From Epilithonimonas mollis (lineage in GTDB: Bacteria > Bacteroidota > Bacteroidia > Flavobacteriales > Weeksellaceae): 64,000 bases of DNA. Positions 1-64,000 of the stretch are shown here, in pieces. Where the stretch lies: contig NZ_FRAM01000002.1 in assembly GCF_900142325.1 (NCBI RefSeq), positions 62,001-126,000 of the forward strand, in the 5' to 3' direction. Under the pieces are notes generated by a model. It was not told the origin of the DNA. It saw nothing but the letters and a program-made list of their open reading frames with translations, and ran no database searches. The first letter of the stretch is position 1. Every line of letters begins with the position of its first letter. Position numbers and translations under genes: made by a program.

Positions 1-1
1 A

Positions 2-883
2 AAAGAACAGGTAGCTTCTGACCTGGGCTTTTTCGCTGCGAAATCCGCAATTAAGGACTCGGGGATTGATCCTGAAACTTTGGATTACATCATTTTTGCC
101 CATAATTTTGGCGATGTGCGTTTCGGAACGGTGCAGTCCGATATGGTTCCGAGCCTCGCTTCGAGGGTCAAGCATCTTTTGAAGATAAAAAACAATTTTT
201 GTGTTGCTTACGATATAGTGTTCGGATGCCCAGGGTGGATTGAGGGAATGATACAAGCTAATGCTTTTATTAAATCGGGTATTGCTAAACGATGCCTGAT
301 TATCGGAGCAGAAACCCTTTCCCGAGTAGTAGATATCCATGACAGGGATAGCATGATTTATGCAGACGGAGCAGGTGCTGCCATATTGGAAATCAGCAAT
401 GATGAATCGGGAATCCAATCGCACATATCGGGTTCGTTTACCTCAGAAGAAAAAGACTATCTGCACTTTGGTAAATCGTACTCTAATGAGAGTTGTCCTG
501 ATATACGATACATCAAGATGAACGGCAGAAAAATCTATGAATTTGCCATTTTGCGTGTTCCTATTGCTATGAAAGAATGCCTTGATAGCAGCGGATTTTC
601 CATTAACCAATTGGATAAAATCATTATTCATCAGGCTAATAAAAAAATGGACGAAGCTATTCTTAAACGGTTTTACAGGTTATACGATGCAGCAGTTCCC
701 AAAGACATAATGCCTATGGTTATTCAGAAGCTCGGAAACAGCAGTGTAGCAACAATTCCCTCTCTACTTGCGATGATTAAAAGAGGAGAGTTACCTGAAC
801 ATTCTATTAAAAAAGGAGATATAGTTTTGTTTGCTTCGGTAGGTGCGGGAATGAATATCAATGCGTTTGTTTATAAGGCATAA
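2..883 (+). CDS. 3-oxoacyl-ACP synthase III family protein (5' end cut by window)
   Basis: This is a thiolase-fold condensing enzyme of the KAS III (FabH) family, which joins an acyl-CoA starter to malonyl-ACP. The frame is open from base 2, so the start lies to the left; the TTG at 80 is not a credible start because the upstream residues (ASDLGFFAAKSAIKDSGIDP) already fit the family. The catalytic triad is visible: Cys in FGCPGWIEG, His in IIHQANKK and Asn in LGNSSVATIPS. It precedes mobC, where mobB would be expected in related elements, so it is probably ICE cargo. Its product is unknown: it could act in fatty acid synthesis, or make a special acyl product such as a signal or secondary metabolite. 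Confidence 0.85.
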   Translation, partial: KEQVASDLGFFAAKSAIKDSGIDPETLDYIIFAHNFGDVRFGTVQSDMVPSLASRVKHLLKIKNNFCVAYDIVFGCPGWIEGMIQANAFIKSGIAKRCLIIGAETLSRVVDIHDRDSMIYADGAGAAILEISNDESGIQSHISGSFTSEEKDYLHFGKSYSNESCPDIRYIKMNGRKIYEFAILRVPIAMKECLDSSGFSINQLDKIIIHQANKKMDEAILKRFYRLYDAAVPKDIMPMVIQKLGNSSVATIPSLLAMIKRGELPEHSIKKGDIVLFASVGAGMNINAFVYKA

Positions 884-929
884 AATAAACAGAACTCAGG
901 ATAATAATTTCGATTGATTGTAAACTGTA

Positions 930-1006
930 CTATTCAGCCAAACACCGCCACGCACCGCCATTGAGTGCCATATTCTTATAGACACGCTATACAGCCTATA
1001 AATTCA
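930..1006 (+). promoter_or_regulatory. Phased GCCA array and -7-like box upstream of mobC
   Basis: GCCA occurs at 937, 947, 957 and 967, exactly 10 bp apart, so all four sit on one face of the helix. The last GCC is followed by 29 bases and then TAAATTCA at 999-1006, a 6/8 match to the Bacteroidota -7 consensus TAnnTTTG. No clear -33 TTG is present. The reverse complement resembles the array at 28124-28156, sharing GGCACTCAA in the same phase. I infer an activator operator with its promoter; function is not shown. Confidence 0.5.
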
Positions 1007-1031
1007 CGCCCGAACATTTAAAATTTTTCAA

Positions 1032-3029
1032 ATGCAGGGAGAAGACGATTTAAGAGGCTTAGCCAAGATAATGGCTTTTATGCGGGCAGTAAGTATCCTT
1101 TTGGTACTGATGCACCTTTATTGGTTTTGCTACACTTTCTTTTTAGAACGTGGCTGGACATTAGAAATCATCAATAAGATATTAGGGAATTTCAACCGGA
1201 CGGCAGGACTTTTTGAACATACGTTATATACCAAAGTGTTCGCTTTGGTATTGTTGGCTTTAAGCTGTCTGGGAACAAAAGGCGTAAAAAATGAAAAAAT
1301 AACATGGTCTAAAATTTATGTGGCGTTGGGTATTGGATTTGTGTTATTCTTTCTCAATACGCCACTCTTAAAGCTGTCGCCAGTTGCCGGAACATTCCTT
1401 TATATCCTTACGATGGCGGGCGGTTATATTGCCTTATTGATGGCGGGTGTGTGGATGCACCGTTTACTCAACAACAACCTGATGGACGACGTTTTCAATA
1501 ATGAAAATGAGAGTTTTCAGCAGGAAACCAAGCTGATGGAAAACGAATATTCTGTCAATCTTCCCACGAAGTTCTATTACAAAGGCAAGTGGAACAACGG
1601 CTGGATTAACATTGTGAATCCCTTTCGGGCAACGATCGTGTTAGGAACTCCGGGTTCCGGTAAATCGTATGCAATCGTAAACAACTACATCAAGCAACAG
1701 ATTGAGAAAGGGTTCTCCATGTACATCTATGACTTCAAATTCGATGACCTTTCTACCATTGCCTACAACCACTTATTGAAGAACAGGGATAAGTACAAAG
1801 TACAGCCCAAATTTTATGTGATAAATTTTGACGACCCACGCAAGAGCCACCGTTGCAATCCGCTTAATCCCGGCTTTATGACGGACATATCCGATGCCTA
1901 CGAAGCGGCATATACGATCATGCTAAACCTTAACAGGTCGTGGATACAGAAGCAAGGGGATTTTTTCGTCGAGTCGCCAATTATATTGTTGGCAGCCATT
2001 ATCTGGTTTCTTAAAATCTACGAAAATGGTAAGTTCTGTACCTTTCCCCATGCTATTGAGTTGCTGAATAAGAAATACGCTGATGTATTTACCATTCTGA
2101 CCTCTTATCCCGAATTGGAAAATTATTTGTCGCCCTTCATGGATGCCTGGCAAGGCGGAGCACAAGATCAATTACAAGGTCAGATTGCTTCTGCCAAAAT
2201 CCCTTTGTCGAGAATGATTTCGCCACAACTCTATTGGGTTATGACAGGCGACGATTTTTCTTTAGACATCAACAACCCAAAAGAGCCTAAAATTTTGTGT
2301 GTCGGAAACAACCCCGATAGACAAAATATTTACTCAGCAGCTTTGGGTTTATATAACTCCCGAATTGTAAAATTAATCAATAAAAAAGGACAGCTTAAAA
2401 GCTCGGTTATCATAGACGAATTGCCCACAATTTATTTCAGGGGACTTGACCAACTCATCGCAACTGCGAGAAGTAATTTCGTATCTGTATGCCTTGGTTT
2501 TCAAGATTTTAGTCAATTAATACGTGATTATGGCGACAAAGAAAGTAAGGTAATTCAGAACACAGTTGGTAATATTTTTAGCGGTCAGGTCGTAGGCGAA
2601 ACAGCGAAAAATTTATCAGAACGTTTCGGAAAAGTTTTACAAAAACGGCAGAGTATGACGATTAATCGTAATGATAAATCTACTTCCATTTCAACCCAAT
2701 TAGACAGCCTTATTCCGGCTTCAAAAATCAGTACCCTTACACAAGGTATGTTCGTGGGTGCTGTTTCCGATAACTTCGACGAACGTATAGAGCAAAAAAT
2801 ATTTCATGCGGAAATCGTGGTTGATAATGAAAAGGTTGCTACCGAAACCAAAGCGTATCAGAAGATACCCGAAATTTTATCCTTTGTCGATGAAAACGGA
2901 GTAGATAATATGAAACGGGATATTGATAACAATTACCGTCAGATAAAATTAGACATTGTTCATATCGTGGAGAGTGAAATGGAACGCATCAAGAATGACC
3001 CTGATCTACAACATTTGGTACAACAATAG
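1032..3029 (+). CDS. mobC: MobC-type type IV coupling protein (TraG/TraD family)
   Basis: MobC is the inner-membrane ATPase that links the relaxosome to the conjugation pore. At 665 residues it has the usual length. The N-terminus holds several membrane segments (about residues 15-45, 70-85 and 95-150). The Walker A motif GTPGSGKS lies near residue 208, and a Walker B-like segment, SSVIIDELPTIYF, near 460. Family members usually follow mobA and mobB; here a KAS III gene is directly upstream instead, so mobC seems to have its own promoter region (phased repeats at 937-970). The ATG at 1032 fits the predicted promoter spacing. Confidence 0.93.
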   Translation: MQGEDDLRGLAKIMAFMRAVSILLVLMHLYWFCYTFFLERGWTLEIINKILGNFNRTAGLFEHTLYTKVFALVLLALSCLGTKGVKNEKITWSKIYVALGIGFVLFFLNTPLLKLSPVAGTFLYILTMAGGYIALLMAGVWMHRLLNNNLMDDVFNNENESFQQETKLMENEYSVNLPTKFYYKGKWNNGWINIVNPFRATIVLGTPGSGKSYAIVNNYIKQQIEKGFSMYIYDFKFDDLSTIAYNHLLKNRDKYKVQPKFYVINFDDPRKSHRCNPLNPGFMTDISDAYEAAYTIMLNLNRSWIQKQGDFFVESPIILLAAIIWFLKIYENGKFCTFPHAIELLNKKYADVFTILTSYPELENYLSPFMDAWQGGAQDQLQGQIASAKIPLSRMISPQLYWVMTGDDFSLDINNPKEPKILCVGNNPDRQNIYSAALGLYNSRIVKLINKKGQLKSSVIIDELPTIYFRGLDQLIATARSNFVSVCLGFQDFSQLIRDYGDKESKVIQNTVGNIFSGQVVGETAKNLSERFGKVLQKRQSMTINRNDKSTSISTQLDSLIPASKISTLTQGMFVGAVSDNFDERIEQKIFHAEIVVDNEKVATETKAYQKIPEILSFVDENGVDNMKRDIDNNYRQIKLDIVHIVESEMERIKNDPDLQHLVQQ

Positions 3030-3173
3030 CCAAGACTTATGCTAAGAGATGATTGAAAAAAATATAAATTCTGCCACACGAATGACGATCCAAACACTTT
3101 ACATCAACCAATTTCCCGGTTTAGATGAGTATAGAACAGTTCATAAGTCAATTTACCCTATTCAATTATTTTT

Positions 3174-3207
3174 TTTGACTATTGGTATCTTTGATTGGAT
3201 AATTTTG
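3174..3207 (+). promoter_or_regulatory. Putative promoter of the GNAT gene
   Basis: TTTG at 3174-3177 (-33) and TAATTTTG at 3200-3207 (-7) match the Bacteroidota consensus TTTG/TAnnTTTG with a 22-bp spacer. The ATG at 3278 would follow a leader of about 60 nt. Confidence 0.5.
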
Positions 3208-3277
3208 TAAACAGAATCAACTGTATGAAAAATAGCAATATGCGGTTGCTATCTGATTGAAAAAAAAGGCAGATAAA

Positions 3278-3889
3278 ATGGAAGTAGTAATAAAAAATCT
3301 CAGAGATAAGGATTTCGATATGGCAAGAAAGTTTGCTGTCGAAGGCATGCACTTATCATGGTACGCAACCAACAAGTTAGAACTCTATATCTACAGCAAA
3401 TATTTCTGGTACTTGGAAATTACCAAAGCAACACGGGCATACGGAGCCTATATGGATAATAAATTGGTGGGCGTACTCTTAGCAGACATAAAGGGTAAAC
3501 CAAAAATTTTTACCTCCTTTTATTACAGAGCCTTTGTCAAAACTATTTCTTTTTTTATCAATCTCTTTTACTGGAAAGCATCCAGTATATATGACGATAC
3601 CAATGTAGAGATGCTCAATGAACTGAAAAGGACAAACGAAATTGACGGTGAACTGAATTTTTTCGCTGTTGACCCTACCATCAAGGGCAAGGGGATCGGA
3701 ACACTCCTGCTTGACCGATTGGAAAAGGATGAAAAAGATAAAATGATCTACCTGTATACCGATTCCGGATCTACCTACCAGTTTTACGAAAGGCGGGGTT
3801 TCACTATGTCGGGTAAACGGGATATCACGATGGAGATACACGGAAAAGAGGTCGCATTGACCTGTTATATATTCAGTAAACGATTTTAA
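3278..3889 (+). CDS. GNAT family N-acetyltransferase
   Basis: This predicted acetyl-CoA-dependent acetyltransferase has 203 residues from the ATG at 3278. A TTG seven codons upstream is less likely because the ATG fits the fold start (MEVVIKNLRDKDFDMARKF). The acetyl-CoA-binding motif A is visible as FFAVDPTIKGKGIGTLLLD near residues 133-151, followed by the motif B strand YLYTDSGSTYQFYERRGF. The substrate cannot be read from sequence; relatives acetylate amines, antibiotics or protein N-termini. The gene stands alone, with its own promoter (3174-3207) and terminator (3888-3916), which suits a single cargo gene. Confidence 0.85.
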   Translation: MEVVIKNLRDKDFDMARKFAVEGMHLSWYATNKLELYIYSKYFWYLEITKATRAYGAYMDNKLVGVLLADIKGKPKIFTSFYYRAFVKTISFFINLFYWKASSIYDDTNVEMLNELKRTNEIDGELNFFAVDPTIKGKGIGTLLLDRLEKDEKDKMIYLYTDSGSTYQFYERRGFTMSGKRDITMEIHGKEVALTCYIFSKRF

Positions 3890-3916
3890 AAGCCTTGAAA
3901 AATTCAAGGCTTTTTT
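3888..3916 (+). terminator. Rho-independent terminator after the GNAT gene
   Basis: A nine-pair stem (AGCCTTGAA at 3891-3899 with TTCAAGGCT at 3903-3911) has a three-base loop and is followed by a run of T. It begins at the GNAT stop codon. Confidence 0.85.
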
Positions 3917-4211
3917 ATTGGTAGGGGCTTATATACCTACGCTACATGGTTTCGTACCGGGCTTTTTACTACCTGTAAAAAACAATGCTTAATTTTCTTT
4001 TATCGGCTTGCTCCCAAGCAAAAAATAACTCACCAAATTCCTATATCATAGGTAGTTGCTACTACTGACTTTCAAACTGTGTCCAACCAAATTCTCAGCA
4101 AACGACTTAAACGGATATAACACAATTGAACGGTGAATATTTACCGTTCGGTTTCTTTTTCAAGCATACGCTTTAATGCCCAGGCTACCTTTGGCAAAAA
4201 AATAAGTGATC
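3917..4211. other. Gene-free stretch upstream of the efflux operon
   Basis: About 295 bases without a credible gene lie between the GNAT terminator and the efflux operon. The notable item is the hairpin at 4128-4149. I see no confident -33/-7 pair, although the efflux promoter must lie here or further upstream. Confidence 0.5.
4128..4161 (+). terminator. Hairpin with T-rich tail in the efflux operon leader
   Basis: GAACGGT (4128-4134) pairs with ACCGTTC (4143-4149), extendable through a G-U pair, and is followed by GGTTTCTTTTTC. It lies about 60 bp before the efflux adaptor gene, so it could be an attenuator in the leader or the end of an unseen upstream transcript. Confidence 0.45.
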
Positions 4212-5300
4212 ATGCGTAATAAAATATTTTTAATTGTCGGTGTTTTACTGGTCGTTGGGCTGGTATGGTTCAAACTTTCAAGCAACCAAAAAAAGGTGGA
4301 TAAAGAGATTCGTGCAGAACAGGAAGCAGTTCCGTTCGCAATAGAAGCTATTGCTGTTACCGAAGAGCAGTTTGACGATTCTTTTTCTTATCCCGGACAA
4401 CTGGAAACCACAGGGATGGTAAATTTAGTTGCGGAAACGGATGGTAAGGTTGTAAAACTAAACATCCAGAACGGTAGTAAGGTCAGTAAAGGTCAGGTCA
4501 TCGCTGTCCTTGAAAACCCAATGAAACAGCCATCCCATCAGATACACCAGATCGAGTACGAAAAAGCAAAGGTAGACTATCAGCGGTATGCCGAATTACA
4601 TAAACAGAACAATGCGACAGGCGTAGAACTGGAAACTGCCCGACACGCCTTGAACATGGCAGAAAAGCAACTGAAAATCTCCCAGTCTGAACTTAGCCGT
4701 ACAACGGTCATTGCTCCGATCAGTGGCGTTATTGCTACCAAATCCGCAAGTGTAGGTGACTACCTGTCACCCGGAAGCCCTGTCGCTGTTATTATTCCTT
4801 TAAACCAGCTTGAAGTACGTTTTCAGGTTCCCGAAAAGGAAATTTCCAAGATCAAACAGGGCAAACCAGTTCGTTTTACCGTAGACGCCTATCCGACACA
4901 CCATTTTGAGGGTGTGGTTTCAGCGATCATTCCCAACGCTAATCAGGCGAAAACATTTCCTGTACTTGCCAAGGTGAACAACAACCAGCACGGCATCACA
5001 TTGATGGGCGGAATGACGGTGAATGTGGATATGGACGCATCGGAAAAAATTTCTACACTGGTTATCCCACGCACGGCGGTAAGAGGTGATTTCAATGCCC
5101 CTTATGTCTGGTTGGTCGGTGAAGGCAAAAAAGCCGTTCGCCGTCCGTTCCAAAAAGGCAGGGAACTGGAAGATTATATCGAAGTCATATCCGGTCTGAA
5201 GCCCGGTGATATCGTGGTGACCAAAGGACAGTCCAATATTACCGAAGGAATAGACCTTACATCGGTAAAGATTACTGAAAGCAAAGCAGATATCAACTAA
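4212..5300 (+). CDS. RND efflux periplasmic adaptor (membrane fusion protein, HlyD/AcrA family)
   Basis: This adaptor bridges the inner-membrane pump and the outer-membrane channel. It has an N-terminal membrane anchor (NKIFLIVGVLLVVGLVWFKL), a biotinyl-lipoyl half (GMVNLVAETDGKVVKLNIQN), a short alpha-hairpin (about residues 110-155) and the second lipoyl half (TVIAPISGVIATKSASVGDY), then beta-barrel and membrane-proximal domains. The ATG at 4212 is preferred to the GTG at 4206. The pump gene follows after 14 bases, so the two are certainly co-transcribed. The substrate is unknown; the partner pump looks like the hydrophobe/amphiphile type rather than the metal type. Confidence 0.93.
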   Translation: MRNKIFLIVGVLLVVGLVWFKLSSNQKKVDKEIRAEQEAVPFAIEAIAVTEEQFDDSFSYPGQLETTGMVNLVAETDGKVVKLNIQNGSKVSKGQVIAVLENPMKQPSHQIHQIEYEKAKVDYQRYAELHKQNNATGVELETARHALNMAEKQLKISQSELSRTTVIAPISGVIATKSASVGDYLSPGSPVAVIIPLNQLEVRFQVPEKEISKIKQGKPVRFTVDAYPTHHFEGVVSAIIPNANQAKTFPVLAKVNNNQHGITLMGGMTVNVDMDASEKISTLVIPRTAVRGDFNAPYVWLVGEGKKAVRRPFQKGRELEDYIEVISGLKPGDIVVTKGQSNITEGIDLTSVKITESKADIN

Positions 5301-5314
5301 TAAACCCAAAAGAA

Positions 5315-8300
5315 ATGAAGTTAACAGAACTGGCGATCAAACGCCCCATATTATTTATTGTCTTTTACCTGATCATAGCAGGTCTGGGTATATTGGGATA
5401 TAGCAAACTCCGCTATGAACTATTGCCCGAACTGGCAACCCCCGTCGTTACGGTAACAGCCGTATATCCGGGAGGAGCACCGAGTGAAATAGAAAACACG
5501 GTATCCAAAAAATTGGAAGACGCCATATCCGGCGTAAACAAGATAAAAAGGGTCAGCACTTATTCTGCCGAAAACTCTGCGGTCGTATCCATTGAGTTTG
5601 TTGCCGATGCTGATCCCGAAAAAGCGATTCAGGATGTACAGCGGGCGATAAACAAAGTACTCCCTGAACTCCCTGCTGCCGTAAAATCACCCACTATTGA
5701 AAGTTACAGTATCAACGATGAGCCTGTACTAAGAATAGGAACTACTGCGAATATTCCTGAAGCACAGTTGTACGAGATGCTGGATAAGCAGATCAGACAG
5801 GGTATTTCACAGATCAACAATGTAGGGCGTGTTACGCTTCTTGGTGGTTCTCCAAGGGAAGTTAAAGTTGCCGCAGACCTTGAAAAGCTGAGGGCCTATG
5901 GCATTGGCATGGATGAGCTTGCACAGGCTATCCAAAGCAGTAATGTCGAGATACCCATTGGTGCGGTAAAATCAAAAGACGGCGAATTTGACGTGCGTAC
6001 CACAGGTAAAGCAACGGACTTCGAGCAACTTCGTATGCAACCCGTACGTGTCCAGCCGGATGGCAGTACCATATTCGTAAAAGATGTCGCCAATATAACA
6101 GAAGGACAAAAGGAGGCTACGGTCATGAACCGTGTAAACGGCAAGAACTCCATCGCCCTGCTGGTCAACAAGCAGACCGGGGCAAATGCCGTGGAAGCCG
6201 CAAAACTGGTACGGGAACATCTGACAGAACTGGAATCCCTGCACAGCAACATCGGGCTTAAGTTTTCTGTTATTTCCGATTCATCGGAATTTACACTCAA
6301 AGCGGCTAATTCCGTGTACTTTGATTTCTTTTTGGCGGTATTGCTCGTGGCACTTGTTATGCTGGTGTTCCTGCACAGTCTGCGAAATGCAATCACCGTA
6401 CTGATCGCTATTCCAACCTCCCTGTTGGTTGCTTTCATCATGATGTTCGCTATGGATTACTCCCTGAACCTGATGACGCTTCTCGCTATGTCTCTTGTGA
6501 TCGGGATTCTGGTGGACGACTCCATTGTGGTGCTGGAAAATATCTACCGTCACATGGAAATGGGATCTGAAAGAGTGAAAGCATCCCTTGACGGTCGTAC
6601 AGAGATTGGTTTTGCTGCGATGTCCATTACACTGGTGGACGTAGTGGTATTCCTGCCCCTTGCTTTTGTGCCGGGGCTTGTAGGTAGCCTTGTTAAAGAA
6701 TTCGCTTTAGTCATCGTGGTTTCCACACTGTCCAGCTTAATGGTGTCTTTCACTTTGACACCGATGATATCGTCACGTTTTGCGAAACTTACCCATCTGG
6801 ACGGAAAGACTATCTTCTCCCGTTTTGCGATGTTCTTTGAGAAACAGATTGCGAAGCTGACCGATCTTTACGAAAGGATACTGGCATGGTCACTTGTTAA
6901 TAAATGGAAAACTGTCGGTATTTCCGCTGCTTTCCTGATCGCTTCACTAAGCCTGCTGTTCACAGGGCATGTAGGTAGCGAGTTTGTTCCCGCTACGGAT
7001 AAGGGTGAGCTTTCGCTGATGGTCACAGCCCCTCCGGGTACACGTATCCAGGAAATGGATCGCATTGTCAAATCTATTGAACAGAGAGTGAATGAAGTGC
7101 CGGAAGTTACTAATCAGTTTACGCTTGTCGGTTATCAAAGTGATGGCTCAGGGGAGAACCGTGGCGGTAACGTGGCAAGTATAAACATATCGCTCGTTGA
7201 AGCTAAAGACAGAAGTAAATCCATTTCAGAAATAGGACGGGAACTTAAAAAAATCGCCTTGCTGGAAGCGGGTGTGAAAGTCGATGTTTCCACTGTAGGT
7301 CTCTTCGGAACCAATGCCGCTCCGATACAGCTACTGTTGCACGGAGAGAACAGAGATACTGTATTTGCAACCGCAAGACGACTTTTGGAAGATATCAGGA
7401 AAGTGGACGGTATCGTTGCTCCAAAGCTCTCTGTAGAGGATGAGAAACCGTCGTTACAGGTAAATATAGACCGTAAAAAACTCGGTGACCTCGGTCTGAC
7501 CGTAGAGGGGATCAGTACGGCACTGCGTATAGCCGTGAACGGTTACGAAGATATGAAATATACAAAGGACGGTACAGAGATCGATATGCGTATCTCCCTG
7601 CGTGAACAGGACAAAGCGACCACAAGCAATATTGAAAATTTCCCGTTCGTTAACGCTCAGGGTCAGATGATATACCTCAAACAGTTTGCGGATGTCCGTT
7701 TAGCCACCGCACCATCTATGCTCGAAAGAAGAAATAAACAGTCCGCAGTGATGCTGATGGCAAAGGTAACCGGCAGACCTACCGGAGATATCGGCGAGGA
7801 CATCAAGGCTATCGTAGCTAAAAATCCGCTACCTGCATCCGTTACGCTTCGTTATGAGGGCGACCTCGATTTGCAGGATGATGCTTTCGGAAGCCTTGCC
7901 GTGGCACTGGTTATGTCACTCTGCCTGATCTACCTGATCATGGTCGCATTGTATAACAACTGGGCATACCCGTTTGTCGTATTGTTCTCCATTCCGGTAG
8001 GTGTCGGAGGTTCCGTGGTCGCTTTAGCTTTAGCTGGAAATTCACTGAATATCTTTTCCATATTCGGATTGATCATGATGATGGGGCTTGTGGCGAAGAA
8101 TGCCATCTTGTTGGTCGACAGGGCAAACGAACGACTTGCCGAGGGAGATTCTCTCAGAGCGGCACTTTTGGATGCCGGACGTACAAGGTTGAGACCGATC
8201 CTGATGACCACGCTGGCAATGGTAATTGGCATGCTACCACTGGCATTGTCAAAAGGGGCATCTTCGGAAATGATCAGCAGTCTGGCATGGGTACTTATAG

Positions 8301-9778
8301 GCGGGCTTACCAGTTCGATGTTCCTGACCTTGCTATTGGTTCCTGTCGTTCATTATGGTATTACCCGTTTGATGGAACGATCAAAACAACGCAAGGCACT
8401 CAAAGTAAACAAGTCCGGTATAGCGACTGTTCTGCTACTGATAGGTGGACTGCAACTGTCCGCACAGACCCAGCCGATTCCCGCTGATTCCGTGTACAGG
8501 CTGACCGTGGAGCAAGCGGTCGGGCTTGGGCTTCAAAACAACAGAATGGTCAAGGCAGGAGAACTTTCGACCTTGAAATCACAGTATGCGACAAAGGAAA
8601 TCGAGGCAAACCGCTATCCGCAGATCAACGCATCGACCACCTACATACGTAACATCAAGCCGACCGTTTTCTTTTTCCCCGGTATCGGTGTTTCACCAAC
8701 GGGAGATTTGACGATTGACAATTCAAGAATGATGCCTGTAAACGGATCGGCAAAGAATCATTTCAGCGGTTTGGTGGATTTACAGTTACCGATATTTAAT
8801 CCCCAGCTTCGTGAAGGAATCCGGTTGTCCAAACTGAACACAGCGTTATCGGAAGCGGAGCGGGAAATGACCAAATGGGAACTGGCTGATGAGATACGCA
8901 GGGCTTATTATAATATCCGCTTAGCGATCCTTAACAGGGAACTTGTCCATAAGGCAATAGAACGGGCAGAACAGACCATGCACGATACCCGTGTCCTTTA
9001 TAAAAATGATCTGGCACTTGTATCGGATACCTTGAATGTGTATATCAATGTGCAGAATCAGAAACCGAACCTCTACATGGCAGAAAATCAGATTGTACAG
9101 GCGACGGATTACCTGAAAGAGCTTATAGGACTGCCTTTTGAGAGTACGGTTTTGTTGCAGGAAAGCATTTCTGAAGAAACCCTTACAAGCCTGTTGTTTA
9201 CAGAGCAGAACGGCTCTCCTGTTTTTGAAGGCAGACCTGACATCAGGCAGAATATATCACAACAGGCTCTGGCTAAAAAACAGATTGATCTGGATAAAAG
9301 CCGTAGGCTTCCCACACTGGATTTTATCAGCCAGTACCAGATTCAGGCTCAACATGACCATTTCAGGTTGAACCAATATACCTGGCCGAACAGTTTCTAT
9401 GTGGGGCTACAGCTCAACATTCCTATATTCAGCGGTTTCAGGAACGATCACAAGGCAAAGCAGTCCACTATTGCATTGCAGGAACTGAAAATAGCAGGCG
9501 AACAGCTTAACAGTAAGGCACTGTTGGAATACCGTAAAGCTCAGGGAGACCTGCAAGAAGCCATGTCACGGATCAACGTTGCAAAAGATATTGTACAGGC
9601 ATCAGAAAAGAGCCTGGAACTGATAGATGCCCGTTACCGAAAGGGAGTTGGACGTTATCAGGACGTACTTGATGGTCAGTTCAGTCTGATACAGGCAAAT
9701 AACAGCTACAATAAGGCAGTATATGATGCTTTCATTGCTTCGGCTGCACTGAAAAAAGCAATCGGCACTATACAATAG
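5315..9778 (+). CDS. RND efflux pump fused to a TolC-like outer-membrane factor
   Basis: One 1487-residue reading frame holds two whole proteins. Residues 1 to about 1030 are an RND permease: TM1 begins at residue 10, the periplasmic porter signature GGAPSEIENTVSKKLEDAI follows, and the TM4 proton-relay pair occurs in LVIGILVDDSIVVLENIYRH, more like HAE pumps than CzcA. After a basic linker (ERSKQRKALKVNK) comes a signal-peptide-like segment (ATVLLLIGGLQLSAQT, about residues 1037-1052). A TolC-family outer-membrane efflux protein of about 430 residues then starts with SVYRLTVEQAVGLGLQNN. No stop or frameshift separates the parts. Cleavage after the internal signal-like segment is plausible but inferred. 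With the adaptor upstream it could form a complete tripartite pump from two genes. Confidence 0.93.
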   Translation: MKLTELAIKRPILFIVFYLIIAGLGILGYSKLRYELLPELATPVVTVTAVYPGGAPSEIENTVSKKLEDAISGVNKIKRVSTYSAENSAVVSIEFVADADPEKAIQDVQRAINKVLPELPAAVKSPTIESYSINDEPVLRIGTTANIPEAQLYEMLDKQIRQGISQINNVGRVTLLGGSPREVKVAADLEKLRAYGIGMDELAQAIQSSNVEIPIGAVKSKDGEFDVRTTGKATDFEQLRMQPVRVQPDGSTIFVKDVANITEGQKEATVMNRVNGKNSIALLVNKQTGANAVEAAKLVREHLTELESLHSNIGLKFSVISDSSEFTLKAANSVYFDFFLAVLLVALVMLVFLHSLRNAITVLIAIPTSLLVAFIMMFAMDYSLNLMTLLAMSLVIGILVDDSIVVLENIYRHMEMGSERVKASLDGRTEIGFAAMSITLVDVVVFLPLAFVPGLVGSLVKEFALVIVVSTLSSLMVSFTLTPMISSRFAKLTHLDGKTIFSRFAMFFEKQIAKLTDLYERILAWSLVNKWKTVGISAAFLIASLSLLFTGHVGSEFVPATDKGELSLMVTAPPGTRIQEMDRIVKSIEQRVNEVPEVTNQFTLVGYQSDGSGENRGGNVASINISLVEAKDRSKSISEIGRELKKIALLEAGVKVDVSTVGLFGTNAAPIQLLLHGENRDTVFATARRLLEDIRKVDGIVAPKLSVEDEKPSLQVNIDRKKLGDLGLTVEGISTALRIAVNGYEDMKYTKDGTEIDMRISLREQDKATTSNIENFPFVNAQGQMIYLKQFADVRLATAPSMLERRNKQSAVMLMAKVTGRPTGDIGEDIKAIVAKNPLPASVTLRYEGDLDLQDDAFGSLAVALVMSLCLIYLIMVALYNNWAYPFVVLFSIPVGVGGSVVALALAGNSLNIFSIFGLIMMMGLVAKNAILLVDRANERLAEGDSLRAALLDAGRTRLRPILMTTLAMVIGMLPLALSKGASSEMISSLAWVLIGGLTSSMFLTLLLVPVVHYGITRLMERSKQRKALKVNKSGIATVLLLIGGLQLSAQTQPIPADSVYRLTVEQAVGLGLQNNRMVKAGELSTLKSQYATKEIEANRYPQINASTTYIRNIKPTVFFFPGIGVSPTGDLTIDNSRMMPVNGSAKNHFSGLVDLQLPIFNPQLREGIRLSKLNTALSEAEREMTKWELADEIRRAYYNIRLAILNRELVHKAIERAEQTMHDTRVLYKNDLALVSDTLNVYINVQNQKPNLYMAENQIVQATDYLKELIGLPFESTVLLQESISEETLTSLLFTEQNGSPVFEGRPDIRQNISQQALAKKQIDLDKSRRLPTLDFISQYQIQAQHDHFRLNQYTWPNSFYVGLQLNIPIFSGFRNDHKAKQSTIALQELKIAGEQLNSKALLEYRKAQGDLQEAMSRINVAKDIVQASEKSLELIDARYRKGVGRYQDVLDGQFSLIQANNSYNKAVYDAFIASAALKKAIGTIQ

Positions 9779-9821
9779 AACCGGACTCATTAATACGATA
9801 AAAAACGATAACATTTAAAAT

Positions 9822-10331
9822 ATGACAAAAAGAATCGTAATGCTGTTAACACTTGCAGGGCTGGCTTTTACGGCGTGTCAAAACAATAAGAAACCGGACA
9901 ACGAGAATGCTTTGAAAGATGCTGTAAATACAACGGACACGGTGTTAAATACAGCAGACATTGCTTTCACATTAGCTAAAAACTATTTTGTAAATAATAC
10001 AGTAACAAAACTGGAGCATCCCAGAATTGAAACACAGGAACAGTTTAATGAAATTTTTGGAATGGCGGCTCACATGGGAAATGATGGAAAGCCTACCGTT
10101 ATTGATTTTTCCAAACAAAATGTATTGGCGGTTGTGCTTCCGGAAACGGACAGGGAGACGAAAATATACCCTGTAAGTTTACAGAGAGATGAAAACGGCG
10201 AAATCCTGCTGACCTATGGGGTAAAGGTGGGCGAAAAACAGACCCATACAACAAGACCGAATCTTGCGGTGATTATTGCCAAGTCGGAAAAGGGAAACGT
10301 CCGTTTAAATGAAATAAAACTCTTGAAATAA
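9822..10331 (+). CDS. Predicted lipoprotein with PrcB-like C-terminal region
   Basis: The 169-residue product starts with a lipoprotein signal peptide whose lipobox is LAFTAC, so Cys19 is probably lipidated. The mature part is polar, and the segment from about residue 80 (PTVIDFSKQNVLAVVLPET) to the end (RPNLAVIIAKSEKGNVRLNEI) resembles the small beta-rich PrcB_C fold; that resemblance is from memory and weak. The gene lies 43 bases after the pump gene and 22 before the next, so it is probably part of the efflux operon. Its function is unknown. Confidence 0.7.
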   Translation: MTKRIVMLLTLAGLAFTACQNNKKPDNENALKDAVNTTDTVLNTADIAFTLAKNYFVNNTVTKLEHPRIETQEQFNEIFGMAAHMGNDGKPTVIDFSKQNVLAVVLPETDRETKIYPVSLQRDENGEILLTYGVKVGEKQTHTTRPNLAVIIAKSEKGNVRLNEIKLLK

Positions 10332-10353
10332 TTTATAACAAAAATAATAAAAC

Positions 10354-10764
10354 ATGAAAAATCTATTTTTAAGTTTTGCACTGCTGCTTATAGCATCGTT
10401 CACCTATGCACAGGAAATAAAAGGAAAATGGCTGACAGACGACGGTGAAGCCATTGTAGAAATTTATCAGTCGGGAGACAAGTTCAATGGTAAGATCGTA
10501 TGGCTGAAAGATGCCAATGATGCACAGGGCAAACCATTGACCGATCAGGAAAACCCGGACAAGTCCAAACGTAGCAAACCTCTTATCGGACTGCTTATGT
10601 TAACGGACTTTAAGCAGAACAACGGAAAATGGGAAGGTGGCAAAATCTATGATCCATCGGAAGGAAAGACCTATAAATGTACCATGTGGCTTGAAAATGG
10701 CAAGCTAAAGGTGCGGGGCTATGTCGGCATGTTCTACCAGACACAAACGTGGACACGAAAATAG
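10354..10764 (+). CDS. DUF2147 family secreted protein
   Basis: The 136-residue product has a signal peptide ending at SFTYA-QEIKG and then a DUF2147 domain. Typical features are the opening GKWLTDDGEAIVEIYQ, the central KIYDPSEGKTYKCTM and the closing GMFYQTQTWTR. The family is periplasmic or exported, with a lipocalin-like barrel, and has no assigned reaction. It is within the efflux operon and precedes the sensor kinase gene, so a role in envelope maintenance is a reasonable guess. Confidence 0.88.
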   Translation: MKNLFLSFALLLIASFTYAQEIKGKWLTDDGEAIVEIYQSGDKFNGKIVWLKDANDAQGKPLTDQENPDKSKRSKPLIGLLMLTDFKQNNGKWEGGKIYDPSEGKTYKCTMWLENGKLKVRGYVGMFYQTQTWTRK

Positions 10765-10831
10765 CAGGTGAATGTTAATTGCTAATGCATATCACGGTCA
10801 GCTCAACGATAATGTTTAAATTCGTACTGTT

Positions 10832-11857
10832 ATGACATTTCAAAAAAAGGGATTTAAGTTTATCGGTTACTTTATCATCGGAGTAGTGTTCTATGGAATG
10901 CTGCTCCTGATAAACCCGTGGGATTATCCGCTCACAAAAGAGTTCGTGCTCGAAGTGCTCCGTGATCTGGCGGTGACTTTCATCGGTGTGTTGACCATAA
11001 TGGAAAGCAGTTTTTGGGTCAGCAAAAAGCTGGATAAACATTTCCCGTGGCGTTCTGCACTTACCAAAAGGATTTTTATTCAGATCGGTATATTGATGGT
11101 TATCGTCAGTTCCGTACTGTTTCTTTCACGGCTGTTGATCCCCGATGCATACTATGATGAAACAACGGTTCGGCAGGTATTTGTAACCGGAACAGTTATG
11201 TGCATACTTTTTTCTGCGGTATTTACGGCTGCTTCGTTCTTCATCCAATGGAATACGGCGACGGTCACGCTGGCGAAGTATGAAGAAAAAGTGGCTAAGG
11301 CAGAACTGGAATTTTTGAAAATGCAGATAGATCCTCATTTTCTCTTTAATAATTTCAGTACGCTTACTTCCCTGATAGAAGAGGATTCACAGTTGGCGGT
11401 TGAATATGTACAGCAACTTTCAAATATCTACAGGCACGTACTGAAAGACAAAGAACACCATGTAGTTCCGCTGAAAGAGGAACTGGAATTTATACGTTCT
11501 TATCTGTTTCTGTACGAAGCAAGGTATCAGGAAAGTCTGATGGTGAAAATTGATATACCGGACAGCCTTATGAACAAAGGCATTGCCACGGCAACCATGC
11601 AGTTATTGGTTGAAAATGCTATCAAACACAATTCGATCAGCAGGCAAAGCCCTTTAAAAATAGAAATACTTGCTGACCAGGACGGTATCGTAATAAAGAA
11701 CAACATTAACCCTGTGACTACCCAAAGAGCCAGCAAAGGCATTGGTTTGAAAAATATAACAGAAAGGTATCAGCTTCTCGGAAACGAAGTGGTTTCGATA
11801 AAGCACGATGATGATTTCTTTTGGGTGAGGGTTCCATTTTTAGAACTTAAGCGATGA
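10832..11857 (+). CDS. LytS/YehU-type sensor histidine kinase
   Basis: This membrane sensor kinase belongs to the His_kinase (PF06580) group. The first 150 residues contain about four membrane segments and no obvious periplasmic domain. The phosphoacceptor is His in MQIDPHFLFNNFSTLTSL near residue 170. The ATP-binding domain carries the N-box QLLVENAIKHN and the G-box SKGIGLKNITERYQLLG. The stop overlaps the start of the response regulator by four bases (ATGA), so the two are translationally coupled and form a two-component system. What it senses is unknown; envelope stress or pump substrates would fit the operon. Confidence 0.92.
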   Translation: MTFQKKGFKFIGYFIIGVVFYGMLLLINPWDYPLTKEFVLEVLRDLAVTFIGVLTIMESSFWVSKKLDKHFPWRSALTKRIFIQIGILMVIVSSVLFLSRLLIPDAYYDETTVRQVFVTGTVMCILFSAVFTAASFFIQWNTATVTLAKYEEKVAKAELEFLKMQIDPHFLFNNFSTLTSLIEEDSQLAVEYVQQLSNIYRHVLKDKEHHVVPLKEELEFIRSYLFLYEARYQESLMVKIDIPDSLMNKGIATATMQLLVENAIKHNSISRQSPLKIEILADQDGIVIKNNINPVTTQRASKGIGLKNITERYQLLGNEVVSIKHDDDFFWVRVPFLELKR

Positions 11858-12612
11858 TAAAAGCAATAATAATTGAGGATGAACTGTTGACAGCCAACCG
11901 ACTGAAACGGCTTATTTCAAAGGTTCGGGAAGACATTGAAATCGTGGCTATATTACACACGGTTAAGGAAACGCTGGAATGGCTCTCCGCTAACGATGAG
12001 CCGGATCTGTATTTCATGGACATTCAGTTGTCGGATGGTCTCAGCTTTGACATTTTTTCCGAATTTGATATTCAGAAGCCCGTCATTTTTACCACGGCTT
12101 ACGACGAATATGCGATCAAGGCATTCAAAGCAAATGGCATCGATTATTTGCTAAAACCCGTAGCGATAGAAGATATTAAGCAAAGCCTGATGAGGTATCG
12201 TCAGTTGAATCCGGTAACTGCTATCCCCGATCTTCAACTTCTCCTTAAAGATATTTCAGCGAACCCAACGAGGTTTAAGAACAATTTTCTGATAGAGTGG
12301 AGAGACAGGTTACTGACGATCTCTAAAGATGAGGTCGCCTATTTTCAGCTCTCCAATAAATTAACGCATCTGGTTACGCTGGATAATAAGCCCCATGTGC
12401 TTTCCTCCACGTTAGACTTGCTGGAAAAAGAGGTTGACCCTTATACCTTTTTTCGGATAAACCGTCAGTTCATCGTTTCAAGAAAATGTATACGGCAGAT
12501 ACATATTTATTTTGGCAACCGTCTTAAGCTCGTGCTTTCCCCTCAGCCTGATGAAGATGTCATTGTGAGCAGAGACCGTGTACCTGACTTTAAAGCCTGG
12601 CTGGATAGTTGA
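11854..12612 (+). CDS. LytTR-family response regulator
   Basis: The product has 252 residues: a receiver domain with acidic pocket EDE near residue 8, phosphoacceptor Asp in DLYFMDIQLSDG near residue 56 and Lys in YLLKPV near 106, then a LytTR DNA-binding domain from about residue 145 (RDRLLTISKDEVAYFQLSNK) to the end. LytTR proteins bind pairs of direct repeats spaced about two helical turns apart. It is coupled to the kinase upstream and precedes the PagL-like gene, so that gene and the efflux operon are likely targets, but I found no clear LytTR site in this operon. Confidence 0.93.
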   Translation: MIKAIIIEDELLTANRLKRLISKVREDIEIVAILHTVKETLEWLSANDEPDLYFMDIQLSDGLSFDIFSEFDIQKPVIFTTAYDEYAIKAFKANGIDYLLKPVAIEDIKQSLMRYRQLNPVTAIPDLQLLLKDISANPTRFKNNFLIEWRDRLLTISKDEVAYFQLSNKLTHLVTLDNKPHVLSSTLDLLEKEVDPYTFFRINRQFIVSRKCIRQIHIYFGNRLKLVLSPQPDEDVIVSRDRVPDFKAWLDS

Positions 12613-12647
12613 TCCAGCCCGTCCTATCGTTTTAAAAAAGAATACAA

Positions 12648-13805
12648 ATGAGATTACTATTTTTCTGGCCGGCATGCCGGCATGAATCCCTATTGCCTTT
12701 TTTTATTGCCTTTTTTCCACTGTTCAGCATGGCTCAGGAAGATTCCCTCCGACAGGCTCCTGCCCGTAATCCGCTGGTCATTGAGTTCGATCTGGAAAAC
12801 GGTGGAATCCTGAAACAAAAGGAACTGAGGGATATGACCTATAAGGATGCCTACTATCAGGGAGCCAACCTGAGGATCGGCTGGAAACAGAACAGTAAGC
12901 GGTATGCCTATAATGCACTCTACAATAACCCCATCTATGGCGTGGGGATCTATTCGGGTACCTTTAACAACGACATTATAGGAAATCCGTTCGCCGTGTA
13001 CGGCTTCGTGCAGGTTCCCTTTTCCCCGGAAAGTGACCGCAGATGGTCGTTTGACTACCGGATCGCACTGGGTCTGACAGGTAACTTCAAACCCTATGAC
13101 AAGGTTGACAATCCATTGAACCTGGCAATTGGCTCCCGGAACAACGTTTTTATCGATTTTGGCCTTCGTGCACAGTACCGCCTCCATGCAAAATGGAAGG
13201 CAGGGATCGGCGTGTCGTTCCACCATTTTTCAAACGGAGCCATGGCACTGCCTAACCGAGGTATCAATCTGGTGCCACTGTCACTTTCGGTCAGCTATCA
13301 GCCACATCCGGAAGCTATGATAAGGCACGATGCCCCTATCGCACCATTTCCAAAAAAATGGCTGTACCACATCAATCTCGGGACGGGTGTCAAACAGCTC
13401 AGTCCCGACTCGGACGACAGCTACCTCAAAGCGACTATCGGGATCTATGCCAGCAGGCACGTATCCCACAAATGGCGTCTGGGAGCCGGAGTGGACTTTT
13501 ATTATTCTGGTTCTGGGAACGATAGCAAAGTGGCGGGCAGAAAGGCAGGAGCCTTTGGCTCCCAGTTTTCGGGAGGGCCGACCCTGTATATCGTACATAT
13601 CCTGGATGAACGCCTTGTGCTAAACGGAAATATCGGCTATTACCTGCACAGGCAGGAGTTCAACGGTGAGGTAAATCCCTTTTTCCTAAGGGCTGGAGCT
13701 CGGTATTACGTGTATAAAAATATCAATGCCGGGGTATCCATCAAAGCACATATGGGCAAGGCTGATTTTGTCGAATGGACAGTGGGTTATACCATCAATA
13801 GATAA
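12648..13805 (+). CDS. PagL-like lipid A deacylase (acyloxyacyl hydrolase family)
   Basis: The product has 385 residues with a signal peptide (cleavage near FSMAQ-EDS) and an outer-membrane beta-barrel pattern. The stretch GIGVSFHHFSNGAMALPNRG matches the PagL motif, with His and Ser in HHFSN as likely catalytic residues; PagL removes the 3-O acyl chain from lipid A. It is longer than Pseudomonas PagL (about 170 residues); the additional C-terminal part also looks barrel-like. It follows the two-component genes by 35 bases, suggesting control by that system. Lipid A remodelling would complement the efflux pump in lowering envelope permeability; this is inference. Confidence 0.8.
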   Translation: MRLLFFWPACRHESLLPFFIAFFPLFSMAQEDSLRQAPARNPLVIEFDLENGGILKQKELRDMTYKDAYYQGANLRIGWKQNSKRYAYNALYNNPIYGVGIYSGTFNNDIIGNPFAVYGFVQVPFSPESDRRWSFDYRIALGLTGNFKPYDKVDNPLNLAIGSRNNVFIDFGLRAQYRLHAKWKAGIGVSFHHFSNGAMALPNRGINLVPLSLSVSYQPHPEAMIRHDAPIAPFPKKWLYHINLGTGVKQLSPDSDDSYLKATIGIYASRHVSHKWRLGAGVDFYYSGSGNDSKVAGRKAGAFGSQFSGGPTLYIVHILDERLVLNGNIGYYLHRQEFNGEVNPFFLRAGARYYVYKNINAGVSIKAHMGKADFVEWTVGYTINR

Positions 13806-13817
13806 TTTCATAAAATC

Positions 13818-15117
13818 ATGAAAGTAGTGAAAAATAAAAAAGAATGCTTAACATTCAGTAATGAGTGTCCCCAATGGCCCATGCGGATAAGAGCAGGGAT
13901 GCAGTGGACAGTACTGTGCCTCAGTTTCCTCCCTCTGGCACTTCATGCTCAGACTCCCACAGATTCTACTGGCATTGAAGCCAAACAGGATACCATTAAG
14001 CAGAAGGATCTGTTTGATGTCATCGAAAAGATGTTTAATATACATACCTCCGGAACCTCGTGACACCACGGATAAGCCATTCAGCTTTTCCGTACTGCCA
14101 TTGACTACAGATGTTCCCGGAGGTGGCAGGGCTTTGGTCACCACGGTAACAGGAAGTTTTTATCTCGGAAGCCGAAAAAACACGAATTTATCCGAAGTCT
14201 GGTTTGTTCCCTATTTCGATTTTGAGGGCAGGTATGGACTCCCTGTACGTTCCTACATCTGGCTGGATCGTAACAAATGGGCTTTACGAGGCGATATGCG
14301 GATTTTGAAATACCCGGAATACACCTACGGATTAGGAAAGCTAAAAACTGATGATGACAAGTTATTAGTCGATAGGTCATATCTGCGTGTTTACCAGCAA
14401 ATATTCAGACAGGTTTCTCCCGGACTGTTGTTAGGGGTTGGATATCATCTTGATGTCAATTCAAAGATTAAAACAAACTCCCAAGACCCAACACTTACAC
14501 AATTTTCCGGATACAATTATGGAACCACGAACGGAACAACCAGCACCTCCTCCGGTATCAGCTTCGATTTACTATATGATACGAGGGGTAGTTCGATAAA
14601 TGCATCAAAGGGAAGCTACTTAAATATTACGTACAGGATGAATCCCGAATTTATGGGTAGTGATCGTTATTGGCATTCTTTGTATGTGGATGCCAAAAAA
14701 TATTACAGATTGACCAAGTCTCCTGAACGGCAGAACCTGATCGCATTATGGAGCTATTACTGGACAACATTTAATTCCAATGCTCCTTATTTTGATCTGC
14801 CATCCATTGGATGGGATGATTTCAATACTTCGGGTCGTGGTTTTCAGCAGAGCAGGTTTCGTGCGAAATCCCTGTTTTATCTGGAAGCGGAATATAGAAA
14901 GGACATCACACGTGATGGACTGCTCGGATTTACACTGTTTTCAAACCTCAATAGCACAGAGGACTATAAAAATCCGCTGTTCTCTAAATGGAGTTTAGGC
15001 GTCGGTGGTGGGCTAAGGATTAAGGTCGATAAATTATCCGGCACAAATATATCGTTGGATTATGGTTTCAGCCGTGGCTACCACGGCTTTTACATAACAT
15101 TGGGGGAATATTTTTAA
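13818..15117 (+). pseudogene. Omp85/surface-antigen type outer-membrane protein, frameshifted
   Basis: The N-terminal part (from 13818) has a signal peptide (VLCLSFLPLALHAQ) and reads to a TGA at 14061-14063. The remaining about 355 residues continue in the next frame to 15117 with an Omp85-type barrel: KPFSFSVLPLTTDVPGGG, VGYHLDVNSK, SGISFDLLYDTRG and a closing GFYITLGEYF. Dropping one base near 14040-14046 (KMFNI then PPEPRDTTD) gives one protein of about 432 residues, so a one-base insertion is likely. It may be a broken gene, a sequencing error or a shifty site. No homopolymer of note sits at the junction. Intact relatives are surface-antigen family proteins without clear POTRA repeats. 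Confidence 0.8.
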
Positions 15118-15180
15118 TCTTCTGTGGCTACGCCTGTATAGACTTTTCCTTTTAAACCAAAAACACTAAAATAAAGCTGA

Positions 15181-16005
15181 ATGAATAAATTTTTGAATGA
15201 AAAACTCCATAGTCTGGAAACCACAATTCATGAATGTGAGTTGGAAACCGATTATTCCATACAACGTATAGAAACCATTATTCACCTCATTGTAAACTGT
15301 CTGTCTGAAGTAAAAGAATATGTTCTAAAAAGAGGTTTTAAGAATACAGATGAAGAAATCCGTTTTTTCAAGTATCAGAAGCCTGCAATTGTGGCAAAGC
15401 TCGTTTACTACAATGCCATTTATAAAATTGAAACCAAAAAGCCAAACAATAGTAAGGCTATAAAAAAATATCTAAATGAAGAATTGAGAAAACTCAAAAA
15501 GTATTTTGACAACAATCTCGAATTTTATAAATACTACCGGACTAATAATTCTTTCATTGATGACAAGCTCTTTATCAGAGGTAAATATGATATAAAATTG
15601 AGTCTGGATACTGTTTATTTTGAAACCGACCACAGATTTTCCACGTCTCATGATTACAAAGCGGCGAAGATTATAGCTAATGACCTGATACGGGTTTATC
15701 TTGAAGATCAGCTTCATAACACGCATCAAAATAAGACTTCTGAAAAGCCTGTACTGAACTGGACAGGTAGCAAAACAGCATTAACGGAGTTGATATATGC
15801 TCTATATGCACACGGCATATTTGACAATGGAAATGCCGACATCAAGGTTATTGCCAAAACATTTGAAAGCACATTTAATATTGACTTAGGAGATTTTTAT
15901 CATACATTTTTGGAACTGAAAGCCCGAAAAATAAACCGAACGAAATTCCTTGACAACTTACGTGATGCACTGATTAGAAAAATGGATGAGTACGATGATA
16001 AGTAG
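15181..16005 (+). CDS. RteC family protein (cargo-side copy)
   Basis: The 274-residue product has the RteC pattern: an N-terminal helical part (RIETIIHLIVNCLSEVKEYV), the central LVYYNAIYKIE and EFYKYYRTN blocks, and a C-terminal helix-turn-helix-like region (WTGSKTALTELIYALYAHG, then RTKFLDNLRDALIRKMDEY). In CTnDOT, RteC activates the excision operon. A second RteC is encoded at 29079-29924 on the other strand. The two share the same block order, such as SKTALTELIYALYA and SQNALIELIYAIYA, but have clearly diverged. This copy lies next to the cargo and may have another target. Confidence 0.88.
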   Translation: MNKFLNEKLHSLETTIHECELETDYSIQRIETIIHLIVNCLSEVKEYVLKRGFKNTDEEIRFFKYQKPAIVAKLVYYNAIYKIETKKPNNSKAIKKYLNEELRKLKKYFDNNLEFYKYYRTNNSFIDDKLFIRGKYDIKLSLDTVYFETDHRFSTSHDYKAAKIIANDLIRVYLEDQLHNTHQNKTSEKPVLNWTGSKTALTELIYALYAHGIFDNGNADIKVIAKTFESTFNIDLGDFYHTFLELKARKINRTKFLDNLRDALIRKMDEYDDK

Positions 16006-16072
16006 TTTTGTTTGATAATACCCGCAATGTAGTTTATCCATAAGATATAAACATTTGCTTATTTGAATTTGA

Positions 16073-16080
16073 TAACTTTG
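16073..16080 (+). promoter_or_regulatory. Putative -7 box for the AraC gene
   Basis: TAACTTTG is a full match to TAnnTTTG. The nearest TTTG (16054-16057) is only 15 bp upstream, so the -33 element is uncertain. The leader to the ATG at 16164 would be about 75 nt. Confidence 0.35.
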
Positions 16081-16163
16081 CAGGATGAAACGGAAAGGAA
16101 ACCATCTAAGATAATGAGTAAATAACCAGGACAATATCTAAGTCTGTAAGACAATAAAAAATC

Positions 16164-16892
16164 GTGAAAAAACACATAAAAATAGGGTTTTCGGACATTG
16201 GCGGGATTTATATCGGTAAAGACATCCAGACCAGCGAACATCTGCATCACGCTATTACCGTTGCTGTATCGTTTTCAGATGAAATTGATTATTGGTGTGA
16301 GCGGCAAAAGGTTTCCTGCAAGGGAGTAATTATGCAGGCTAACACTATCCGAAAACTTGTCAATCCTGATAACAGCTACATTGCTTTTATCCATATCGAG
16401 CCTTTCTCTGAACAAGGCTTAAAACTAACCGACAGAAAAGAGCCCTTCAAACAATTATCGCTTATTCAGGTAAAAAATATAACCAAACGTTTAGAAAAAT
16501 GGCTTTCAGATGAGCAGAATGACGAGAGCTTGACCAAAAAAATAATTGACAAAATTATTTCCGAAATTGGCTATACTTCTGGTATTGCGATAGACAAAAG
16601 AATTAGAAAAGCAATAGATAAAATCCGAAAAACAGAAGACATAACGCTCAAACAGATTTCTGAACACAGCCATTTATCAATGTATCGGTTTTCTCATCTT
16701 TTCAAACAGCAAACAGGAATATCTTTTAGAGAGTTTGTTTTATATACGAAATTAGTCAAATCCCTAAAAGCAGTTTATCAAAAACAGAGCCTTACACACT
16801 CTTCTTATTTAGGTGGTTTTTCAGACCAAGCACATTTTACACGAACATATTATAAGGCATTCGGCATATTGCCCTCTCAAAGCGTAAAATAG
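16164..16892 (+). CDS. AraC family transcriptional regulator
   Basis: The product has 242 residues. The C-terminal 90 residues hold the two AraC helix-turn-helix motifs: ITLKQISEHSHLSMYRFSHL and then GGFSDQAHFTRTYYKAFGI, the classic second-helix signature. The N-terminal part starts like a cupin-type effector domain (FSDIGGIYIGKDIQTSEHLH) but I cannot name a ligand. The VOC gene follows after 59 bases on the same strand and is the obvious candidate target. Confidence 0.9.
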   Translation: MKKHIKIGFSDIGGIYIGKDIQTSEHLHHAITVAVSFSDEIDYWCERQKVSCKGVIMQANTIRKLVNPDNSYIAFIHIEPFSEQGLKLTDRKEPFKQLSLIQVKNITKRLEKWLSDEQNDESLTKKIIDKIISEIGYTSGIAIDKRIRKAIDKIRKTEDITLKQISEHSHLSMYRFSHLFKQQTGISFREFVLYTKLVKSLKAVYQKQSLTHSSYLGGFSDQAHFTRTYYKAFGILPSQSVK

Positions 16893-16951
16893 CAACTCCG
16901 TTCAATTTTATGGCAGGGTTAATAACAATCTTTGCCTAAAAATAATTGAAT

Positions 16952-17356
16952 ATGAAAACATTAGTTGCTTATTTTACGATTAAAGGCAGAACAGAAGAAG
17001 CCTTGAAATTCTATGAAGATTGTTTTGGAGGACAGACAATTTTTGTACAACGGTATTCAGAAACACCTTATCAGGTATCGGAAGCCTATAAGAACAAAAT
17101 TGCCCACGCTGAATTTAAAGCGGAAAACGTTCATTTCTATATTTCTGACGGTTTTGAAAAGGAAGAAATCAGTTTTGGAAACGGTATTGGAATGACAGTA
17201 AATTTTGATAATCCTGATGAACAAAAATCAGTTTTTGAGAAATTGAAAATTGACGGAAATGTAACATTTGATTTTTTCCAAACAACGATTGACACCAACC
17301 TGGTGTGTGTCATAGATAAGTTTGGGGTACATTGGTATCTGAACTATGTAAAATAA
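16952..17356 (+). CDS. VOC family (PhnB/glyoxalase-like) protein
   Basis: The product has 134 residues from the ATG at 16952, which is preferred to the TTG at 16946. The N-terminal beta-alpha unit VAYFTIKGRTEEALKFYEDCFGG and the segment HAEFKAENVHFYISDG are typical of the PhnB-like subgroup of the vicinal oxygen chelate superfamily. Members bind metals, antibiotics or small toxic molecules. The metal ligands usual in glyoxalase I are not obvious, so a binding role is as likely as catalysis. It follows the AraC regulator and is followed by a shared bidirectional terminator. Confidence 0.85.
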   Translation: MKTLVAYFTIKGRTEEALKFYEDCFGGQTIFVQRYSETPYQVSEAYKNKIAHAEFKAENVHFYISDGFEKEEISFGNGIGMTVNFDNPDEQKSVFEKLKIDGNVTFDFFQTTIDTNLVCVIDKFGVHWYLNYVK

Positions 17357-17367
17357 CGTCTGCCAAG

Positions 17368-17398
17368 AAAAAGGGAGCTTATAAAAAGCCCCTTTTAT
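17368..17398. terminator. Bidirectional terminator between the VOC and helicase genes
   Basis: AAAAGGG-A-GCTT pairs with AAGC-CCCTTTT around an ATAA loop, with one bulged A. The hairpin is flanked by A-rich and T-rich runs, so it can stop transcripts from both strands, and it overlaps the helicase stop codon at 17395. Confidence 0.75.
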
Positions 17399-20300
17399 AA
17401 TACCCCTCTTGGTAAATGAATGCCTTTTGTTCGCACAATACTTTCCGAAACCTTTGGTGTTTCTTGCTGTTTTTCAGTTTGTTCTTCGGGTTCGTCGTGT
17501 GTTTTGGGCTTGATAGATAACTGTATTTTCCGCTCAACAGAAGCCAGCTCGGTTTTAAGTTCGTTCAATCGGTTCTCTTTACTCCACGTACCGTTCAACA
17601 CTTCATGAAGAACAGGTAAATCCTTTTTAATTTCGGCTATTCTCTTTTGTTCCTGTTCAATGTAGGAAGGTAGTTTTTCCAGTGCATTAAGGAAATTCAT
17701 AGATGCCAGCTTCTCATCTTTGGCAAGGATACCGTTGTTGTAGGTATATTTGATATTTCCCTCGCCCTGTATCAAAAATCGGTTTACCCGAATATCCGCA
17801 CCGTCCTTTTGCGACATTTCCGTTTTTACCAAAAGCTGAAAACCGTAGAGGCTTCCGATTTCCTCATAATCCCCCCCTGTACGGGATTTGTCCGCAAGCT
17901 GATTGAGCTTTGTACCGATTTGTTTTGTATCCGCATTTGGCGACAAGCCGTCCAGCTTAATAAGGTTAGCAACAGTACCATCCGACAGTTTTTGAATACG
18001 CCCTTGCAGGTTATTCCAGTCAAGGCTCATACGGTCAAATCGGGATTGGGTTCTGTCGAGTTCTGCCGTATAGTCTTCCAATTTATATTTGGCACTCGAT
18101 TTTGAACGGTTGAACGATTGCCTTTCGCTTTCCAGTCCGGCAATCTGTTTTTCTATTTTAGCTTTGTCCAACAGGTCGGTATTGCCCATAAGAATAGCCA
18201 CGTATTCTGAGAAGTTCATGCCCGATTTTTCGTCCATACTGCCCTCGTCAATCGTCCGTTTGCCGAGATTATTGGATTTTAACTGGTCGATAAATAGCTG
18301 TTTGTTGTACAGCAGGTTGAACTTGTAACTGTCCAACGATTTTTCTACTGCATAAATAATGACATCCACTTTATTGTTGTTAAAATGTTTGGCTATTTCA
18401 TTGCCTTTTCGGATAGCCCGACCATCCCTTTGGGCAAGGTCGGACGGTCGCCAAGGCGTATCCAGATGATGTACGGCAACGGCTCTTTTCTGTGCATTGA
18501 CACCTGTACCGAGCATACTCGTAGAACCGAACAACACACGGATTTTACCGCTGTTCATTCCTTGTATAAGTTCTTTGCGTTGCTTGTCATTTTTCGCTTC
18601 CTGTATAAAGCGGATTTCGTGTGCAGGTATGCCGTGGTCTTCCGCCAACTTGCGTTTGATTTCGGAGTAGATATTCCATTGGTTCGGTTTGTATGTTCCC
18701 AAATCCGAAAACACGAATTGCGTTCCTTTCTGTGCATTGAATTTGTGGTAATACTTAGCGATATTATTCGCACAATGCGTAGCCTTGTTGTCGGGGTGGT
18801 CTTGGTAATGAGGGCTTACCATCCGCATATCCAAAGACATCTTACGGGCGTAATCCGTAGCGATGAGCATTTTTGCTTTTTCCTCTTTTTTAGATAAAGG
18901 TTCTCTGCCCAATAATTCGCCTTTGCCTGTTTTGGCAAACTCCATCAGCTTTTCGATAAATTGCTCCTGGTCTGGCGTAGGCGGTATGTTATAAAACACC
19001 TCGTTCTTTTCTGGGCGGTCAATACCAATCATTTCCGCAGTACGGTAATCCGTGATTTCGGAATAGAATTGAGCCAGTTCCGGTACTTTGATAAAGTATC
19101 GGAAACGCTCTTTTGCCACGATATTATTAGCTACCGAAAATTCATAATCGGTCGTTTTCTTTGCATAAATCGCTGCCCACGCATCAAAGGAGTTAATACC
19201 CTGTTTTGCCAATGCTCTTGGTCGCAGGTATTTAAAGAGCAGGTACAGTTCGGTAAGCGAATTGCTTATGGTAGTTCCCGACAGGAAAGTTGCCCCCATA
19301 TCCGCATCAATACGCTCCTGTATGGTACGGATAGCAAACAGCAGGTTCAGTGCCTTTTGGCTTCCCTGTTGATTGCCCAATCCCGCAACCCTCGAATGCC
19401 TTGTGTTGAACATCAGGTTTTTGAATTGGTGGCTTTCGTCTACAAACAAATGGTCTATACCCATCATTTTGAAATCTACAATGTCATCTTTGCGGTTTTC
19501 AATATCGTGTTGCAGCGTTTTGAGCTTTACTTCGAGGTTTTCCTTTTGTTTTTCCGCTCCGGCAAGCATACCTCTGGTTACTTCATCTCCTTGACTACGC
19601 AAAACATCAAGATTTTCTTCTACGCTGTCTAATTCGATTTGCAGGATTTCCTTTTGTATTTCGGGTGATTGCGGTATCATCCCGAATTGGTCGTGTGTGA
19701 GTATCACACAATCCCACTCGTTGTTTTTAATATCACCGAAAATCCGCAGACGTTTTTCGGGCGTAAAGTCATCAATGCCCGGATAGAGGATTTTGGCGTG
19801 GGGATAAGCGGTGCGGTAGGCTTCGGCAATTTCGGGTACATTGGCTTTCAGTCCGATAATCATCGGTTTGTGTGCCAAGCCCAAACGCTTCATTTCCTGT
19901 GCTCCCGTACACATTATCAACGTCTTTCCTGCACCTACTTCGTGGTCGCAGATAGCACCGTTGTTGAGCTTTATCATCCAGACCGCATCCTTTTGGCTCG
20001 AATACAGGTCGTCAATCTCCAATCCCTTTCGGTCTAATCCCGGAAACTCCTGATGTGAGCCGTCGTAGTTCGGGCGGACAAAACAGTTAAAGGTGTCGTT
20101 GTATTGGTCGGTCAGCCTTTTTTTGAACACATCGTTTTGGGCGTGAAGCCAATCGGTAAAGGCAGTTCGGATTTCGTCAATCCTGGTATTCGCCATTTGT
20201 ATGGCTTCCATATCCCTTACCTTAACATCTTTGCCATCTACCTGTACTGTTTTAGAAATATCGGGCGTGGTATTGATGAGGGCGTGTTTGAGCAGGGCAA

Positions 20301-22839
20301 TTCCGTCATACGTCCGGCTTTTGGCTTTGACCGCATATTTATCCCAAATGTGTACGTTCTTTTGCTTACAGGTTACGGAGAAATCGTCGGCACTATCGGA
20401 GTAATGGATACGGACTTCTGTATCGAAAAGGTGCGATGCAAACCGGGCATAAATGCCTGCGGGTATCCAGCGTTCGCCGAGATTAAAATCGAGTTCCTCA
20501 AATTCGATACGTCTTGGTCTTGCTTCCTCTAATACGGTAAGGCTTTCTTTGGCTTGGGCATCATCGGGATTGTTTTCGAGGTGGGCTCTGACCTCTTGTG
20601 CTTTCTCCACAACGTTGCCCGCAACCCAACGTTCAGCAATTTCATATTCCTTTTCGAGCGGATTGTAATAAATACGACCGTGCAGGGCTTCCCTCAAAGC
20701 ATCAGCAGGCATATTGCTGATTTCGGACATATAGCCCAGATCCACGCTCCCGTATTTGTTCAGCGAAGCGGATAACGCTTCTTCGGGATTGTCGGTTGTT
20801 ATGGTTACAGTTGAGAAACTTACAGGACGACTGAAAATATCCGATTTATGAATAATACCGCCTTTTACACGCTCCAAATAAGGTATTTCCTTTCCGGCAC
20901 TATCTGTTTTTATCAACTTGATGTTATCGGCATTGTTAAGGTTCCCGTACCGCTTCACAAAGGCATCGTAAAGACGGTTAAGAGTTTCCCTTTCTTTTTT
21001 ATGCTCGATCTGTTGTTCTGCTTCTTTGGTGTATAGCAGTTGATAAACATCACGCACCCCGATATACGCTTCGGCTCTTGCTTTCTGTAAAGGCGGCAAT
21101 TGCAAGGGGTGGAAAACAGCCGTACCGTCTTTTGCCTCTACTTCTTGCAGATGACCCACCCAGCCATTATCCACGACAAGGCAGTCGTTTCGGTGGAATG
21201 CTTGCAGTTCGCCACTGTACGGAGCAGGTTCGGGGATGGTGTTGATTGCTATGTCGGGATCGGCTGGCTTATCAGCGTGGCCATTCCCGCCAACTTGTGA
21301 AAACAAGTCGCCGATTATTTCCTGTCCGGTGTTGTTCGGTCGAGTGTTTCTCTTTACTGTACCGTTTGAAGCAGGAGGCGTGTAAGATTGTTGCATTGTA
21401 CCGCTGAACAGGTCGGTTTGCCGACCCATAGGAGCACGCCTGCTTTTTACTGTCTTTCTTTTACTCTGGGTAGTTTTCTTTGGTGGAGCAAGAACCGCTA
21501 CGGGTTCCCCTGCATTCTCAAACAAATCGAAAATGCTCAGTTGCTTTAATTCCTGTGGACTTTCCTGAACGGTTGCAGGTGGAATATTTCGTTGTTTAGG
21601 TGGTTCCGTCTGAACTGTTAAAGGTTCGGCAACCGGAGGTGCGACTGTCGGGGTAATTGGTATTGGTGTGATGGGGTCATCGTTCCGTTTGCCTTTGTAT
21701 AAACCTAAATCCAAATATTTTCCAAAATCATCGGAAAGCATTTGATTGAGGTCTTTTGCTATGCCCTCAATACCCCCTTTGTGAGTATAGATGAGAGCAG
21801 GTTGTCCGTAAGGATCGGTGTCTATTTTTTTGTCGGTATGAACCACCCTGTCGAGATCTCCCAATAATACGTTAGTTGAGAAGTTTTCCGCTGTTATGTA
21901 TGTGCCGCAGAACTTATTTTCTCTCCAGGAATTTTTTTGTTTTTGTATATCTTTTTGTAATATGATTAAATCACTTCCAACCTCTGTACCTGCATAATCC
22001 GTAAACAGGTTATTCGGCAATCGAATAGCCGAAACCAGATTGTTGTTTTCCATTAACGCCCTGCGTATTGGCTCATTCTTTGGACTGTTCAGAATACCCT
22101 GAGAAGTAATAAACACCTGTAAACCGCCCTCACGAAGCATGTCATTTCCTTTTAAGAAGAAATAATTGTGGATGCTGCGGGCAGCCTGTACTTTTGCGGG
22201 GTCTTTGCTTCGGGAAAACGACAGATCAAATACCGAAGTATCCCCAAAAGGGATATTGCTTGCAATTACAGCATACGAGCCTTGCTCTTTTTCAGGTATC
22301 TCTTCAAATCCGCTAATGCGGATAGTGCTTTCAGGATAAAGGTGCTTTAATATTTTGCCTGTGAGCAAATCCTTTTCATAAGCAGTAACTTTAGCCTCCC
22401 GGTTCTCTGCAAATGATTGTATAAAGGAGCCGATACCTGCGGAGGGTTCGAGGAATGTATCAATATTAAGACCGCTATTCCTCAATGTCGAAGCAATCGT
22501 ATCTATGACCTGTGGTGGTGTATAAAAAGCAGTCAGTACCGAGCTTTTCATACTATCTACATACCGACGGTATTGCTTATCGTCTTCGGAATTTTCTTTG
22601 AGCAGTTTATGGAGTTCCTGTGTTATCGGAAAAAGATCATGTTCGGTTTTTCGCCAATGATTGATGTCTATTTCATTCGCTATGGGATTCAACACGAATT
22701 TAAGACCGCCAAATCCGCTGTAACGCTTCATTAGCAGTCTTTCCTCTGCGGTGGCTTGTCGTCTTTCCTTTTCTAATGTAAAAGCAATCCGCAGGGCTTC
22801 GATGTTGTGCTGGAGGTGTTGCCTTTTACTGAAGCCCAT
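17395..22839 (-). CDS. Giant N6-adenine methylase and SNF2-like helicase fusion protein
   Basis: The product has 1814 residues. An N-terminal methyltransferase has the SAM motif [10 protein letters not shown] near residue 130 and a catalytic-type motif NIPFG near 195 (the usual form is NPPF/Y). A proline- and glutamine-rich linker covers about residues 395-520. The superfamily 2 helicase core has HEVGAGKT near 968, VDESHQF near 1134, [10 protein letters not shown] after it and [12 protein letters not shown] near 1473, and the C-terminus is coiled coil. Homologues are conserved in Bacteroidota ICEs, and the architecture recalls the phage P1 defence protein DarB; protection of transferred DNA from restriction is inference. 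Its start overlaps the DUF1896 stop by 14 bases. Confidence 0.9.
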
Positions 22840-23263
22840 TTTCCTCTATCCATATTGCGATAGTTCCCGTCAGTTCGGTATAGAGGACATCAAACTCATA
22901 ACCGTAAGCGAAATCATCTGTCAGTTTATATTTGGCAAAAACAGGCTCACAGACGGGAAACATTTTGAAGGCGAACGGTCGCAGTTCCTCGTCTGCCATA
23001 AGGGTATCAAACTCATTGCAGACCACTTGAAAAATGGTATCGAATTTGGAGAAATGCAGGTTTTCAAACAGAATGTAATTGGCTATCTCATTGCATTGGT
23101 CGATAGCGTTGCCGGAGCGGAACGCTCCCTCATAAGCATTCGCTGCCCACGAGGAACGCTGGTCGATAAATTTTTGATCGTTGGCTTTTTCGGGAAAGCT
23201 CGAATTAAGATGCTCTTGCAGTCGTAAACGGAAATACGACAAGTCTTTTTGCTGTGTACTCAT
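22826..23263 (-). CDS. DUF1896 family protein
   Basis: The 145-residue soluble, acidic product starts [20 protein letters not shown] and matches DUF1896, a family found next to the large methylase-helicase in Bacteroidota mobile elements. No catalytic motif is visible. The overlap with the helicase gene suggests a co-translated partner. A phased repeat array lies 71 to 104 bases upstream. Confidence 0.85.
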
Positions 23264-23296
23264 AATAATTTTTGTTTAGAAATTTTGCGTAAAGCC

Positions 23297-23367
23297 TAAA
23301 ATTAGAGTAGAGATCAAGAGCCTTTGAAGATGTGGCAGGGTTTGGCTTTGAGAGGCAGGATTTGTCG
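23297..23367 (-). promoter_or_regulatory. Phased GCC array and -7-like box upstream of DUF1896-helicase
   Basis: On the plus strand GGC occurs at 23334, 23344 and 23354 and GTC at 23364, exactly 10 bp apart. Read on the minus strand, 29 bases follow the last GCC and then comes TAATTTTA (23304 to 23297), a 7/8 match to TAnnTTTG. The same layout occurs at 28087-28156. The array is also 70 bases upstream of the divergent histone gene, so it could serve both. Confidence 0.5.
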
Positions 23368-23436
23368 TAAAACGTAGTTGATGTAAGGGCTTAAAAATGT
23401 ACTTTTGTTTGTTATAAATTTTAATCCATTATCATA

Positions 23437-23613
23437 ATGAATGAACTAATCGAAAAAATCAACGCAAGCATTGAAGCATTCAAAGCTGATGCGGAATTAC
23501 AGGCAGAAAAAGGGAACAAAGCCGCAGGAACAAGAGCCCGTAAGGCTTCTCTTGAATTGGAGAAACTTTTAAAAGAGTTTAGAAAAGTTTCGTTGGAAGC
23601 ATCAAAAAACTAA
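23437..23613 (+). CDS. Small histone H1-like (Hc1 family) protein
   Basis: This 58-residue protein, MNELIEKINASIEAFKADAE to KEFRKVSLEASKN, matches the conserved Bacteroidota histone H1/Hc1-like family, including the core GNKAAGTRARKASLELEKLL. Members are nucleoid-associated proteins. It is the only plus-strand gene in the excision half of the element, divergent from DUF1896, and has its own terminator. A role in silencing or packaging ICE DNA is possible. Chromosomal copies are common in the phylum, so this may be an acquired paralogue. Confidence 0.88.
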   Translation: MNELIEKINASIEAFKADAELQAEKGNKAAGTRARKASLELEKLLKEFRKVSLEASKN

Positions 23614-23620
23614 AATAAAA

Positions 23621-23645
23621 CCCTCTGAAATTTCAGAGGGTTTAT
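23621..23645. terminator. Terminator after the histone-like gene
   Basis: CCCTCTGAAA and TTTCAGAGGG (23621-23640) form a perfect palindromic stem with A-rich and T-rich flanks. It separates the converging histone-like and ORF6N genes and can work in both directions. Confidence 0.88.
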
Positions 23646-24523
23646 TATTCGTTCAGAAGTTGAAGCATCCTGCCGACTTCTATATCCATTCTGGAAAAAG
23701 CAAACCATTTTTTGCCCAGGTCTTTTAGCGAAGCTCCAATATGATACAGTTGCGTCTGGTCTATGATCAAAAATCGGTCATGGGCATCGGAGAAAATCTC
23801 AATTTCAATCGGGGGATATTGGCTGTTGTATCGTTGTAAGTCCAGCCTTAACTGATTGCTGATATTTTTGGTGTAGATTTTTGCTGTTACGTTATCCTTA
23901 CGTTTGCCCAACAAGGTCAGCACTGTATCATCTGTGTAATTATCGAGCAGGATAATTGATTTATCGGCACTTCGGATAATGTCTGATACAAAGGTATAGG
24001 CATCAAAGACCTGTCCATTGTAAAAGATACCTTTTTCGCTATGGAGCTTGTCACTTTCCAAAGCCTTAAAGATTTCTTCAAATTTTTGATCGGCTTCTAA
24101 TTGCTTTAATTCAATATTATCCAAACGATGGAATAAAGAAGCATTGCTAATAAGCATTCTACGCATTTCTACAAATGCTTCCATAATTTCTACACTGACT
24201 TTGACAGCAACATCAGAACGAAGTATAGCAGAAGCCATTGCAACCCCTTGTTCGGTAAAAACATAGGGCAGGTAACGCCGTCCACCGTAACTCAAACTTG
24301 AGGTTCCAATTTGGAACCTCAAGTCTTCAACTTCCTTATCGGTCAGTTGAAAACAAAAAGAAGCAGGAAACCGCTCAATATTTCTTTTTACGGCTTTGTT
24401 GAGGTTCTTTGTTTCCACTTGGTATAAAGAAGCGAGATCGCTGTCCAACATCACTTGCTTGTCACGTATGGTATAAATCAGATTTTTGATTTCTTTAGGT
24501 ACAATAGTCTGTTTATTTTCCAT
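23645..24523 (-). CDS. ORF6N domain protein with PLD-like C-terminal domain
   Basis: The product has 292 residues from the ATG at 24523; a longer frame to 24571 lies inside the topoisomerase gene. Residues about 8-95 are an ORF6N domain (IYTIRDKQVMLDSDLASLYQ, then RRYLPYVFTEQGVAMASAIL), a DNA-binding module of phage and mobile-element regulators. The C-terminal half (VFDAYTFVSDIIRSADKSII, then HDRFLIIDQTQLYHIGASLK) resembles a phospholipase D-like fold with a single degenerate HxR motif, so nuclease activity is doubtful. The start overlaps the topoisomerase stop by 11 bases, so it is translated from the same messenger. Confidence 0.85.
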   Translation of the reverse strand: MENKQTIVPKEIKNLIYTIRDKQVMLDSDLASLYQVETKNLNKAVKRNIERFPASFCFQLTDKEVEDLRFQIGTSSLSYGGRRYLPYVFTEQGVAMASAILRSDVAVKVSVEIMEAFVEMRRMLISNASLFHRLDNIELKQLEADQKFEEIFKALESDKLHSEKGIFYNGQVFDAYTFVSDIIRSADKSIILLDNYTDDTVLTLLGKRKDNVTAKIYTKNISNQLRLDLQRYNSQYPPIEIEIFSDAHDRFLIIDQTQLYHIGASLKDLGKKWFAFSRMDIEVGRMLQLLNE

Positions 24524-26606
24524 TTCGTTTATTGCTTTTCTTGTTCTCAAACTCAAACGAACTCTCGGCATTTTCTTTTAGCACGATGTAAGCATCGAAT
24601 TTCTTTCCGGCTTTGCTTTTCATTCCTTTGATTAACGAGGTTTTGCCTTTATTGACAAGGCTCGTTATATCATCTATCCCGATTTGCACTCCACATACAT
24701 TGCGGAACTGCACCCAGCTACAATTTTCGTCAGGACATTTGACAATCTTGTCACGGATAATGAGTTGCCGGGTTTTACATTTCGGGCAGGCAAGTTGGGG
24801 TAGGTTCCCGTTGGCAATGGAGGTTTGTAACAATTCATCCGTGATGGATTTGGCATAAGTTTCCATCTCCCTCTGAAATACCCTTGCATCTACTTCGTTG
24901 TTTTCAATTTTCTGTAATGCTAATTCCCATTCGGCAGTCATCGCTACATCTGCAATTTTACGGTCTTTGACCAATTCATAAACCTGTAATCCTTTTTCGG
25001 TCGGGATTAAAGATTTCTTTTCCCTTTGGATATAATTGCGGGTAAACAAGGTTTCGATTATTGCGGCTCTTGTCGCAGGCGTACCGATGCCGATATTTTG
25101 CAGGGCTTTCCGTTCTTCTTCATTTTCTATTTCCTTACCAGCGGTTTCCATAGCTGACAAAAGTCCGGCTTCGGTATAAAGCACAGGTGGTTTGGTTTTC
25201 TTCTCCAAAACGGAGGCTTCTTTTATTTTTAGTTCATCGCCCTTTTTAAGTTCGGGCAAATCCTGTATCGGTTCGGTGTCTTCATCCATAAAATTGCCTT
25301 TTATGGAACGCCAACCTGCATCCAGGATCTTACATCCTTTCAGCGTAAAATCATAGTGTGAAACTTCCAATGCTATATCGGTTATCTCTTTGACACAGGC
25401 TTGCGAAATGGCTTCGAGCAAGCGAAAGGCAATCATGTTATAGACTTTTGTTTCGTCTGCGTTGAGTGCGGACGGGATTTTATCAGTAATCAACAATCCA
25501 TGATGGTCAGTAACACGGAGATCATTTACAATCCGTTTATTGAAACGACCCCATTTCATTTTGGCTATGGCTTGTTTAAAATTTTCGTTGTCCTGCAAGG
25601 CTCTTACGAGATTGGGAATCTCACTCCACATATCTTCAGGGATGTATTTGCTTCCTGTACGTGGGTAGGTGATGAATTTCTTTTCATAAAGGCTTTGAGC
25701 GATGTTCAGGGTTTGTTCGGCAGACAGGTTCAGCTTTTTGTTTGCTTCCTTTTGCAAGCCTGTAAGGTCAAAAAGCAAAGGTGGTTGCTCCGTTGCGTTT
25801 TTGCTTTCCACAGCTACAACCGTAGCAGTGCCGTGTCTTCCGATTAACCGCAATGTATCATTTGCGAGCTTTTGGTCTTCCCATTTGGTTTTAGAAATGC
25901 TTTTAAAATCTATATCCTCTTTTCGGTGCAACAACTGTATTTGCCAATATTTCTTTACCGTAAAATTCTTGTTTTCCAAATAGCGTTTACAAATTAACGC
26001 CAATGTAGGTGTCTGCACTCTGCCGAGTGAATAAATGCCGTTGCCTGCGGCTATGCTCAATGCTTGTGTGGCATTGATACCTACCAACCAATCGGCACGG
26101 CTTCTGCCTTGTGCTGCCTGATACAATCCGTCAAATTCTTTTCCGTCTTTCAGTTTCTCAAAGCCTTGTTTGATGGCTCTTTCGGTAAGCGAGCTTATCC
26201 ACAGCCGTTCAAAGGGTTTACGGCATTTCAGGTGTTCATAAATGTATCTAAAAATAAGTTCGCCCTCACGCCCTGCATCGGTCGCAACGACAATGCTATC
26301 ACTACGTTGAAAAAGTTGTTCGATAACTTTTAGTTGTTTCAATGCTCCTGTATCGGCTGTATAGCCTTTGTTCTTTTTGACTTTTCGGACAGTCAAAATA
26401 AACGGATTGGGGAGTATCGGCAATGATGCCTGATCAAACCCCGAAATTCCGTAATCTTCGGGCATTCCCAATCCGACCAAATGTCCGAATGCCCACGTAA
26501 CAAAATAGCCATTCCCTATAAGGTAGCCGTCCTTTTTTTCGGATGCTCCCAACAGGCTGGCTATTTCTTTTGCTACGCTTGGTTTTTCTGCTATAACTGT
26601 TTTCAT
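24513..26606 (-). CDS. topB: Type IA DNA topoisomerase III (Exc-like)
   Basis: The product has 697 residues. An N-terminal TOPRIM domain (MKTVIAEKPSVAKEIASLLG, with acidic residues in ATDAGREGELIF) is followed by the topoisomerase core with active-site Tyr in KKFITYPRTGSKYI near residue 312. The C-terminal zinc-finger-like CPKCKTRQ...CPDENC follows near 610-640. In CTnDOT the exc gene of the excision operon encodes such a topoisomerase, and gene order here is the same. It starts two bases after the DUF3945 stop. Intact and probably active. Confidence 0.95.
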   Translation of the reverse strand: MKTVIAEKPSVAKEIASLLGASEKKDGYLIGNGYFVTWAFGHLVGLGMPEDYGISGFDQASLPILPNPFILTVRKVKKNKGYTADTGALKQLKVIEQLFQRSDSIVVATDAGREGELIFRYIYEHLKCRKPFERLWISSLTERAIKQGFEKLKDGKEFDGLYQAAQGRSRADWLVGINATQALSIAAGNGIYSLGRVQTPTLALICKRYLENKNFTVKKYWQIQLLHRKEDIDFKSISKTKWEDQKLANDTLRLIGRHGTATVVAVESKNATEQPPLLFDLTGLQKEANKKLNLSAEQTLNIAQSLYEKKFITYPRTGSKYIPEDMWSEIPNLVRALQDNENFKQAIAKMKWGRFNKRIVNDLRVTDHHGLLITDKIPSALNADETKVYNMIAFRLLEAISQACVKEITDIALEVSHYDFTLKGCKILDAGWRSIKGNFMDEDTEPIQDLPELKKGDELKIKEASVLEKKTKPPVLYTEAGLLSAMETAGKEIENEEERKALQNIGIGTPATRAAIIETLFTRNYIQREKKSLIPTEKGLQVYELVKDRKIADVAMTAEWELALQKIENNEVDARVFQREMETYAKSITDELLQTSIANGNLPQLACPKCKTRQLIIRDKIVKCPDENCSWVQFRNVCGVQIGIDDITSLVNKGKTSLIKGMKSKAGKKFDAYIVLKENAESSFEFENKKSNKRNGK

Positions 26607-26608
26607 AA

Positions 26609-28066
26609 CTAACTAACTTTTCTACCTCTTGATTTTGCAGGCTTGTTTTGTTGCTCCTGCTGTTTTTCATTTTTAGGTCTTTGTTGCCCGGACTTCAAAG
26701 GCTCTTTGATGTTTTTGGTCGCTTCGTTGGTTTTACCCTGCGAATTGACGGCAGTTTGCGTTTTGTGGGCTTCGGTAGGTTGCATTCTTTCTTTATATTG
26801 ATTTGGAAACTCAAAGCCAGTTTTTCCGGTGTCTTTGTTGAACGTGATGTAACCGTTATACGTTTGCCCTTTCTTATCGACCAGACCTGCCATATACACG
26901 GTTTGACCCGCTTTGAAATCCTTATACTGCTCATCGGTCAGTTCCTTACCCCGAAATGTTTTTGGGGCTTCCTGTGGTTGGCTTTGCTGATTGTTTTGTT
27001 GGTTATTTTGCTTTTGTCCGTTGGAGTTACTACGGTCAAACAAAAATTCAGTATAGCGTTTATCAGCATTGTACTGTACGGTTGCCGAGAACTCCGTTCC
27101 TTTTGTGGAAATCATCCCCTCCAATTTGAGCGGTTTGCCCTCCATTAAGGTTTGCTTTTGCTCATCGTTCAGTTTTACCCCCTTAATTTCATCGGGAATT
27201 TTAATGAAATCTGTTCGCAGGGCAATTACATCATTGGTAAGCCTGTCAATACTGATAATAGACGGCATTAGTTCGCCTGTTTTAGAATTGATTAGATTAA
27301 CCACACGCCCCATGTTACCTGTTTCGAGCAGGTTTTTCTTATCCTCATCTGTAAACTTGTGTCCGAAGAACTCAAAATGCAGATTAGGTTCTTTTTTGAT
27401 ACCGTGTATTGCCACGATAGCATTTCCGTCTTCGCCTTGCTGTAAAGACAGGCGGGCATCTGTGCGGAGGATGGAACCGCCGAGATTGATGCCTATTGGC
27501 ACAAGTTCGTTGGTTTTATAACCTCTTAGCAAAGGATCGAGCAGGTTTCTTTTTTCAAGATATTCCTTACTCAATCCGATATTTTTCATTGTATCCCAAT
27601 CGATCTGCTCCGGCTTGTAGCGGTATTCGCTTGTTTCCGGTGTTGTTTGTGCTGTTGCCATATCATTTTTATTTTCTTGTTTATTATTCTCTTGTATGTC
27701 GGTTTTTACTTCGTGTTCTTTCATCATCTTTTCGCCCTCCGGAGTGGGCTTGTCAACCTGCTTCTGCATTTCCTTTGCCTTTTCAATAGCTTCGGGTTCA
27801 GCAACTTTAAAAAATGAAAAGTTGGTTGGATTTTTCAGTTGACTGAAAAAGTTAGAGAAGAAATTAGAGAAGAAATCGCCATGCTTATCCACACGCATAA
27901 ATTGATTTTGATTCTTTTTCGTGGGGTCTACGGTTTCCATTTTTCCGTTTTCGTCAATGCTCTTTACGGCTTGGATTTTCATTTTTTCTTTATCCAGCAC
28001 TAACAATATGTCCGATAACTGTTCGGGCATTTCCTGCTTGTTTGTTATTTCTTCGCTCATAATCAT
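26609..28066 (-). CDS. DUF4099/DUF3945 domain protein (orf3-like of the excision operon)
   Basis: The product has 485 residues; ATG codons at 28066 and 28060 are both possible starts. The first 110 residues (LVLDKEKMKIQAVKSIDENG) look like DUF4099. After a charged linker, residues about 150-400 carry repeated DUF3945 units, for example ELVPIGINLGGSILRTDARL, then LNDEQKQTLMEGKPLKLEGM and LTDEQYKDFKAGQTVYMAGL. The tail is rich in Gln and Lys. It occupies the position of orf3 between xis2d and exc in CTnDOT. Its function is unknown; a partner of the topoisomerase is plausible from the two-base gap. Confidence 0.88.
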   Translation of the reverse strand: MIMSEEITNKQEMPEQLSDILLVLDKEKMKIQAVKSIDENGKMETVDPTKKNQNQFMRVDKHGDFFSNFFSNFFSQLKNPTNFSFFKVAEPEAIEKAKEMQKQVDKPTPEGEKMMKEHEVKTDIQENNKQENKNDMATAQTTPETSEYRYKPEQIDWDTMKNIGLSKEYLEKRNLLDPLLRGYKTNELVPIGINLGGSILRTDARLSLQQGEDGNAIVAIHGIKKEPNLHFEFFGHKFTDEDKKNLLETGNMGRVVNLINSKTGELMPSIISIDRLTNDVIALRTDFIKIPDEIKGVKLNDEQKQTLMEGKPLKLEGMISTKGTEFSATVQYNADKRYTEFLFDRSNSNGQKQNNQQNNQQSQPQEAPKTFRGKELTDEQYKDFKAGQTVYMAGLVDKKGQTYNGYITFNKDTGKTGFEFPNQYKERMQPTEAHKTQTAVNSQGKTNEATKNIKEPLKSGQQRPKNEKQQEQQNKPAKSRGRKVS

Positions 28067-28086
28067 AAAAATTTAAAGTTCATCGC

Positions 28087-28156
28087 CGAAAGTAAAGGAA
28101 GCGTTCACTGACTTGCCCGATGTGGCACTCAAAGGCAGTATTTGTCGCTCATTGGC
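28087..28156 (-). promoter_or_regulatory. Phased GCC array and -7-like box upstream of DUF3945-topoisomerase
   Basis: On the plus strand GGC lies at 28124, 28134 and 28154, with GTC at 28144: a strict 10-bp period. On the minus strand the last GCC is followed by 29 bases and then TACTTTCG (28094 to 28087), a 7/8 match to TAnnTTTG. This falls in the 93-bp gap between the second helix-turn-helix gene and DUF3945, so the topoisomerase can be transcribed separately from the xis genes. Confidence 0.55.
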
Positions 28157-28159
28157 TTT

Positions 28160-28453
28160 CTATTTGTTCGCAGGAGGGTTAAAGCTCTCCCTGATGAACT
28201 GATGCACATCGGACAGCTTGTAATACAGCTTTCCGCTTATTGTGTAATAGGGTAGCTTTCCAATGGAGCGATACCGTTGTAGAGAGCGGTTGCTTATTTT
28301 CAGCATTTGCAGTAAGTCTTGATTATCCAGCAATTCTTCGCCATCAATGCTGTTTCGTTTCTTTTGCAAGTCGTCTATATTGTCGCTCAGCATATCGAAC
28401 CTGTCCATTATACGTTCCATCCACGACAAAAATTCCATTCTATCAATATTCAT
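28160..28453 (-). CDS. Small helix-turn-helix protein (Xis2d-like)
   Basis: The product has 97 residues. The C-terminal half carries a MerR/excisionase-type winged helix: LLDNQDLLQMLKISNRSLQRYR followed by the wing GKLPYYTISGKLYYKLSDV. The N-terminal half is helical and may dimerise. It is the second of two tandem genes between rteC and DUF3945, the place of xis2d in CTnDOT, where it is a recombination directionality factor. The assignment rests on fold and position, not on close sequence match. Confidence 0.82.
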   Translation of the reverse strand: MNIDRMEFLSWMERIMDRFDMLSDNIDDLQKKRNSIDGEELLDNQDLLQMLKISNRSLQRYRSIGKLPYYTISGKLYYKLSDVHQFIRESFNPPANK

Positions 28454-28464
28454 AAGGATAAGTT

Positions 28465-28818
28465 TTAAAGTTTGTCGGATTTTATTTTTCTACCTTTTTC
28501 GATATAGCTTTTGCCCTTTTCCATAAGTTGTTGTACATACTCGTCACTACTCTGTATGGCATTGGCATTGAGCATATCCTTAATTGCTCCGATGGTATAG
28601 AAATATTGTCCATAGATTTTTGAATACGCTATCTCGCTTTTATTACGCATACGCCACAAAGTCTTTTCGCTGATGTGCAGATATTGGCATACCTCGTGGT
28701 TATTGAGCCACAGATCGTCATAGCTTGTGTCTTCCAATCTTTTCAGATAATCAGCAATAGCGTTGATACGGCTATTTAGATTTTTCCACGCTTCTTCTTC
28801 TATAGTTATGATTTTCAT
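28465..28818 (-). CDS. Small helix-turn-helix protein (Xis2c-like)
   Basis: The product has 117 residues. The central part (DLWLNNHEVCQYLHISEKTL, WRMRNKSEIAYSKIYGQYFY) is an excisionase-type helix-turn-helix with wing. The position as first gene of the excision operon matches xis2c of CTnDOT. The next gene starts 11 bases after its stop, so the pair is one unit. Upstream it has both a short phased GCC array (28851-28873) and the direct repeats at 28882 and 28992. Confidence 0.82.
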   Translation of the reverse strand: MKIITIEEEAWKNLNSRINAIADYLKRLEDTSYDDLWLNNHEVCQYLHISEKTLWRMRNKSEIAYSKIYGQYFYTIGAIKDMLNANAIQSSDEYVQQLMEKGKSYIEKGRKIKSDKL

Positions 28819-28849
28819 TGCATAGCTTTTTAAAGTTCACTATGCAAAA

Positions 28850-28874
28850 TTGCCAAAGGTGGCAGTGTTTGTCC
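28850..28874 (-). promoter_or_regulatory. Short copy of the phased GCC motif upstream of the xis genes
   Basis: GGCAGTGTTTGTC here matches GGCAGTATTTGTC at 28134-28146 and GGCAGGATTTGTC at 23354-23366. TGC, GGC and GTC lie at 28851, 28861 and 28871, again 10 bp apart. The following -7 box is poor (TAAAAAGC, 28 bases after the GCC). Confidence 0.45.
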
Positions 28875-28881
28875 GCCAACC

Positions 28882-29019
28882 TTCGCCAATTGGTTTGGGC
28901 ATTTTTTGAAAATTTTTACAATTGAAAAAAAAACTTATCAGATAAGGGTTTTAAGGGATTTTAAATGTTTCGTCAACGGATTCAACCACCGTTCGCCAAT
29001 TGGTGTATATTGGCAAATG
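28882..29019. repeat. Repeated TTCGCCAATTGGT sites upstream of the excision operon
   Basis: TTCGCCAATTGGT occurs at 28882-28894 and 28992-29004. Each contains the palindrome CCAATTGG. The second also pairs with ATTGGCAAA (29009-29017) as an inverted repeat. They lie between rteC and the first Xis-like gene, where RteC would be expected to bind by analogy with CTnDOT. Binding is inference. Confidence 0.5.
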
Positions 29020-29028
29020 ATACAAACA

Positions 29029-29060
29029 AAAAAGCAGTACACGGTAATGTACTGCTTTGA
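29029..29060 (-). terminator. Terminator downstream of rteC
   Basis: AAAGCAGTACA (29031-29041) and TGTACTGCTTT (29048-29058) form a perfect 11-pair stem with a six-base loop. On the minus strand it is followed by a T-rich run and lies 20 bases after the rteC stop. Confidence 0.88.
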
Positions 29061-29078
29061 AAATAAGACGATCATAAA

Positions 29079-29924
29079 CTAAAGGTCTTTATCCATATAT
29101 TCTTCCAATGAGTTTTTGAGCTGGTCTAAAAATGCAGTTCGGGAACCGCTTCGGGTTTTCATTCTGTGGAAAGCGTGATGTATATCGTTTAGCGGTGTTT
29201 GGAATAAAACCTGAAATATCAAGGCTAATTTTTTGATACCGATTTTTCCGTAGCTAACAGAATTTGAGGCATAGATAGCGTATATAAGCTCAATAAGTGC
29301 GTTTTGCGAGTTCGTCCAAGAAATATCCATGTTGGCATCTCCACTTATCAAAACCATTTCGGGATTTTCTTCGGGATTGATTTTAGTAAGTAGATAATTA
29401 TACAGTAATTCATTTGCAATAATATGGGCAACCCGATTGTCATAATACGTTGAGAAATTAAGGTCAATTTCAAAGACACCGCTATTTAACCCATCGTGGT
29501 AGTTGATTTGTCCGAGCCTGAAATAAGTATGGTCACGGTCTGTTCTCCCTGCACGGTAATACTTGTAAAAATCCGTATTACAGATACTATCCTTGTATTC
29601 GGATTTGAGATTTTTTAATTCATTTTCAAAATAGGCATAATACATTTTGCCGTTGCTGACAGGGCAGGTCGTTTCAATACGGAATACCTTGTTATAATAA
29701 ATGAGCTTTCCTAATATCTCTGGTTTGATATTCTTGAAAAAGTCAACCTCCTGTTGTTCATCCTTAAATCCAGTTTGTAAGACTGAAGATTTTACAGAAC
29801 ACAGCATTTCTCTTAGGAATATGGTCATTTCATAAGCCTCTTCCGATGTTCGCATCATTTGAGAAGATACTTTGTCTTCCTGATGCCGAATTTGCAATAA
29901 TATTTTGCTCAACGTAATTTCCAT
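29079..29924 (-). CDS. rteC: RteC family regulator of the excision operon
   Basis: The product has 281 residues with the RteC blocks KLIYYNKVFRIETTCP, DFYKYYRAGRTDRDH and SQNALIELIYAIYASNSVSY, and a C-terminal region ending SRTAFLDQLKNSLEEYMDKD. In CTnDOT, RteC binds upstream of the excision operon and activates it; here the gene lies directly upstream of the Xis-like genes in the same direction, which fits. It has its own terminator, so the operon must have a separate promoter in 28819-29030. It is the last recognisable ICE gene on the right. Confidence 0.9.
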   Translation of the reverse strand: MEITLSKILLQIRHQEDKVSSQMMRTSEEAYEMTIFLREMLCSVKSSVLQTGFKDEQQEVDFFKNIKPEILGKLIYYNKVFRIETTCPVSNGKMYYAYFENELKNLKSEYKDSICNTDFYKYYRAGRTDRDHTYFRLGQINYHDGLNSGVFEIDLNFSTYYDNRVAHIIANELLYNYLLTKINPEENPEMVLISGDANMDISWTNSQNALIELIYAIYASNSVSYGKIGIKKLALIFQVLFQTPLNDIHHAFHRMKTRSGSRTAFLDQLKNSLEEYMDKDL

Positions 29925-30088
29925 AGCATAGACTTTTTAAGTGTTTGACACTATTTGTTTCGGAGCTATATCTATTGTCGGTATGGCAAAATTTGAAAAT
30001 AATATTGAAACTTTTTCCACAGATTCCCCCATATTGGGAAAGATTTTCATTAACGGATGTACTTTAGTAGCTGTGAAAAGATAAAAAA

Positions 30089-30120
30089 GGGCAAAGTATT
30101 TAGTGTTACTTTACCCTTAT
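30089..30120. terminator. Bidirectional terminator at the ICE edge
   Basis: GGGCAAAGTA (30089-30098) pairs with TACTTTACCC (30107-30116) with one mismatch, and is flanked by an A run on the left and a T-rich run on the right. Confidence 0.7.
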
Positions 30121-30354
30121 TTTATTAAATTTGCACTAATGATTTACAAGGTAATCAAGTGAAAGTGAGTGCAACAAGCACCATGACTAAATCGTTACCG
30201 ATACGGTTTTCAAATCTTGTAAACTACTCTTTATAAACAACTTTTAGCCTTATTAATCTTTTTTTAAAAAAAGAAAAAGAAGTTGTATATGATTAGAGTA
30301 TAAGCTTGTGGATTTCTTTTCTGAATTAAATTTTCAGGAGGAAAGAATAAGTTT

Positions 30355-30362
30355 TAAATTTG
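30355..30362 (+). promoter_or_regulatory. Putative -7 box of pgk
   Basis: TAAATTTG fits TAnnTTTG fully. A T-rich TTTTC near 30330 is the only candidate for the -33 element. The leader would be about 50 nt. Confidence 0.45.
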
Positions 30363-30420
30363 TGATACTATGAGTGAGGAACTTTCCTTGCCCAATCTAG
30401 AAACCTTAATTTAAACTATA

Positions 30421-31611
30421 ATGAAAACAATAAAAGATTTCGTTTTTAAAAACAAAAAAGCTTTAGTAAGAGTTGATTTCAATGTGCCTCAGGATGAGAA
30501 TCTTGTCGTGACTGATAACACAAGAATCACTGCGGTAAAACCAACTGTTGATAAAATTTTAGCTGATGGTGGTTCTGTTATCCTGATGACACATCTTGGA
30601 AGACCAAAAGGTGAAATGAATGATAAATATTCGCTTAGACATGTTTTAAGTGAAGTTTCAAAAGCCCTTGGTAAAGATGTTAAGTTTGTGGATGAGTCGG
30701 TGGGAGAGAAAGCTGAAGAAGCGGCTAATGCATTGCAACCAGGAGAAATTTTATTATTGGAAAATCTACGTTTTCATAATGAAGAAGAAAAAGGTGACCC
30801 AGCTTTTGCAGAAAAACTATCGAAATTAGGTGATGCCTATGTTAATGATGCTTTTGGAACTGCTCACAGAGCGCATGCTTCTACAGCTGTAATTGCTCAG
30901 TTCTTTCCTTCTACTAAATTTTTCGGTTTACTAATGGAAAAAGAATTAGTGGCAATAGATAAAGTCCTGAAATCTGGTGAAAAGCCTGTAACTGCAATAC
31001 TTGGTGGTTCAAAAGTTTCTACAAAAATTACTATTATCGAGAACATTCTTCCTGCTGTTGACAATTTAATTATTGGTGGAGGAATGTCTTTCACGTTCAT
31101 CAAGGCACTTGGCGGAAAGATTGGAAAATCAATTGTTGAAGATGATAAAATGTCTCTGGCATTAGAAATACTGGAGAAAGCTAAACAACATAACGTTAAA
31201 GTTTATCTGCCTACTGACAGCGTGATTGCTGATGATTTTAACAATGAAGCTGAAAGAAAAGTAGTTGACATCAGAGAGATTCCGGAAGATTGGCAAGGTT
31301 TGGATGCCGGCCCAAAATCCAGAGAGATCTTTAATGATATTTTATTAAATTCCAGAACAATCCTTTGGAACGGGCCGATCGGGGTTTTCGAAATGTCTAA
31401 TTTTGCTGCTGGTACTATAGCTTTAGGTGAAAGTATTGCAGAAGCCACAAAATTGGGAGCTTTCTCATTAGTTGGAGGAGGAGACAGTGTTGCTTTTGTT
31501 AAACAATTCGGTTATTCTGATAAAGTGAGTTATGTTTCAACCGGAGGAGGAGCGATGTTAGAAAGTTTGGAAGGTTTGGAACTTCCGGGAGTTGCTGCAA
31601 TAAACAAATAA
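30421..31611 (+). CDS. pgk: Phosphoglycerate kinase
   Basis: The enzyme transfers a phosphate between 1,3-bisphosphoglycerate and ADP in glycolysis and gluconeogenesis, in the cytoplasm. At 396 residues it has the normal length. Signatures are the N-terminal [16 protein letters not shown], the substrate-binding [24 protein letters not shown] and GTAHRAHAS, and the nucleotide-binding GGSKVSTKI and closing [14 protein letters not shown] with [14 protein letters not shown]. It is the first chromosomal gene right of the ICE and has its own promoter and terminator, so the insertion has not disrupted it. Confidence 0.98.
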
Positions 31612-31634
31612 AATTTGCTTTTATACATCAATTC

Positions 31635-31666
31635 AAAAAACCGACAAATTTTTGTCGGTTTTTATT
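31635..31666 (+). terminator. Terminator after pgk
   Basis: AAAACCGACAAA (31637-31648) and TTTGTCGGTTTT (31651-31662) form a 12-pair stem with a two-base apex, followed by T-rich sequence. The next 165 bases to the methyltransferase stop show no feature I can support. Confidence 0.9.
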
Positions 31667-31830
31667 TTCACTATACTTGATATGTTTCAAGAAAAATTTT
31701 TAAACGATTCTCAGCGAGTTTTATTGAAAAGAGAAAAAATTAAATTCGTGTCCAGATTTTGTATTTATTAACAAATTTTAAGCAAAATGGTCTAAAATTG
31801 ACCTTCATAAATATGTTAAAAATTGATTTT

Positions 31831-32652
31831 CTATTTTTTTTCAATAATATATACCAAACTTGAAAATTCGGAGCTAAAAAGTGCCTTTATGTTAGAAATC
31901 GTTCCATGGATCAAAGCTTTTAGCCAAAAAAGAGGTGATTTTTTATATTTTTCACTCAACATTGAGATATAAAATGAATCGAGTAGGAGTGGTTTAATTT
32001 TTCTTAATTTCCAATCCGGATTTTTAGAAATCAGATTTTCCATTCCTTTTTTTGAAAAATGATAGATGTGTCTTGGTACATCATAAGCAGCCCAGAATTC
32101 TTTATAATGTTTCGCATCATACGAAGTCGGATTTGGAACTGCTATAATTAACAACCCTTTTTCTTTTAATTTTTGATTAAATGTTTCCAACATCTCACTC
32201 TGATTTTCTATGTGTTCGAAAACGTGCCAAAGTGTAATCGCATCAAGACTTCCGTTTTCTACAGAGTTGATATCATTAATAATTTTGACTTTTTCCGTTT
32301 TATTGATAGCTGCATTTCTGGCATCTGAATTGGGTTCAAATCCAAAAGTCTGGAAATCATTCTCAATAAATTTCACAAATTCTCCTGCACCGCAACCATA
32401 ATCTAAAACATTAGAACCTTTTTTAATTCTATCAACAAGAATATTTTTTTTGTATTGAAGATTAAAAGACTGTAGAAATTTATAAAGTTTTTCTTTCAGA
32501 CTTCCCGAATCCTGATGATGCGAAATGTAATCTTCACTTTCATAGTATCTTGAAATATTAGATGGAATAGGAGAGGTTTTGAAAATACCTTTTATTTCTG
32601 TTTCTTTAATTTCAAATATTTCTTGGGTTAGAAAATGATCTTTAATTTTCAT
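31831..32652 (-). CDS. Class I SAM-dependent methyltransferase
   Basis: The product has 273 residues. The SAM-binding motif I is VLDYGCGAGEFVKFIE, motif II ends in an acidic residue (FGFEPN) and post-motif segments are SLDAITLWHVFEHIEN and GLLIIAVPNP. This is the Methyltransf_23/UbiE-like fold, often linked to cell-surface polysaccharide or quinone pathways. The C-terminal 70 residues after VPRHIYHFSKKG are typical of this group in Flavobacteriia. The substrate is unknown. It is downstream of mnmG, separated by a parS-type site. Confidence 0.85.
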   Translation of the reverse strand: MKIKDHFLTQEIFEIKETEIKGIFKTSPIPSNISRYYESEDYISHHQDSGSLKEKLYKFLQSFNLQYKKNILVDRIKKGSNVLDYGCGAGEFVKFIENDFQTFGFEPNSDARNAAINKTEKVKIINDINSVENGSLDAITLWHVFEHIENQSEMLETFNQKLKEKGLLIIAVPNPTSYDAKHYKEFWAAYDVPRHIYHFSKKGMENLISKNPDWKLRKIKPLLLDSFYISMLSEKYKKSPLFWLKALIHGTISNIKALFSSEFSSLVYIIEKK

Positions 32653-32706
32653 TTTTATTTATATATTTTATATGAACGTCCAATGCGAAAAATTATTTTT
32701 ATGCAA

Positions 32707-32722
32707 TGTTTCACGTGGAACA
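32707..32722. promoter_or_regulatory. parS-type centromere site (variant)
   Basis: TGTTTCACGTGGAACA; its reverse complement TGTTCCACGTGAAACA is the classical ParB site sequence. It lies just downstream of the mnmG stop codon. Confidence 0.85.
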
Positions 32723-32731
32723 TTAATATAA

Positions 32732-34594
32732 TTATCTTCCTAAATAAATCAATAGTACGTTAATATCAGCTGGAGAAACACCACTGATTCTTCCTGCCTG
32801 AGCAATAGTCTTAGGTTTTATCTTAGCCATTTTTTGTTTGGCTTCTGTAGAAAGACTTGCAATTTTTGAATAATCGAAATCTTCAGGAATTTTAATAGTT
32901 TCTAATCTATTCAGTTTAGCTACATTTTCCTTCTCTTTTTCGATGTATCCTTTATATTTGATGTTAATTTCCGCCTGTTCTCGAACTTCATTAGAATAAG
33001 TTGAAACTATTTCTTTTATAGCTTCGATTGCTTCTAATTTATCCAGATTCATATTAGGTCGAGTAAGGAAATGTGCTGCTCTGTAAGCCTGATCAACCGG
33101 AGAAGATTCGATAGTTTCAAGAATAGGATTGATGATGCCGGGCTTTAAAGAAGTTTCTCTTAGAAAGGTTTCAAGTTCTTCACTTTTAGCGATTTTTTCT
33201 TCAACTTTTTTAAGTCTATCTTCTTTAGCTAAACCTAATTCAAATGCTTTTTCAGTTAATCTAATGTCAGCATTATCTTGTCTTAAAAGCAATCTGTATT
33301 CCGCCCTGGAAGTGAACATTCTGTAAGGTTCCTCGGTTCCTTTTGTAATCAAATCGTCAATTAGAACTCCGATATAAGCTTCATCTCTATTTAGAATAAA
33401 CTCTCCTTTTTCGTGAACTTTGTTATGAGCATTGATTCCGGCAATTAAACCCTGTCCTGCAGCTTCTTCGTAGCCAGTTGTTCCATTGATTTGACCAGCA
33501 AAATAAAGGTTCTGAATCAACTTGGTTTCAAGCGTATGATAAAGTTGAGTAGGAGGGAAGTAATCATATTCTATGGCATAACCAGGGCGGAAAACTTTTA
33601 CATTTTCGAAACCTGGAATATGTCTCATTGCTTTGATCTGAACATCTTCCGGAAGAGAAGAACTGAATCCATTTACATAGATTTCTACAGTTTTCCAGCC
33701 TTCCGGTTCAACAAATAGTTGATGTCTGTTTCTCTCTGCAAAGCGATTGATTTTATCTTCAATACTTGGGCAATATCTTGGTCCAGTACTCTGTATAGTT
33801 CCGTTGAACATTGGGCTTCTGTCAAAACCTTCACGAAGGATATCGTGTACAGTTTCGTTGGTGTAAACGATATGGCAGCTTAATTGTCTGGTTAAATTAG
33901 GGGTATCTAAATAACTGAATTTCTGAGGGTTTTCATCGCCTTTTTGTTCTTCCATTTTGGAATAATCTAGGCTTCTTCCATCAACACGCGGAGGTGTTCC
34001 TGTCTTCATTCTACCGGATTCGAAACCTAAAGAAACCAACTGTTCTGTAATTCCGAAAGCTCTTGGTTCACCCATTCTTCCGCCTCCTAATTGCTTATCT
34101 CCAACGTGAATCAGACCATTTAAGAAAGTTCCGTTTGTAAGCACAACAGATTTAGAACGAATTTCGATTCCTAATCCCGTCACAACACCAACAGCTTTAC
34201 CATTCTTAATGATTAAACTTTTAACCATATCCTGGAAAAAGTCAAGATTTGGCGTGTTTTCAAGTCCTAAACGCCATTCCTCTGCAAATAACATTCTGTC
34301 GTTCTGTGTTCTTGGCGACCACATTGCAGGACCTTTGGAAAGGTTTAGCATTTTGAATTGGATAGCAGATCTATCAGCAATAATTCCGGAATAACCACCC
34401 ATTGCATCTATTTCGCGAACGATTTGTCCTTTTGCGATGCCTCCCATTGCAGGATTACAGCTCATTTGACCAATGGTTTGCATATTCATTGTAACCAAGA
34501 GTGTTTTTGAGCCTAAATTTGCTGAAGCGGCTGCCGCTTCGCAACCTGCGTGACCAGCTCCAACGACGATAACGTCATATATATCTGTAATCAT
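32732..34594 (-). CDS. mnmG: tRNA uridine 5-carboxymethylaminomethyl modification enzyme MnmG (GidA)
   Basis: MnmG works with MnmE to modify the wobble uridine of several tRNAs and uses FAD and NADH. The product has 620 residues from the ATG at 34594. The FAD-binding motif is VIVVGAGHAGCEAAAASANLG, followed by the conserved CNPAMGGIAKGQIVREIDAMGG and PRYCPSIEDKINRF. The frame is open for 11 codons upstream to 34627, but that stretch (MFHVKH...) merely translates a parS palindrome and is rejected as coding. The gene is often near the replication origin in bacteria. Confidence 0.97.
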   Translation of the reverse strand: MITDIYDVIVVGAGHAGCEAAAASANLGSKTLLVTMNMQTIGQMSCNPAMGGIAKGQIVREIDAMGGYSGIIADRSAIQFKMLNLSKGPAMWSPRTQNDRMLFAEEWRLGLENTPNLDFFQDMVKSLIIKNGKAVGVVTGLGIEIRSKSVVLTNGTFLNGLIHVGDKQLGGGRMGEPRAFGITEQLVSLGFESGRMKTGTPPRVDGRSLDYSKMEEQKGDENPQKFSYLDTPNLTRQLSCHIVYTNETVHDILREGFDRSPMFNGTIQSTGPRYCPSIEDKINRFAERNRHQLFVEPEGWKTVEIYVNGFSSSLPEDVQIKAMRHIPGFENVKVFRPGYAIEYDYFPPTQLYHTLETKLIQNLYFAGQINGTTGYEEAAGQGLIAGINAHNKVHEKGEFILNRDEAYIGVLIDDLITKGTEEPYRMFTSRAEYRLLLRQDNADIRLTEKAFELGLAKEDRLKKVEEKIAKSEELETFLRETSLKPGIINPILETIESSPVDQAYRAAHFLTRPNMNLDKLEAIEAIKEIVSTYSNEVREQAEINIKYKGYIEKEKENVAKLNRLETIKIPEDFDYSKIASLSTEAKQKMAKIKPKTIAQAGRISGVSPADINVLLIYLGR

Positions 34595-34610
34595 TTTATT
34601 TTTATTTAAA

Positions 34611-34626
34611 TGTTTCACGTGAAACA
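34611..34626. promoter_or_regulatory. parS centromere site (perfect palindrome)
   Basis: TGTTTCACGTGAAACA is a perfect 16-bp palindrome identical to the ParB-binding consensus. It lies 17 bases upstream of the mnmG start codon. The second copy is 1.9 kb away at 32707. Confidence 0.92.
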
Positions 34627-34767
34627 TTGTCTTAACCTAATTCAAAAATCAATATGTAACTAGCTCCGATTGTAACGGAAATCCTTTTTGTAAGAAGCAA
34701 TGGAAAAAAAGCCAAGAACTTGCAAAAAGATTGCAGCGGAAAGCGGGATTTAGCTCCTAAAAAATGT

Positions 34768-35175
34768 CTAAAATTGATTGATGTAAAAATCTTCTTTTGT
34801 CCGCATTTGAATTTGTTCTTCTTCAGTTTTGTCCTTATATCCGCAAAGATGAAGAATCCCGTGTGCCAAAACTCTGTTGAATTCTTTTTCAAAATCCTGA
34901 GAAAGAGTAGACGCGTTGTCCAAAATGCGCGGCAAAGATACGAAAATATCGCCTGAAATGGTTTTTCCCTTCACATAGTCAAATGTGATGATATCTGTGA
35001 AATAATCGTGGTCTAAGAAATCCTGATTGACCTTAAGTAGATAATCGTCATCACAGAAGATATAATTAATTTTACCAGGTTTTTTATTCTCAGAAATAAT
35101 GAGGTTTTCCAACCATTCTGAAGTTTTTGGATGAATATCTTTTGGATTGATATTTTCGAAAAAGTAGTTTATCAT
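34768..35175 (-). CDS. ybeY: Endoribonuclease YbeY (rRNA maturation factor)
   Basis: YbeY is a metal-dependent single-strand RNase needed for 16S rRNA processing and ribosome quality control. The product has 135 residues, of usual length. The metal-binding motif is RVLAHGILHLCGYKDKTEEE, where the third ligand of the usual HGxLHLxGYDH is replaced (Lys-Asp instead of Asp-His); to my knowledge this is the normal form in Flavobacteriia. The segment VNQDFLDHDYFTDIITFDY is also typical. It follows the patatin gene by four bases and is probably in its operon. Confidence 0.94.
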   Translation of the reverse strand: MINYFFENINPKDIHPKTSEWLENLIISENKKPGKINYIFCDDDYLLKVNQDFLDHDYFTDIITFDYVKGKTISGDIFVSLPRILDNASTLSQDFEKEFNRVLAHGILHLCGYKDKTEEEQIQMRTKEDFYINQF

Positions 35176-35179
35176 AATG

Positions 35180-37336
35180 TTAAAACCAATGTCCTAAGAT
35201 GACACTGAAAACGCCTTTATGTTTATTGAGAGATTTGCTAACGTTGAGTTTTATCTGCCCGAATGGTGATTTATACCCGGCAGTTAATCCAACAGAACTG
35301 TAATTAAGTTTTACAGCTTCTTCGAATTTTATAGAGCTGAACATATTTGCAATGCTAAAATTCCCTGTAAGAAAATAATTTTTATTGAATCTGAATTGTA
35401 AATCATTAGAGGCCATAAAAATATTATTGTCAGTTAAAGCTGCAAATTGATACCCGCCGAATCTTTTAAAATTAACAATAGGCTGTTCAAAAAGACCTCC
35501 GATTCTGTATTGATAAAAGGAAGGTAGATCCTCACCGATTGTTATTCCGCCAAACAGATTCAGACGGTATGTGAACATTTTAGAAATATAAAAGTTCATT
35601 TTGATATCTGCTTTTATATTGATGGGTTTGTTTTCCAGCTCAGAATTAAAAAGATCAATTATTTTGCCTTCTGCATTAAGATAAAAACCTCTTGTCGGAA
35701 AATCTTTATCATTTTGTGTATCACTTTTCAGAAAGATATAGGGATTTACATATTTTTCTATTCTTTTATCTGTTCCGTTTTTTTCACTTTCAAAATAATC
35801 ATGACTGAAACCGCCTCCAATGGCAAATCTATCCTTCCATACAGACTGCAGATATATTTCGTTTCTGAACCAATCCCAGGTTTCTGTAGTGTTGTTATCA
35901 AGATTTTTCAGGTCAAATGTCATCCCGGAAGAATAAATCCCGAATCCAGGTATATAGCCGTTGTCAATAAAATAGTTAAAATAATATCTGGGATTGTCAC
36001 CGATAATCACATCCAGGGAAAGATTTGAGTTTCTGAATAATAGACGTTTGGCAGAATAATTCAGCAGTAAACCTGTTTTGAATACTTCATCATAATGTAA
36101 ACCAAATTTAAGAAAATGACGGGATTCGTCTTCTGTTACGTATAGCTTCAGATAATTTCCGTTGTTTTCCTGAACGATATCATAATTAATAAATTTATAA
36201 TTATTGGTTGCATAGAGTTTGTCAATCATCTTGTTTACACTGCCATAGGTTTGTATAGAAGGTAAGTTAAGCCCCATCCTTCCGCGGATGTAATTGGGTT
36301 TGTAGATTCTTGCATTTTCTACCGCCAGGCTATCAATCTTGTAAACACTGGAATAGATTGGGTTAATGGATGATCTTATCCTTTCGAAACTGCGCTTAGG
36401 AAGTTCTTTCAGGATGTCGGCATATTTTATGGCTTCAACATAGCCGCTGTCCAGGATTTTCTTTTTGTCATCATAGCTGGTTGCGGTCATTCCAGTAAGA
36501 TCCGGCTTGATATTGATATCCGTGTATTTATACTGATTAAGTGTTTCTTTATGGATTCCTATATCAATGATCTGGTTCATAATCGCAATAACACTGTTGA
36601 GGTTTTCACGCTTGGCCAAAGACTGATTAAGATCCACACCAATAACAATATCTATTCCTTTGTCTTTTAACGGTTTTGATGGGTAATTGACTGTCATTGC
36701 GCCATCTACATAGATACTGTCGCCAATTTTTACAGGTTCGAGAAGTGATGGGAAAGCAGAACTTGCCATAATCGAAGAAACCAGATCTCCCTTCTCAAAA
36801 ACTGTCATCTGACCGGTCTCAATATTGGTAGCAACGCACATGAAGGGAATTGGAAGCTTAGAAAAATCATCAATATTAGAAACATTTCTCAGTAACTCTT
36901 TCAATAGATAAACGTTCCTCTGACCTGTGCTGATGGAAGAAGGAAAGCTGATTTTTCCATTTTTTAAAGGAACAGTAAAAAGATATTTATCCACACTCTT
37001 ATTGAAAAAAGAAGTTTCCTGTCTGGTTTTCGGGTCGGTAATCAGGGAGTAAAAATCTGTGTCCATCACTATTTTCTCAATATCTTTTCCAGTGTAGCCA
37101 GCAGCATATAGACCACCGACAATAGCACCCATGCTTGTCCCGGAAATATAATCGACTTTAACACCAAGAGAGTCCAAAACTTTCAGAACACCAACATGCG
37201 TAAAACCCTTTGCTCCACCACCAGAAAGTGAAAGCCCGATTTTAGGATTTTTTGGGATGACAAGATTTTCCTTTATCTGAGAATGACTTATCAGATAAGC
37301 TAAAAATGAAATCAGATAAAAGAGCTTTGTAATCAT
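35180..37336 (-). CDS. Patatin-like phospholipase with Omp85-type barrel (PlpD/RssA-like)
   Basis: The product has 718 residues. After a signal peptide, residues about 30-310 are a patatin domain: oxyanion loop SLSGGGAKGFTHVGVLKVLD, nucleophile Ser in ISGTSMGAIVGG and catalytic Asp in YVDGAMTVNYP. A POTRA-like segment (about 345-420) and a C-terminal surface-antigen barrel (about 430-718, ending KGVFSVILGHWF) follow. This is the PlpD-type, type V-like architecture, with lipase and its own barrel in one chain. It starts four bases after murF-alr and precedes ybeY closely. Confidence 0.93.
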   Translation of the reverse strand: MITKLFYLISFLAYLISHSQIKENLVIPKNPKIGLSLSGGGAKGFTHVGVLKVLDSLGVKVDYISGTSMGAIVGGLYAAGYTGKDIEKIVMDTDFYSLITDPKTRQETSFFNKSVDKYLFTVPLKNGKISFPSSISTGQRNVYLLKELLRNVSNIDDFSKLPIPFMCVATNIETGQMTVFEKGDLVSSIMASSAFPSLLEPVKIGDSIYVDGAMTVNYPSKPLKDKGIDIVIGVDLNQSLAKRENLNSVIAIMNQIIDIGIHKETLNQYKYTDINIKPDLTGMTATSYDDKKKILDSGYVEAIKYADILKELPKRSFERIRSSINPIYSSVYKIDSLAVENARIYKPNYIRGRMGLNLPSIQTYGSVNKMIDKLYATNNYKFINYDIVQENNGNYLKLYVTEDESRHFLKFGLHYDEVFKTGLLLNYSAKRLLFRNSNLSLDVIIGDNPRYYFNYFIDNGYIPGFGIYSSGMTFDLKNLDNNTTETWDWFRNEIYLQSVWKDRFAIGGGFSHDYFESEKNGTDKRIEKYVNPYIFLKSDTQNDKDFPTRGFYLNAEGKIIDLFNSELENKPINIKADIKMNFYISKMFTYRLNLFGGITIGEDLPSFYQYRIGGLFEQPIVNFKRFGGYQFAALTDNNIFMASNDLQFRFNKNYFLTGNFSIANMFSSIKFEEAVKLNYSSVGLTAGYKSPFGQIKLNVSKSLNKHKGVFSVILGHWF

Positions 37337-37339
37337 CTG

Positions 37340-39784
37340 CTAATTTTTTATGTAAATTCTCTTAACCCTCGGAGAAATTGAAGTTAACACTTCATAAGTT
37401 ATTGTACCACAATATTCTGAAAATCCTTCAAGACTTGGATTTGAATTAAAAATCGTAACCGGATCGCCTTCTTTTGCGCTCACAAGATCGACATCAATCA
37501 TCATCATATCCATACAAATGCTTCCGACAATTGGACAAAGTTTATTGTTAATGCCAACACTTCCAACTTTATTTCCAATCAGTCTTGGGATTCCGTCTGC
37601 ATAACCTACAGGAATCGTAGCGATTTTTGTGTCTCTTTCAGCTTTGAATCTTCTGCTGTAACCAACTGATTCTCCATTTTTTATATCCGAAATTTGCGAA
37701 ATTACCGTTTTGAAACTAACTGAATGTTGAAGTTGCTTTTTAATTTCAGGATTCGAAGTTTCTCCAATCATTCCGATTCCAATTCTTACCATATTATATT
37801 GATAATCAGTATAATTGATAATTCCAGAAGAATTAAGAATGTGTCTTATTGGCTGATAATCCAATTTTTCAATCAGATAAGTTGAATTTCTCTCGAAAGT
37901 TTTCAATTGATTCAAAGTGTATTCTTTTTCTTCAGGCATATCCGAAGATGATAAATGACTGAAAATACTCTGAACTTTTACATTCATTGAGTTTAATTTT
38001 TCAATCAATTGATCTAATTCAAAATCCTTAAAACCAAGACGATGCATTCCTGTTTCCAATTTAATATGAATTGGATAAACTTCCTGATTTCCGGCTTTTA
38101 TTAATTGTTCATGAAATAGTTCTAAAACCCTGAGACTATAAATTTCCGGCTCCAGATTATATTCAATCACAGCGTCATAACTGTGTTGCTCAGGATTCAT
38201 AACGATAATTGGCGTTGTGATTCCTTTTTTTCTTAATTCAACTCCTTCATCGGCGAATGCGACACCAAGATAATCAATATGATGATGCTGAAGAAATTCT
38301 GAAATTTCATAACTTCCTAAACCATAAGCATTGGCCTTTACCATTGCCATCATTTTTGTTTCTGGTTTTAGTAACGACTTATGAAAGTTAATGTTATGAA
38401 GAATCGCATTAAGATTAATCTCTAAAACGGTGTCGTGCTTTCTGAGTTCCAGAATCTCTTTGATTTTTTCAATTTCAAATTTTCTAGCGCCTTTCAAAAG
38501 AATTACCTGATTTTCTAAATCATTAATCACTTTACTATCAATAAATTGATTCGTATTATTAAAAGTAAAAGTTTCAGAATTAAAAAGTTTATAAAATGAG
38601 CTTATTTCTTCGCCAATCAAAAATACTTTATCGAATTTCTGCTCATTAACCAATTCAGAAACTTCGGAATACAATTCATCCGAATTATCATTAGAATCCA
38701 AAATATCAGTCAGGATTAGTGATTTTTTTGGTTTGTTATATTCGCTAATAAACTGAAATGAAATCTTTAGAGAATCCAAATCCAGATTGTAAGAATCATT
38801 AATAATCAAATTATTTCTGATGCCTTCGATACTTTCCAGACGCATTTCAATCGCTTTGAGCGCATCGATTTTTTCTTTGATCTGAATATTAGATAAATTA
38901 AATTCTTTCAAAATTCCAATCAAAGCCAGAACATTGGTTAAAGTTGCTTCGTCTCTCTGATAAATTGGAAGCGAAAATTCTTCTTCAAAATATTTGATTT
39001 TAATATCCTGAGTACGGTCATTTACATCCGAAATGATTGTGATATTATTATTAATATTCAATCCGTAAGATATTAATCTTTTACTTGAATATAAATTATT
39101 TATTAAATTAACTGTCAATTCATTATCAGCATTATAAAAGATAACATTCGATTGTTTGAACAGCTTTAATTTTTCATTGATTAATTCTTCTTCAGAGTCG
39201 AAGTTAGCAGAATGTGCGGTTCCGATATGTGTTAATAATCCAATCTTAGGATGGAAAACATTTTCCTGTTTTGCCATTTCCTCTGGTTTGGAAATTCCGA
39301 CTTCAAAGATTCCCAATTCGTGTTTTTTATCAATTTGTAATAATGATAAAGGCAAACCGATTTGAGAATTAAAACTTTTGGGACTTTTTACGGTTACAAA
39401 TTCATCGGAAAGGCATTGATAGAGCCATTCTTTCAGAATCGTTTTTCCATTGCTTCCGGTTATTCCAATCGAATTGATATCAGAATGTTCGAAATGATAC
39501 TTGGCAAGGTTCTGTAAAAACTCAACAGAATTTTTTGTAATGATTTGATTGATAGAATCATTATCAATTTGATGTTCAGTAATAATCGTATCAATTCCTT
39601 TTTCTATAACAGAGTCTATATATTTCTGACCAGAATTTTTCTTGGTATTAATCGCAAGAAATGCAGTATTTCTGGCAGAATAAATAGTACGACTGTCAAA
39701 AGCGATGTTTTTGATTTTGATATCTTGATTTCCAACGACTTCCGAATTTGTTACTTCGGATATTTGTTTTAAAGTGTAATTCAC
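37340..39784 (-). CDS. murF-alr: Bifunctional MurF ligase / alanine racemase
   Basis: The product has 814 residues. The first 440 are MurF, which adds D-Ala-D-Ala to UDP-MurNAc-tripeptide; the ATP loop is GITGSNGKTILKEWL near residue 108. Residues about 450-814 are alanine racemase with PLP lysine in MMAMVKANAYGLGSYEIS near 478 and the downstream CPIVGSICMDMMMIDVDLV. The fusion is characteristic of Bacteroidota and couples D-Ala supply to its use in peptidoglycan synthesis. The start is GTG at 39784, overlapping the stop of the toxin reading frame by four bases (GTGA), so translation may be coupled to it. Confidence 0.96.
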   Translation of the reverse strand: MNYTLKQISEVTNSEVVGNQDIKIKNIAFDSRTIYSARNTAFLAINTKKNSGQKYIDSVIEKGIDTIITEHQIDNDSINQIITKNSVEFLQNLAKYHFEHSDINSIGITGSNGKTILKEWLYQCLSDEFVTVKSPKSFNSQIGLPLSLLQIDKKHELGIFEVGISKPEEMAKQENVFHPKIGLLTHIGTAHSANFDSEEELINEKLKLFKQSNVIFYNADNELTVNLINNLYSSKRLISYGLNINNNITIISDVNDRTQDIKIKYFEEEFSLPIYQRDEATLTNVLALIGILKEFNLSNIQIKEKIDALKAIEMRLESIEGIRNNLIINDSYNLDLDSLKISFQFISEYNKPKKSLILTDILDSNDNSDELYSEVSELVNEQKFDKVFLIGEEISSFYKLFNSETFTFNNTNQFIDSKVINDLENQVILLKGARKFEIEKIKEILELRKHDTVLEINLNAILHNINFHKSLLKPETKMMAMVKANAYGLGSYEISEFLQHHHIDYLGVAFADEGVELRKKGITTPIIVMNPEQHSYDAVIEYNLEPEIYSLRVLELFHEQLIKAGNQEVYPIHIKLETGMHRLGFKDFELDQLIEKLNSMNVKVQSIFSHLSSSDMPEEKEYTLNQLKTFERNSTYLIEKLDYQPIRHILNSSGIINYTDYQYNMVRIGIGMIGETSNPEIKKQLQHSVSFKTVISQISDIKNGESVGYSRRFKAERDTKIATIPVGYADGIPRLIGNKVGSVGINNKLCPIVGSICMDMMMIDVDLVSAKEGDPVTIFNSNPSLEGFSEYCGTITYEVLTSISPRVKRIYIKN

Positions 39785-40087
39785 TTTTCAGTAATTGTTT
39801 TGTAATTAAAATCCGGATTTCGAAAATTATTAATCATATTTAAAAGATTGATTTGATTTTCGACAATCTCATAAATAATAGAATTGTGTTTGGTAATCAA
39901 TAATTTATGAAAATCCGTATCTTCATATTTCTGATGAACTAAATTCCCATTTTCAAGCAAAGAAATTTTTCTTTCCAGAATCTCATAAAAATCTTCCAAC
40001 ACATCGAAGCCCCAGGTTTCTATAAGAAAGTAAGTGTTCCAGATTTTCTAAATCTGATTTCGCTCTATTTGTCCAAAAGATGTTCAT
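39781..40087 (-). pseudogene. RelE/ParE-type toxin gene with a frameshift
   Basis: An ATG at 40087 opens a frame reading MNIFWTNRAKSDLENLEH, the typical start of a ParE/RelE toxin (WTxRA.xDL). After about 18 codons the matching sequence continues in another frame: YFLIETWGFDVLEDFYEILE, then ISLLENGNLVHQ to NLLNMINNFRNP at 39781. Dropping one T at about 40032-40033 restores a single protein of about 101 residues. The start overlaps the antitoxin stop. So the toxin appears inactivated by a one-base insertion, unless this is a sequencing error. The downstream fragment alone would lack the N-terminal helices. Confidence 0.75.
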
Positions 40088-40403
40088 TTCTCTTCCTCGC
40101 GATTCTTTCTTTTGCTTCAGTCATAACAGTAGAATGTTCGGTTATTCTGCCATTTTTAACATCTTCCAAACCTTCCTCTATTGCCTTTAGAATACCATCT
40201 TTTGAATTAACTTCTGGGTAGATAATTTCCGCAATCTTAAGCAACTCTTCTGGATTGAATTTTTTTTCTTTCATTTTACGAAAAAATGTGGGCTCAGAAA
40301 TTCCGCTTTTCTCAATGATATACTTCAGTTTGAAAGGAGAATTCTTCAAAATCTCATCAATCGAATTACTGATTTGAATATAATTTTTAATTTCTGATAT
40401 CAT
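40065..40403 (-). CDS. Antitoxin-like helix-turn-helix protein
   Basis: The product has 112 residues. The N-terminal half looks like a helix-turn-helix (FKLKYIIEKSGISEPTFFRKM); the C-terminal part AIEEGLEDVKNGRITEHSTVMTEAKERIARK matches the tail of antitoxins that neutralise RelE/ParE toxins. It lies upstream of and overlaps the toxin frame by 23 bases, the usual layout. If the toxin is dead, this protein may still act as a repressor of the operon that reads into murF-alr. Confidence 0.78.
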   Translation of the reverse strand: MISEIKNYIQISNSIDEILKNSPFKLKYIIEKSGISEPTFFRKMKEKKFNPEELLKIAEIIYPEVNSKDGILKAIEEGLEDVKNGRITEHSTVMTEAKERIARKRNEHLLDK

Positions 40404-40457
40404 TTTTTGATAGTTTTTACTATTATAATTTAAACAAATTTACAACAACTATTGATA

Positions 40458-41048
40458 TTAATCTTCTTTTTTATTCAAAACTTCATCCACAAAAATCCTT
40501 CTGCTCACCGCATCATAAGCTTCGGTTTCTCCCAGTTCTACTAACTCTTTTCCGGCAGAAGTTCTCATAGAATAGTTAGCTAGATTTCCAGTTCGACGGC
40601 AAATTGCGTGAACTTTCGTCACATATTCTGCAGTTGCCATCAGATTGGGCATCGGTCCAAAAGGGCGACCTAGAAAATCCATATCCAAACCGGCAATCAC
40701 AACCCGAATCCCATTATTTGCTAATTGATTGGCAACATCCACAATACTTTCGTCAAAAAACTGCGCTTCATCTATCGCCACTACATCACAATTAGAACCC
40801 AACAAAAGAATCTCCGTAGGACTTTCTACAGCCGTGCTTCGGATTTTGGTCTGGTTGTGGGAAACCACGTCTTCTTCAGAATAACGGGTATCGATTTTGG
40901 GTTTGAAAATCTCCACATTTTGTCCGGCCATTTCCGCACGGCGAAGTCTTCTGATGAGTTCCTCCGTCTTTCCGGAAAACATGGAACCACAGATTACTTC
41001 CATCCAGCCGCTTTGTTTTGAGTGATTAATTGTATTTTCTAAAAACAT
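40458..41048 (-). CDS. tdk: Thymidine kinase
   Basis: The enzyme phosphorylates thymidine for nucleotide salvage. The product has 196 residues. The P-loop is ICGSMFSGKTEELIRRL, the Walker B-like motif VVAIDEAQFF, and the lasso region VIAGLDMDFLGRPFGPMPNL. The C-terminal zinc site of the family (two CxxC pairs) is largely lost: one Cys remains in HAICRRTGNLA, and the end reads YDAVSRRIF where relatives have CRxCY. The fold should still close because other Bacteroidota enzymes, as far as I recall, share the change. Confidence 0.95.
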   Translation of the reverse strand: MFLENTINHSKQSGWMEVICGSMFSGKTEELIRRLRRAEMAGQNVEIFKPKIDTRYSEEDVVSHNQTKIRSTAVESPTEILLLGSNCDVVAIDEAQFFDESIVDVANQLANNGIRVVIAGLDMDFLGRPFGPMPNLMATAEYVTKVHAICRRTGNLANYSMRTSAGKELVELGETEAYDAVSRRIFVDEVLNKKED

Positions 41049-41092
41049 TATTAATTTAGCAAAAAATTGTTTTAAACCAATATTAAAAAATA

Positions 41093-41167
41093 CTTCGACA
41101 AGCTCAGTGTGACACTTATAATACTAAAAGTTTTGTTTTTAGCGTTGTCAGGCTGAGCTTGTCGAAG
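41093..41167. repeat. REP-like inverted repeat
   Basis: CTTCGACAAGCTCAG (41093-41107) and its perfect reverse complement CTGAGCTTGTCGAAG (41153-41167) flank 45 bases; GACA/TGTC just inside extend the pairing. The sequence matches a palindrome often seen between genes of Bacteroidota genomes. It lies in the 211-base gap between the divergent tdk and acidic-protein genes, which otherwise shows nothing I can support. Confidence 0.8.
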
Positions 41168-41259
41168 CCTTAAATTAGGAACAAAATAGTATATAAAATT
41201 AGCAAATTGTTCTTAAATTTATAAGCATCAAATTTAAGTAAAAATTAATAAGATTTATT

Positions 41260-42459
41260 ATGCAAAACCTGCAAGATACATACGGGAAAATCTTCGCTGA
41301 AATCAAAATTCTTTTGTCAGAATTATCAGAATCTGAAAGTTATGAGGAGATTTTGAACAAGGAAAATGAGATCAACCAACTTTATCAGAAGTTTTCTTTT
41401 CTTAAAATTTCTCAGAATGTTGATTATTCGCCAATGGAAATTGAACCTTTGGAATTAATTGATAACCAATTGACAAACTTAAATCCAGATTTGGTTTCTG
41501 TTGAAGAATTTGGGGAAGCAAATAAGGTTGCAGAGATCATTGTTGAAGAAACTCGAGCTCATGATATTTTCGAAGATGTTCCGGAAGTGGAAGAAGTTCA
41601 TTCTTTTGCTGAAATTGATTCTCAAGAAAATATAGTTGAAGAAATAGTTTCAGAGAATACAACTGAAGAAGTTCATCGACCGGAAGAAATCATCGAAAAA
41701 GAAATCGAAACTACAAATGAAGAATTGGTTGAATCAGTTTCAGAGGTGGAAGTTGTTAATGAAATCTTAGCTCAAAACTATCACGAGGAAATTGTTGAAG
41801 CCGTCGCTGAAATTGAAGATAGTCTTTTAAACGAACCATCTGAAAAACTCGAACCAATGCAGGACAGCCAGTTTTCTTTTGCAATGACAAGAGATGAACC
41901 AACTGTAGAGAACTCGCTGGGTGATTATGATTCGGGATTGGCAGAGAAAGAAGCTAAGCTGAAAGAACTTGAGGAAAACAGAAGAAAAATTGTTGAATTT
42001 TCTAAAGAGAATACACAACCGAAAGAAAAATCAGAACAAGTTTATGAATCTTCTAATGATGAAGATCATCACGATAAAAAATTCAAATTAGCGCATATCA
42101 AAGGTCTTAAAATCGCAAAGTCATTGTTTGATGATGATCATTTGGAAGAAGTTGAAAAACCAGCTCCGGTTCAAACTTCGGGAAGCTTATTGAAAAATAA
42201 TGTTCCGACGGATTATATGGAAGCACCAAAGCCAAAACCAGAATTCAAACTGGATCTGAATGACAGAATTGCGTTTTCTCAATATTTATTTAATGGAAGT
42301 CAAAGTGAATTAAATCAAGTGGTTACAGTTCTTAACTCTTTCAATTCTTTGAATAAAGCTCAGGAGTATTTGAGTGATATCTATTACGAAAGAGACTGGA
42401 AAAAGGTTGATAATTATGCGCAGAGACTTTGGACTTTGGTTGAAAACAGGTTTTTGTAG
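41260..42459 (+). CDS. Acidic protein with a conserved C-terminal domain, function unknown
   Basis: The product has 399 residues and no signal peptide or membrane segment. The first 70 residues are helical (EINQLYQKFSFLKIS). Residues about 80-230 are extremely rich in Glu and Val, low in complexity and likely disordered. The C-terminal 75 residues (KLDLNDRIAFSQYLFNGSQS to YAQRLWTLVENRF) look like a folded helical domain. The stop codon is directly followed by the rsmI start, so the two are one unit. I recognise it only as a protein found beside rsmI in Flavobacteriia. Confidence 0.8.
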   Translation: MQNLQDTYGKIFAEIKILLSELSESESYEEILNKENEINQLYQKFSFLKISQNVDYSPMEIEPLELIDNQLTNLNPDLVSVEEFGEANKVAEIIVEETRAHDIFEDVPEVEEVHSFAEIDSQENIVEEIVSENTTEEVHRPEEIIEKEIETTNEELVESVSEVEVVNEILAQNYHEEIVEAVAEIEDSLLNEPSEKLEPMQDSQFSFAMTRDEPTVENSLGDYDSGLAEKEAKLKELEENRRKIVEFSKENTQPKEKSEQVYESSNDEDHHDKKFKLAHIKGLKIAKSLFDDDHLEEVEKPAPVQTSGSLLKNNVPTDYMEAPKPKPEFKLDLNDRIAFSQYLFNGSQSELNQVVTVLNSFNSLNKAQEYLSDIYYERDWKKVDNYAQRLWTLVENRFL

Positions 42460-43134
42460 ATGAGCGGTATTTTATATTTTGTTCCGACGCCTGTTGGAAA
42501 TCTGGAAGATATGACTTTCCGGGCTGTGAAAGTTCTAAAAGAAGTGGACTATATTTTGTGCGAAGATACCCGAACTTCAGGTGTTCTTCTTAAACATTAT
42601 GAAATATCTAAACCTCTGAAATCCTATCATTTACATAACGAACATCAGACTACTGACAAAGTTGTTCAGGATTTGGAAAACGGGCAAAATATTGCTATTA
42701 TTACAGATGCAGGAACGCCTGGTATTTCTGATCCGGGTTATCTTTTGGCGAAAGCTTGTGCGGATAAAAATTTAGAAATGACTTGTTTGCCTGGCGCAAC
42801 CGCTTTTGTTCCGGCATTAGTTGTTTCTGGTTTGCCAACTAATGAATTTCTTTTCGCCGGATTTCTACCTCAAAAAAAAGGCAGACAAACCAAACTGAAA
42901 CAATTGGCCGAAGAAAAAAAGACAATTGTTCTTTATGAAAGTCCGCATAAAATCAATACAACTCTTGAGCAAATTAAAGAATTCTTCGGTGAAGAGACGA
43001 AAGTAAGTCTGAGCAGAGAGATTTCCAAAAAATTTGAAGAAACTAAAAGAGGAACCATCAATGAGTTAATTGAATTTTCGAAAAGTAAAACTTTAAAAGG
43101 TGAGATTGTTCTGATTGTGAATAATGGTCTTTAA
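42460..43134 (+). CDS. rsmI: 16S rRNA (cytidine1402-2'-O)-methyltransferase RsmI
   Basis: RsmI methylates the ribose of C1402 in the decoding centre of 16S rRNA. The product has 224 residues, of normal length. The tetrapyrrole-methylase-fold signatures are ILYFVPTPVGNLEDMTFRA, YILCEDTRTSG, ITDAGTPGISDPGYLLAK and LPGATAFVPALVVSGLP. The ATG directly follows the TAG of the acidic-protein gene. Confidence 0.96.
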   Translation: MSGILYFVPTPVGNLEDMTFRAVKVLKEVDYILCEDTRTSGVLLKHYEISKPLKSYHLHNEHQTTDKVVQDLENGQNIAIITDAGTPGISDPGYLLAKACADKNLEMTCLPGATAFVPALVVSGLPTNEFLFAGFLPQKKGRQTKLKQLAEEKKTIVLYESPHKINTTLEQIKEFFGEETKVSLSREISKKFEETKRGTINELIEFSKSKTLKGEIVLIVNNGL

Positions 43135-43158
43135 AAAATTTAAATTAAATTTGCTCCT

Positions 43159-43446
43159 ATGATTTCTCAACAGCAAATCGATTTGATTATTGAAATATTG
43201 AAACCGTATAAACCCAAAAAAATTGGGATTTTTGGTTCCTTTGCTCGTGGAGAGAATTCAGAAAATAGCGATTTGGATATCTTATATCAGTTTGAAGAAC
43301 CAATTTCGCTTTTTCAAAAATTTGAAATTCAAGAGAGTTTAGAAAATAAATTAAATTTCAGTATTGACTTTGTTTCTGAAAAATATCTTCATCCTTTTCT
43401 GAAAGAGGGCATCTTAAAAGATTTAAAAATTATCTATGGCAATTGA
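43159..43446 (+). CDS. mntA: MntA-type minimal nucleotidyltransferase (antitoxin)
   Basis: The product has 95 residues with the nucleotidyltransferase motif GIFGSFARGENSENSDLDIL (GSFxRG and DxD) and a third acidic residue in FSIDFVSE, so it should be catalytically competent. In MntA/HepT systems this enzyme adds AMP units to a tyrosine of the HepT toxin and so silences it. It overlaps the HepT start by 11 bases and lies 24 bases after rsmI, inserted between rsmI and fabG. Confidence 0.9.
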   Translation: MISQQQIDLIIEILKPYKPKKIGIFGSFARGENSENSDLDILYQFEEPISLFQKFEIQESLENKLNFSIDFVSEKYLHPFLKEGILKDLKIIYGN

Positions 43447-43780
43447 TAAAAATTTTTTGAGATTGATTCACATTTTCGAAAGCATTATCAAAATAGAAAA
43501 GATAACTCAACAGCTTTCGTATGGCGAATATCTACAAGATTGGATAAAACAAGATGCAATTATTAGAAATTTCGAAATAATTGGAGAAGCATCAAAACAA
43601 ATTACAGAAGATTTTCGTAACAATCATCCAGAAATTCCTTGGAAATATGCTTCTGGAATGAGGAACTACTTGATTCATGAATATTTTAATGTGGATTTTG
43701 ATGAAGTTTGGAAAACTTTGAAAGAAGATTTACCATCATTAAAACTTCAAATACAACAACTTATAAAAGAATTTGAATAA
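43436..43780 (+). CDS. hepT: HepT-like ribonuclease toxin (DUF86)
   Basis: The product has 114 residues and is all-alpha. The HEPN active-site motif Rx4HxY is intact in RNYLIHEYF; the Tyr is the known site of AMP addition in characterised systems. Other family features are the segment IIRNFEIIGEASKQITEDFR and PWKYASGMRNY. As the gene pair is complete, it is probably an active toxin-antitoxin system; its chromosomal setting suggests a small mobile island. Only three bases separate it from fabG. Confidence 0.92.
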   Translation: MAIDKNFLRLIHIFESIIKIEKITQQLSYGEYLQDWIKQDAIIRNFEIIGEASKQITEDFRNNHPEIPWKYASGMRNYLIHEYFNVDFDEVWKTLKEDLPSLKLQIQQLIKEFE

Positions 43781-43783
43781 AAT

Positions 43784-44527
43784 ATGGGATTACTACAAGG
43801 TAAAGTTGCCATCATCACAGGAGCAACGCGTGGAATCGGACGTGGAATTGCAGAAGTTTTTGCTAAAGAAGGCGCAAAAATAGCATTCACTTATGCCGGT
43901 TCTGTTGAAAAAGCTAAAGAATTAGAATCGGAATTGAGCCAGATAACAGAAATCAAAGGTTACCAATCCGACGCTTCGGATTATGATGCTGCTCAAAAAT
44001 TAGTTGAGGATGTTTTGGCAGAATTCGGAACAATTGATATTTTGGTCAATAATGCCGGAATAACTAGAGATAACCTGATGCTGAGAATGTCAAAAGACGA
44101 TTGGGATACGATTATCAAAGTTAATCTGGATTCGGTTTTCAACCTGACAAAAGCAGTTATCAAACCAATGATGAAAGCTAAATCTGGTTCTATCATCAAT
44201 ATGACTTCGGTTGTAGGTGTGAAAGGAAATGCAGGACAAGCCAATTATGCTGCATCAAAAGCCGGAGCCATTGGATTTACTAAGTCCGTCGCTTTGGAAT
44301 TAGGCTCCAGAAATATCCGTTGCAATGCCATTGCTCCAGGTTTCATCGAAACTGAAATGACTGCTGCGCTGGACGAAAAAACCGTGCAAGGCTGGAGAGA
44401 CGGAATTCCTTTGAAAAGAGGCGGACAACCGGAAGATGTGGCGAATGCGTGTGTATTCCTTGCAAGTGAAATGTCTGCTTACATCACAGGACAGGTTCTG
44501 AACGTAGATGGAGGAATGCTGACTTAA
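43784..44527 (+). CDS. fabG: 3-oxoacyl-ACP reductase FabG
   Basis: This NADPH-dependent short-chain dehydrogenase reduces 3-oxoacyl-ACP in fatty acid synthesis. The product has 247 residues. It has the cofactor motif ITGATRGIGRGIAEVFAKEG, NNAG in DILVNNAGITRDN, the catalytic Ser in INMTSVVGVKGN, YxxxK in ANYAASKAGAIGF and the closing ITGQVLNVDGGM. A Rossmann dehydrogenase without fatty acid role cannot be excluded, but the match to FabG is strong over the full length. Confidence 0.94.
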   Translation: MGLLQGKVAIITGATRGIGRGIAEVFAKEGAKIAFTYAGSVEKAKELESELSQITEIKGYQSDASDYDAAQKLVEDVLAEFGTIDILVNNAGITRDNLMLRMSKDDWDTIIKVNLDSVFNLTKAVIKPMMKAKSGSIINMTSVVGVKGNAGQANYAASKAGAIGFTKSVALELGSRNIRCNAIAPGFIETEMTAALDEKTVQGWRDGIPLKRGGQPEDVANACVFLASEMSAYITGQVLNVDGGMLT

Positions 44528-44546
44528 TATTACCCTGAAAATTATT

Positions 44547-44586
44547 AAAAACTCATAGAAAAATTAATTTCTGTGAGTTTTTTTAT
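44547..44586 (+). terminator. Terminator after fabG
   Basis: AAACTCATAGAAA (44549-44561) and TTTCTGTGAGTTT (44568-44580) form a 13-pair stem with one G-U pair, followed by seven T. Confidence 0.9.
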
Positions 44587-44634
44587 TTTAATCCGTTAAA
44601 AAAGATATAAATTTATAATCCAATTTGTAAACTG

Positions 44635-46062
44635 GTGCAAAAACTGTTTTTTTTACTTTTCATTATCTTCTTTTCTTTGGTCTCTGGGAAAACTGCTGAC
44701 CCGGAAAAGAAACAGCTTTTTCAGAAAGCGGTTTATGAGATGACACTCACACCGGATAAGGCTTCGGAAGTCCTGGATTATCTGGAAAAGAACTTCGAGC
44801 TGGATTCTGAAGAAAAAGAAAAGCTGGACTATCTGAGAATCAAATCACTTTTTTTTCAAAACAATCTCGCGGATGCACTGAAGAAAATTTCTGATAAAAA
44901 TGAAAATCTTCCTCCCAGCATTGTTGTACTGAAAAGAAGCATTCTGTATTATCTCAACATCAAAGATAATTCTGACACAAATAGTTTTACCGGCAACGAT
45001 TTCGTTTTTTCAAATGAAATAATGTCTCTGCTGAACCGGCTGAGTGAAAACAAATCTAAAAATACTGAGCGGGATCTTTCAGGAATCTTGGAAAAAGCTA
45101 AAACAAGTAATCTGTTGATTGCGAGAGAAAATCTTTTTTATCTGTCTGATTTTCTTGTTGATAATGATAAAGATTTGTCATTCGATTTATTTTTGAATGG
45201 GATAAAAGAACTATACAAAAATGATCTTCAGTTCAGGCTTCTGTACGGAAAATATCTTGTCCAGAATGGCCGGATCGAATTGGCAGAAAAAATCATCGCT
45301 GAACTTCCTAAAGATTCTCTGGAACAAACAACCAATCTTAATCTGAAATATGATTACTACGACTTTCTGACACAATATTATGCCAGAACAAAGTCTGATG
45401 ACAAGTATAAAGGAACTGTTGAAAAGCAGGATTTGTTATTGAAAAATATAAATCAAACCCGTTTTTCGGCAAAAAATAAATGGTTTAACATTGTAGAGGA
45501 AACGCTTAGAAATGAACAAACATTGTTATTGACAAACCGGAAAAAAGTTTTGTTTTCAATCATAGGAATCGGGCTTGTGATTATTATTTTAATTACGATA
45601 AGATTCTTCCAGATCCGTTCCCAGATCACTGAATACCAGAATTTTATCAAAAAAATCAATTTTCTCAAGGAGAGAAAAGTACCTCAGCCACAGGTGATCT
45701 CGGAAAAGACGGAAAACTTATTGCTGAAAAAGTTGGAAGATTTTGAAAAGACGGAAGATTTCATCAAACCTGATATCTCTCTTCAGAATCTTGCCAAAAA
45801 GCTGGAAACCAATACAAAGTATCTGTCAGAAACAATTAATACCAACAAACAGAAAAATTTCAATGCTTATATCAATGAGTTGAGAATCAATTACATAATA
45901 AATAAGCTCAGAGAAAAGCCCATCTACAGAAGTTATAAAATAAAGTATCTCGCAGAGGAAAGCGGATTTTCTACCCACAGCGGTTTTGCAGCAGTTTTCA
46001 AATCAGTGACAGGGATGTCGCCGGCTAATTACATTCAACTATTAAAGCAGAAGGAAGAATGA
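44635..46062 (+). CDS. Membrane-anchored TPR and AraC-type helix-turn-helix regulator
   Basis: The product has 475 residues with a GTG start and signal-like N-terminus (LFFLLFIIFFSLVSG). Residues about 20-290 are helical TPR-like repeats that should be periplasmic. One membrane segment (VLFSIIGIGLVIIILITIRF, about 303-322) is followed by a cytoplasmic AraC-type DNA-binding domain (LQNLAKKLETNTKYLSETIN, then YLAEESGFSTHSGFAAVFKS). Such one-protein transmembrane regulators are common in Flavobacteriia. The ligand is unknown. The stop overlaps the next start by four bases. Confidence 0.87.
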   Translation: MQKLFFLLFIIFFSLVSGKTADPEKKQLFQKAVYEMTLTPDKASEVLDYLEKNFELDSEEKEKLDYLRIKSLFFQNNLADALKKISDKNENLPPSIVVLKRSILYYLNIKDNSDTNSFTGNDFVFSNEIMSLLNRLSENKSKNTERDLSGILEKAKTSNLLIARENLFYLSDFLVDNDKDLSFDLFLNGIKELYKNDLQFRLLYGKYLVQNGRIELAEKIIAELPKDSLEQTTNLNLKYDYYDFLTQYYARTKSDDKYKGTVEKQDLLLKNINQTRFSAKNKWFNIVEETLRNEQTLLLTNRKKVLFSIIGIGLVIIILITIRFFQIRSQITEYQNFIKKINFLKERKVPQPQVISEKTENLLLKKLEDFEKTEDFIKPDISLQNLAKKLETNTKYLSETINTNKQKNFNAYINELRINYIINKLREKPIYRSYKIKYLAEESGFSTHSGFAAVFKSVTGMSPANYIQLLKQKEE

Positions 46063-47195
46063 AAAGGTATATTTTAATAACATTGCTGTTTTTTGGTCTT
46101 TTTGCTGATGCAAGTGAACCAAAACCAGACGAGCTTTTGATGAAAGCTGAGAGACTGATGCTGGTAAATCCTAAAGAATCTTTCCGGCTTGCAGAGAAAG
46201 CATATAAAAATAAAAACCTGGATCATAAGGATAAACTTCAAAGTTTGTTTATTCTTACCAATACGTCTAATCTTTTGCAGAAACCATTGGATGTTATCCA
46301 ATATGGAAATGAAGCCTTGAGAATTGCTGATAATGGCGATGATGCAATAACAAAAATTAAAATTCTTGGTATTCTTGGCAATACATATCAGTTTCTTAAA
46401 CTGAATGAAAAAACAAGGATCTATCTGGATCAGGCAGAGCTTTTGTTGTCATCACCAAAAATCCCGGATTCTCTCAACCTTGTAAAAGGGAATATTTTCT
46501 ATCTGAAAGGAATGAACTATTTCTACGGTTTGGATAGTGATATTGCGCTATCTTATTTCAATAAAGCTATTAATCAGTATATTAACTCCAAAAATCCTTT
46601 AGCAGAGATTAATATAAAAATGGCATACCTCAACAGAGGATTTGCACTGATACAGCAAAAACAGTTTGTCCAGGCATCGGAGAGTTTAGAATTAGCAGGT
46701 GTCAATCCTGATGAGTCTTCCCGTCCATATCCTCCGCAGTTTGTTGATCTGCAGGAAACATTCATAGAACTTGGAAAAGCTAAAATTCTTTCTGCTGAAG
46801 GGAAACCTGAACTTTCAAATGAAATGCTTTTTGAGATATTAAGAAAAAGAAAAGACCAGCCAGCGAGAGATGATATAGAAAATGAGGTCTATGAGATACT
46901 GGCGGAAAATTTTTTACAACTGAAAGACACAGAAAGACATGATTATTATGAGAAGCTTTTCATGAAAAATGTTGATGCCGGTAACAGAGAAGCTGCAGCT
47001 TTGGTTAACCAGCTGATTAGCCGGGAATCATCTCGATATGAGTCAGAAAAAGAATCCATCAGTCAAAAATATATTCTCCTGATAGCAATTTCATCAATCT
47101 TTTTTGGGTTGGTTATTATCTTTTTACTCTTCAAAACCTTCAAAACAGAACAGAAACGCAGACTTCTGAAAAAAAAGGTGTCTGAAAACATATAG
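46059..47195 (+). CDS. TPR protein with a single membrane segment, lacking the DNA-binding domain
   Basis: The product has 378 residues: signal peptide (LITLLFFGLFADA), TPR-like helices (about 25-320) and one membrane segment (YILLIAISSIFFGLVIIFLL). It then ends after a short basic tail (KTEQKRRLLKKKVSENI). The layout copies the preceding regulator up to the membrane segment, but the AraC-type domain is missing. The ATGA overlap means the two are co-translated. It may be a truncated paralogue or a true sensor partner of the upstream protein. Confidence 0.8.
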   Translation: MKRYILITLLFFGLFADASEPKPDELLMKAERLMLVNPKESFRLAEKAYKNKNLDHKDKLQSLFILTNTSNLLQKPLDVIQYGNEALRIADNGDDAITKIKILGILGNTYQFLKLNEKTRIYLDQAELLLSSPKIPDSLNLVKGNIFYLKGMNYFYGLDSDIALSYFNKAINQYINSKNPLAEINIKMAYLNRGFALIQQKQFVQASESLELAGVNPDESSRPYPPQFVDLQETFIELGKAKILSAEGKPELSNEMLFEILRKRKDQPARDDIENEVYEILAENFLQLKDTERHDYYEKLFMKNVDAGNREAAALVNQLISRESSRYESEKESISQKYILLIAISSIFFGLVIIFLLFKTFKTEQKRRLLKKKVSENI

Positions 47196-47271
47196 TTCTG
47201 AAAATCAAATAATTATTCGGTTTATTTTACTGTCAAAATCATAAATTTTCCATAATAGGACTATTCATTCT

Positions 47272-47303
47272 TTTGATTTTCCGATTTTCAAAGTCTATTT
47301 TCG
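47272..47303 (+). promoter_or_regulatory. Putative promoter of the GEVED/T9SS gene
   Basis: TTTG (47272-47275), a 20-bp spacer and TATTTTCG (47296-47303, 7/8 match to TAnnTTTG) precede the ATG at 47326. Confidence 0.45.
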
Positions 47304-47325
47304 TAGGGTTAAAATTTGAACTGAA

Positions 47326-49143
47326 ATGAAGAAATTCTACTTTTTGATTGCGGCATTCATTGCTATAATACACGGGAACTTTAATGCACAGACTTGTAAC
47401 ACAGTCAGCAGCTTTCCCTTCAAAGAAACTTTTGAGGCGGACAGTCCGAGCCGCTCCTGCTGGACACAACAGGTTATCGGCGGACACTATCCAAGCTATG
47501 ATGGATGGGTCTATAAAAAAGGATCAGCAGGTGGTGTAGATTACAACATCGTGAATGCACATTCCGGACAGCTTAACGCATGTTCGCAGGTTGCAGCTAA
47601 TTCTCCTGATGCGAAAGTAAGACTAATCAGTCCAATCATGGATGTTACAGGATTGCAAACGCCGACGGTTTCATTTTTTATGGGACAGGAAGCTTGGGGA
47701 ATTTTTCAAAATAATCTAAATGTTTATTACCGTGTTTCTCCCACTTCTCCCTGGATAGTATTGAAAAACTTTATGTTCAATGTTCCGGAGTGGAAACAGT
47801 TTATTTTGGATTTACCGGAAAAGTCGTCCCAACTGCAGATTTGTTTTGAAGCTGTAATGAAAACAGGAAGAGCGAATGTTCTTGACGATATTGTAGTAGG
47901 GAATAATGACAGTGTAGAGACTTATCCTACTGCTTGTGCACCATCTACACCAAGTAATAATTTCGAGACAGGAGCTGGAGATTTGAATTTGCTGTATCTT
48001 GCAAACGACTTCAATGTTTCTGCACATACCAACCTAACAGTTACAAGTATTATTCTCAATACGATTGACAAAGGAGGAATAGAATCGTTTGATATTTTTA
48101 TAATGAAGGCTGGCCCGGACGGATTGCCTTTGACGGCAGAAAAGGTCTATAACGGAATCATCCCAAATACGGTTACCGACCTGAATGAAAAAGAGGGATT
48201 TACTTTTAGAAAAAACACCTTCAATCTTCCGGAACCGGTTGTAATTGTTGGTGGTGCGGTTGGCTCCAGATATTGGCTGGTCGTAAAAGCTGTCAACAAT
48301 GTTCAGGAAAACCCTTCTTATGTTGAGGCGACTACAATTAAAAATAGTGGAAAAGAAATGTATTGGAGTGGGGATGGATCTGTTTGGAAACCTGTCACAA
48401 ACAATGCTGATGGCGTCTTTACATTAATAGGAAGCTGTGCTGAGACAGATCCTACTGATAGCTATTGTATTCCTAGATTCAATTTCGTGATGCCAATAGA
48501 TAATGTGAAAATCGGAACTATTAATAATACATCTACAGAAGAAGTGGGTTATGAAGATTTTTCTTCAATCAAAACTGATCTTGAAAGAGGTAAAACATAT
48601 CCTATCCAGATCAAAGCACAGACGTATGATGGTACATCCAGTCAAGCAATAGCCATTTTTGTAGACTGGAATCATAATGGATTCCTGGGTGACGCAGGAG
48701 AAATTTACAATATTGGAAGAGTAAGTGCATCAAACAGCAATACAATTACTTACCAACTGCCAATTCCATTAACTGCCAGTTTGGGAGATACAAAAGTGAG
48801 AATTATTTCAGAAGCTTTTAATTATGCAACATATTCTTGTAGTGTTTTTGATCAGGGACAGGCTGAAGATTATATATTCACAATACAAAAGGAAAGCCTT
48901 GCTGTTTCTGACACCAATAAGGAAATCAAAACAATTATTTTTCCAAATCCTGCCAAGCATGTTGTCACCGTCAAAAATGATTCTAAGCTTATAAATGCTG
49001 AGGTATTCGATATGAACGGGAGAAAAGTACTCGAAACAGATTCTAAGCAGATTGATGTCTCAAACCTTACTGCCGGTCAATATGTAATAAAAATGACATT
49101 CGTGGATGGGAAAATCGATTCCCAGAAACTGATCAAACAATAA
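47326..49143 (+). CDS. Secreted T9SS cargo protein with GEVED-type domain
   Basis: The product has 605 residues. A signal peptide ends near GNFNAQ-TCNT. A first beta-sandwich (about 25-195, FKETFEADSPSRSCW) resembles a carbohydrate-binding or MAM-like fold. A GEVED-like domain covers about 380-520 (VDWNHNGFLGDAGEIYNIGR, ending GQAEDYIF). The C-terminal 75 residues are a T9SS type A sorting domain (IIFPNPAKHVVTVKN to QKLIKQ). The protein should be exported and anchored to or released from the cell surface. No catalytic domain is visible; adhesion or glycan binding is likely. Confidence 0.88.
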   Translation: MKKFYFLIAAFIAIIHGNFNAQTCNTVSSFPFKETFEADSPSRSCWTQQVIGGHYPSYDGWVYKKGSAGGVDYNIVNAHSGQLNACSQVAANSPDAKVRLISPIMDVTGLQTPTVSFFMGQEAWGIFQNNLNVYYRVSPTSPWIVLKNFMFNVPEWKQFILDLPEKSSQLQICFEAVMKTGRANVLDDIVVGNNDSVETYPTACAPSTPSNNFETGAGDLNLLYLANDFNVSAHTNLTVTSIILNTIDKGGIESFDIFIMKAGPDGLPLTAEKVYNGIIPNTVTDLNEKEGFTFRKNTFNLPEPVVIVGGAVGSRYWLVVKAVNNVQENPSYVEATTIKNSGKEMYWSGDGSVWKPVTNNADGVFTLIGSCAETDPTDSYCIPRFNFVMPIDNVKIGTINNTSTEEVGYEDFSSIKTDLERGKTYPIQIKAQTYDGTSSQAIAIFVDWNHNGFLGDAGEIYNIGRVSASNSNTITYQLPIPLTASLGDTKVRIISEAFNYATYSCSVFDQGQAEDYIFTIQKESLAVSDTNKEIKTIIFPNPAKHVVTVKNDSKLINAEVFDMNGRKVLETDSKQIDVSNLTAGQYVIKMTFVDGKIDSQKLIKQ

Positions 49144-49163
49144 TCATCATAATTATTTAATAA

Positions 49164-49199
49164 TGTTGCCTCATTCTTTTAGGTGAGGCAGCATTTTTT
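49164..49199 (+). terminator. Terminator after the GEVED/T9SS gene
   Basis: TGTTGCCTCA (49164-49173) pairs with TGAGGCAGCA (49184-49193), one G-U pair, followed by six T. Confidence 0.88.
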
Positions 49200-49219
49200 A
49201 CAAAAGAAATTTACAACTT

Positions 49220-50080
49220 ATGAAAAAACTTTACTTATTAGCATTAATGATGTATACATCATCATTCTTTTCTCAGGCTACGATTCCGCCTTACAGTCAG
49301 CAATTCACCACTTTTCCGTTGACAGGCTGGTATCTCGGATATACTTTTAGTGCTGCAGTGGGTAATGGTCCTACCAACCAGTCTACCAACTATTGGCAGC
49401 AGAAACCCTTCATGAATAATACAGCAGCAAATGATCAGTCATTGAGAATGAACATGTTTACTGCAAATATTTCCTATTGGGCCGTGACCAATGCTTTTGA
49501 TCTGTCAGGAGACGATTATGAAATTACGTTTGATTATGGAACCACCAATGGCCCTTTCTCTGGCAATGCTTCCGGCCCGGCTCCACAAATTGAATCTACG
49601 GATAAGTTCAAAATTTTGGTAACAATAGATAACGGCGCAAGCTGGCAAGAGCTCAAAAACTGGGATAACCCGAATATGACCATCTCCAACCAAAGAAATA
49701 CACTAACCATTGATGTATCTGCTTATAAAGGAAGCAATGTGAAATTCGCTTTTTATGCTTCTGACGGAACTACCTTTGTTGCAGCGGCGGACTATTGTAT
49801 TTTCGTAGATAATTTTAAAGTTCAGAAAAAAGGGACAATGGCTGTTACAGAAACAACTAAATCCAGTCTCCATATCTATCCGAATCCGACTTCTGATAAA
49901 GTTTCTGTTAAATCCGATAAAGCCATCAAAACGTTGGAACTTTATGATACGACAGGAAAATTGATAACCTCTGTATCCGGTAAAGAACTTGATCTGAAAA
50001 ATAATCCGAAAGGTGTTTATGTCCTTAAAGCAAATTTCTCAGACAACACGACAACTTCTCATAAGCTTATAAAAAAGTAA
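49220..50080 (+). CDS. Secreted T9SS cargo protein
   Basis: The product has 286 residues with a signal peptide (cleavage near SSFFSQ-ATIPP). The central 200 residues form one beta-sandwich (ANISYWAVTNAFDLSGDDYE, then VKFAFYASDG and DYCIFVDNFKV) similar to the first domain of the preceding protein. The C-terminal sorting domain (LHIYPNPTSDKVSVKS to SHKLIKK) directs it through the T9SS. No enzyme motif is seen. It may have arisen from the neighbour by loss of the central part. Confidence 0.86.
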   Translation: MKKLYLLALMMYTSSFFSQATIPPYSQQFTTFPLTGWYLGYTFSAAVGNGPTNQSTNYWQQKPFMNNTAANDQSLRMNMFTANISYWAVTNAFDLSGDDYEITFDYGTTNGPFSGNASGPAPQIESTDKFKILVTIDNGASWQELKNWDNPNMTISNQRNTLTIDVSAYKGSNVKFAFYASDGTTFVAAADYCIFVDNFKVQKKGTMAVTETTKSSLHIYPNPTSDKVSVKSDKAIKTLELYDTTGKLITSVSGKELDLKNNPKGVYVLKANFSDNTTTSHKLIKK

Positions 50081-50100
50081 GAAAGTAAAATTAGGAAAGA

Positions 50101-50128
50101 AAGGCGCAAATAACTTGCGCCTTTTATT
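50101..50128. terminator. Bidirectional terminator between converging genes
   Basis: AAGGCGCAA (50101-50109) and TTGCGCCTT (50115-50123) form a nine-pair stem with a five-base loop and a T-rich tail. Confidence 0.9.
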
Positions 50129-50129
50129 T

Positions 50130-50855
50130 TTATTGAGTTAAAAGTTTCTGATAGATATTCCTGACCTGAAGGTCTCCAAAACCAATAATTCCTAATTCTT
50201 CCTGAAATTTTTCAAAAATAGAATCAAAATCTGTCAATCCTTTTTTAAATTGATTTTTGATGAAATTTTCCGGATTCACATTGATGTAAGCATCTACAAC
50301 TTCTTTCAAAAAACGAAAGCAACCGGATTGATTTTCAGCTAATTGTTTTAAAGAATAAGTGTCTTTTTTTTGATAAGCTTTCCAAAGGTTTTCAGCTAAT
50401 TCAATATCATTTTTATTAAATAAAACTTTAGATTCCAAAAATATTTCCAAATTGTCAGAATCTGAAAAACCTTTCCAACGATTTTCAGAAGCTGTTTTAG
50501 GAAAAACTCGGTAGATTTTTAAATCATTTACTTTTGAAAGTAATGAAACGCAAAACCACAAATTAACCTGACAAAACAAATCATCTTCAAACCAAAGATT
50601 GACTTCAGAATGTTCCGGAATACTCAAAATTTTTTCAAATTCCGAAACAGAAATCTCATAATAATTTTCTTTTGAAATTTTATAATCTTCACAAATTGAT
50701 TTGGCTCTGACTTCCCAGAATCCCTCCAGAGAACCCGCTTTCAGATCGCCGGAAACCAGAGCTTCACGACAGATAATAACTTCGCCCGCAGATAAGGTTC
50801 TCTTCCACGCTTCAGCAAGATGATCACCATTGGTTATATGAAATATATTTTTCAA
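50130..50855 (-). CDS. DUF1835 family protein
   Basis: The product has 241 residues without signal or membrane segment. It opens with FHITNGDHLAEAWKRT and continues with ICREALVSGDL and VNLWFEDDLFCQVNLWF, which are typical of DUF1835. The family has no assigned reaction. It follows guaC on the same strand after three bases, so the two are probably co-transcribed. Confidence 0.85.
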   Translation of the reverse strand: MKNIFHITNGDHLAEAWKRTLSAGEVIICREALVSGDLKAGSLEGFWEVRAKSICEDYKISKENYYEISVSEFEKILSIPEHSEVNLWFEDDLFCQVNLWFCVSLLSKVNDLKIYRVFPKTASENRWKGFSDSDNLEIFLESKVLFNKNDIELAENLWKAYQKKDTYSLKQLAENQSGCFRFLKEVVDAYINVNPENFIKNQFKKGLTDFDSIFEKFQEELGIIGFGDLQVRNIYQKLLTQ

Positions 50856-50858
50856 AAT

Positions 50859-51899
50859 TTACCCGTTAAAAATCTGATTCTCTTGTTCCTGTACCCGTAT
50901 AAAAGTCGTTCGCTTGGAAAGTTCTTTCAACTTGGATGCGCCAACATACGTACACGTCGAACGGACACCGCCTAAAATATCTCTCACGGTTTCAGAAACC
51001 GGACCTTTGTAAGCCACTTTCACCGTTTTTCCTTCGGAGGCACGGTATTCTGCAACACCTCCGGCATGCTTATCCATAGCTGTTTGGGAACTCATTCCGT
51101 AAAAAAGTCTGAAAGTTTTTCCATTTTCTGTGATAAGCTCACCGCCACTTTCATCGTGTCCTGCAAACATTCCGCCCAGCATCACGAAATCAGCGCCGCC
51201 ACCAAAGGCTTTTGCCACATCGCCAGGAACTTTACAACCACCATCGCCGATGATTTGGCCGCCTAAACCGTGAGCTGCGTCAGCACATTCTATAATTGCG
51301 GAAAGCTGCGGATAACCAACGCCTGTTTTCACACGGGTTGTACAAACCGAGCCTGGTCCAATTCCGACTTTGATGATATCTGCACCAGCGAGAATCAATT
51401 CTTCCACCATTTCGCCGGTTACAACGTTTCCTGCCATAATAATTTTATCTGGAAAATTCTGACGTGCTTTTTTCACAAATTCCACAAAATGCTCAGAATA
51501 ACCGTTGGCAACATCGATACAGAGAAACTGGATTTTTGGATTGGCATCCAGAATCGTTTTGATTTTCTCTTCGTCGGCTTTTCCGGTTCCCGTACTTAGA
51601 GCGATATATTGGTAAAAGTCATCACTTTTATCTTTCAAAAAGCGATTCCAATCTTCGACTGAGTAGTGCTTGTGAACAGCCGTAATTATTTTTTCTTTGA
51701 ATAATGCTTCCGCCATTTCGAAAGTGCCGACGGTGTCCATATTCGCAGCAATCAGCGGAACACCGCTCCATTTTTTCTGAGTATGCAGAAAAGTGAATTC
51801 TCTTTCTATGGTCACTTCTGAACGGGATTTCAGTGTGGAACGTTTCGGGCGAAACATCACATCTTTGAACCCCAACTTGATTTCGTTTTCTATTCGCAT
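50859..51899 (-). CDS. guaC: GMP reductase
   Basis: GuaC converts GMP to IMP with NADPH in purine salvage. The product has 346 residues. The start [19 protein letters not shown], the active-site loop [20 protein letters not shown] with catalytic Cys near residue 186, and the nucleotide-binding [15 protein letters not shown] and [16 protein letters not shown] are typical. The absence of CBS domains and the overall length distinguish it from IMP dehydrogenase. Confidence 0.96.
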
Positions 51900-51951
51900 G
51901 ATTCAAAATTAATATAAATTTTTTGTTTTAATAATCTCTATTTTTGTTTTT

Positions 51952-53154
51952 GTGAAACATCTTGTCATTATTGGTCTCGTTATTCCGGAGCCGGCTTCTA
52001 CAGCAGCTGGTCACAGGATGATGCAGCTCATTCGGTTATTCTCGGAAGCGGATTATAAAATCACATTTCTGACAGCGTCCAACAACCTGGAATTTTCTGA
52101 GAAAATCGAAATCCAAAAAATTGAAATCAACAATGAAAGTTTTGATAAGAAGATTCGGAATCTAAATCCTGATCTTGTGCTTTTTGACCGATATGTGACG
52201 GAAGAACAATTCGGATGGCGCATTTCCGAGAATTGTCCAAATGCTTTGAAGATCATTGATACGGAGGATTTACATTTCCTGAGAGAAGCGCGGCGCAAAG
52301 CTTTTGTAGAAAAAAGGACGGTTGAAAATAAAGATTTTGTAAATGAAATTTTCAGGAGAGAAATTGCTTCGATTCTGCGTTGTGATCTGTCACTGATTAT
52401 TTCTGAATTTGAATTTCAATTGCTGACAGAGAAATTCAAAATCAATCCTGATATTCTGTTTTATATGCCCTTTTTGACAGAAAATATTGAGGAAAATAAA
52501 ACCGGATTTCAGAAAAGAAAATATTTTGTAAGCATCGGAAATTTCCTGCACGAGCCGAATTGGCAAACGGTCTTGAAGCTGAAATCGATATGGAAAAATA
52601 TTAGAAAACAGCTTCCTGATGCGGAACTTCATATCTATGGTGCTTACTCTACAGAAAAAGTTTTCCAGTTACATAATGAAAAAGAAGGTTTTTTGGTGAA
52701 AGGAAGAGCAGAAAATGTCGAAAGTCTTTTTAAGCAATACCGGGTTTTACTGGCTCCGATTCCTTTTGGCGCTGGTTTGAAAGGGAAGCTTTGGGAAAGT
52801 ATGCAATTCGGGTTGCCGAATGTAACCACGTCCATTGGTGCCGAAGCAATGCATAAAGCTTTACCATGGAATGGTTTTATCAAAAATTCTGATGATGAAT
52901 TTGTCGAAAAAGCAGTTGAATTATATCAGAATGAACCCGCTTGGAATCAGGCTAATGAAAATGCTTATGTCATTTTGAATCAGGTCTTTGATAAGAAATT
53001 ATACGTCAAACAGTTTTGGGAAAAACTTTCGGACATTGAGAATAACCTTGAAAGGCACCGGACGGAAAATTATCTCTGTAAAATCCTTCAGCATCATCAG
53101 CTGAATTCGACAAAATATATGAGCCGGTGGATAGAGGAGAAAAATAAAAAATAG
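51952..53154 (+). CDS. Glycosyltransferase (GT-B fold, family 4-like)
   Basis: The product has 400 residues with a GTG start (VKHLVIIGLVIPEPASTAAG). The GT-B C-terminal half shows GNFLHEPNWQTVLKLKSIW, AELHIYGAY, KGRAENVESLFKQYRVLLAP and FGAGLKGKLWESMQFGLPNV, the usual donor-site pattern. Sugar and acceptor are unknown. It is divergent from guaC and followed by a polyprenol-phosphate sugar transferase, but about 110 bases and a -7-like box separate them. Confidence 0.87.
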   Translation: MKHLVIIGLVIPEPASTAAGHRMMQLIRLFSEADYKITFLTASNNLEFSEKIEIQKIEINNESFDKKIRNLNPDLVLFDRYVTEEQFGWRISENCPNALKIIDTEDLHFLREARRKAFVEKRTVENKDFVNEIFRREIASILRCDLSLIISEFEFQLLTEKFKINPDILFYMPFLTENIEENKTGFQKRKYFVSIGNFLHEPNWQTVLKLKSIWKNIRKQLPDAELHIYGAYSTEKVFQLHNEKEGFLVKGRAENVESLFKQYRVLLAPIPFGAGLKGKLWESMQFGLPNVTTSIGAEAMHKALPWNGFIKNSDDEFVEKAVELYQNEPAWNQANENAYVILNQVFDKKLYVKQFWEKLSDIENNLERHRTENYLCKILQHHQLNSTKYMSRWIEEKNKK

Positions 53155-53246
53155 CATTTTTAAGCTGTTGAATTTAGGAAGCGCTTTCGATTCGGTTAAA
53201 AAAAGTTAATTTACAATCCCCTAAAAAAGAATAACAGGTAAAACAT

Positions 53247-53254
53247 TATCTTTG
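53247..53254 (+). promoter_or_regulatory. Putative -7 box for the GT2 gene
   Basis: TATCTTTG is a full match to TAnnTTTG, but no clear -33 element is present. It lies over an upstream TTG codon (53252), which argues that the gene starts at the ATG at 53270. Confidence 0.4.
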
Positions 53255-53269
53255 CGAATTATTTCCCGG

Positions 53270-53986
53270 ATGAAAAAACTTGTCATTATTCCCACTTACA
53301 ACGAAAAAGAAAACATCGAAAGAATTATTTCGGCTGTATTTGCTTTGCAGCAGGATTTTCATATTTTGGTTGTGGATGACTCATCACCTGACGGAACAGC
53401 GGAGATTGTAAAGCACCTTCGGGAAAAGTATCCGGTTCAGCTGCATCTGACAGTAAGGAAAGTAAAAAACGGCCTGGGAAAAGCCTATATCCACGGATTC
53501 CAATGGGCCATTCATAACGATTATAATTTTATTTTCGAGATGGATGCCGATTTTTCACATAATCCGAAAGATTTAATCAAACTTTACGAAGCATGTAAAA
53601 ATGCGGATATGTCCGTTGGTTCACGATATTCGCAAGGTGTGAATGTGGTTAACTGGCCAATGGGAAGAGTTTTGCTGTCTTATTTTGCATCAAAATATGT
53701 CCGTTTTGTGCTTGGATTGCCAATCCACGATACAACGGCTGGATTTGTTTGCTTCAGAAAGGAAACACTGATCGCCATCGGACTGGATAAGATCAAACTG
53801 AAAGGCTATGGCTTCCAGGTGGAGATGAAATACCGTGTTTTTAAAAAGAATCTCAGAATAGTAGAGGTTCCGATCATTTTTACCGACAGAACCGAAGGTG
53901 AAAGCAAAATGAACGGCGGCATCATCCAGGAGGCTATTTTTGGTGTCCTGAATCTTAAATGGAAAAATCTTATCGGAAAATTATAA
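53270..53986 (+). CDS. Polyprenol monophosphomannose synthase-like glycosyltransferase (GT2)
   Basis: The product has 238 residues from the ATG at 53270. The GT-A fold shows LVIIPTYNEKENIERIISAV, VDDSSPDGTAEIVKHL, the metal-binding FEMDADFSHNPKDLI and GSRYSQGVNVVNWPMGR. It closely follows the dolichyl-phosphate mannose synthase pattern without C-terminal membrane segments. It would transfer mannose or a related sugar to polyprenyl phosphate at the cytoplasmic membrane. It starts an operon with the DUF4296 lipoprotein. Confidence 0.92.
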   Translation: MKKLVIIPTYNEKENIERIISAVFALQQDFHILVVDDSSPDGTAEIVKHLREKYPVQLHLTVRKVKNGLGKAYIHGFQWAIHNDYNFIFEMDADFSHNPKDLIKLYEACKNADMSVGSRYSQGVNVVNWPMGRVLLSYFASKYVRFVLGLPIHDTTAGFVCFRKETLIAIGLDKIKLKGYGFQVEMKYRVFKKNLRIVEVPIIFTDRTEGESKMNGGIIQEAIFGVLNLKWKNLIGKL

Positions 53987-53987
53987 A

Positions 53988-54365
53988 ATGAAGAATCTCA
54001 TATTGTATATATCCATGATTTTCTGCGTTTTGTCCTGTACGGAAGCGATAGAAAAACCGAAAGATATTTTGCCGGAAGATAAAATGTCCGCCATCATTGC
54101 CGATTTTGCCATCAACGAGCAGAGTTATTCTATCGGAACCACTATCAACACGCAAAATGCAACACGCTTTATCCTGAAAAAATATAATGTCACAGGAAAA
54201 CTGTTCACAGACAGCTATAAATATTATATGACAAAACCCGAAACGATGAGGGATATTCTGAACGATGCTCAGAAAATTGTCCTTTCAAAAGATCCGAAGG
54301 CAGAAGGGTTTATCAATAAAAAAATGAAAGAGAACAGCGGGGATTATCCTACGCAAGCGAAATAA
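53988..54365 (+). CDS. DUF4296 family lipoprotein
   Basis: The product has 125 residues with a lipoprotein signal whose lipobox is FCVLSC, so Cys17 should be lipidated. The mature domain (KPKDILPEDKMSAIIADFAI, FTDSYKYYMTKPETMRDIL) is the all-alpha DUF4296, confined to Bacteroidota. Function unknown. It starts one base after the glycosyltransferase stop and precedes tgt by 58 bases, a conserved arrangement in Flavobacteriia as far as I recall. Confidence 0.87.
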   Translation: MKNLILYISMIFCVLSCTEAIEKPKDILPEDKMSAIIADFAINEQSYSIGTTINTQNATRFILKKYNVTGKLFTDSYKYYMTKPETMRDILNDAQKIVLSKDPKAEGFINKKMKENSGDYPTQAK

Positions 54366-54423
54366 TTAATTACGATCCAATTCGGAGAGAAAAATATCCG
54401 AAGGCAGAATTTAAATCATACGA

Positions 54424-55554
54424 ATGAAATTTTTTGAAATCGAGAAATCGTCAGAATCCAAAGCGAGAGCCGGCGTGATAACGACAGATCACGGACAGAT
54501 CCAAACGCCGATTTTTATGCCGGTTGGAACTGTGGCATCGGTAAAAACCGTTCATCAGAGGGAACTGAAAGAAGATATAAAAGCACAGATCATTTTAGGA
54601 AACACATATCACCTGATGCTACGTCCGACGATGGATATTATGGAACAGGCTGGCGGACTTCATAAGTTCATGAACTGGGACAGGCCAATCCTGACAGATT
54701 CAGGCGGTTATCAGGTTTTTTCTCTGGCAAAAAGTAGGAAGATGACGGAAGAAGGCGTAAAATTCAAATCACATATTGACGGAAGCTTCCATTTTATTTC
54801 TCCGGAAAAATCCATGGAAATCCAGAGGCAGATCGGCGCCGATATTTTTATGGCTTTTGATGAGTGTACTCCTTATCCTTGCGAATATGCCCAAGCCAAA
54901 ACATCGATGGAACTGACCCACCGCTGGCTGAAAAGATGTATCGAGTGGACCGAAGAAAACAAAGAATTATATGGCCATAAACAGAGATTATTCCCGATTG
55001 TTCAGGGTTCTACTTACTCAGATCTGAGAAAGATTTCTGCTGAGGTGATTTCAGAATTCGGAGCCGAAGGAAATGCCATTGGTGGGCTTTCCGTGGGCGA
55101 ACCGGAAGAGGAGATGTACAGAATAACGAACGAAGTGACGGATATTCTTTCAAAAGAAAAACCAAGATATCTGATGGGTGTCGGAACACCCTGGAACATC
55201 ATAGAAAGCATCGGACTTGGTGTGGATATGATGGACTGTGTAATGCCGACGAGAAATGCCAGAAATGCAATGCTGTTCACCTGGCAAGGTGTGATGAATA
55301 TGAAGAATGAAAAATGGAAAGCAGACTTTTCGCCTTTGGATGAGTTTGGGACAAGTTTTGTGGATCAGGAATACAGCAAAGCTTATGTACGTCATCTTTT
55401 CGTAGCAAAAGAATATCTGGCAAAACAGATTGCTTCGATTCATAATCTGGCATTTTATCTGGATCTGGTAAAAGTAGCGAGAGAACATATTGTTGCCGGC
55501 GATTTCTATCAATGGAAAGAACAGATTATTCCTCAACTCAAACAGAGATTGTAA
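54424..55554 (+). CDS. tgt: Queuine/preQ1 tRNA-guanine transglycosylase
   Basis: The enzyme swaps guanine 34 of certain tRNAs for preQ1. The product has 376 residues. Typical segments are IFMPVGTVASVKTVHQREL, the nucleophile loop LTDSGGYQVFSLAK, GGLSVGEPEEEMY and MGVGTPWNIIESIGLGVDMM. The C-terminal zinc site CxCxxC is missing: the sequence reads LDEFGTSFVDQEYSKAYVRHLF where most bacteria have three cysteines before the conserved YxxAYLRHL. The final His remains. This appears to be a lineage variant rather than damage, because the flanks are well conserved. Confidence 0.96.
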   Translation: MKFFEIEKSSESKARAGVITTDHGQIQTPIFMPVGTVASVKTVHQRELKEDIKAQIILGNTYHLMLRPTMDIMEQAGGLHKFMNWDRPILTDSGGYQVFSLAKSRKMTEEGVKFKSHIDGSFHFISPEKSMEIQRQIGADIFMAFDECTPYPCEYAQAKTSMELTHRWLKRCIEWTEENKELYGHKQRLFPIVQGSTYSDLRKISAEVISEFGAEGNAIGGLSVGEPEEEMYRITNEVTDILSKEKPRYLMGVGTPWNIIESIGLGVDMMDCVMPTRNARNAMLFTWQGVMNMKNEKWKADFSPLDEFGTSFVDQEYSKAYVRHLFVAKEYLAKQIASIHNLAFYLDLVKVAREHIVAGDFYQWKEQIIPQLKQRL

Positions 55555-55572
55555 TAAAAAGTTATTAAAAAG

Positions 55573-56667
55573 ATGAAAATCATAGACCTTTACGTCATCA
55601 AAAAATACTTGGGAACCCTCATTTTTATGTTGGCGTTGTTGTCTATCATTGTACTGGTAGTAGATGTTCAGTCGAAAACGCCAAGGATTGAAAGCAACGG
55701 ATTTACCGTCGGTTATTTCCTTCTCAATTTTTATCCGTTCTGGATTCTGAATCTGGTTCTGACATTCATGTCCATTCTGGTTTTCATCACCGTTATTTTC
55801 TTCACTTCCCGGATGGCAAATAACACGGAGATTGTTGCCATTGTGAGCAGTGGTGCAAGTTTCCACAGATTTGCAAAACCCTATTTGATTACCTCGATTT
55901 TGATTGCATGCATTACACTGGCGCTCAATCACTTTATTCTTCCCTGGTCCAATATCAAGAAAAATGTCCTGGAACCCTACACCTACAATGCGATCAATAA
56001 AGAGAAACTGTTGGGTAATATGACCATTGCCTCTAACCTGAATCCCAGCGAGTATATTTTCGTAAACAGCTATAACAAAAAAGAAAACAGAGGCTCCGGC
56101 TACATGTATCAGAAATTCGATAAGAATAAAAAGCTGATTTACCAGATCACGGCGATGGACATCCAATGGGAACCAAAGAAAAAGCATTTTATAGTTAATA
56201 ACTATACCGAACGCACGGCCACTAAGAACGACACCGAAATATTAGGAAACGGAATCAGCAAAATTCAGGATTTCAAATTGCCGCCATACGAGCTGTTTCC
56301 TGACAAGCTCGTTGCACAAAATAAAACCACACCCGAACTGCTTGAGATGATCAAGCGTGAAAAAATGAAAGGAAACAACAATGTAACATCCTTTTACAAT
56401 GAGCTTTACCAACGGACATCCATGCCAATATCGATCATTATTCTCACATTTTTGGGACTATCCTTATCCTCGCAGAAAAAAAGGGGCGGACTTGGACTCA
56501 ACCTCGCTTTGGGAATTGCTTTGGCATTTTTATTCGTTTTTTCATTCCAGGTTCTGAACGTTGTTTCTGAAAACAAAACCCTGCCGCCGCTTTTAGCCAT
56601 GTGGCTTCCGAACATTGTTTTCGCACCAGTCGCAGCCTATCTCTATATCAAGAGAGCGAACGAGTAG
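55573..56667 (+). CDS. LptF/LptG family permease
   Basis: The product has 364 residues with the LptF/G layout: membrane segments at about 12-32, 50-80 and 98-118, a periplasmic domain of about 150 residues, and three segments from about 275 to the end (MPISIIILTFLGLSLSSQKK, LGLNLALGIALAFLFVF). It starts MKIIDLYVIKKYLGTLIFML, typical of the family. It should form the membrane part of the transporter that moves LPS to the outer membrane, with a partner gene elsewhere. It lies 18 bases after tgt. Confidence 0.92.
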   Translation: MKIIDLYVIKKYLGTLIFMLALLSIIVLVVDVQSKTPRIESNGFTVGYFLLNFYPFWILNLVLTFMSILVFITVIFFTSRMANNTEIVAIVSSGASFHRFAKPYLITSILIACITLALNHFILPWSNIKKNVLEPYTYNAINKEKLLGNMTIASNLNPSEYIFVNSYNKKENRGSGYMYQKFDKNKKLIYQITAMDIQWEPKKKHFIVNNYTERTATKNDTEILGNGISKIQDFKLPPYELFPDKLVAQNKTTPELLEMIKREKMKGNNNVTSFYNELYQRTSMPISIIILTFLGLSLSSQKKRGGLGLNLALGIALAFLFVFSFQVLNVVSENKTLPPLLAMWLPNIVFAPVAAYLYIKRANE

Positions 56668-56811
56668 TTTTTTTATTTGGGCAGCTTATCCGTCTTCCAC
56701 TCCCGCTTTTTTCTGTCATTGCGAACAGGCAGTGGCTATCAGTACAATTTTTGAAAACCGCAACAACAGAAAAAGAGCTCCATTCAAGCCGGCTGCATGC
56801 CATTCAATTAA
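56668..56811. repeat. Possible interspersed repeat between lptF/G and birA
   Basis: This gap is richer in GC than its surroundings. It contains GGGCAGCTTATCCGTCTTCC, then GTCATTGCGAACAGGCAGTG, then AGCTCCATTCAAGCCGGCTG. Its ends include GCAGC and GCTGC in inverted orientation. I recall similar blocks between genes in Chryseobacterium-like genomes, but cannot search here. No coding capacity on either strand fits. Confidence 0.4.
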
Positions 56812-57522
56812 TCAATAAAGCATTTCAATCTCTTTGTGAAAGAACTTCTGAAGACCCTCATATTCCAGGTCGATCCAGAGGAAACCATTGTTGTCAGCAT
56901 TTTTGACTATGCCATTTTGGCGCAGATTTGATTTTTGAAAAACAGAGATTTCGTCCTTCCTGAAAAGATTAAAATTATAATCTCTCAGAATTTTTTCTTC
57001 AACAGGAATATTATCCATTCTCGAAACCAAATATTCATGAAAGTTTTGAGAAAACAGCATCAAGTCCAGGGTAAAGCCTGTAACAGAAAGTACTGAGCCG
57101 GCTTTTGTGAGATTCGTAAAATCACTTTGCAGCACATTGATCCCGATTCCGATGATGAAATAATCAACATTTCCTACCTTCTTTTTTTCGATGAGGATGC
57201 CGCAGACTTTTTTTCCGTTCAGAATAATGTCGTTTGGCCATTTTATTCTGCAATCCGCATTTGTCAGTTTGTCAAGATAATCCCGAATGACCAGTGCGGT
57301 ATAATAATTGAGAAAGATATCAGAGACTTTGATTTCAGAAGTTTTGATTCCAAAGGAATAAGCGAGATTCTGGTTCGGAACCCCATTCCAGGAATTACCA
57401 TATTGGCCGCGGCCTTTGGTTTGATTAAAAGTAAAAACAGCAGTTGATTCGTCTTCATTCAGGAGCGTGAGGATTTCATCATTTGTAGAAAAACAATTTT
57501 CGAAATGGATTAAAGAGCTCAT
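56812..57522 (-). CDS. birA: Biotin-[acetyl-CoA-carboxylase] ligase
   Basis: The enzyme makes biotinyl-AMP and attaches biotin to the carrier protein of acetyl-CoA carboxylase. The product has 236 residues and lacks the N-terminal helix-turn-helix of E. coli BirA, so it is the monofunctional type. Motifs are FNQTKGRGQYGNSWNGV for the biotinyl-AMP loop, CRIKWPNDIILNGKKVCGIL and IGIGINVLQSDF. It is divergent from rsfS and converges on the lptF/G gene. Confidence 0.95.
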   Translation of the reverse strand: MSSLIHFENCFSTNDEILTLLNEDESTAVFTFNQTKGRGQYGNSWNGVPNQNLAYSFGIKTSEIKVSDIFLNYYTALVIRDYLDKLTNADCRIKWPNDIILNGKKVCGILIEKKKVGNVDYFIIGIGINVLQSDFTNLTKAGSVLSVTGFTLDLMLFSQNFHEYLVSRMDNIPVEEKILRDYNFNLFRKDEISVFQKSNLRQNGIVKNADNNGFLWIDLEYEGLQKFFHKEIEMLY

Positions 57523-57581
57523 TTATGAAAACTTTATGAGATTATGAGTCACTAAACAAAAGATAAATAGATAAAAATCAA

Positions 57582-57589
57582 TAAATTTG
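57582..57589 (+). promoter_or_regulatory. Putative -7 box of rsfS
   Basis: TAAATTTG is a full match to TAnnTTTG, 20 bases before the ATG; no clear -33 box is visible. Confidence 0.4.
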
Positions 57590-57609
57590 CAATTACACAA
57601 TTTTTTTGA

Positions 57610-57972
57610 ATGAGTAAAAGTACAGAAAAACAATTATTAATCGATAAAATCGTAGAATCGATTCAGGATACAAAAGGCGAAGACATCCAGATCTTCGATT
57701 TATCAGGCATAGAAAATTCAGTCGCAGATACATTCGTCATCTGTAGCGGAAACTCAAACACGCAGGTTTCTGCAATCGCTGGTAATATAGAAAAAAAAGT
57801 AAGAAACGAAATACAGGAAAGACCTTGGCATGTAGAAGGTACGGAAAATGCAATGTGGGTTCTGGTAGATTATGTTTCTGTGGTAGTGCACGTTTTCCAG
57901 AGACAGATCCGAGAATATTATGACATCGAGGAACTTTGGGGTGATGCTAAAATCACAAAAATAGAAAGTTAA
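57610..57972 (+). CDS. rsfS: Ribosomal silencing factor RsfS
   Basis: RsfS binds ribosomal protein L14 and blocks subunit joining, for example in starvation. The product has 120 residues. Family signatures are ENSVADTFVICSGNSNTQVS, RPWHVEGTENAMWVLVDY and VVHVFQRQIREYYDIEELWG. It starts an operon with ftsH 43 bases downstream, and the following LUD, cdsA and psd genes are on the same strand. Confidence 0.96.
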   Translation: MSKSTEKQLLIDKIVESIQDTKGEDIQIFDLSGIENSVADTFVICSGNSNTQVSAIAGNIEKKVRNEIQERPWHVEGTENAMWVLVDYVSVVVHVFQRQIREYYDIEELWGDAKITKIES

Positions 57973-58014
57973 AAGATGCGGACAAGGCATCATCAATTAT
58001 TTTAAAAAATAAGA

Positions 58015-59976
58015 ATGAATAACAAAGGATTCAACTGGTTCATACCCGTTTTATTGGGACTGATTTTACTCATATTTCTTCCGGGACTTTTGGGAGATTC
58101 TATGGTGAAAAATATCGATGAAAAAGATTTTTACGGTTTGGTTCAGCAAGGTAAGGTCAATGAAGTAATGGTTTACAAGGACAATTCTAAAGTTGATGTC
58201 TACCTTACAAAACAAGCGAAAGAAGAACTGCAAAAAGGTGAAAAGAAAAGCGACCCGCTTTCAGCCATTAATATCAAGCCAACACCTGATTTTGTATTGA
58301 CTTACGGTGACCTGAGATATTTTCAGGAAAAATTTGATACAATCAATTCCAAACTGCCAAAACAGGCAAGGATGGAGTTTGGTAAAAGCCAGAGTGGATT
58401 TTCCGAGATTTTATTTACCATTGCTCTTTGGGGCGGGGTTTTCGCACTGATCTATTTTTTTATTTTCAGAAAAATGGGTGGAGGAGCAGGTGGTCCTGGC
58501 GGTCAGATTTTCAGTATTGGTAAATCAAGAGCAAAGTTATTTGATGAGAAGGATAAGATCCAGGTAACATTCAAGGATGTTGCAGGTTTGGAAGGGGCAA
58601 AAGAAGAAGTTCAGGAAGTTGTAGATTTCTTGAAAAATTCCGAAAAATATACAAAACTGGGAGGTAAAATCCCGAAAGGTGTCCTTTTGGTCGGTCCTCC
58701 GGGAACAGGTAAAACTTTACTTGCAAAAGCTGTTGCCGGTGAAGCAAAAGTACCTTTCTTCTCCCTGTCTGGATCTGATTTTGTAGAGATGTTTGTAGGT
58801 GTAGGTGCTTCTAGGGTCAGAGACCTTTTTGCACAGGCCAAAGCAAAATCGCCGGCGATCATCTTTATCGATGAGATTGATGCGATTGGTAGAGCAAGAG
58901 GAAAAGGAAATTTCACAGGAGGTAATGACGAACGCGAAAACACTCTGAATCAGTTACTTACGGAAATGGATGGTTTCGGAACAGATACGAATGTCATCGT
59001 CATGGCTGCCACTAACAGAGCGGATATCCTGGATAAAGCTTTAATGAGAGCCGGTCGTTTCGACAGGTCAATCTATGTCGACCTGCCAGAACTTCACGAG
59101 AGAAAACAGATTTTTGATGTTCATTTGGCTAAGATAAAACTGGATCAGAATATTGACAGAGAGTTTCTGGCAAAACAGACACCGGGATTCAGTGGAGCAG
59201 ATATAGCAAATGTCTGCAATGAAGCAGCACTGATTGCAGCAAGAAACTCACATGAATCGGTTACCAAGCAGGATTTCCTTGACGCAGTTGACAGGATTAT
59301 CGGCGGGCTTGAGAAAAAGAATAAAGCCATCAAGCCATCAGAAAAAAGAAGAGTTGCCTTCCACGAAGCTGGTCACGCCACGATTTCCTGGCTGGTAGAA
59401 CATGCAGCACCGCTTCTGAAAGTAACCATAGTTCCAAGAGGTCGTTCTCTGGGCGCAGCCTGGTATCTTCCGGAAGAGAGACAACTGACCACAACAGAAC
59501 AAATGCTGGATGAGATCTGTGCCACACTTGGCGGCAGAGCTGCTGAACAGGCTGTTTTTGGTAATATTTCAACTGGTGCATTGTCAGATTTGGAAAGAGT
59601 TACGAAACAGGCTCAGGCAATGGTGACGATCTATGGTCTGAATGACAAGGTAGGAAATATTTCTTACTATGACAGTTCCGGACAGTCAGAGTACAGCTTC
59701 GGAAAACCTTATTCTGAACAGACTGCAAAGCTTATTGACGAAGAGATCTCGAAACTGATAGAAACACAATACCAAAGAGCAGTTAATATACTGACAGAAA
59801 ATAGAGACAAACTGGATGCGCTGGCTCAGAAATTATTAGAGAAAGAAGTCATTTTCAGAGAAGATCTGGAAGATATCTTCGGAAAACGTGCCTGGGATCC
59901 GGAATTAACGGAAAAACCAGTGTCGAGTGTAGATAATCCTGAAGATGCAGGAAATGTCTTAAACACAGAGAGTTAA
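58015..59976 (+). CDS. ftsH: ATP-dependent zinc metalloprotease FtsH
   Basis: FtsH is a hexameric membrane protease that degrades damaged membrane proteins and regulators. The product has 653 residues, with two membrane segments (about 6-24 and 127-147) around a periplasmic domain. The AAA module has [16 protein letters not shown] near residue 228, Walker [14 protein letters not shown] and the second region of homology [20 protein letters not shown]. The zinc site is [12 protein letters not shown] near 448. Complete and typical; a clear terminator follows. Confidence 0.97.
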
Positions 59977-60001
59977 TCACTTTGCTGTAAATAAAATTCA
60001 T

Positions 60002-60031
60002 AAAAAATCCTGGTCAAACCAGGATTTTTTC
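60002..60031 (+). terminator. Terminator after ftsH
   Basis: AAAAAATCCTGGT and ACCAGGATTTTTT flank a CAA loop; the stem is 13 pairs and ends in a T run. Confidence 0.92.
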
Positions 60032-60074
60032 ATTAAAACAATATTTTGGTTTTTAGAGTATTATAAATATTCTT

Positions 60075-60082
60075 TACATTTG
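60075..60082 (+). promoter_or_regulatory. Putative -7 box of the LUD-cdsA-psd operon
   Basis: TACATTTG fits TAnnTTTG; a T run at about 60051-60054 is 20 bp upstream. The TTG start at 60111 would follow a leader of about 20 nt. Confidence 0.45.
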
Positions 60083-60110
60083 TAATAATTAATAAAAAAC
60101 CGCAGAAAAA

Positions 60111-60689
60111 TTGAGTCTTTTTAAAAAACTCGTCAACAAAATAATGAATCACCCCGAAGAGGAGGAGCCGGATGTTACAAAACTGGCAGATCAACTTCGT
60201 GATGCTGATCTGGACTACAAGTTTGCACAGCTTTTTACGCATTCTGGTGGTTTCTTCAATTATTGTGCAGATGAGTCTGAGGCTTTGCAAACGCTCAACC
60301 AGATTATTAAGATAGAACAGATCAGCAATGTATTCTGCTGGGATCAGGATCTGAGAAATTTTCTGGATGTTATCAAAACACCATATTCACCGGAGCTTTT
60401 GGAAGAGAATGATGCTGCGTTCATCACCTGCGAATATCTTATAGCCTTTGATGGCAGGATTATGCTTTCCCATAACAATATTTTGCACTACCATTCATCA
60501 AGATTACCTGGAAAGATTATCATTATGGCTAATGTTTCTCAGATCGCCAGCAATCTGAATGAAGCTATGATGAAGGTAAAACGCGCCGGAAATCTTAAGA
60601 ATCTGACTTCTATAAGCGGCAGTCAATCTAAATTGGATACACCGAATAAGGATAATACCAAACTTTTCTTACTTTTGCTGGAAGATTAA
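60111..60689 (+). CDS. LUD domain protein (LutC/YkgG-like)
   Basis: The product has 192 residues with a TTG start (LSLFKKLVNKIMNHPEEEE). The C-terminal 120 residues (SNVFCWDQDLRNFLDVIKTP, AAFITCEYLIAFDGRIMLSH, SRLPGKIIIMANVSQIASNL) match the LUD fold of the LutC group. LutC proteins take part in lactate oxidation with LutA and LutB, which are absent here. Given the phospholipid genes downstream, its role is open. Confidence 0.8.
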   Translation: MSLFKKLVNKIMNHPEEEEPDVTKLADQLRDADLDYKFAQLFTHSGGFFNYCADESEALQTLNQIIKIEQISNVFCWDQDLRNFLDVIKTPYSPELLEENDAAFITCEYLIAFDGRIMLSHNNILHYHSSRLPGKIIIMANVSQIASNLNEAMMKVKRAGNLKNLTSISGSQSKLDTPNKDNTKLFLLLLED

Positions 60690-60698
60690 ACCTCAGTT

Positions 60699-61574
60699 TT
60701 GGATAAAAATTTCATTCAGCGTTCATTGTCAGGACTTGTTTATGTCCTTATCATAGCAATTTGTACAACACCCCTTGGAGAGAGTCTCTTCAGCGGCTTT
60801 CTGCCGCAAGTCAAACAACAGTACCTTTTCTACGGATTGATATCGTTCTTCGTTGTCGTTGGTCTTTTTGAATGCATCAGAATTATGAAGTTCGATAACA
60901 GCATATACAAATGGCTGGTTTTCCCGATTTCGGCATTCATCTATTACAGATTTACGAAACGGTTTTTTTACCACGGTTTCTTCTTTGACATCAACTTCAG
61001 TGAGATGCTTTCATTGGCATTGATCCCGATCGCCGCTATCACACTTTTTAAATTTCCGAAAGAACTTTACTTTGAAAATGGGAAACTAATATTCACAGTG
61101 GTATATTTGGCATTACCCTTTGGATTTGCACTTGGCTTACCAAGATTCAGCACGCTCGATCCGGAAAAATCATTCAGTTTAGAAGTCTTCATGCTTTTTG
61201 TGTTGATCTGGAGCAGCGATACATTTGCTTATCTGACGGGTAAATTCTTTGGAAAACATAAGATGGCACCGAGAATTTCGCCCAAAAAAACCTGGGAAGG
61301 ATTTGCAGGTGGTGTTGTTCTGACCCTCATTCTGGGTTTCTTTGTAGAGCAATATTTTCCTGAACTGAGAGGTAACTGGATGGTTGTGGGATTTTTGGTC
61401 TCAGTTTTTGCACCATTAGGCGATTTGGTAGAAAGTCAGCTAAAACGTAGTTTTGCAGTCAAGGACAGTGGCAATATTATACCGGGTCACGGAGGTGTTT
61501 TGGACAGGCTTGATAGTTTTATTATCTGTGCACCAGTTATTTACTTATATTTTATTTTAGAGAAACTATTTTAG
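60699..61574 (+). CDS. cdsA: Phosphatidate cytidylyltransferase
   Basis: CdsA makes CDP-diacylglycerol from phosphatidate and CTP, the branch point of phospholipid synthesis. The product has 291 residues with a TTG start and about eight membrane segments. The C-terminal signature is complete: SDTFAYLTGKFFGKHKMAPR, SPKKTWEGFAGG and KDSGNIIPGHGGVLDRLDS with the catalytic Asp and Lys. It lies nine bases after the LUD gene and 11 before psd, so the pathway genes are together. Confidence 0.96.
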   Translation: MDKNFIQRSLSGLVYVLIIAICTTPLGESLFSGFLPQVKQQYLFYGLISFFVVVGLFECIRIMKFDNSIYKWLVFPISAFIYYRFTKRFFYHGFFFDINFSEMLSLALIPIAAITLFKFPKELYFENGKLIFTVVYLALPFGFALGLPRFSTLDPEKSFSLEVFMLFVLIWSSDTFAYLTGKFFGKHKMAPRISPKKTWEGFAGGVVLTLILGFFVEQYFPELRGNWMVVGFLVSVFAPLGDLVESQLKRSFAVKDSGNIIPGHGGVLDRLDSFIICAPVIYLYFILEKLF

Positions 61575-61585
61575 AAAAGGCATAT

Positions 61586-62239
61586 ATGAAATTACATAAA
61601 GAGTCAAAAGGAACACTGATCGTGGCGATCCTGTTCATTGCATTTATCGGCGTTATATCCGTTTACTATCTGCAATTATGGTCATTGGTTATTATGATTC
61701 CGTTGTTGATAATGCTGGGTTTGATTTTCTGGTTTTTCCGGGTTCCAAAAAGGGCAATTCTGGACCATACAGAAAATGTAATCGCACCGGTTGACGGAAA
61801 AGTCGTGATGATAAAAGAAGTTTTTGAAAACGAGGTTCTGAAGGACAACTGTATTCAGGTTTCTATTTTCATGTCCCCGCTCAATGTCCATATCTGCCGT
61901 TATCCGGTAAGCGGCGATGTGATCTATAAAAAATACCATCCCGGAAAGTATCTTGTTGCCTGGCATGAGAAATCTTCAACTGAGAACGAAAGAACTACCA
62001 TTGCTGTGAAAAGTCTGACCAATCATCAGGTCGTGTTCCGCCAGATTGCAGGTTATGTTGCAAGAAGGATCGTTTTCTACTGTAATCTCGAAGACAAGGC
62101 CAAAGCCGGCCACGAGTTCGGATTCATCAAGTTCGGTTCGAGAATGGATGTTTTTCTACCTTTGGATACAGAGATTCTTTGTAAAATAGGAGACAAGACA
62201 AAAGGAGGCCTGGATGTCATTGCAAGAATGAGGGATTAA
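61586..62239 (+). CDS. psd: Phosphatidylserine decarboxylase, short type
   Basis: Psd forms phosphatidylethanolamine. The product has 217 residues. An N-terminal membrane hairpin (about 8-50, TLIVAILFIAFIGVISVYYL) precedes the core: VIAPVDGKVVMIKEV, QVSIFMSPLNVHICRYPVSG, KYLVAWHEKSSTENERT and the self-cleavage site KFGSRMDVFLP. There Ser near residue 187 should become the pyruvoyl group. This is the short, archaeal-like family usual in Bacteroidota. With CdsA upstream it supports local phosphatidylethanolamine synthesis. Confidence 0.94.
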   Translation: MKLHKESKGTLIVAILFIAFIGVISVYYLQLWSLVIMIPLLIMLGLIFWFFRVPKRAILDHTENVIAPVDGKVVMIKEVFENEVLKDNCIQVSIFMSPLNVHICRYPVSGDVIYKKYHPGKYLVAWHEKSSTENERTTIAVKSLTNHQVVFRQIAGYVARRIVFYCNLEDKAKAGHEFGFIKFGSRMDVFLPLDTEILCKIGDKTKGGLDVIARMRD

Positions 62240-62257
62240 TATCCAATTAGAATTAGG

Positions 62258-62283
62258 AGAGACTTATTAAAGTCTCTTTTTGT
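62258..62283 (+). terminator. Terminator after psd
   Basis: AGAGACTT (62258-62265) and AAGTCTCT (62270-62277) form an eight-pair stem with an ATTA loop and a T run. Confidence 0.88.
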
Positions 62284-62300
62284 TTTATCCCAGGAAACGG

Positions 62301-62332
62301 ACAATTCGGTCAGTATATTTTACGATTCGGTC
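62301..62332 (+). promoter_or_regulatory. Direct repeats with 21-bp period, possible LytTR regulator site
   Basis: ACAATTCGGTC (62301-62311) and ACGATTCGGTC (62322-62332) differ at one base and lie exactly 21 bp apart, two helical turns. They sit 31 bp before the -7-like box TACTTTTG (62364-62371) of the hydrolase gene. LytTR regulators bind this type of paired repeat; which regulator acts here is not known. Confidence 0.5.
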
Positions 62333-62363
62333 GGATAATTTTCTTTTTGCTGACTATTCACTA

Positions 62364-62371
62364 TACTTTTG
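62364..62371 (+). promoter_or_regulatory. Putative -7 box of the secreted hydrolase gene
   Basis: TACTTTTG is a full match to TAnnTTTG, 24 bases before the ATG at 62396. A canonical -33 box is missing at the right distance, which would suit an activator-dependent promoter. Confidence 0.45.
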
Positions 62372-62395
62372 AATCATTAAATAAATTTAAAAACA

Positions 62396-63190
62396 ATGAA
62401 GACATCAGTATTTTTTTCCTTATTCTTAGTGTTACTTTCAATTTTTTCTAAAGCTCAGATGGATGACAAATTCTATCAGCCAAAAAAAGAAATGAAATCT
62501 CTGGAATTCAAAAACATCGAAAATGTTAGCCTGCCTGTAGGAAGTGATACCATTACAGCAGTTGTTTTGAAACCGGAATCGAAATCCATCAAAAAGACAA
62601 TCATATTTTTTCATGGTGCAGGCGGGAATATATCAACCTATCAATTCATGACAAAACCTTTGGTTGAAAATGGTTTTCAAGTTGTGATGATCGATGTCAG
62701 AGGATATGGAAAATCCACTGGAAAACCGACACACCTGAATGTTGCAGAAGACGGACAGAAAATGTTTGATTATCTGCTGACAAGAAAAGACATTAGCAAT
62801 ACCAAAATTTATCTTTACGGCGCTTCATTAGGTTCTCAGGTTGCAACGCACCTGGCCAAAGATAATATGGCAAAAATTTCAGGACTTATTTTAGACGGAG
62901 GGATGTCATCTTTTACAGATATCGCCATCCATTTCAAGCCGGAAATGAAAGAGATTATCGAAAAATATGTGGTTTCTCCATACTCTGCCAAAGAAGATGT
63001 CAAAGCTTTGAAGGGCCTTCCAAAGTTGTTTATCTACAGCAAAAGCGATTCTACAGTTCCTTTCGATCAAGGAATGACCATCTATGACAATGCGCCGGAT
63101 CCAAAACAATTTTTGGAATTTAAAACAGAACACCTGGAGGCTATGGTCTCTGATAAGGACAATGTCCTGAAAGCTATTGAAAAATTGTAA
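62396..63190 (+). CDS. Secreted alpha/beta hydrolase
   Basis: The product has 264 residues. A signal peptide ends near IFSKAQ-MDDKF. The alpha/beta hydrolase core shows the oxyanion segment IIFFHGAGGNISTYQF, nucleophile Ser in YLYGASLGSQVATHL near residue 143, Asp in FIYSKSDSTVPFDQ and His in KTEHLEAM. The triad is complete, so it should be an active esterase, lipase or peptidase in the periplasm or outside; the substrate is not evident. It is a single-gene unit with direct repeats upstream and a strong terminator. Confidence 0.9.
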   Translation: MKTSVFFSLFLVLLSIFSKAQMDDKFYQPKKEMKSLEFKNIENVSLPVGSDTITAVVLKPESKSIKKTIIFFHGAGGNISTYQFMTKPLVENGFQVVMIDVRGYGKSTGKPTHLNVAEDGQKMFDYLLTRKDISNTKIYLYGASLGSQVATHLAKDNMAKISGLILDGGMSSFTDIAIHFKPEMKEIIEKYVVSPYSAKEDVKALKGLPKLFIYSKSDSTVPFDQGMTIYDNAPDPKQFLEFKTEHLEAMVSDKDNVLKAIEKL

Positions 63191-63222
63191 AAAGAAGGGA
63201 AGACATATGTCTTCCCTTCTTT
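63191..63222. terminator. Bidirectional terminator between hydrolase and DoxX genes
   Basis: AAAGAAGGGAAGACAT (63191-63206) is followed directly by its perfect reverse complement (63207-63222), a 16-pair stem serving both converging genes. Confidence 0.92.
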
Positions 63223-63224
63223 AT

Positions 63225-63602
63225 TTAACTCACCAAAGCCTTATACTTTTCCCGGTTATCAAATAATACCCAAAGATTGATCAGCAAAAGGACGACAGCG
63301 ATTACACACCCTTCATTTGTGGGGAATAAAGTAAAATTATGAAGCACAATCCCGACCATTACAGGCAAAATAAAAATGGCGCCAAGAGCTCTTGTTTTCG
63401 GGAAAATAAAAAGAAGCCCGCCAATTACTTCAACTGTACCAACCAATGGCATCAGCCAGGTGATTTCTCCGAAAGCAGATAATAGTTTCAGCTGTTCGGG
63501 TTTCATCTCTGGCATCCGCATATAATGCAGAAACTTGTCCAGTCCTGCATTGATAAACATCAAGCCAAACAAAACACAAAGAATAAGTTTTACAATTTTC
63601 AT
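63225..63602 (-). CDS. DoxX family membrane protein
   Basis: The product has 125 residues with four membrane segments: ILCVLFGLMFINAGLDKFLH, the region after ITWLMPLVGTVEVIGGLLFI, AIFILPVMVGIVLHNFTLF and VIAVVLLLINLWVLF. The pattern FGLMFINAGLDKF and the Gly-rich second helix are typical of DoxX proteins. Members have been linked to thiosulphate-quinone oxidoreductase and to oxidative stress, but no specific role can be given here. Confidence 0.85.
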   Translation of the reverse strand: MKIVKLILCVLFGLMFINAGLDKFLHYMRMPEMKPEQLKLLSAFGEITWLMPLVGTVEVIGGLLFIFPKTRALGAIFILPVMVGIVLHNFTLFPTNEGCVIAVVLLLINLWVLFDNREKYKALVS

Positions 63603-63625
63603 TTCATATAGTTTTAAAATTAGTC

Positions 63626-64000
63626 TTAATTCAAATCCGATTTCTTGATCAGTTTTTTGATGACTTTCCCAAATTTCCCTTCAAATGAAATTAAAAGAAC
63701 GCCGCTCCATTTGGGATTAAGATCTAGTGTAATAGCTCCGTTACCTGCAACATTCTTTTGTTCAGAGAGCTTTTGTCCAAGAATATTATGAATGGAAATG
63801 TTGACATCTCCGGAAATGTTTTTCAGATTAAAATAAACCTTATTGCTTGCAGGATTCGGGAATGGGCCTTCAATGCTTTTGCTGCCTGTGTCTTCAACGG
63901 ATAATAGATGGGCGTCGAAACTCCAGTAGCCGTCCGGTGCAACAATCGGTCTGGTGATCATTTTCCCCGACTTGGCTTTAGCCCAGATGTAATATTCAAT
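63626..64000 (-). CDS. C-terminal part of a T9SS-secreted protein (cut by window edge)
   Basis: The frame is open to the window edge; the ATG at 63961 is internal because the preceding codons (IEYYIWAKAKSGKMITRPIV) continue the same domain. About 45 residues of an immunoglobulin-like or enzyme C-terminal region are visible, then a T9SS type A sorting domain (GPFPNPASNKVYFNLKN to KVIKKLIKKSDLN). The main domain lies outside the window, so the function cannot be given. Confidence 0.8.
   Translation of the reverse strand: MEYYIWAKAKSGKMITRPIVAPDGYWSFDAHLLSVEDTGSKSIEGPFPNPASNKVYFNLKNISGDVNISIHNILGQKLSEQKNVAGNGAITLDLNPKWSGVLLISFEGKFGKVIKKLIKKSDLN

Follow-up and report, generated by a model that had tools for sequence, protein, structure and literature searches.

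Upstream of different genes of a CTnDOT-like conjugative element, and in other elements as well, GCC-type cores are repeated with a 10-bp period, in one phase and at a characteristic spacing from a -7-like promoter box. This operator-like system is real and extends a known control circuit, that of CTnDOT. The phased repeats are probably a docking strip for an element-encoded helix-turn-helix protein that switches the genes on jointly, and we consider it likely that the arrays are operators at which a head-to-tail oligomer of a Xis2d-type HTH_17 protein, similar to BldC and RdfS, activates promoters that have no -33 element.

The window, i.e., the whole stretch of 64,000 nucleotides analysed here (C5:62001-126000), comes from a 3.7-Mb genome in 13 contigs, and its DNA is part of a CTnDOT-like conjugative element (rteC, two HTH_17 genes, orf3, topoisomerase III). 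According to Pfam, the minus-strand gene order from 29924 down to 22826 is rteC, HTH_17, HTH_17, orf3 (DUF4099/DUF3945), topoisomerase III, an ORF6N gene, and DUF1896. We apply the names xis2c, xis2d, and exc on the basis of gene position and established nomenclature. Contig C4 of the same genome bears another copy of the element, with an orf3 90% identical. The features of the window are as follows.

29079-29924, minus strand: RteC homologue, presumably the switch acting upstream (Pfam RteC, 3.3e-71).
28851-28873, minus strand: short copy of the array before the xis2c-like gene, with GAC, GCC, and GCA at 10-bp steps, adjoining the inverted repeat TTGGC(A/G)GACAAACACTGCCA (read directly).
28465-28818, minus strand: HTH_17 protein in the xis2c position, a possible partner of the operator-binding protein (Pfam HTH_17, 4.3e-9; model resembles BldC).
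28160-28453, minus strand: HTH_17 protein in the xis2d position, the favoured candidate for the operator binder (Pfam HTH_17, 3.1e-9; CTn214-like gene order; included in the BldC-matching profile).
28124-28156, minus strand: putative orf3 operator, four cores at 10-bp steps, GCCAATGAGC GACAAATACT GCCTTTGAGT GCC (read directly; pattern search).
28087-28094, minus strand: -7-like box TACTTTCG, 29 bp past the last core of the orf3 array (read directly; offset 29 is first of 33 in the orf3 class).
26609-28066, minus strand: orf3 homologue (DUF4099/DUF3945), downstream of the orf3 operator (Pfam).
24513-26606, minus strand: topoisomerase III homologue in the exc position (Pfam).
23334-23366, minus strand: putative DUF1896 operator, GACAAATCCT GCCTCTCAAA GCCAAACCCT GCC (read directly; pattern search).
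23297-23304, minus strand: -7-like box TAATTTTA, 29 bp past the last core of the DUF1896 array (read directly; class statistics).
22826-23263, minus strand: DUF1896 gene, downstream of the DUF1896 operator (Pfam).
937-969, plus strand: putative TraG operator, absent from the first-pass annotation, GCCAAACACC GCCACGCACC GCCATTGAGT GCC (pattern search).
999-1006, plus strand: -7-like box TAAATTCA, 29 bp past the last core of the TraG array (read directly; class statistics).
1032-3029, plus strand: TraG/coupling protein (YWFCY, TraG-D_C, T4SS-DNA_transf; Pfam).

Direct reading bore out the positions that the first-pass annotation had given for the phased cores (GGC at 28124, 28134, and 28154 with GTC at 28144; GGC at 23334, 23344, and 23354 with GTC at 23364), as well as the 29 bases that separate, on the gene strand, the last GCC from TACTTTCG (28094-28087) or TAATTTTA (23304-23297). 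The boxes, described there as matches to TAnnTTTG, are present, but TAATTTTA is imperfect, with five of the six fixed letters; TAAATTCA at the TraG site has four of six. The shorter copy at 28851-28873 does exist (TGC at 28851, GGC at 28861, GTC at 28871), but it does not obey the 29-bp rule: a box was sought at this distance, and none was found. Nor do all sites serve minus-strand genes, as had been claimed, since the TraG site serves a plus-strand gene. The region upstream of xis2c (28846-29015) also contains the above inverted repeat, kept in many relatives, and two copies of TTCGCCAATTGG approximately 110 bp apart, all of which are candidate sites for RteC or for autoregulation.

The pattern GGCN7GGCN7GKC has five, partly overlapping, matches in the window, compared to a mean of 0.16 (maximum two) in 100 dinucleotide-preserving shuffles. 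In the whole genome, the three-unit pattern yields 22 matches, 15 of them in two related conjugative elements and seven elsewhere; its reversed control yields ten. Outside the window, arrays of the same element are found in the mob-tra region, preceding the tra operon (C5:59489), before an int-proximal HTH_17 pair (C5:44232), and inside a traC-like gene (C5:57367).

The period was analyzed at 80 orf3 loci, at least this number coming from named genomes among the matches listed and one having no upstream sequence. With four or more GCC/GAC units required, at least two of them GCC, we counted 74 arrays at period 10, six at period 12, one at period 15, and none at the other 13 periods within 5-20; with at least three units, there are 119 arrays at period 10 and 0-38 at other periods, while the reversed core at period 10 gives 17 (the 80 orf3 loci, among the matches listed). 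Some three-unit pattern matches, e.g., GGCAATTCTTGGCGTTCCACGGC, recur near-identical in several genomes; they do not look like the arrays and are probably coding sequence.

To anchor promoters, the best four-unit window was scored against GCC, blind to the box, with a threshold of 10 of 12. At this threshold, a four-unit array is present in 53 of 60 unique upstream regions of orf3 (among the matches listed), 38 of 44 of DUF1896, 13 of 15 of TraG, 11 of 15 of the mob-tra class, and 22 of 27 of the int-HTH class (from the best 30 loci). No such array was found in 24 out of 161 unique upstream regions (five classes pooled, among the matches listed), which scored below 10 of 12 and were dropped: seven of 60 for orf3, including L083 with a truncated orf3, six of 44 for DUF1896, two of 15 for TraG, four of 15 for mob-tra, and five of 27 for int-HTH. 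When the gaps between units were allowed to vary, 10/10/10 alone fitted best in 98 of the 140 upstream regions scoring at least 10 and shared first place in a further 35, other gaps being best in seven; 21 regions scored below 10 in this comparison. The mobA loci were found independently of the motif (17 regions, including both elements of the host genome; 17 out of 20 mobA matches were used, three weak ones being left out, and two of the 17 have no TraG or ParA match), and they have arrays upstream of TraG as well as in the mob-tra interval. The same is seen at the int-proximal HTH loci, defined as the best 30 matches to the int-proximal HTH gene, own element included. The unit consensus is GCC-WWW-NANT, 10 bp long, with the highest information content in the GCC core (1.56, 1.26, and 1.84 bits), followed by the A/T of position 4 (1.09), one false orf3 upstream region (L063) being included in these rows. 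As promoters are homologous within a class, independent evidence is counted in classes, not sequences. The enrichment of the phased motif upstream of homologous genes in other elements, by which the first-pass annotation proposed to check its claim, was found, together with the 10-bp period and the 29-bp spacing.

Among the matches listed, offset 29 past the last core has the highest mean box score of 33 offsets in all five promoter classes, and a box with at least four of the six letters occurs there in 124 out of 137 anchored promoters, vs. 1.1-8.4% at other offsets. By class, these are 51 of 53 for orf3 (among the matches listed), 31 of 38 for DUF1896, 11 of 13 for TraG, 11 of 11 for mob-tra, and 20 of 22 for int-HTH. 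The distance from the array to the start codon is variable, e.g., 318-433 for tra. The -33 TTG, said by the first-pass annotation to be absent, is indeed not enriched: TTG with a 17-23-bp spacer to the box occurs in 12 of the 137 anchored promoters (among the matches listed), compared to about 10% expected at equal base frequencies. The box is reported at -12 to -5 in Flavobacterium (PMC9723704), which places the last core near -43. An apparent orf3 box at offset 19 was discarded as an artefact of a degenerate GCA following the last GCC; box-blind re-anchoring returned it to 29.

The spacing had been presented as fixed at 29 bp, and this holds for the five classes, with exceptions at other sites and in some elements. 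In traC-internal sites, offset 28 is the best in 13 out of 15 loci with the gene; in three elements of the distant genomes G746 and G630, the spacing counted by hand is 28 at mob-tra and 39 at orf3; it is 39, i.e., one turn more, in the CTnDOT-type element CTn214 and two related elements; and the xis2c copy is different. The proposal of a multimeric activator replacing the -33 contact is favoured by the phased motif, by the fixed spacing, and by the lack of TTG enrichment, but has to accommodate a spacing of 28 or 39 at some sites. The traC-internal layout, a phased array with a TAATTTTG-like box 28 bp downstream, is kept inside the coding region (L024:4921-5553, C5:56921-57553; homologues L159-L175), and is probably an intragenic promoter for later tra genes.

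The box position was also assessed in a held-out set of 11 out of 20 loci (L206-L216; the remaining L217-L225, being CTnDOT-type or doubtful, were not used). The 20 candidates had been picked by three-unit pattern matches, so that the presence of an array was selected for, while the box position was not; one locus, L213, closely resembles the main ICE type (MobA 76%, ParA 56%). The held-out loci contain 15 unique four-unit arrays, with offset 29 among the best in 13 of them (three of the 13 being ties), and 16 arrays at period 10 vs. 0-1 at each other period from 7 to 15. An HTH_17 pair is present in ten of the 11 loci. In six of these (L207, L209-L212, L214), the pair is accompanied by an integrase, MobA, and MobB, and the queries for TraG, TraN, traC-like genes, and the large tra region found no match; ParA is matched in L213, and both the HTH_17 pair and mob genes are missing from L216. 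The six mobilizable-type loci, from related genomes, have the operator code in common with conjugative elements, so that helper and passenger elements might cross-activate each other.

Units tend to alternate in some classes. Identity of the seven nucleotides between cores at lag 20 and lag 10, respectively, is 0.65 and 0.13 for DUF1896, 0.73 and 0.23 for mob-tra, 0.64 and 0.22 for int-HTH, 0.51 and 0.39 for orf3 (with the false L063 row included), and 0.43 and 0.44 for TraG; it is 0.50 and 0.40 in held-out arrays (permutation 0.0025) and 0.46 and 0.42 in distant arrays (permutation 0.16). This weak 20-bp superperiod is suggestive of a filament of two proteins. A different phased repeat, seven tandem 10-bp units resembling TGCACGTTTC, lies approximately 14 kb beyond the integrase of a CTnDOT-like element (L259:16978-17047).

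The excision-operon order of the window (two HTH_17 genes, orf3/DUF3945, topoisomerase III) matches that of p214_V8GG_COL1 from Bacteroides fragilis (55.7 kb), which we take to be CTn214, an element of the CTnDOT type, and whose annotated order is HTH, HTH, DUF3945, topoisomerase, DUF1896, N-6 methylase. The gene order was compared over 12 kb, a stretch that does not include rteC in CTn214; in the window, rteC adjoins the operon. The ORF6N-domain gene of the window (23645-24571), between the topoisomerase gene and DUF1896, has no annotated counterpart in CTn214, and an 1814-aa protein with N-6 methylase and helicase domains (17395-22839) follows DUF1896, in the place of the CTn214 N-6 methylase gene. 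By published account, CTn214 is transmitted in almost the same way as CTnDOT (PMC10865816).

The mob-tra stretch of CTn214 (L277) contains an array GCC-GCC-GCA-GCC with a score of 11 of 12, one turn further out from the box (39). Two score-10 matches in this neighbourhood are an out-of-step overlap of the array and a match at 3538 that looks like chance. Within 20.4 kb of CTn214 sequence, the search detected no array scoring at least 10 at orf3, DUF1896, or the HTH genes, the orf3/DUF1896 part being covered by positions 1-12000 (L278). The mob-tra array is present in two further Bacteroidota elements (L273, L275), and none was seen in L276. CTnDOT Xis2d is reported to bind the mob-tra region in the title of a paper cited in PMC9956884, which also states that CTnDOT excisionases act as transcription factors. 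The CTn214 array sits in the very region named for this binding, and so we count it for a Xis2d-type reader; as this binding was already published, mob-tra is not a new target. The likeness to the CTnDOT circuit consists in the gene order and in the mob-tra array of CTn214. The differences are that window-type arrays also serve orf3, DUF1896, TraG, the HTH_17 pair, and an intragenic site, and that their spacing is 28-29 bp, compared to 39 in CTnDOT-type elements. To our knowledge, no operator code has been known for the control of CTnDOT excision and transfer, and no description of a phased GCC operator was found in the literature searched.

As for the reader of the arrays, the candidate proteins of the window match only HTH_17 in Pfam, and profile comparison shows them to resemble BldC. 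When 32 HTH_17 proteins of the elements were combined in a profile, its top PDB matches were the two BldC-DNA structures (E-values 1.6e-4 for 6ama and 7.8e-4), with RdfS ranking fourth (0.15); a profile of six such proteins matched only BldC (two entries) and RdfS, with weak E-values of 0.25-1.6 (0.25 for 6ama). The predicted model of Xis2c superposes on BldC chains at 1.5-1.8 A; for RdfS, the Foldseek probability is 1.00 and the superposition 6.8 A, ArsR-type repressors being first by E-value in this search, above RdfS, and no match reaching 0.001. The fold prediction for Xis2d was discarded (mean pLDDT 67, no meaningful PDB match). No relevant structure was retrieved by phmmer with Xis2d alone or with the int-proximal HTH protein alone, the latter giving a weak match to GlnR (E-value 0.11). 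The recognition helix of Xis2d, RSLQRYR, is conserved in 45 out of 46 distinct proteins (orf3 loci, among the matches listed); the int-proximal proteins have a similar helix, and Xis2c a different one. Residues of the Xis2d helix differ in loci with divergent arrays, but phylogeny confounds this comparison, and we do not claim coevolution of helix and core.

None of the HTH_17 orthologues was detected in every array-bearing element: the G746 element has detectable xis2c and xis2d and no int-proximal pair, and the mobilizable-type loci show the reverse. In G085, no match to orf3 or xis2d was found at the thresholds used (the other 14 of 15 genomes have both), and its arrays lie in an element with its own HTH_17 pair. 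In a distant element, with an orf3 34% identical, the cores are GAC at the orf3 site, at the mob-tra site, and at a third site, within an open frame of 352 codons that follows a ParA-like gene, as expected if one element-encoded reader serves all three.

Three known systems invite comparison. BldC of Streptomyces, a MerR-like winged helix without the coiled coil and the top PDB match of our profile, forms a head-to-tail oligomer on direct repeats (PMC5859096). Its repeats are 9-bp AATTNNNNC units in varying number; the arrays described here, where binding is inferred, consist instead of 10-bp GCC-WWW-NANT units in groups of about four at a fixed spacing from the promoter. RdfS of ICEMlSym R7A, an excision factor of HTH group 17, occupies 10 bp per protomer and controls excision and transfer, but its binding sites yielded no consensus motif (PMC11963761), whereas the arrays, with their 10-bp period, present an explicit one. 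Finally, in the SXT/R391 and IncA/C elements, one element-encoded activator, SetCD or AcaCD, acts at many promoters without a -35 box, with sites also in mobilizable islands (PMC4542580), similarly to the system proposed here; these activators are, however, FlhCD-related, use other operators, and belong to another phylum, whereas the candidates here are HTH_17 proteins.

We infer that HTH_17 proteins bind the arrays, oligomerise there, and activate transcription within an RteC hierarchy. One protomer with a BldC/RdfS-like winged helix would occupy each 10-bp unit, so that a head-to-tail row of about four protomers would cover a single face of the DNA, with the last core approximately 43 bp before the transcription start. 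The oligomer would stand in for the missing -33 contact and recruit the sigma-A RNA polymerase to the -7 box 29 bp downstream (28-29, or one turn more). Following the hierarchy of CTnDOT, the excision operon would be turned on by RteC, after which Xis2d, possibly together with Xis2c or the int-proximal HTH_17 pair, would activate the orf3-topoisomerase, DUF1896, TraG, and tra promoters, and also the promoter of the HTH_17 pair itself.

Another regulator, namely RteC, an RteB-like activator, an AraC-type protein, or a host protein, is an unlikely reader of the arrays. RteC controls the excision and transfer genes of CTnDOT (PMC1976400), its gene is present in the window, and homologues were found in L211, L212, and L217, with a fragment in L216; nevertheless, a full-length RteC match is missing from nine of the 11 held-out loci within the stretch fetched. 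G085, too, has no RteC in its 19-kb locus, but a 39% homologue lies approximately 12.6 kb beyond (L266), so that absence is not proven there. The 10-bp head-to-tail direct repeats match binding of the BldC/RdfS type, and the seven own-genome pattern matches outside the elements do not exceed the ten of the reversed control, which argues against a host regulon. Among the regulators listed in the first-pass annotation, the Xis-like HTH_17 proteins fit best.

It is rather improbable that the same HTH_17 proteins use the arrays as operators mainly for repression or autoregulation. An array does precede the int-proximal HTH_17 pair itself, and a partial one precedes xis2c; moreover, RdfS represses its own promoter (PMC11963761). 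However, in the five classes the box stays uncovered, 29 bp past the end of the array, while a repressor would more often overlap the box or the start, and, given that a -33 element is not enriched, little activity would be expected from these promoters when unaided, which counts against repression. Finally, the sequences are homologous within each class and Xis-type proteins also bind att DNA, yet it is very improbable that the repeats are non-regulatory, be it intergenic sequence kept by homology or a part of the excision or oriT architecture, as promoters of five different genes have a common layout while the class consensus sequences of their 29-bp gaps are 34-52% alike, the held-out set agrees, and one distant element has GAC rather than mostly GCC at all three sites.

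Returning to activation by an HTH_17 oligomer, a broader version of it is possible, though we hold it tentatively: one phased-array code, read by BldC-like excisionase filaments, may be the common switch of many conjugative and mobilizable elements of Bacteroidota. The regulon would then be set by array length, core, and unit order, with the filament replacing the -33 element; mobilizable elements would carry their own reader or answer that of a helper element; and the A-B-A alternation of units would mark a mixed filament of two HTH_17 proteins encoded as adjacent pairs.

Array-bearing elements occur in many genera of Bacteroidota, among the matches listed. The arrays turn a single published binding observation, that of Xis2d at the CTnDOT mob-tra region, into a readable code that predicts which genes are switched together. 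This would explain the coupling of excision and transfer through the excisionase and provide a natural system for studying promoter activation by a direct-repeat filament where a -33 element is lacking. The code would also be a tag for finding dependent mobilizable elements, as the SetCD and AcaCD motifs are reported to be elsewhere (PMC4542580).
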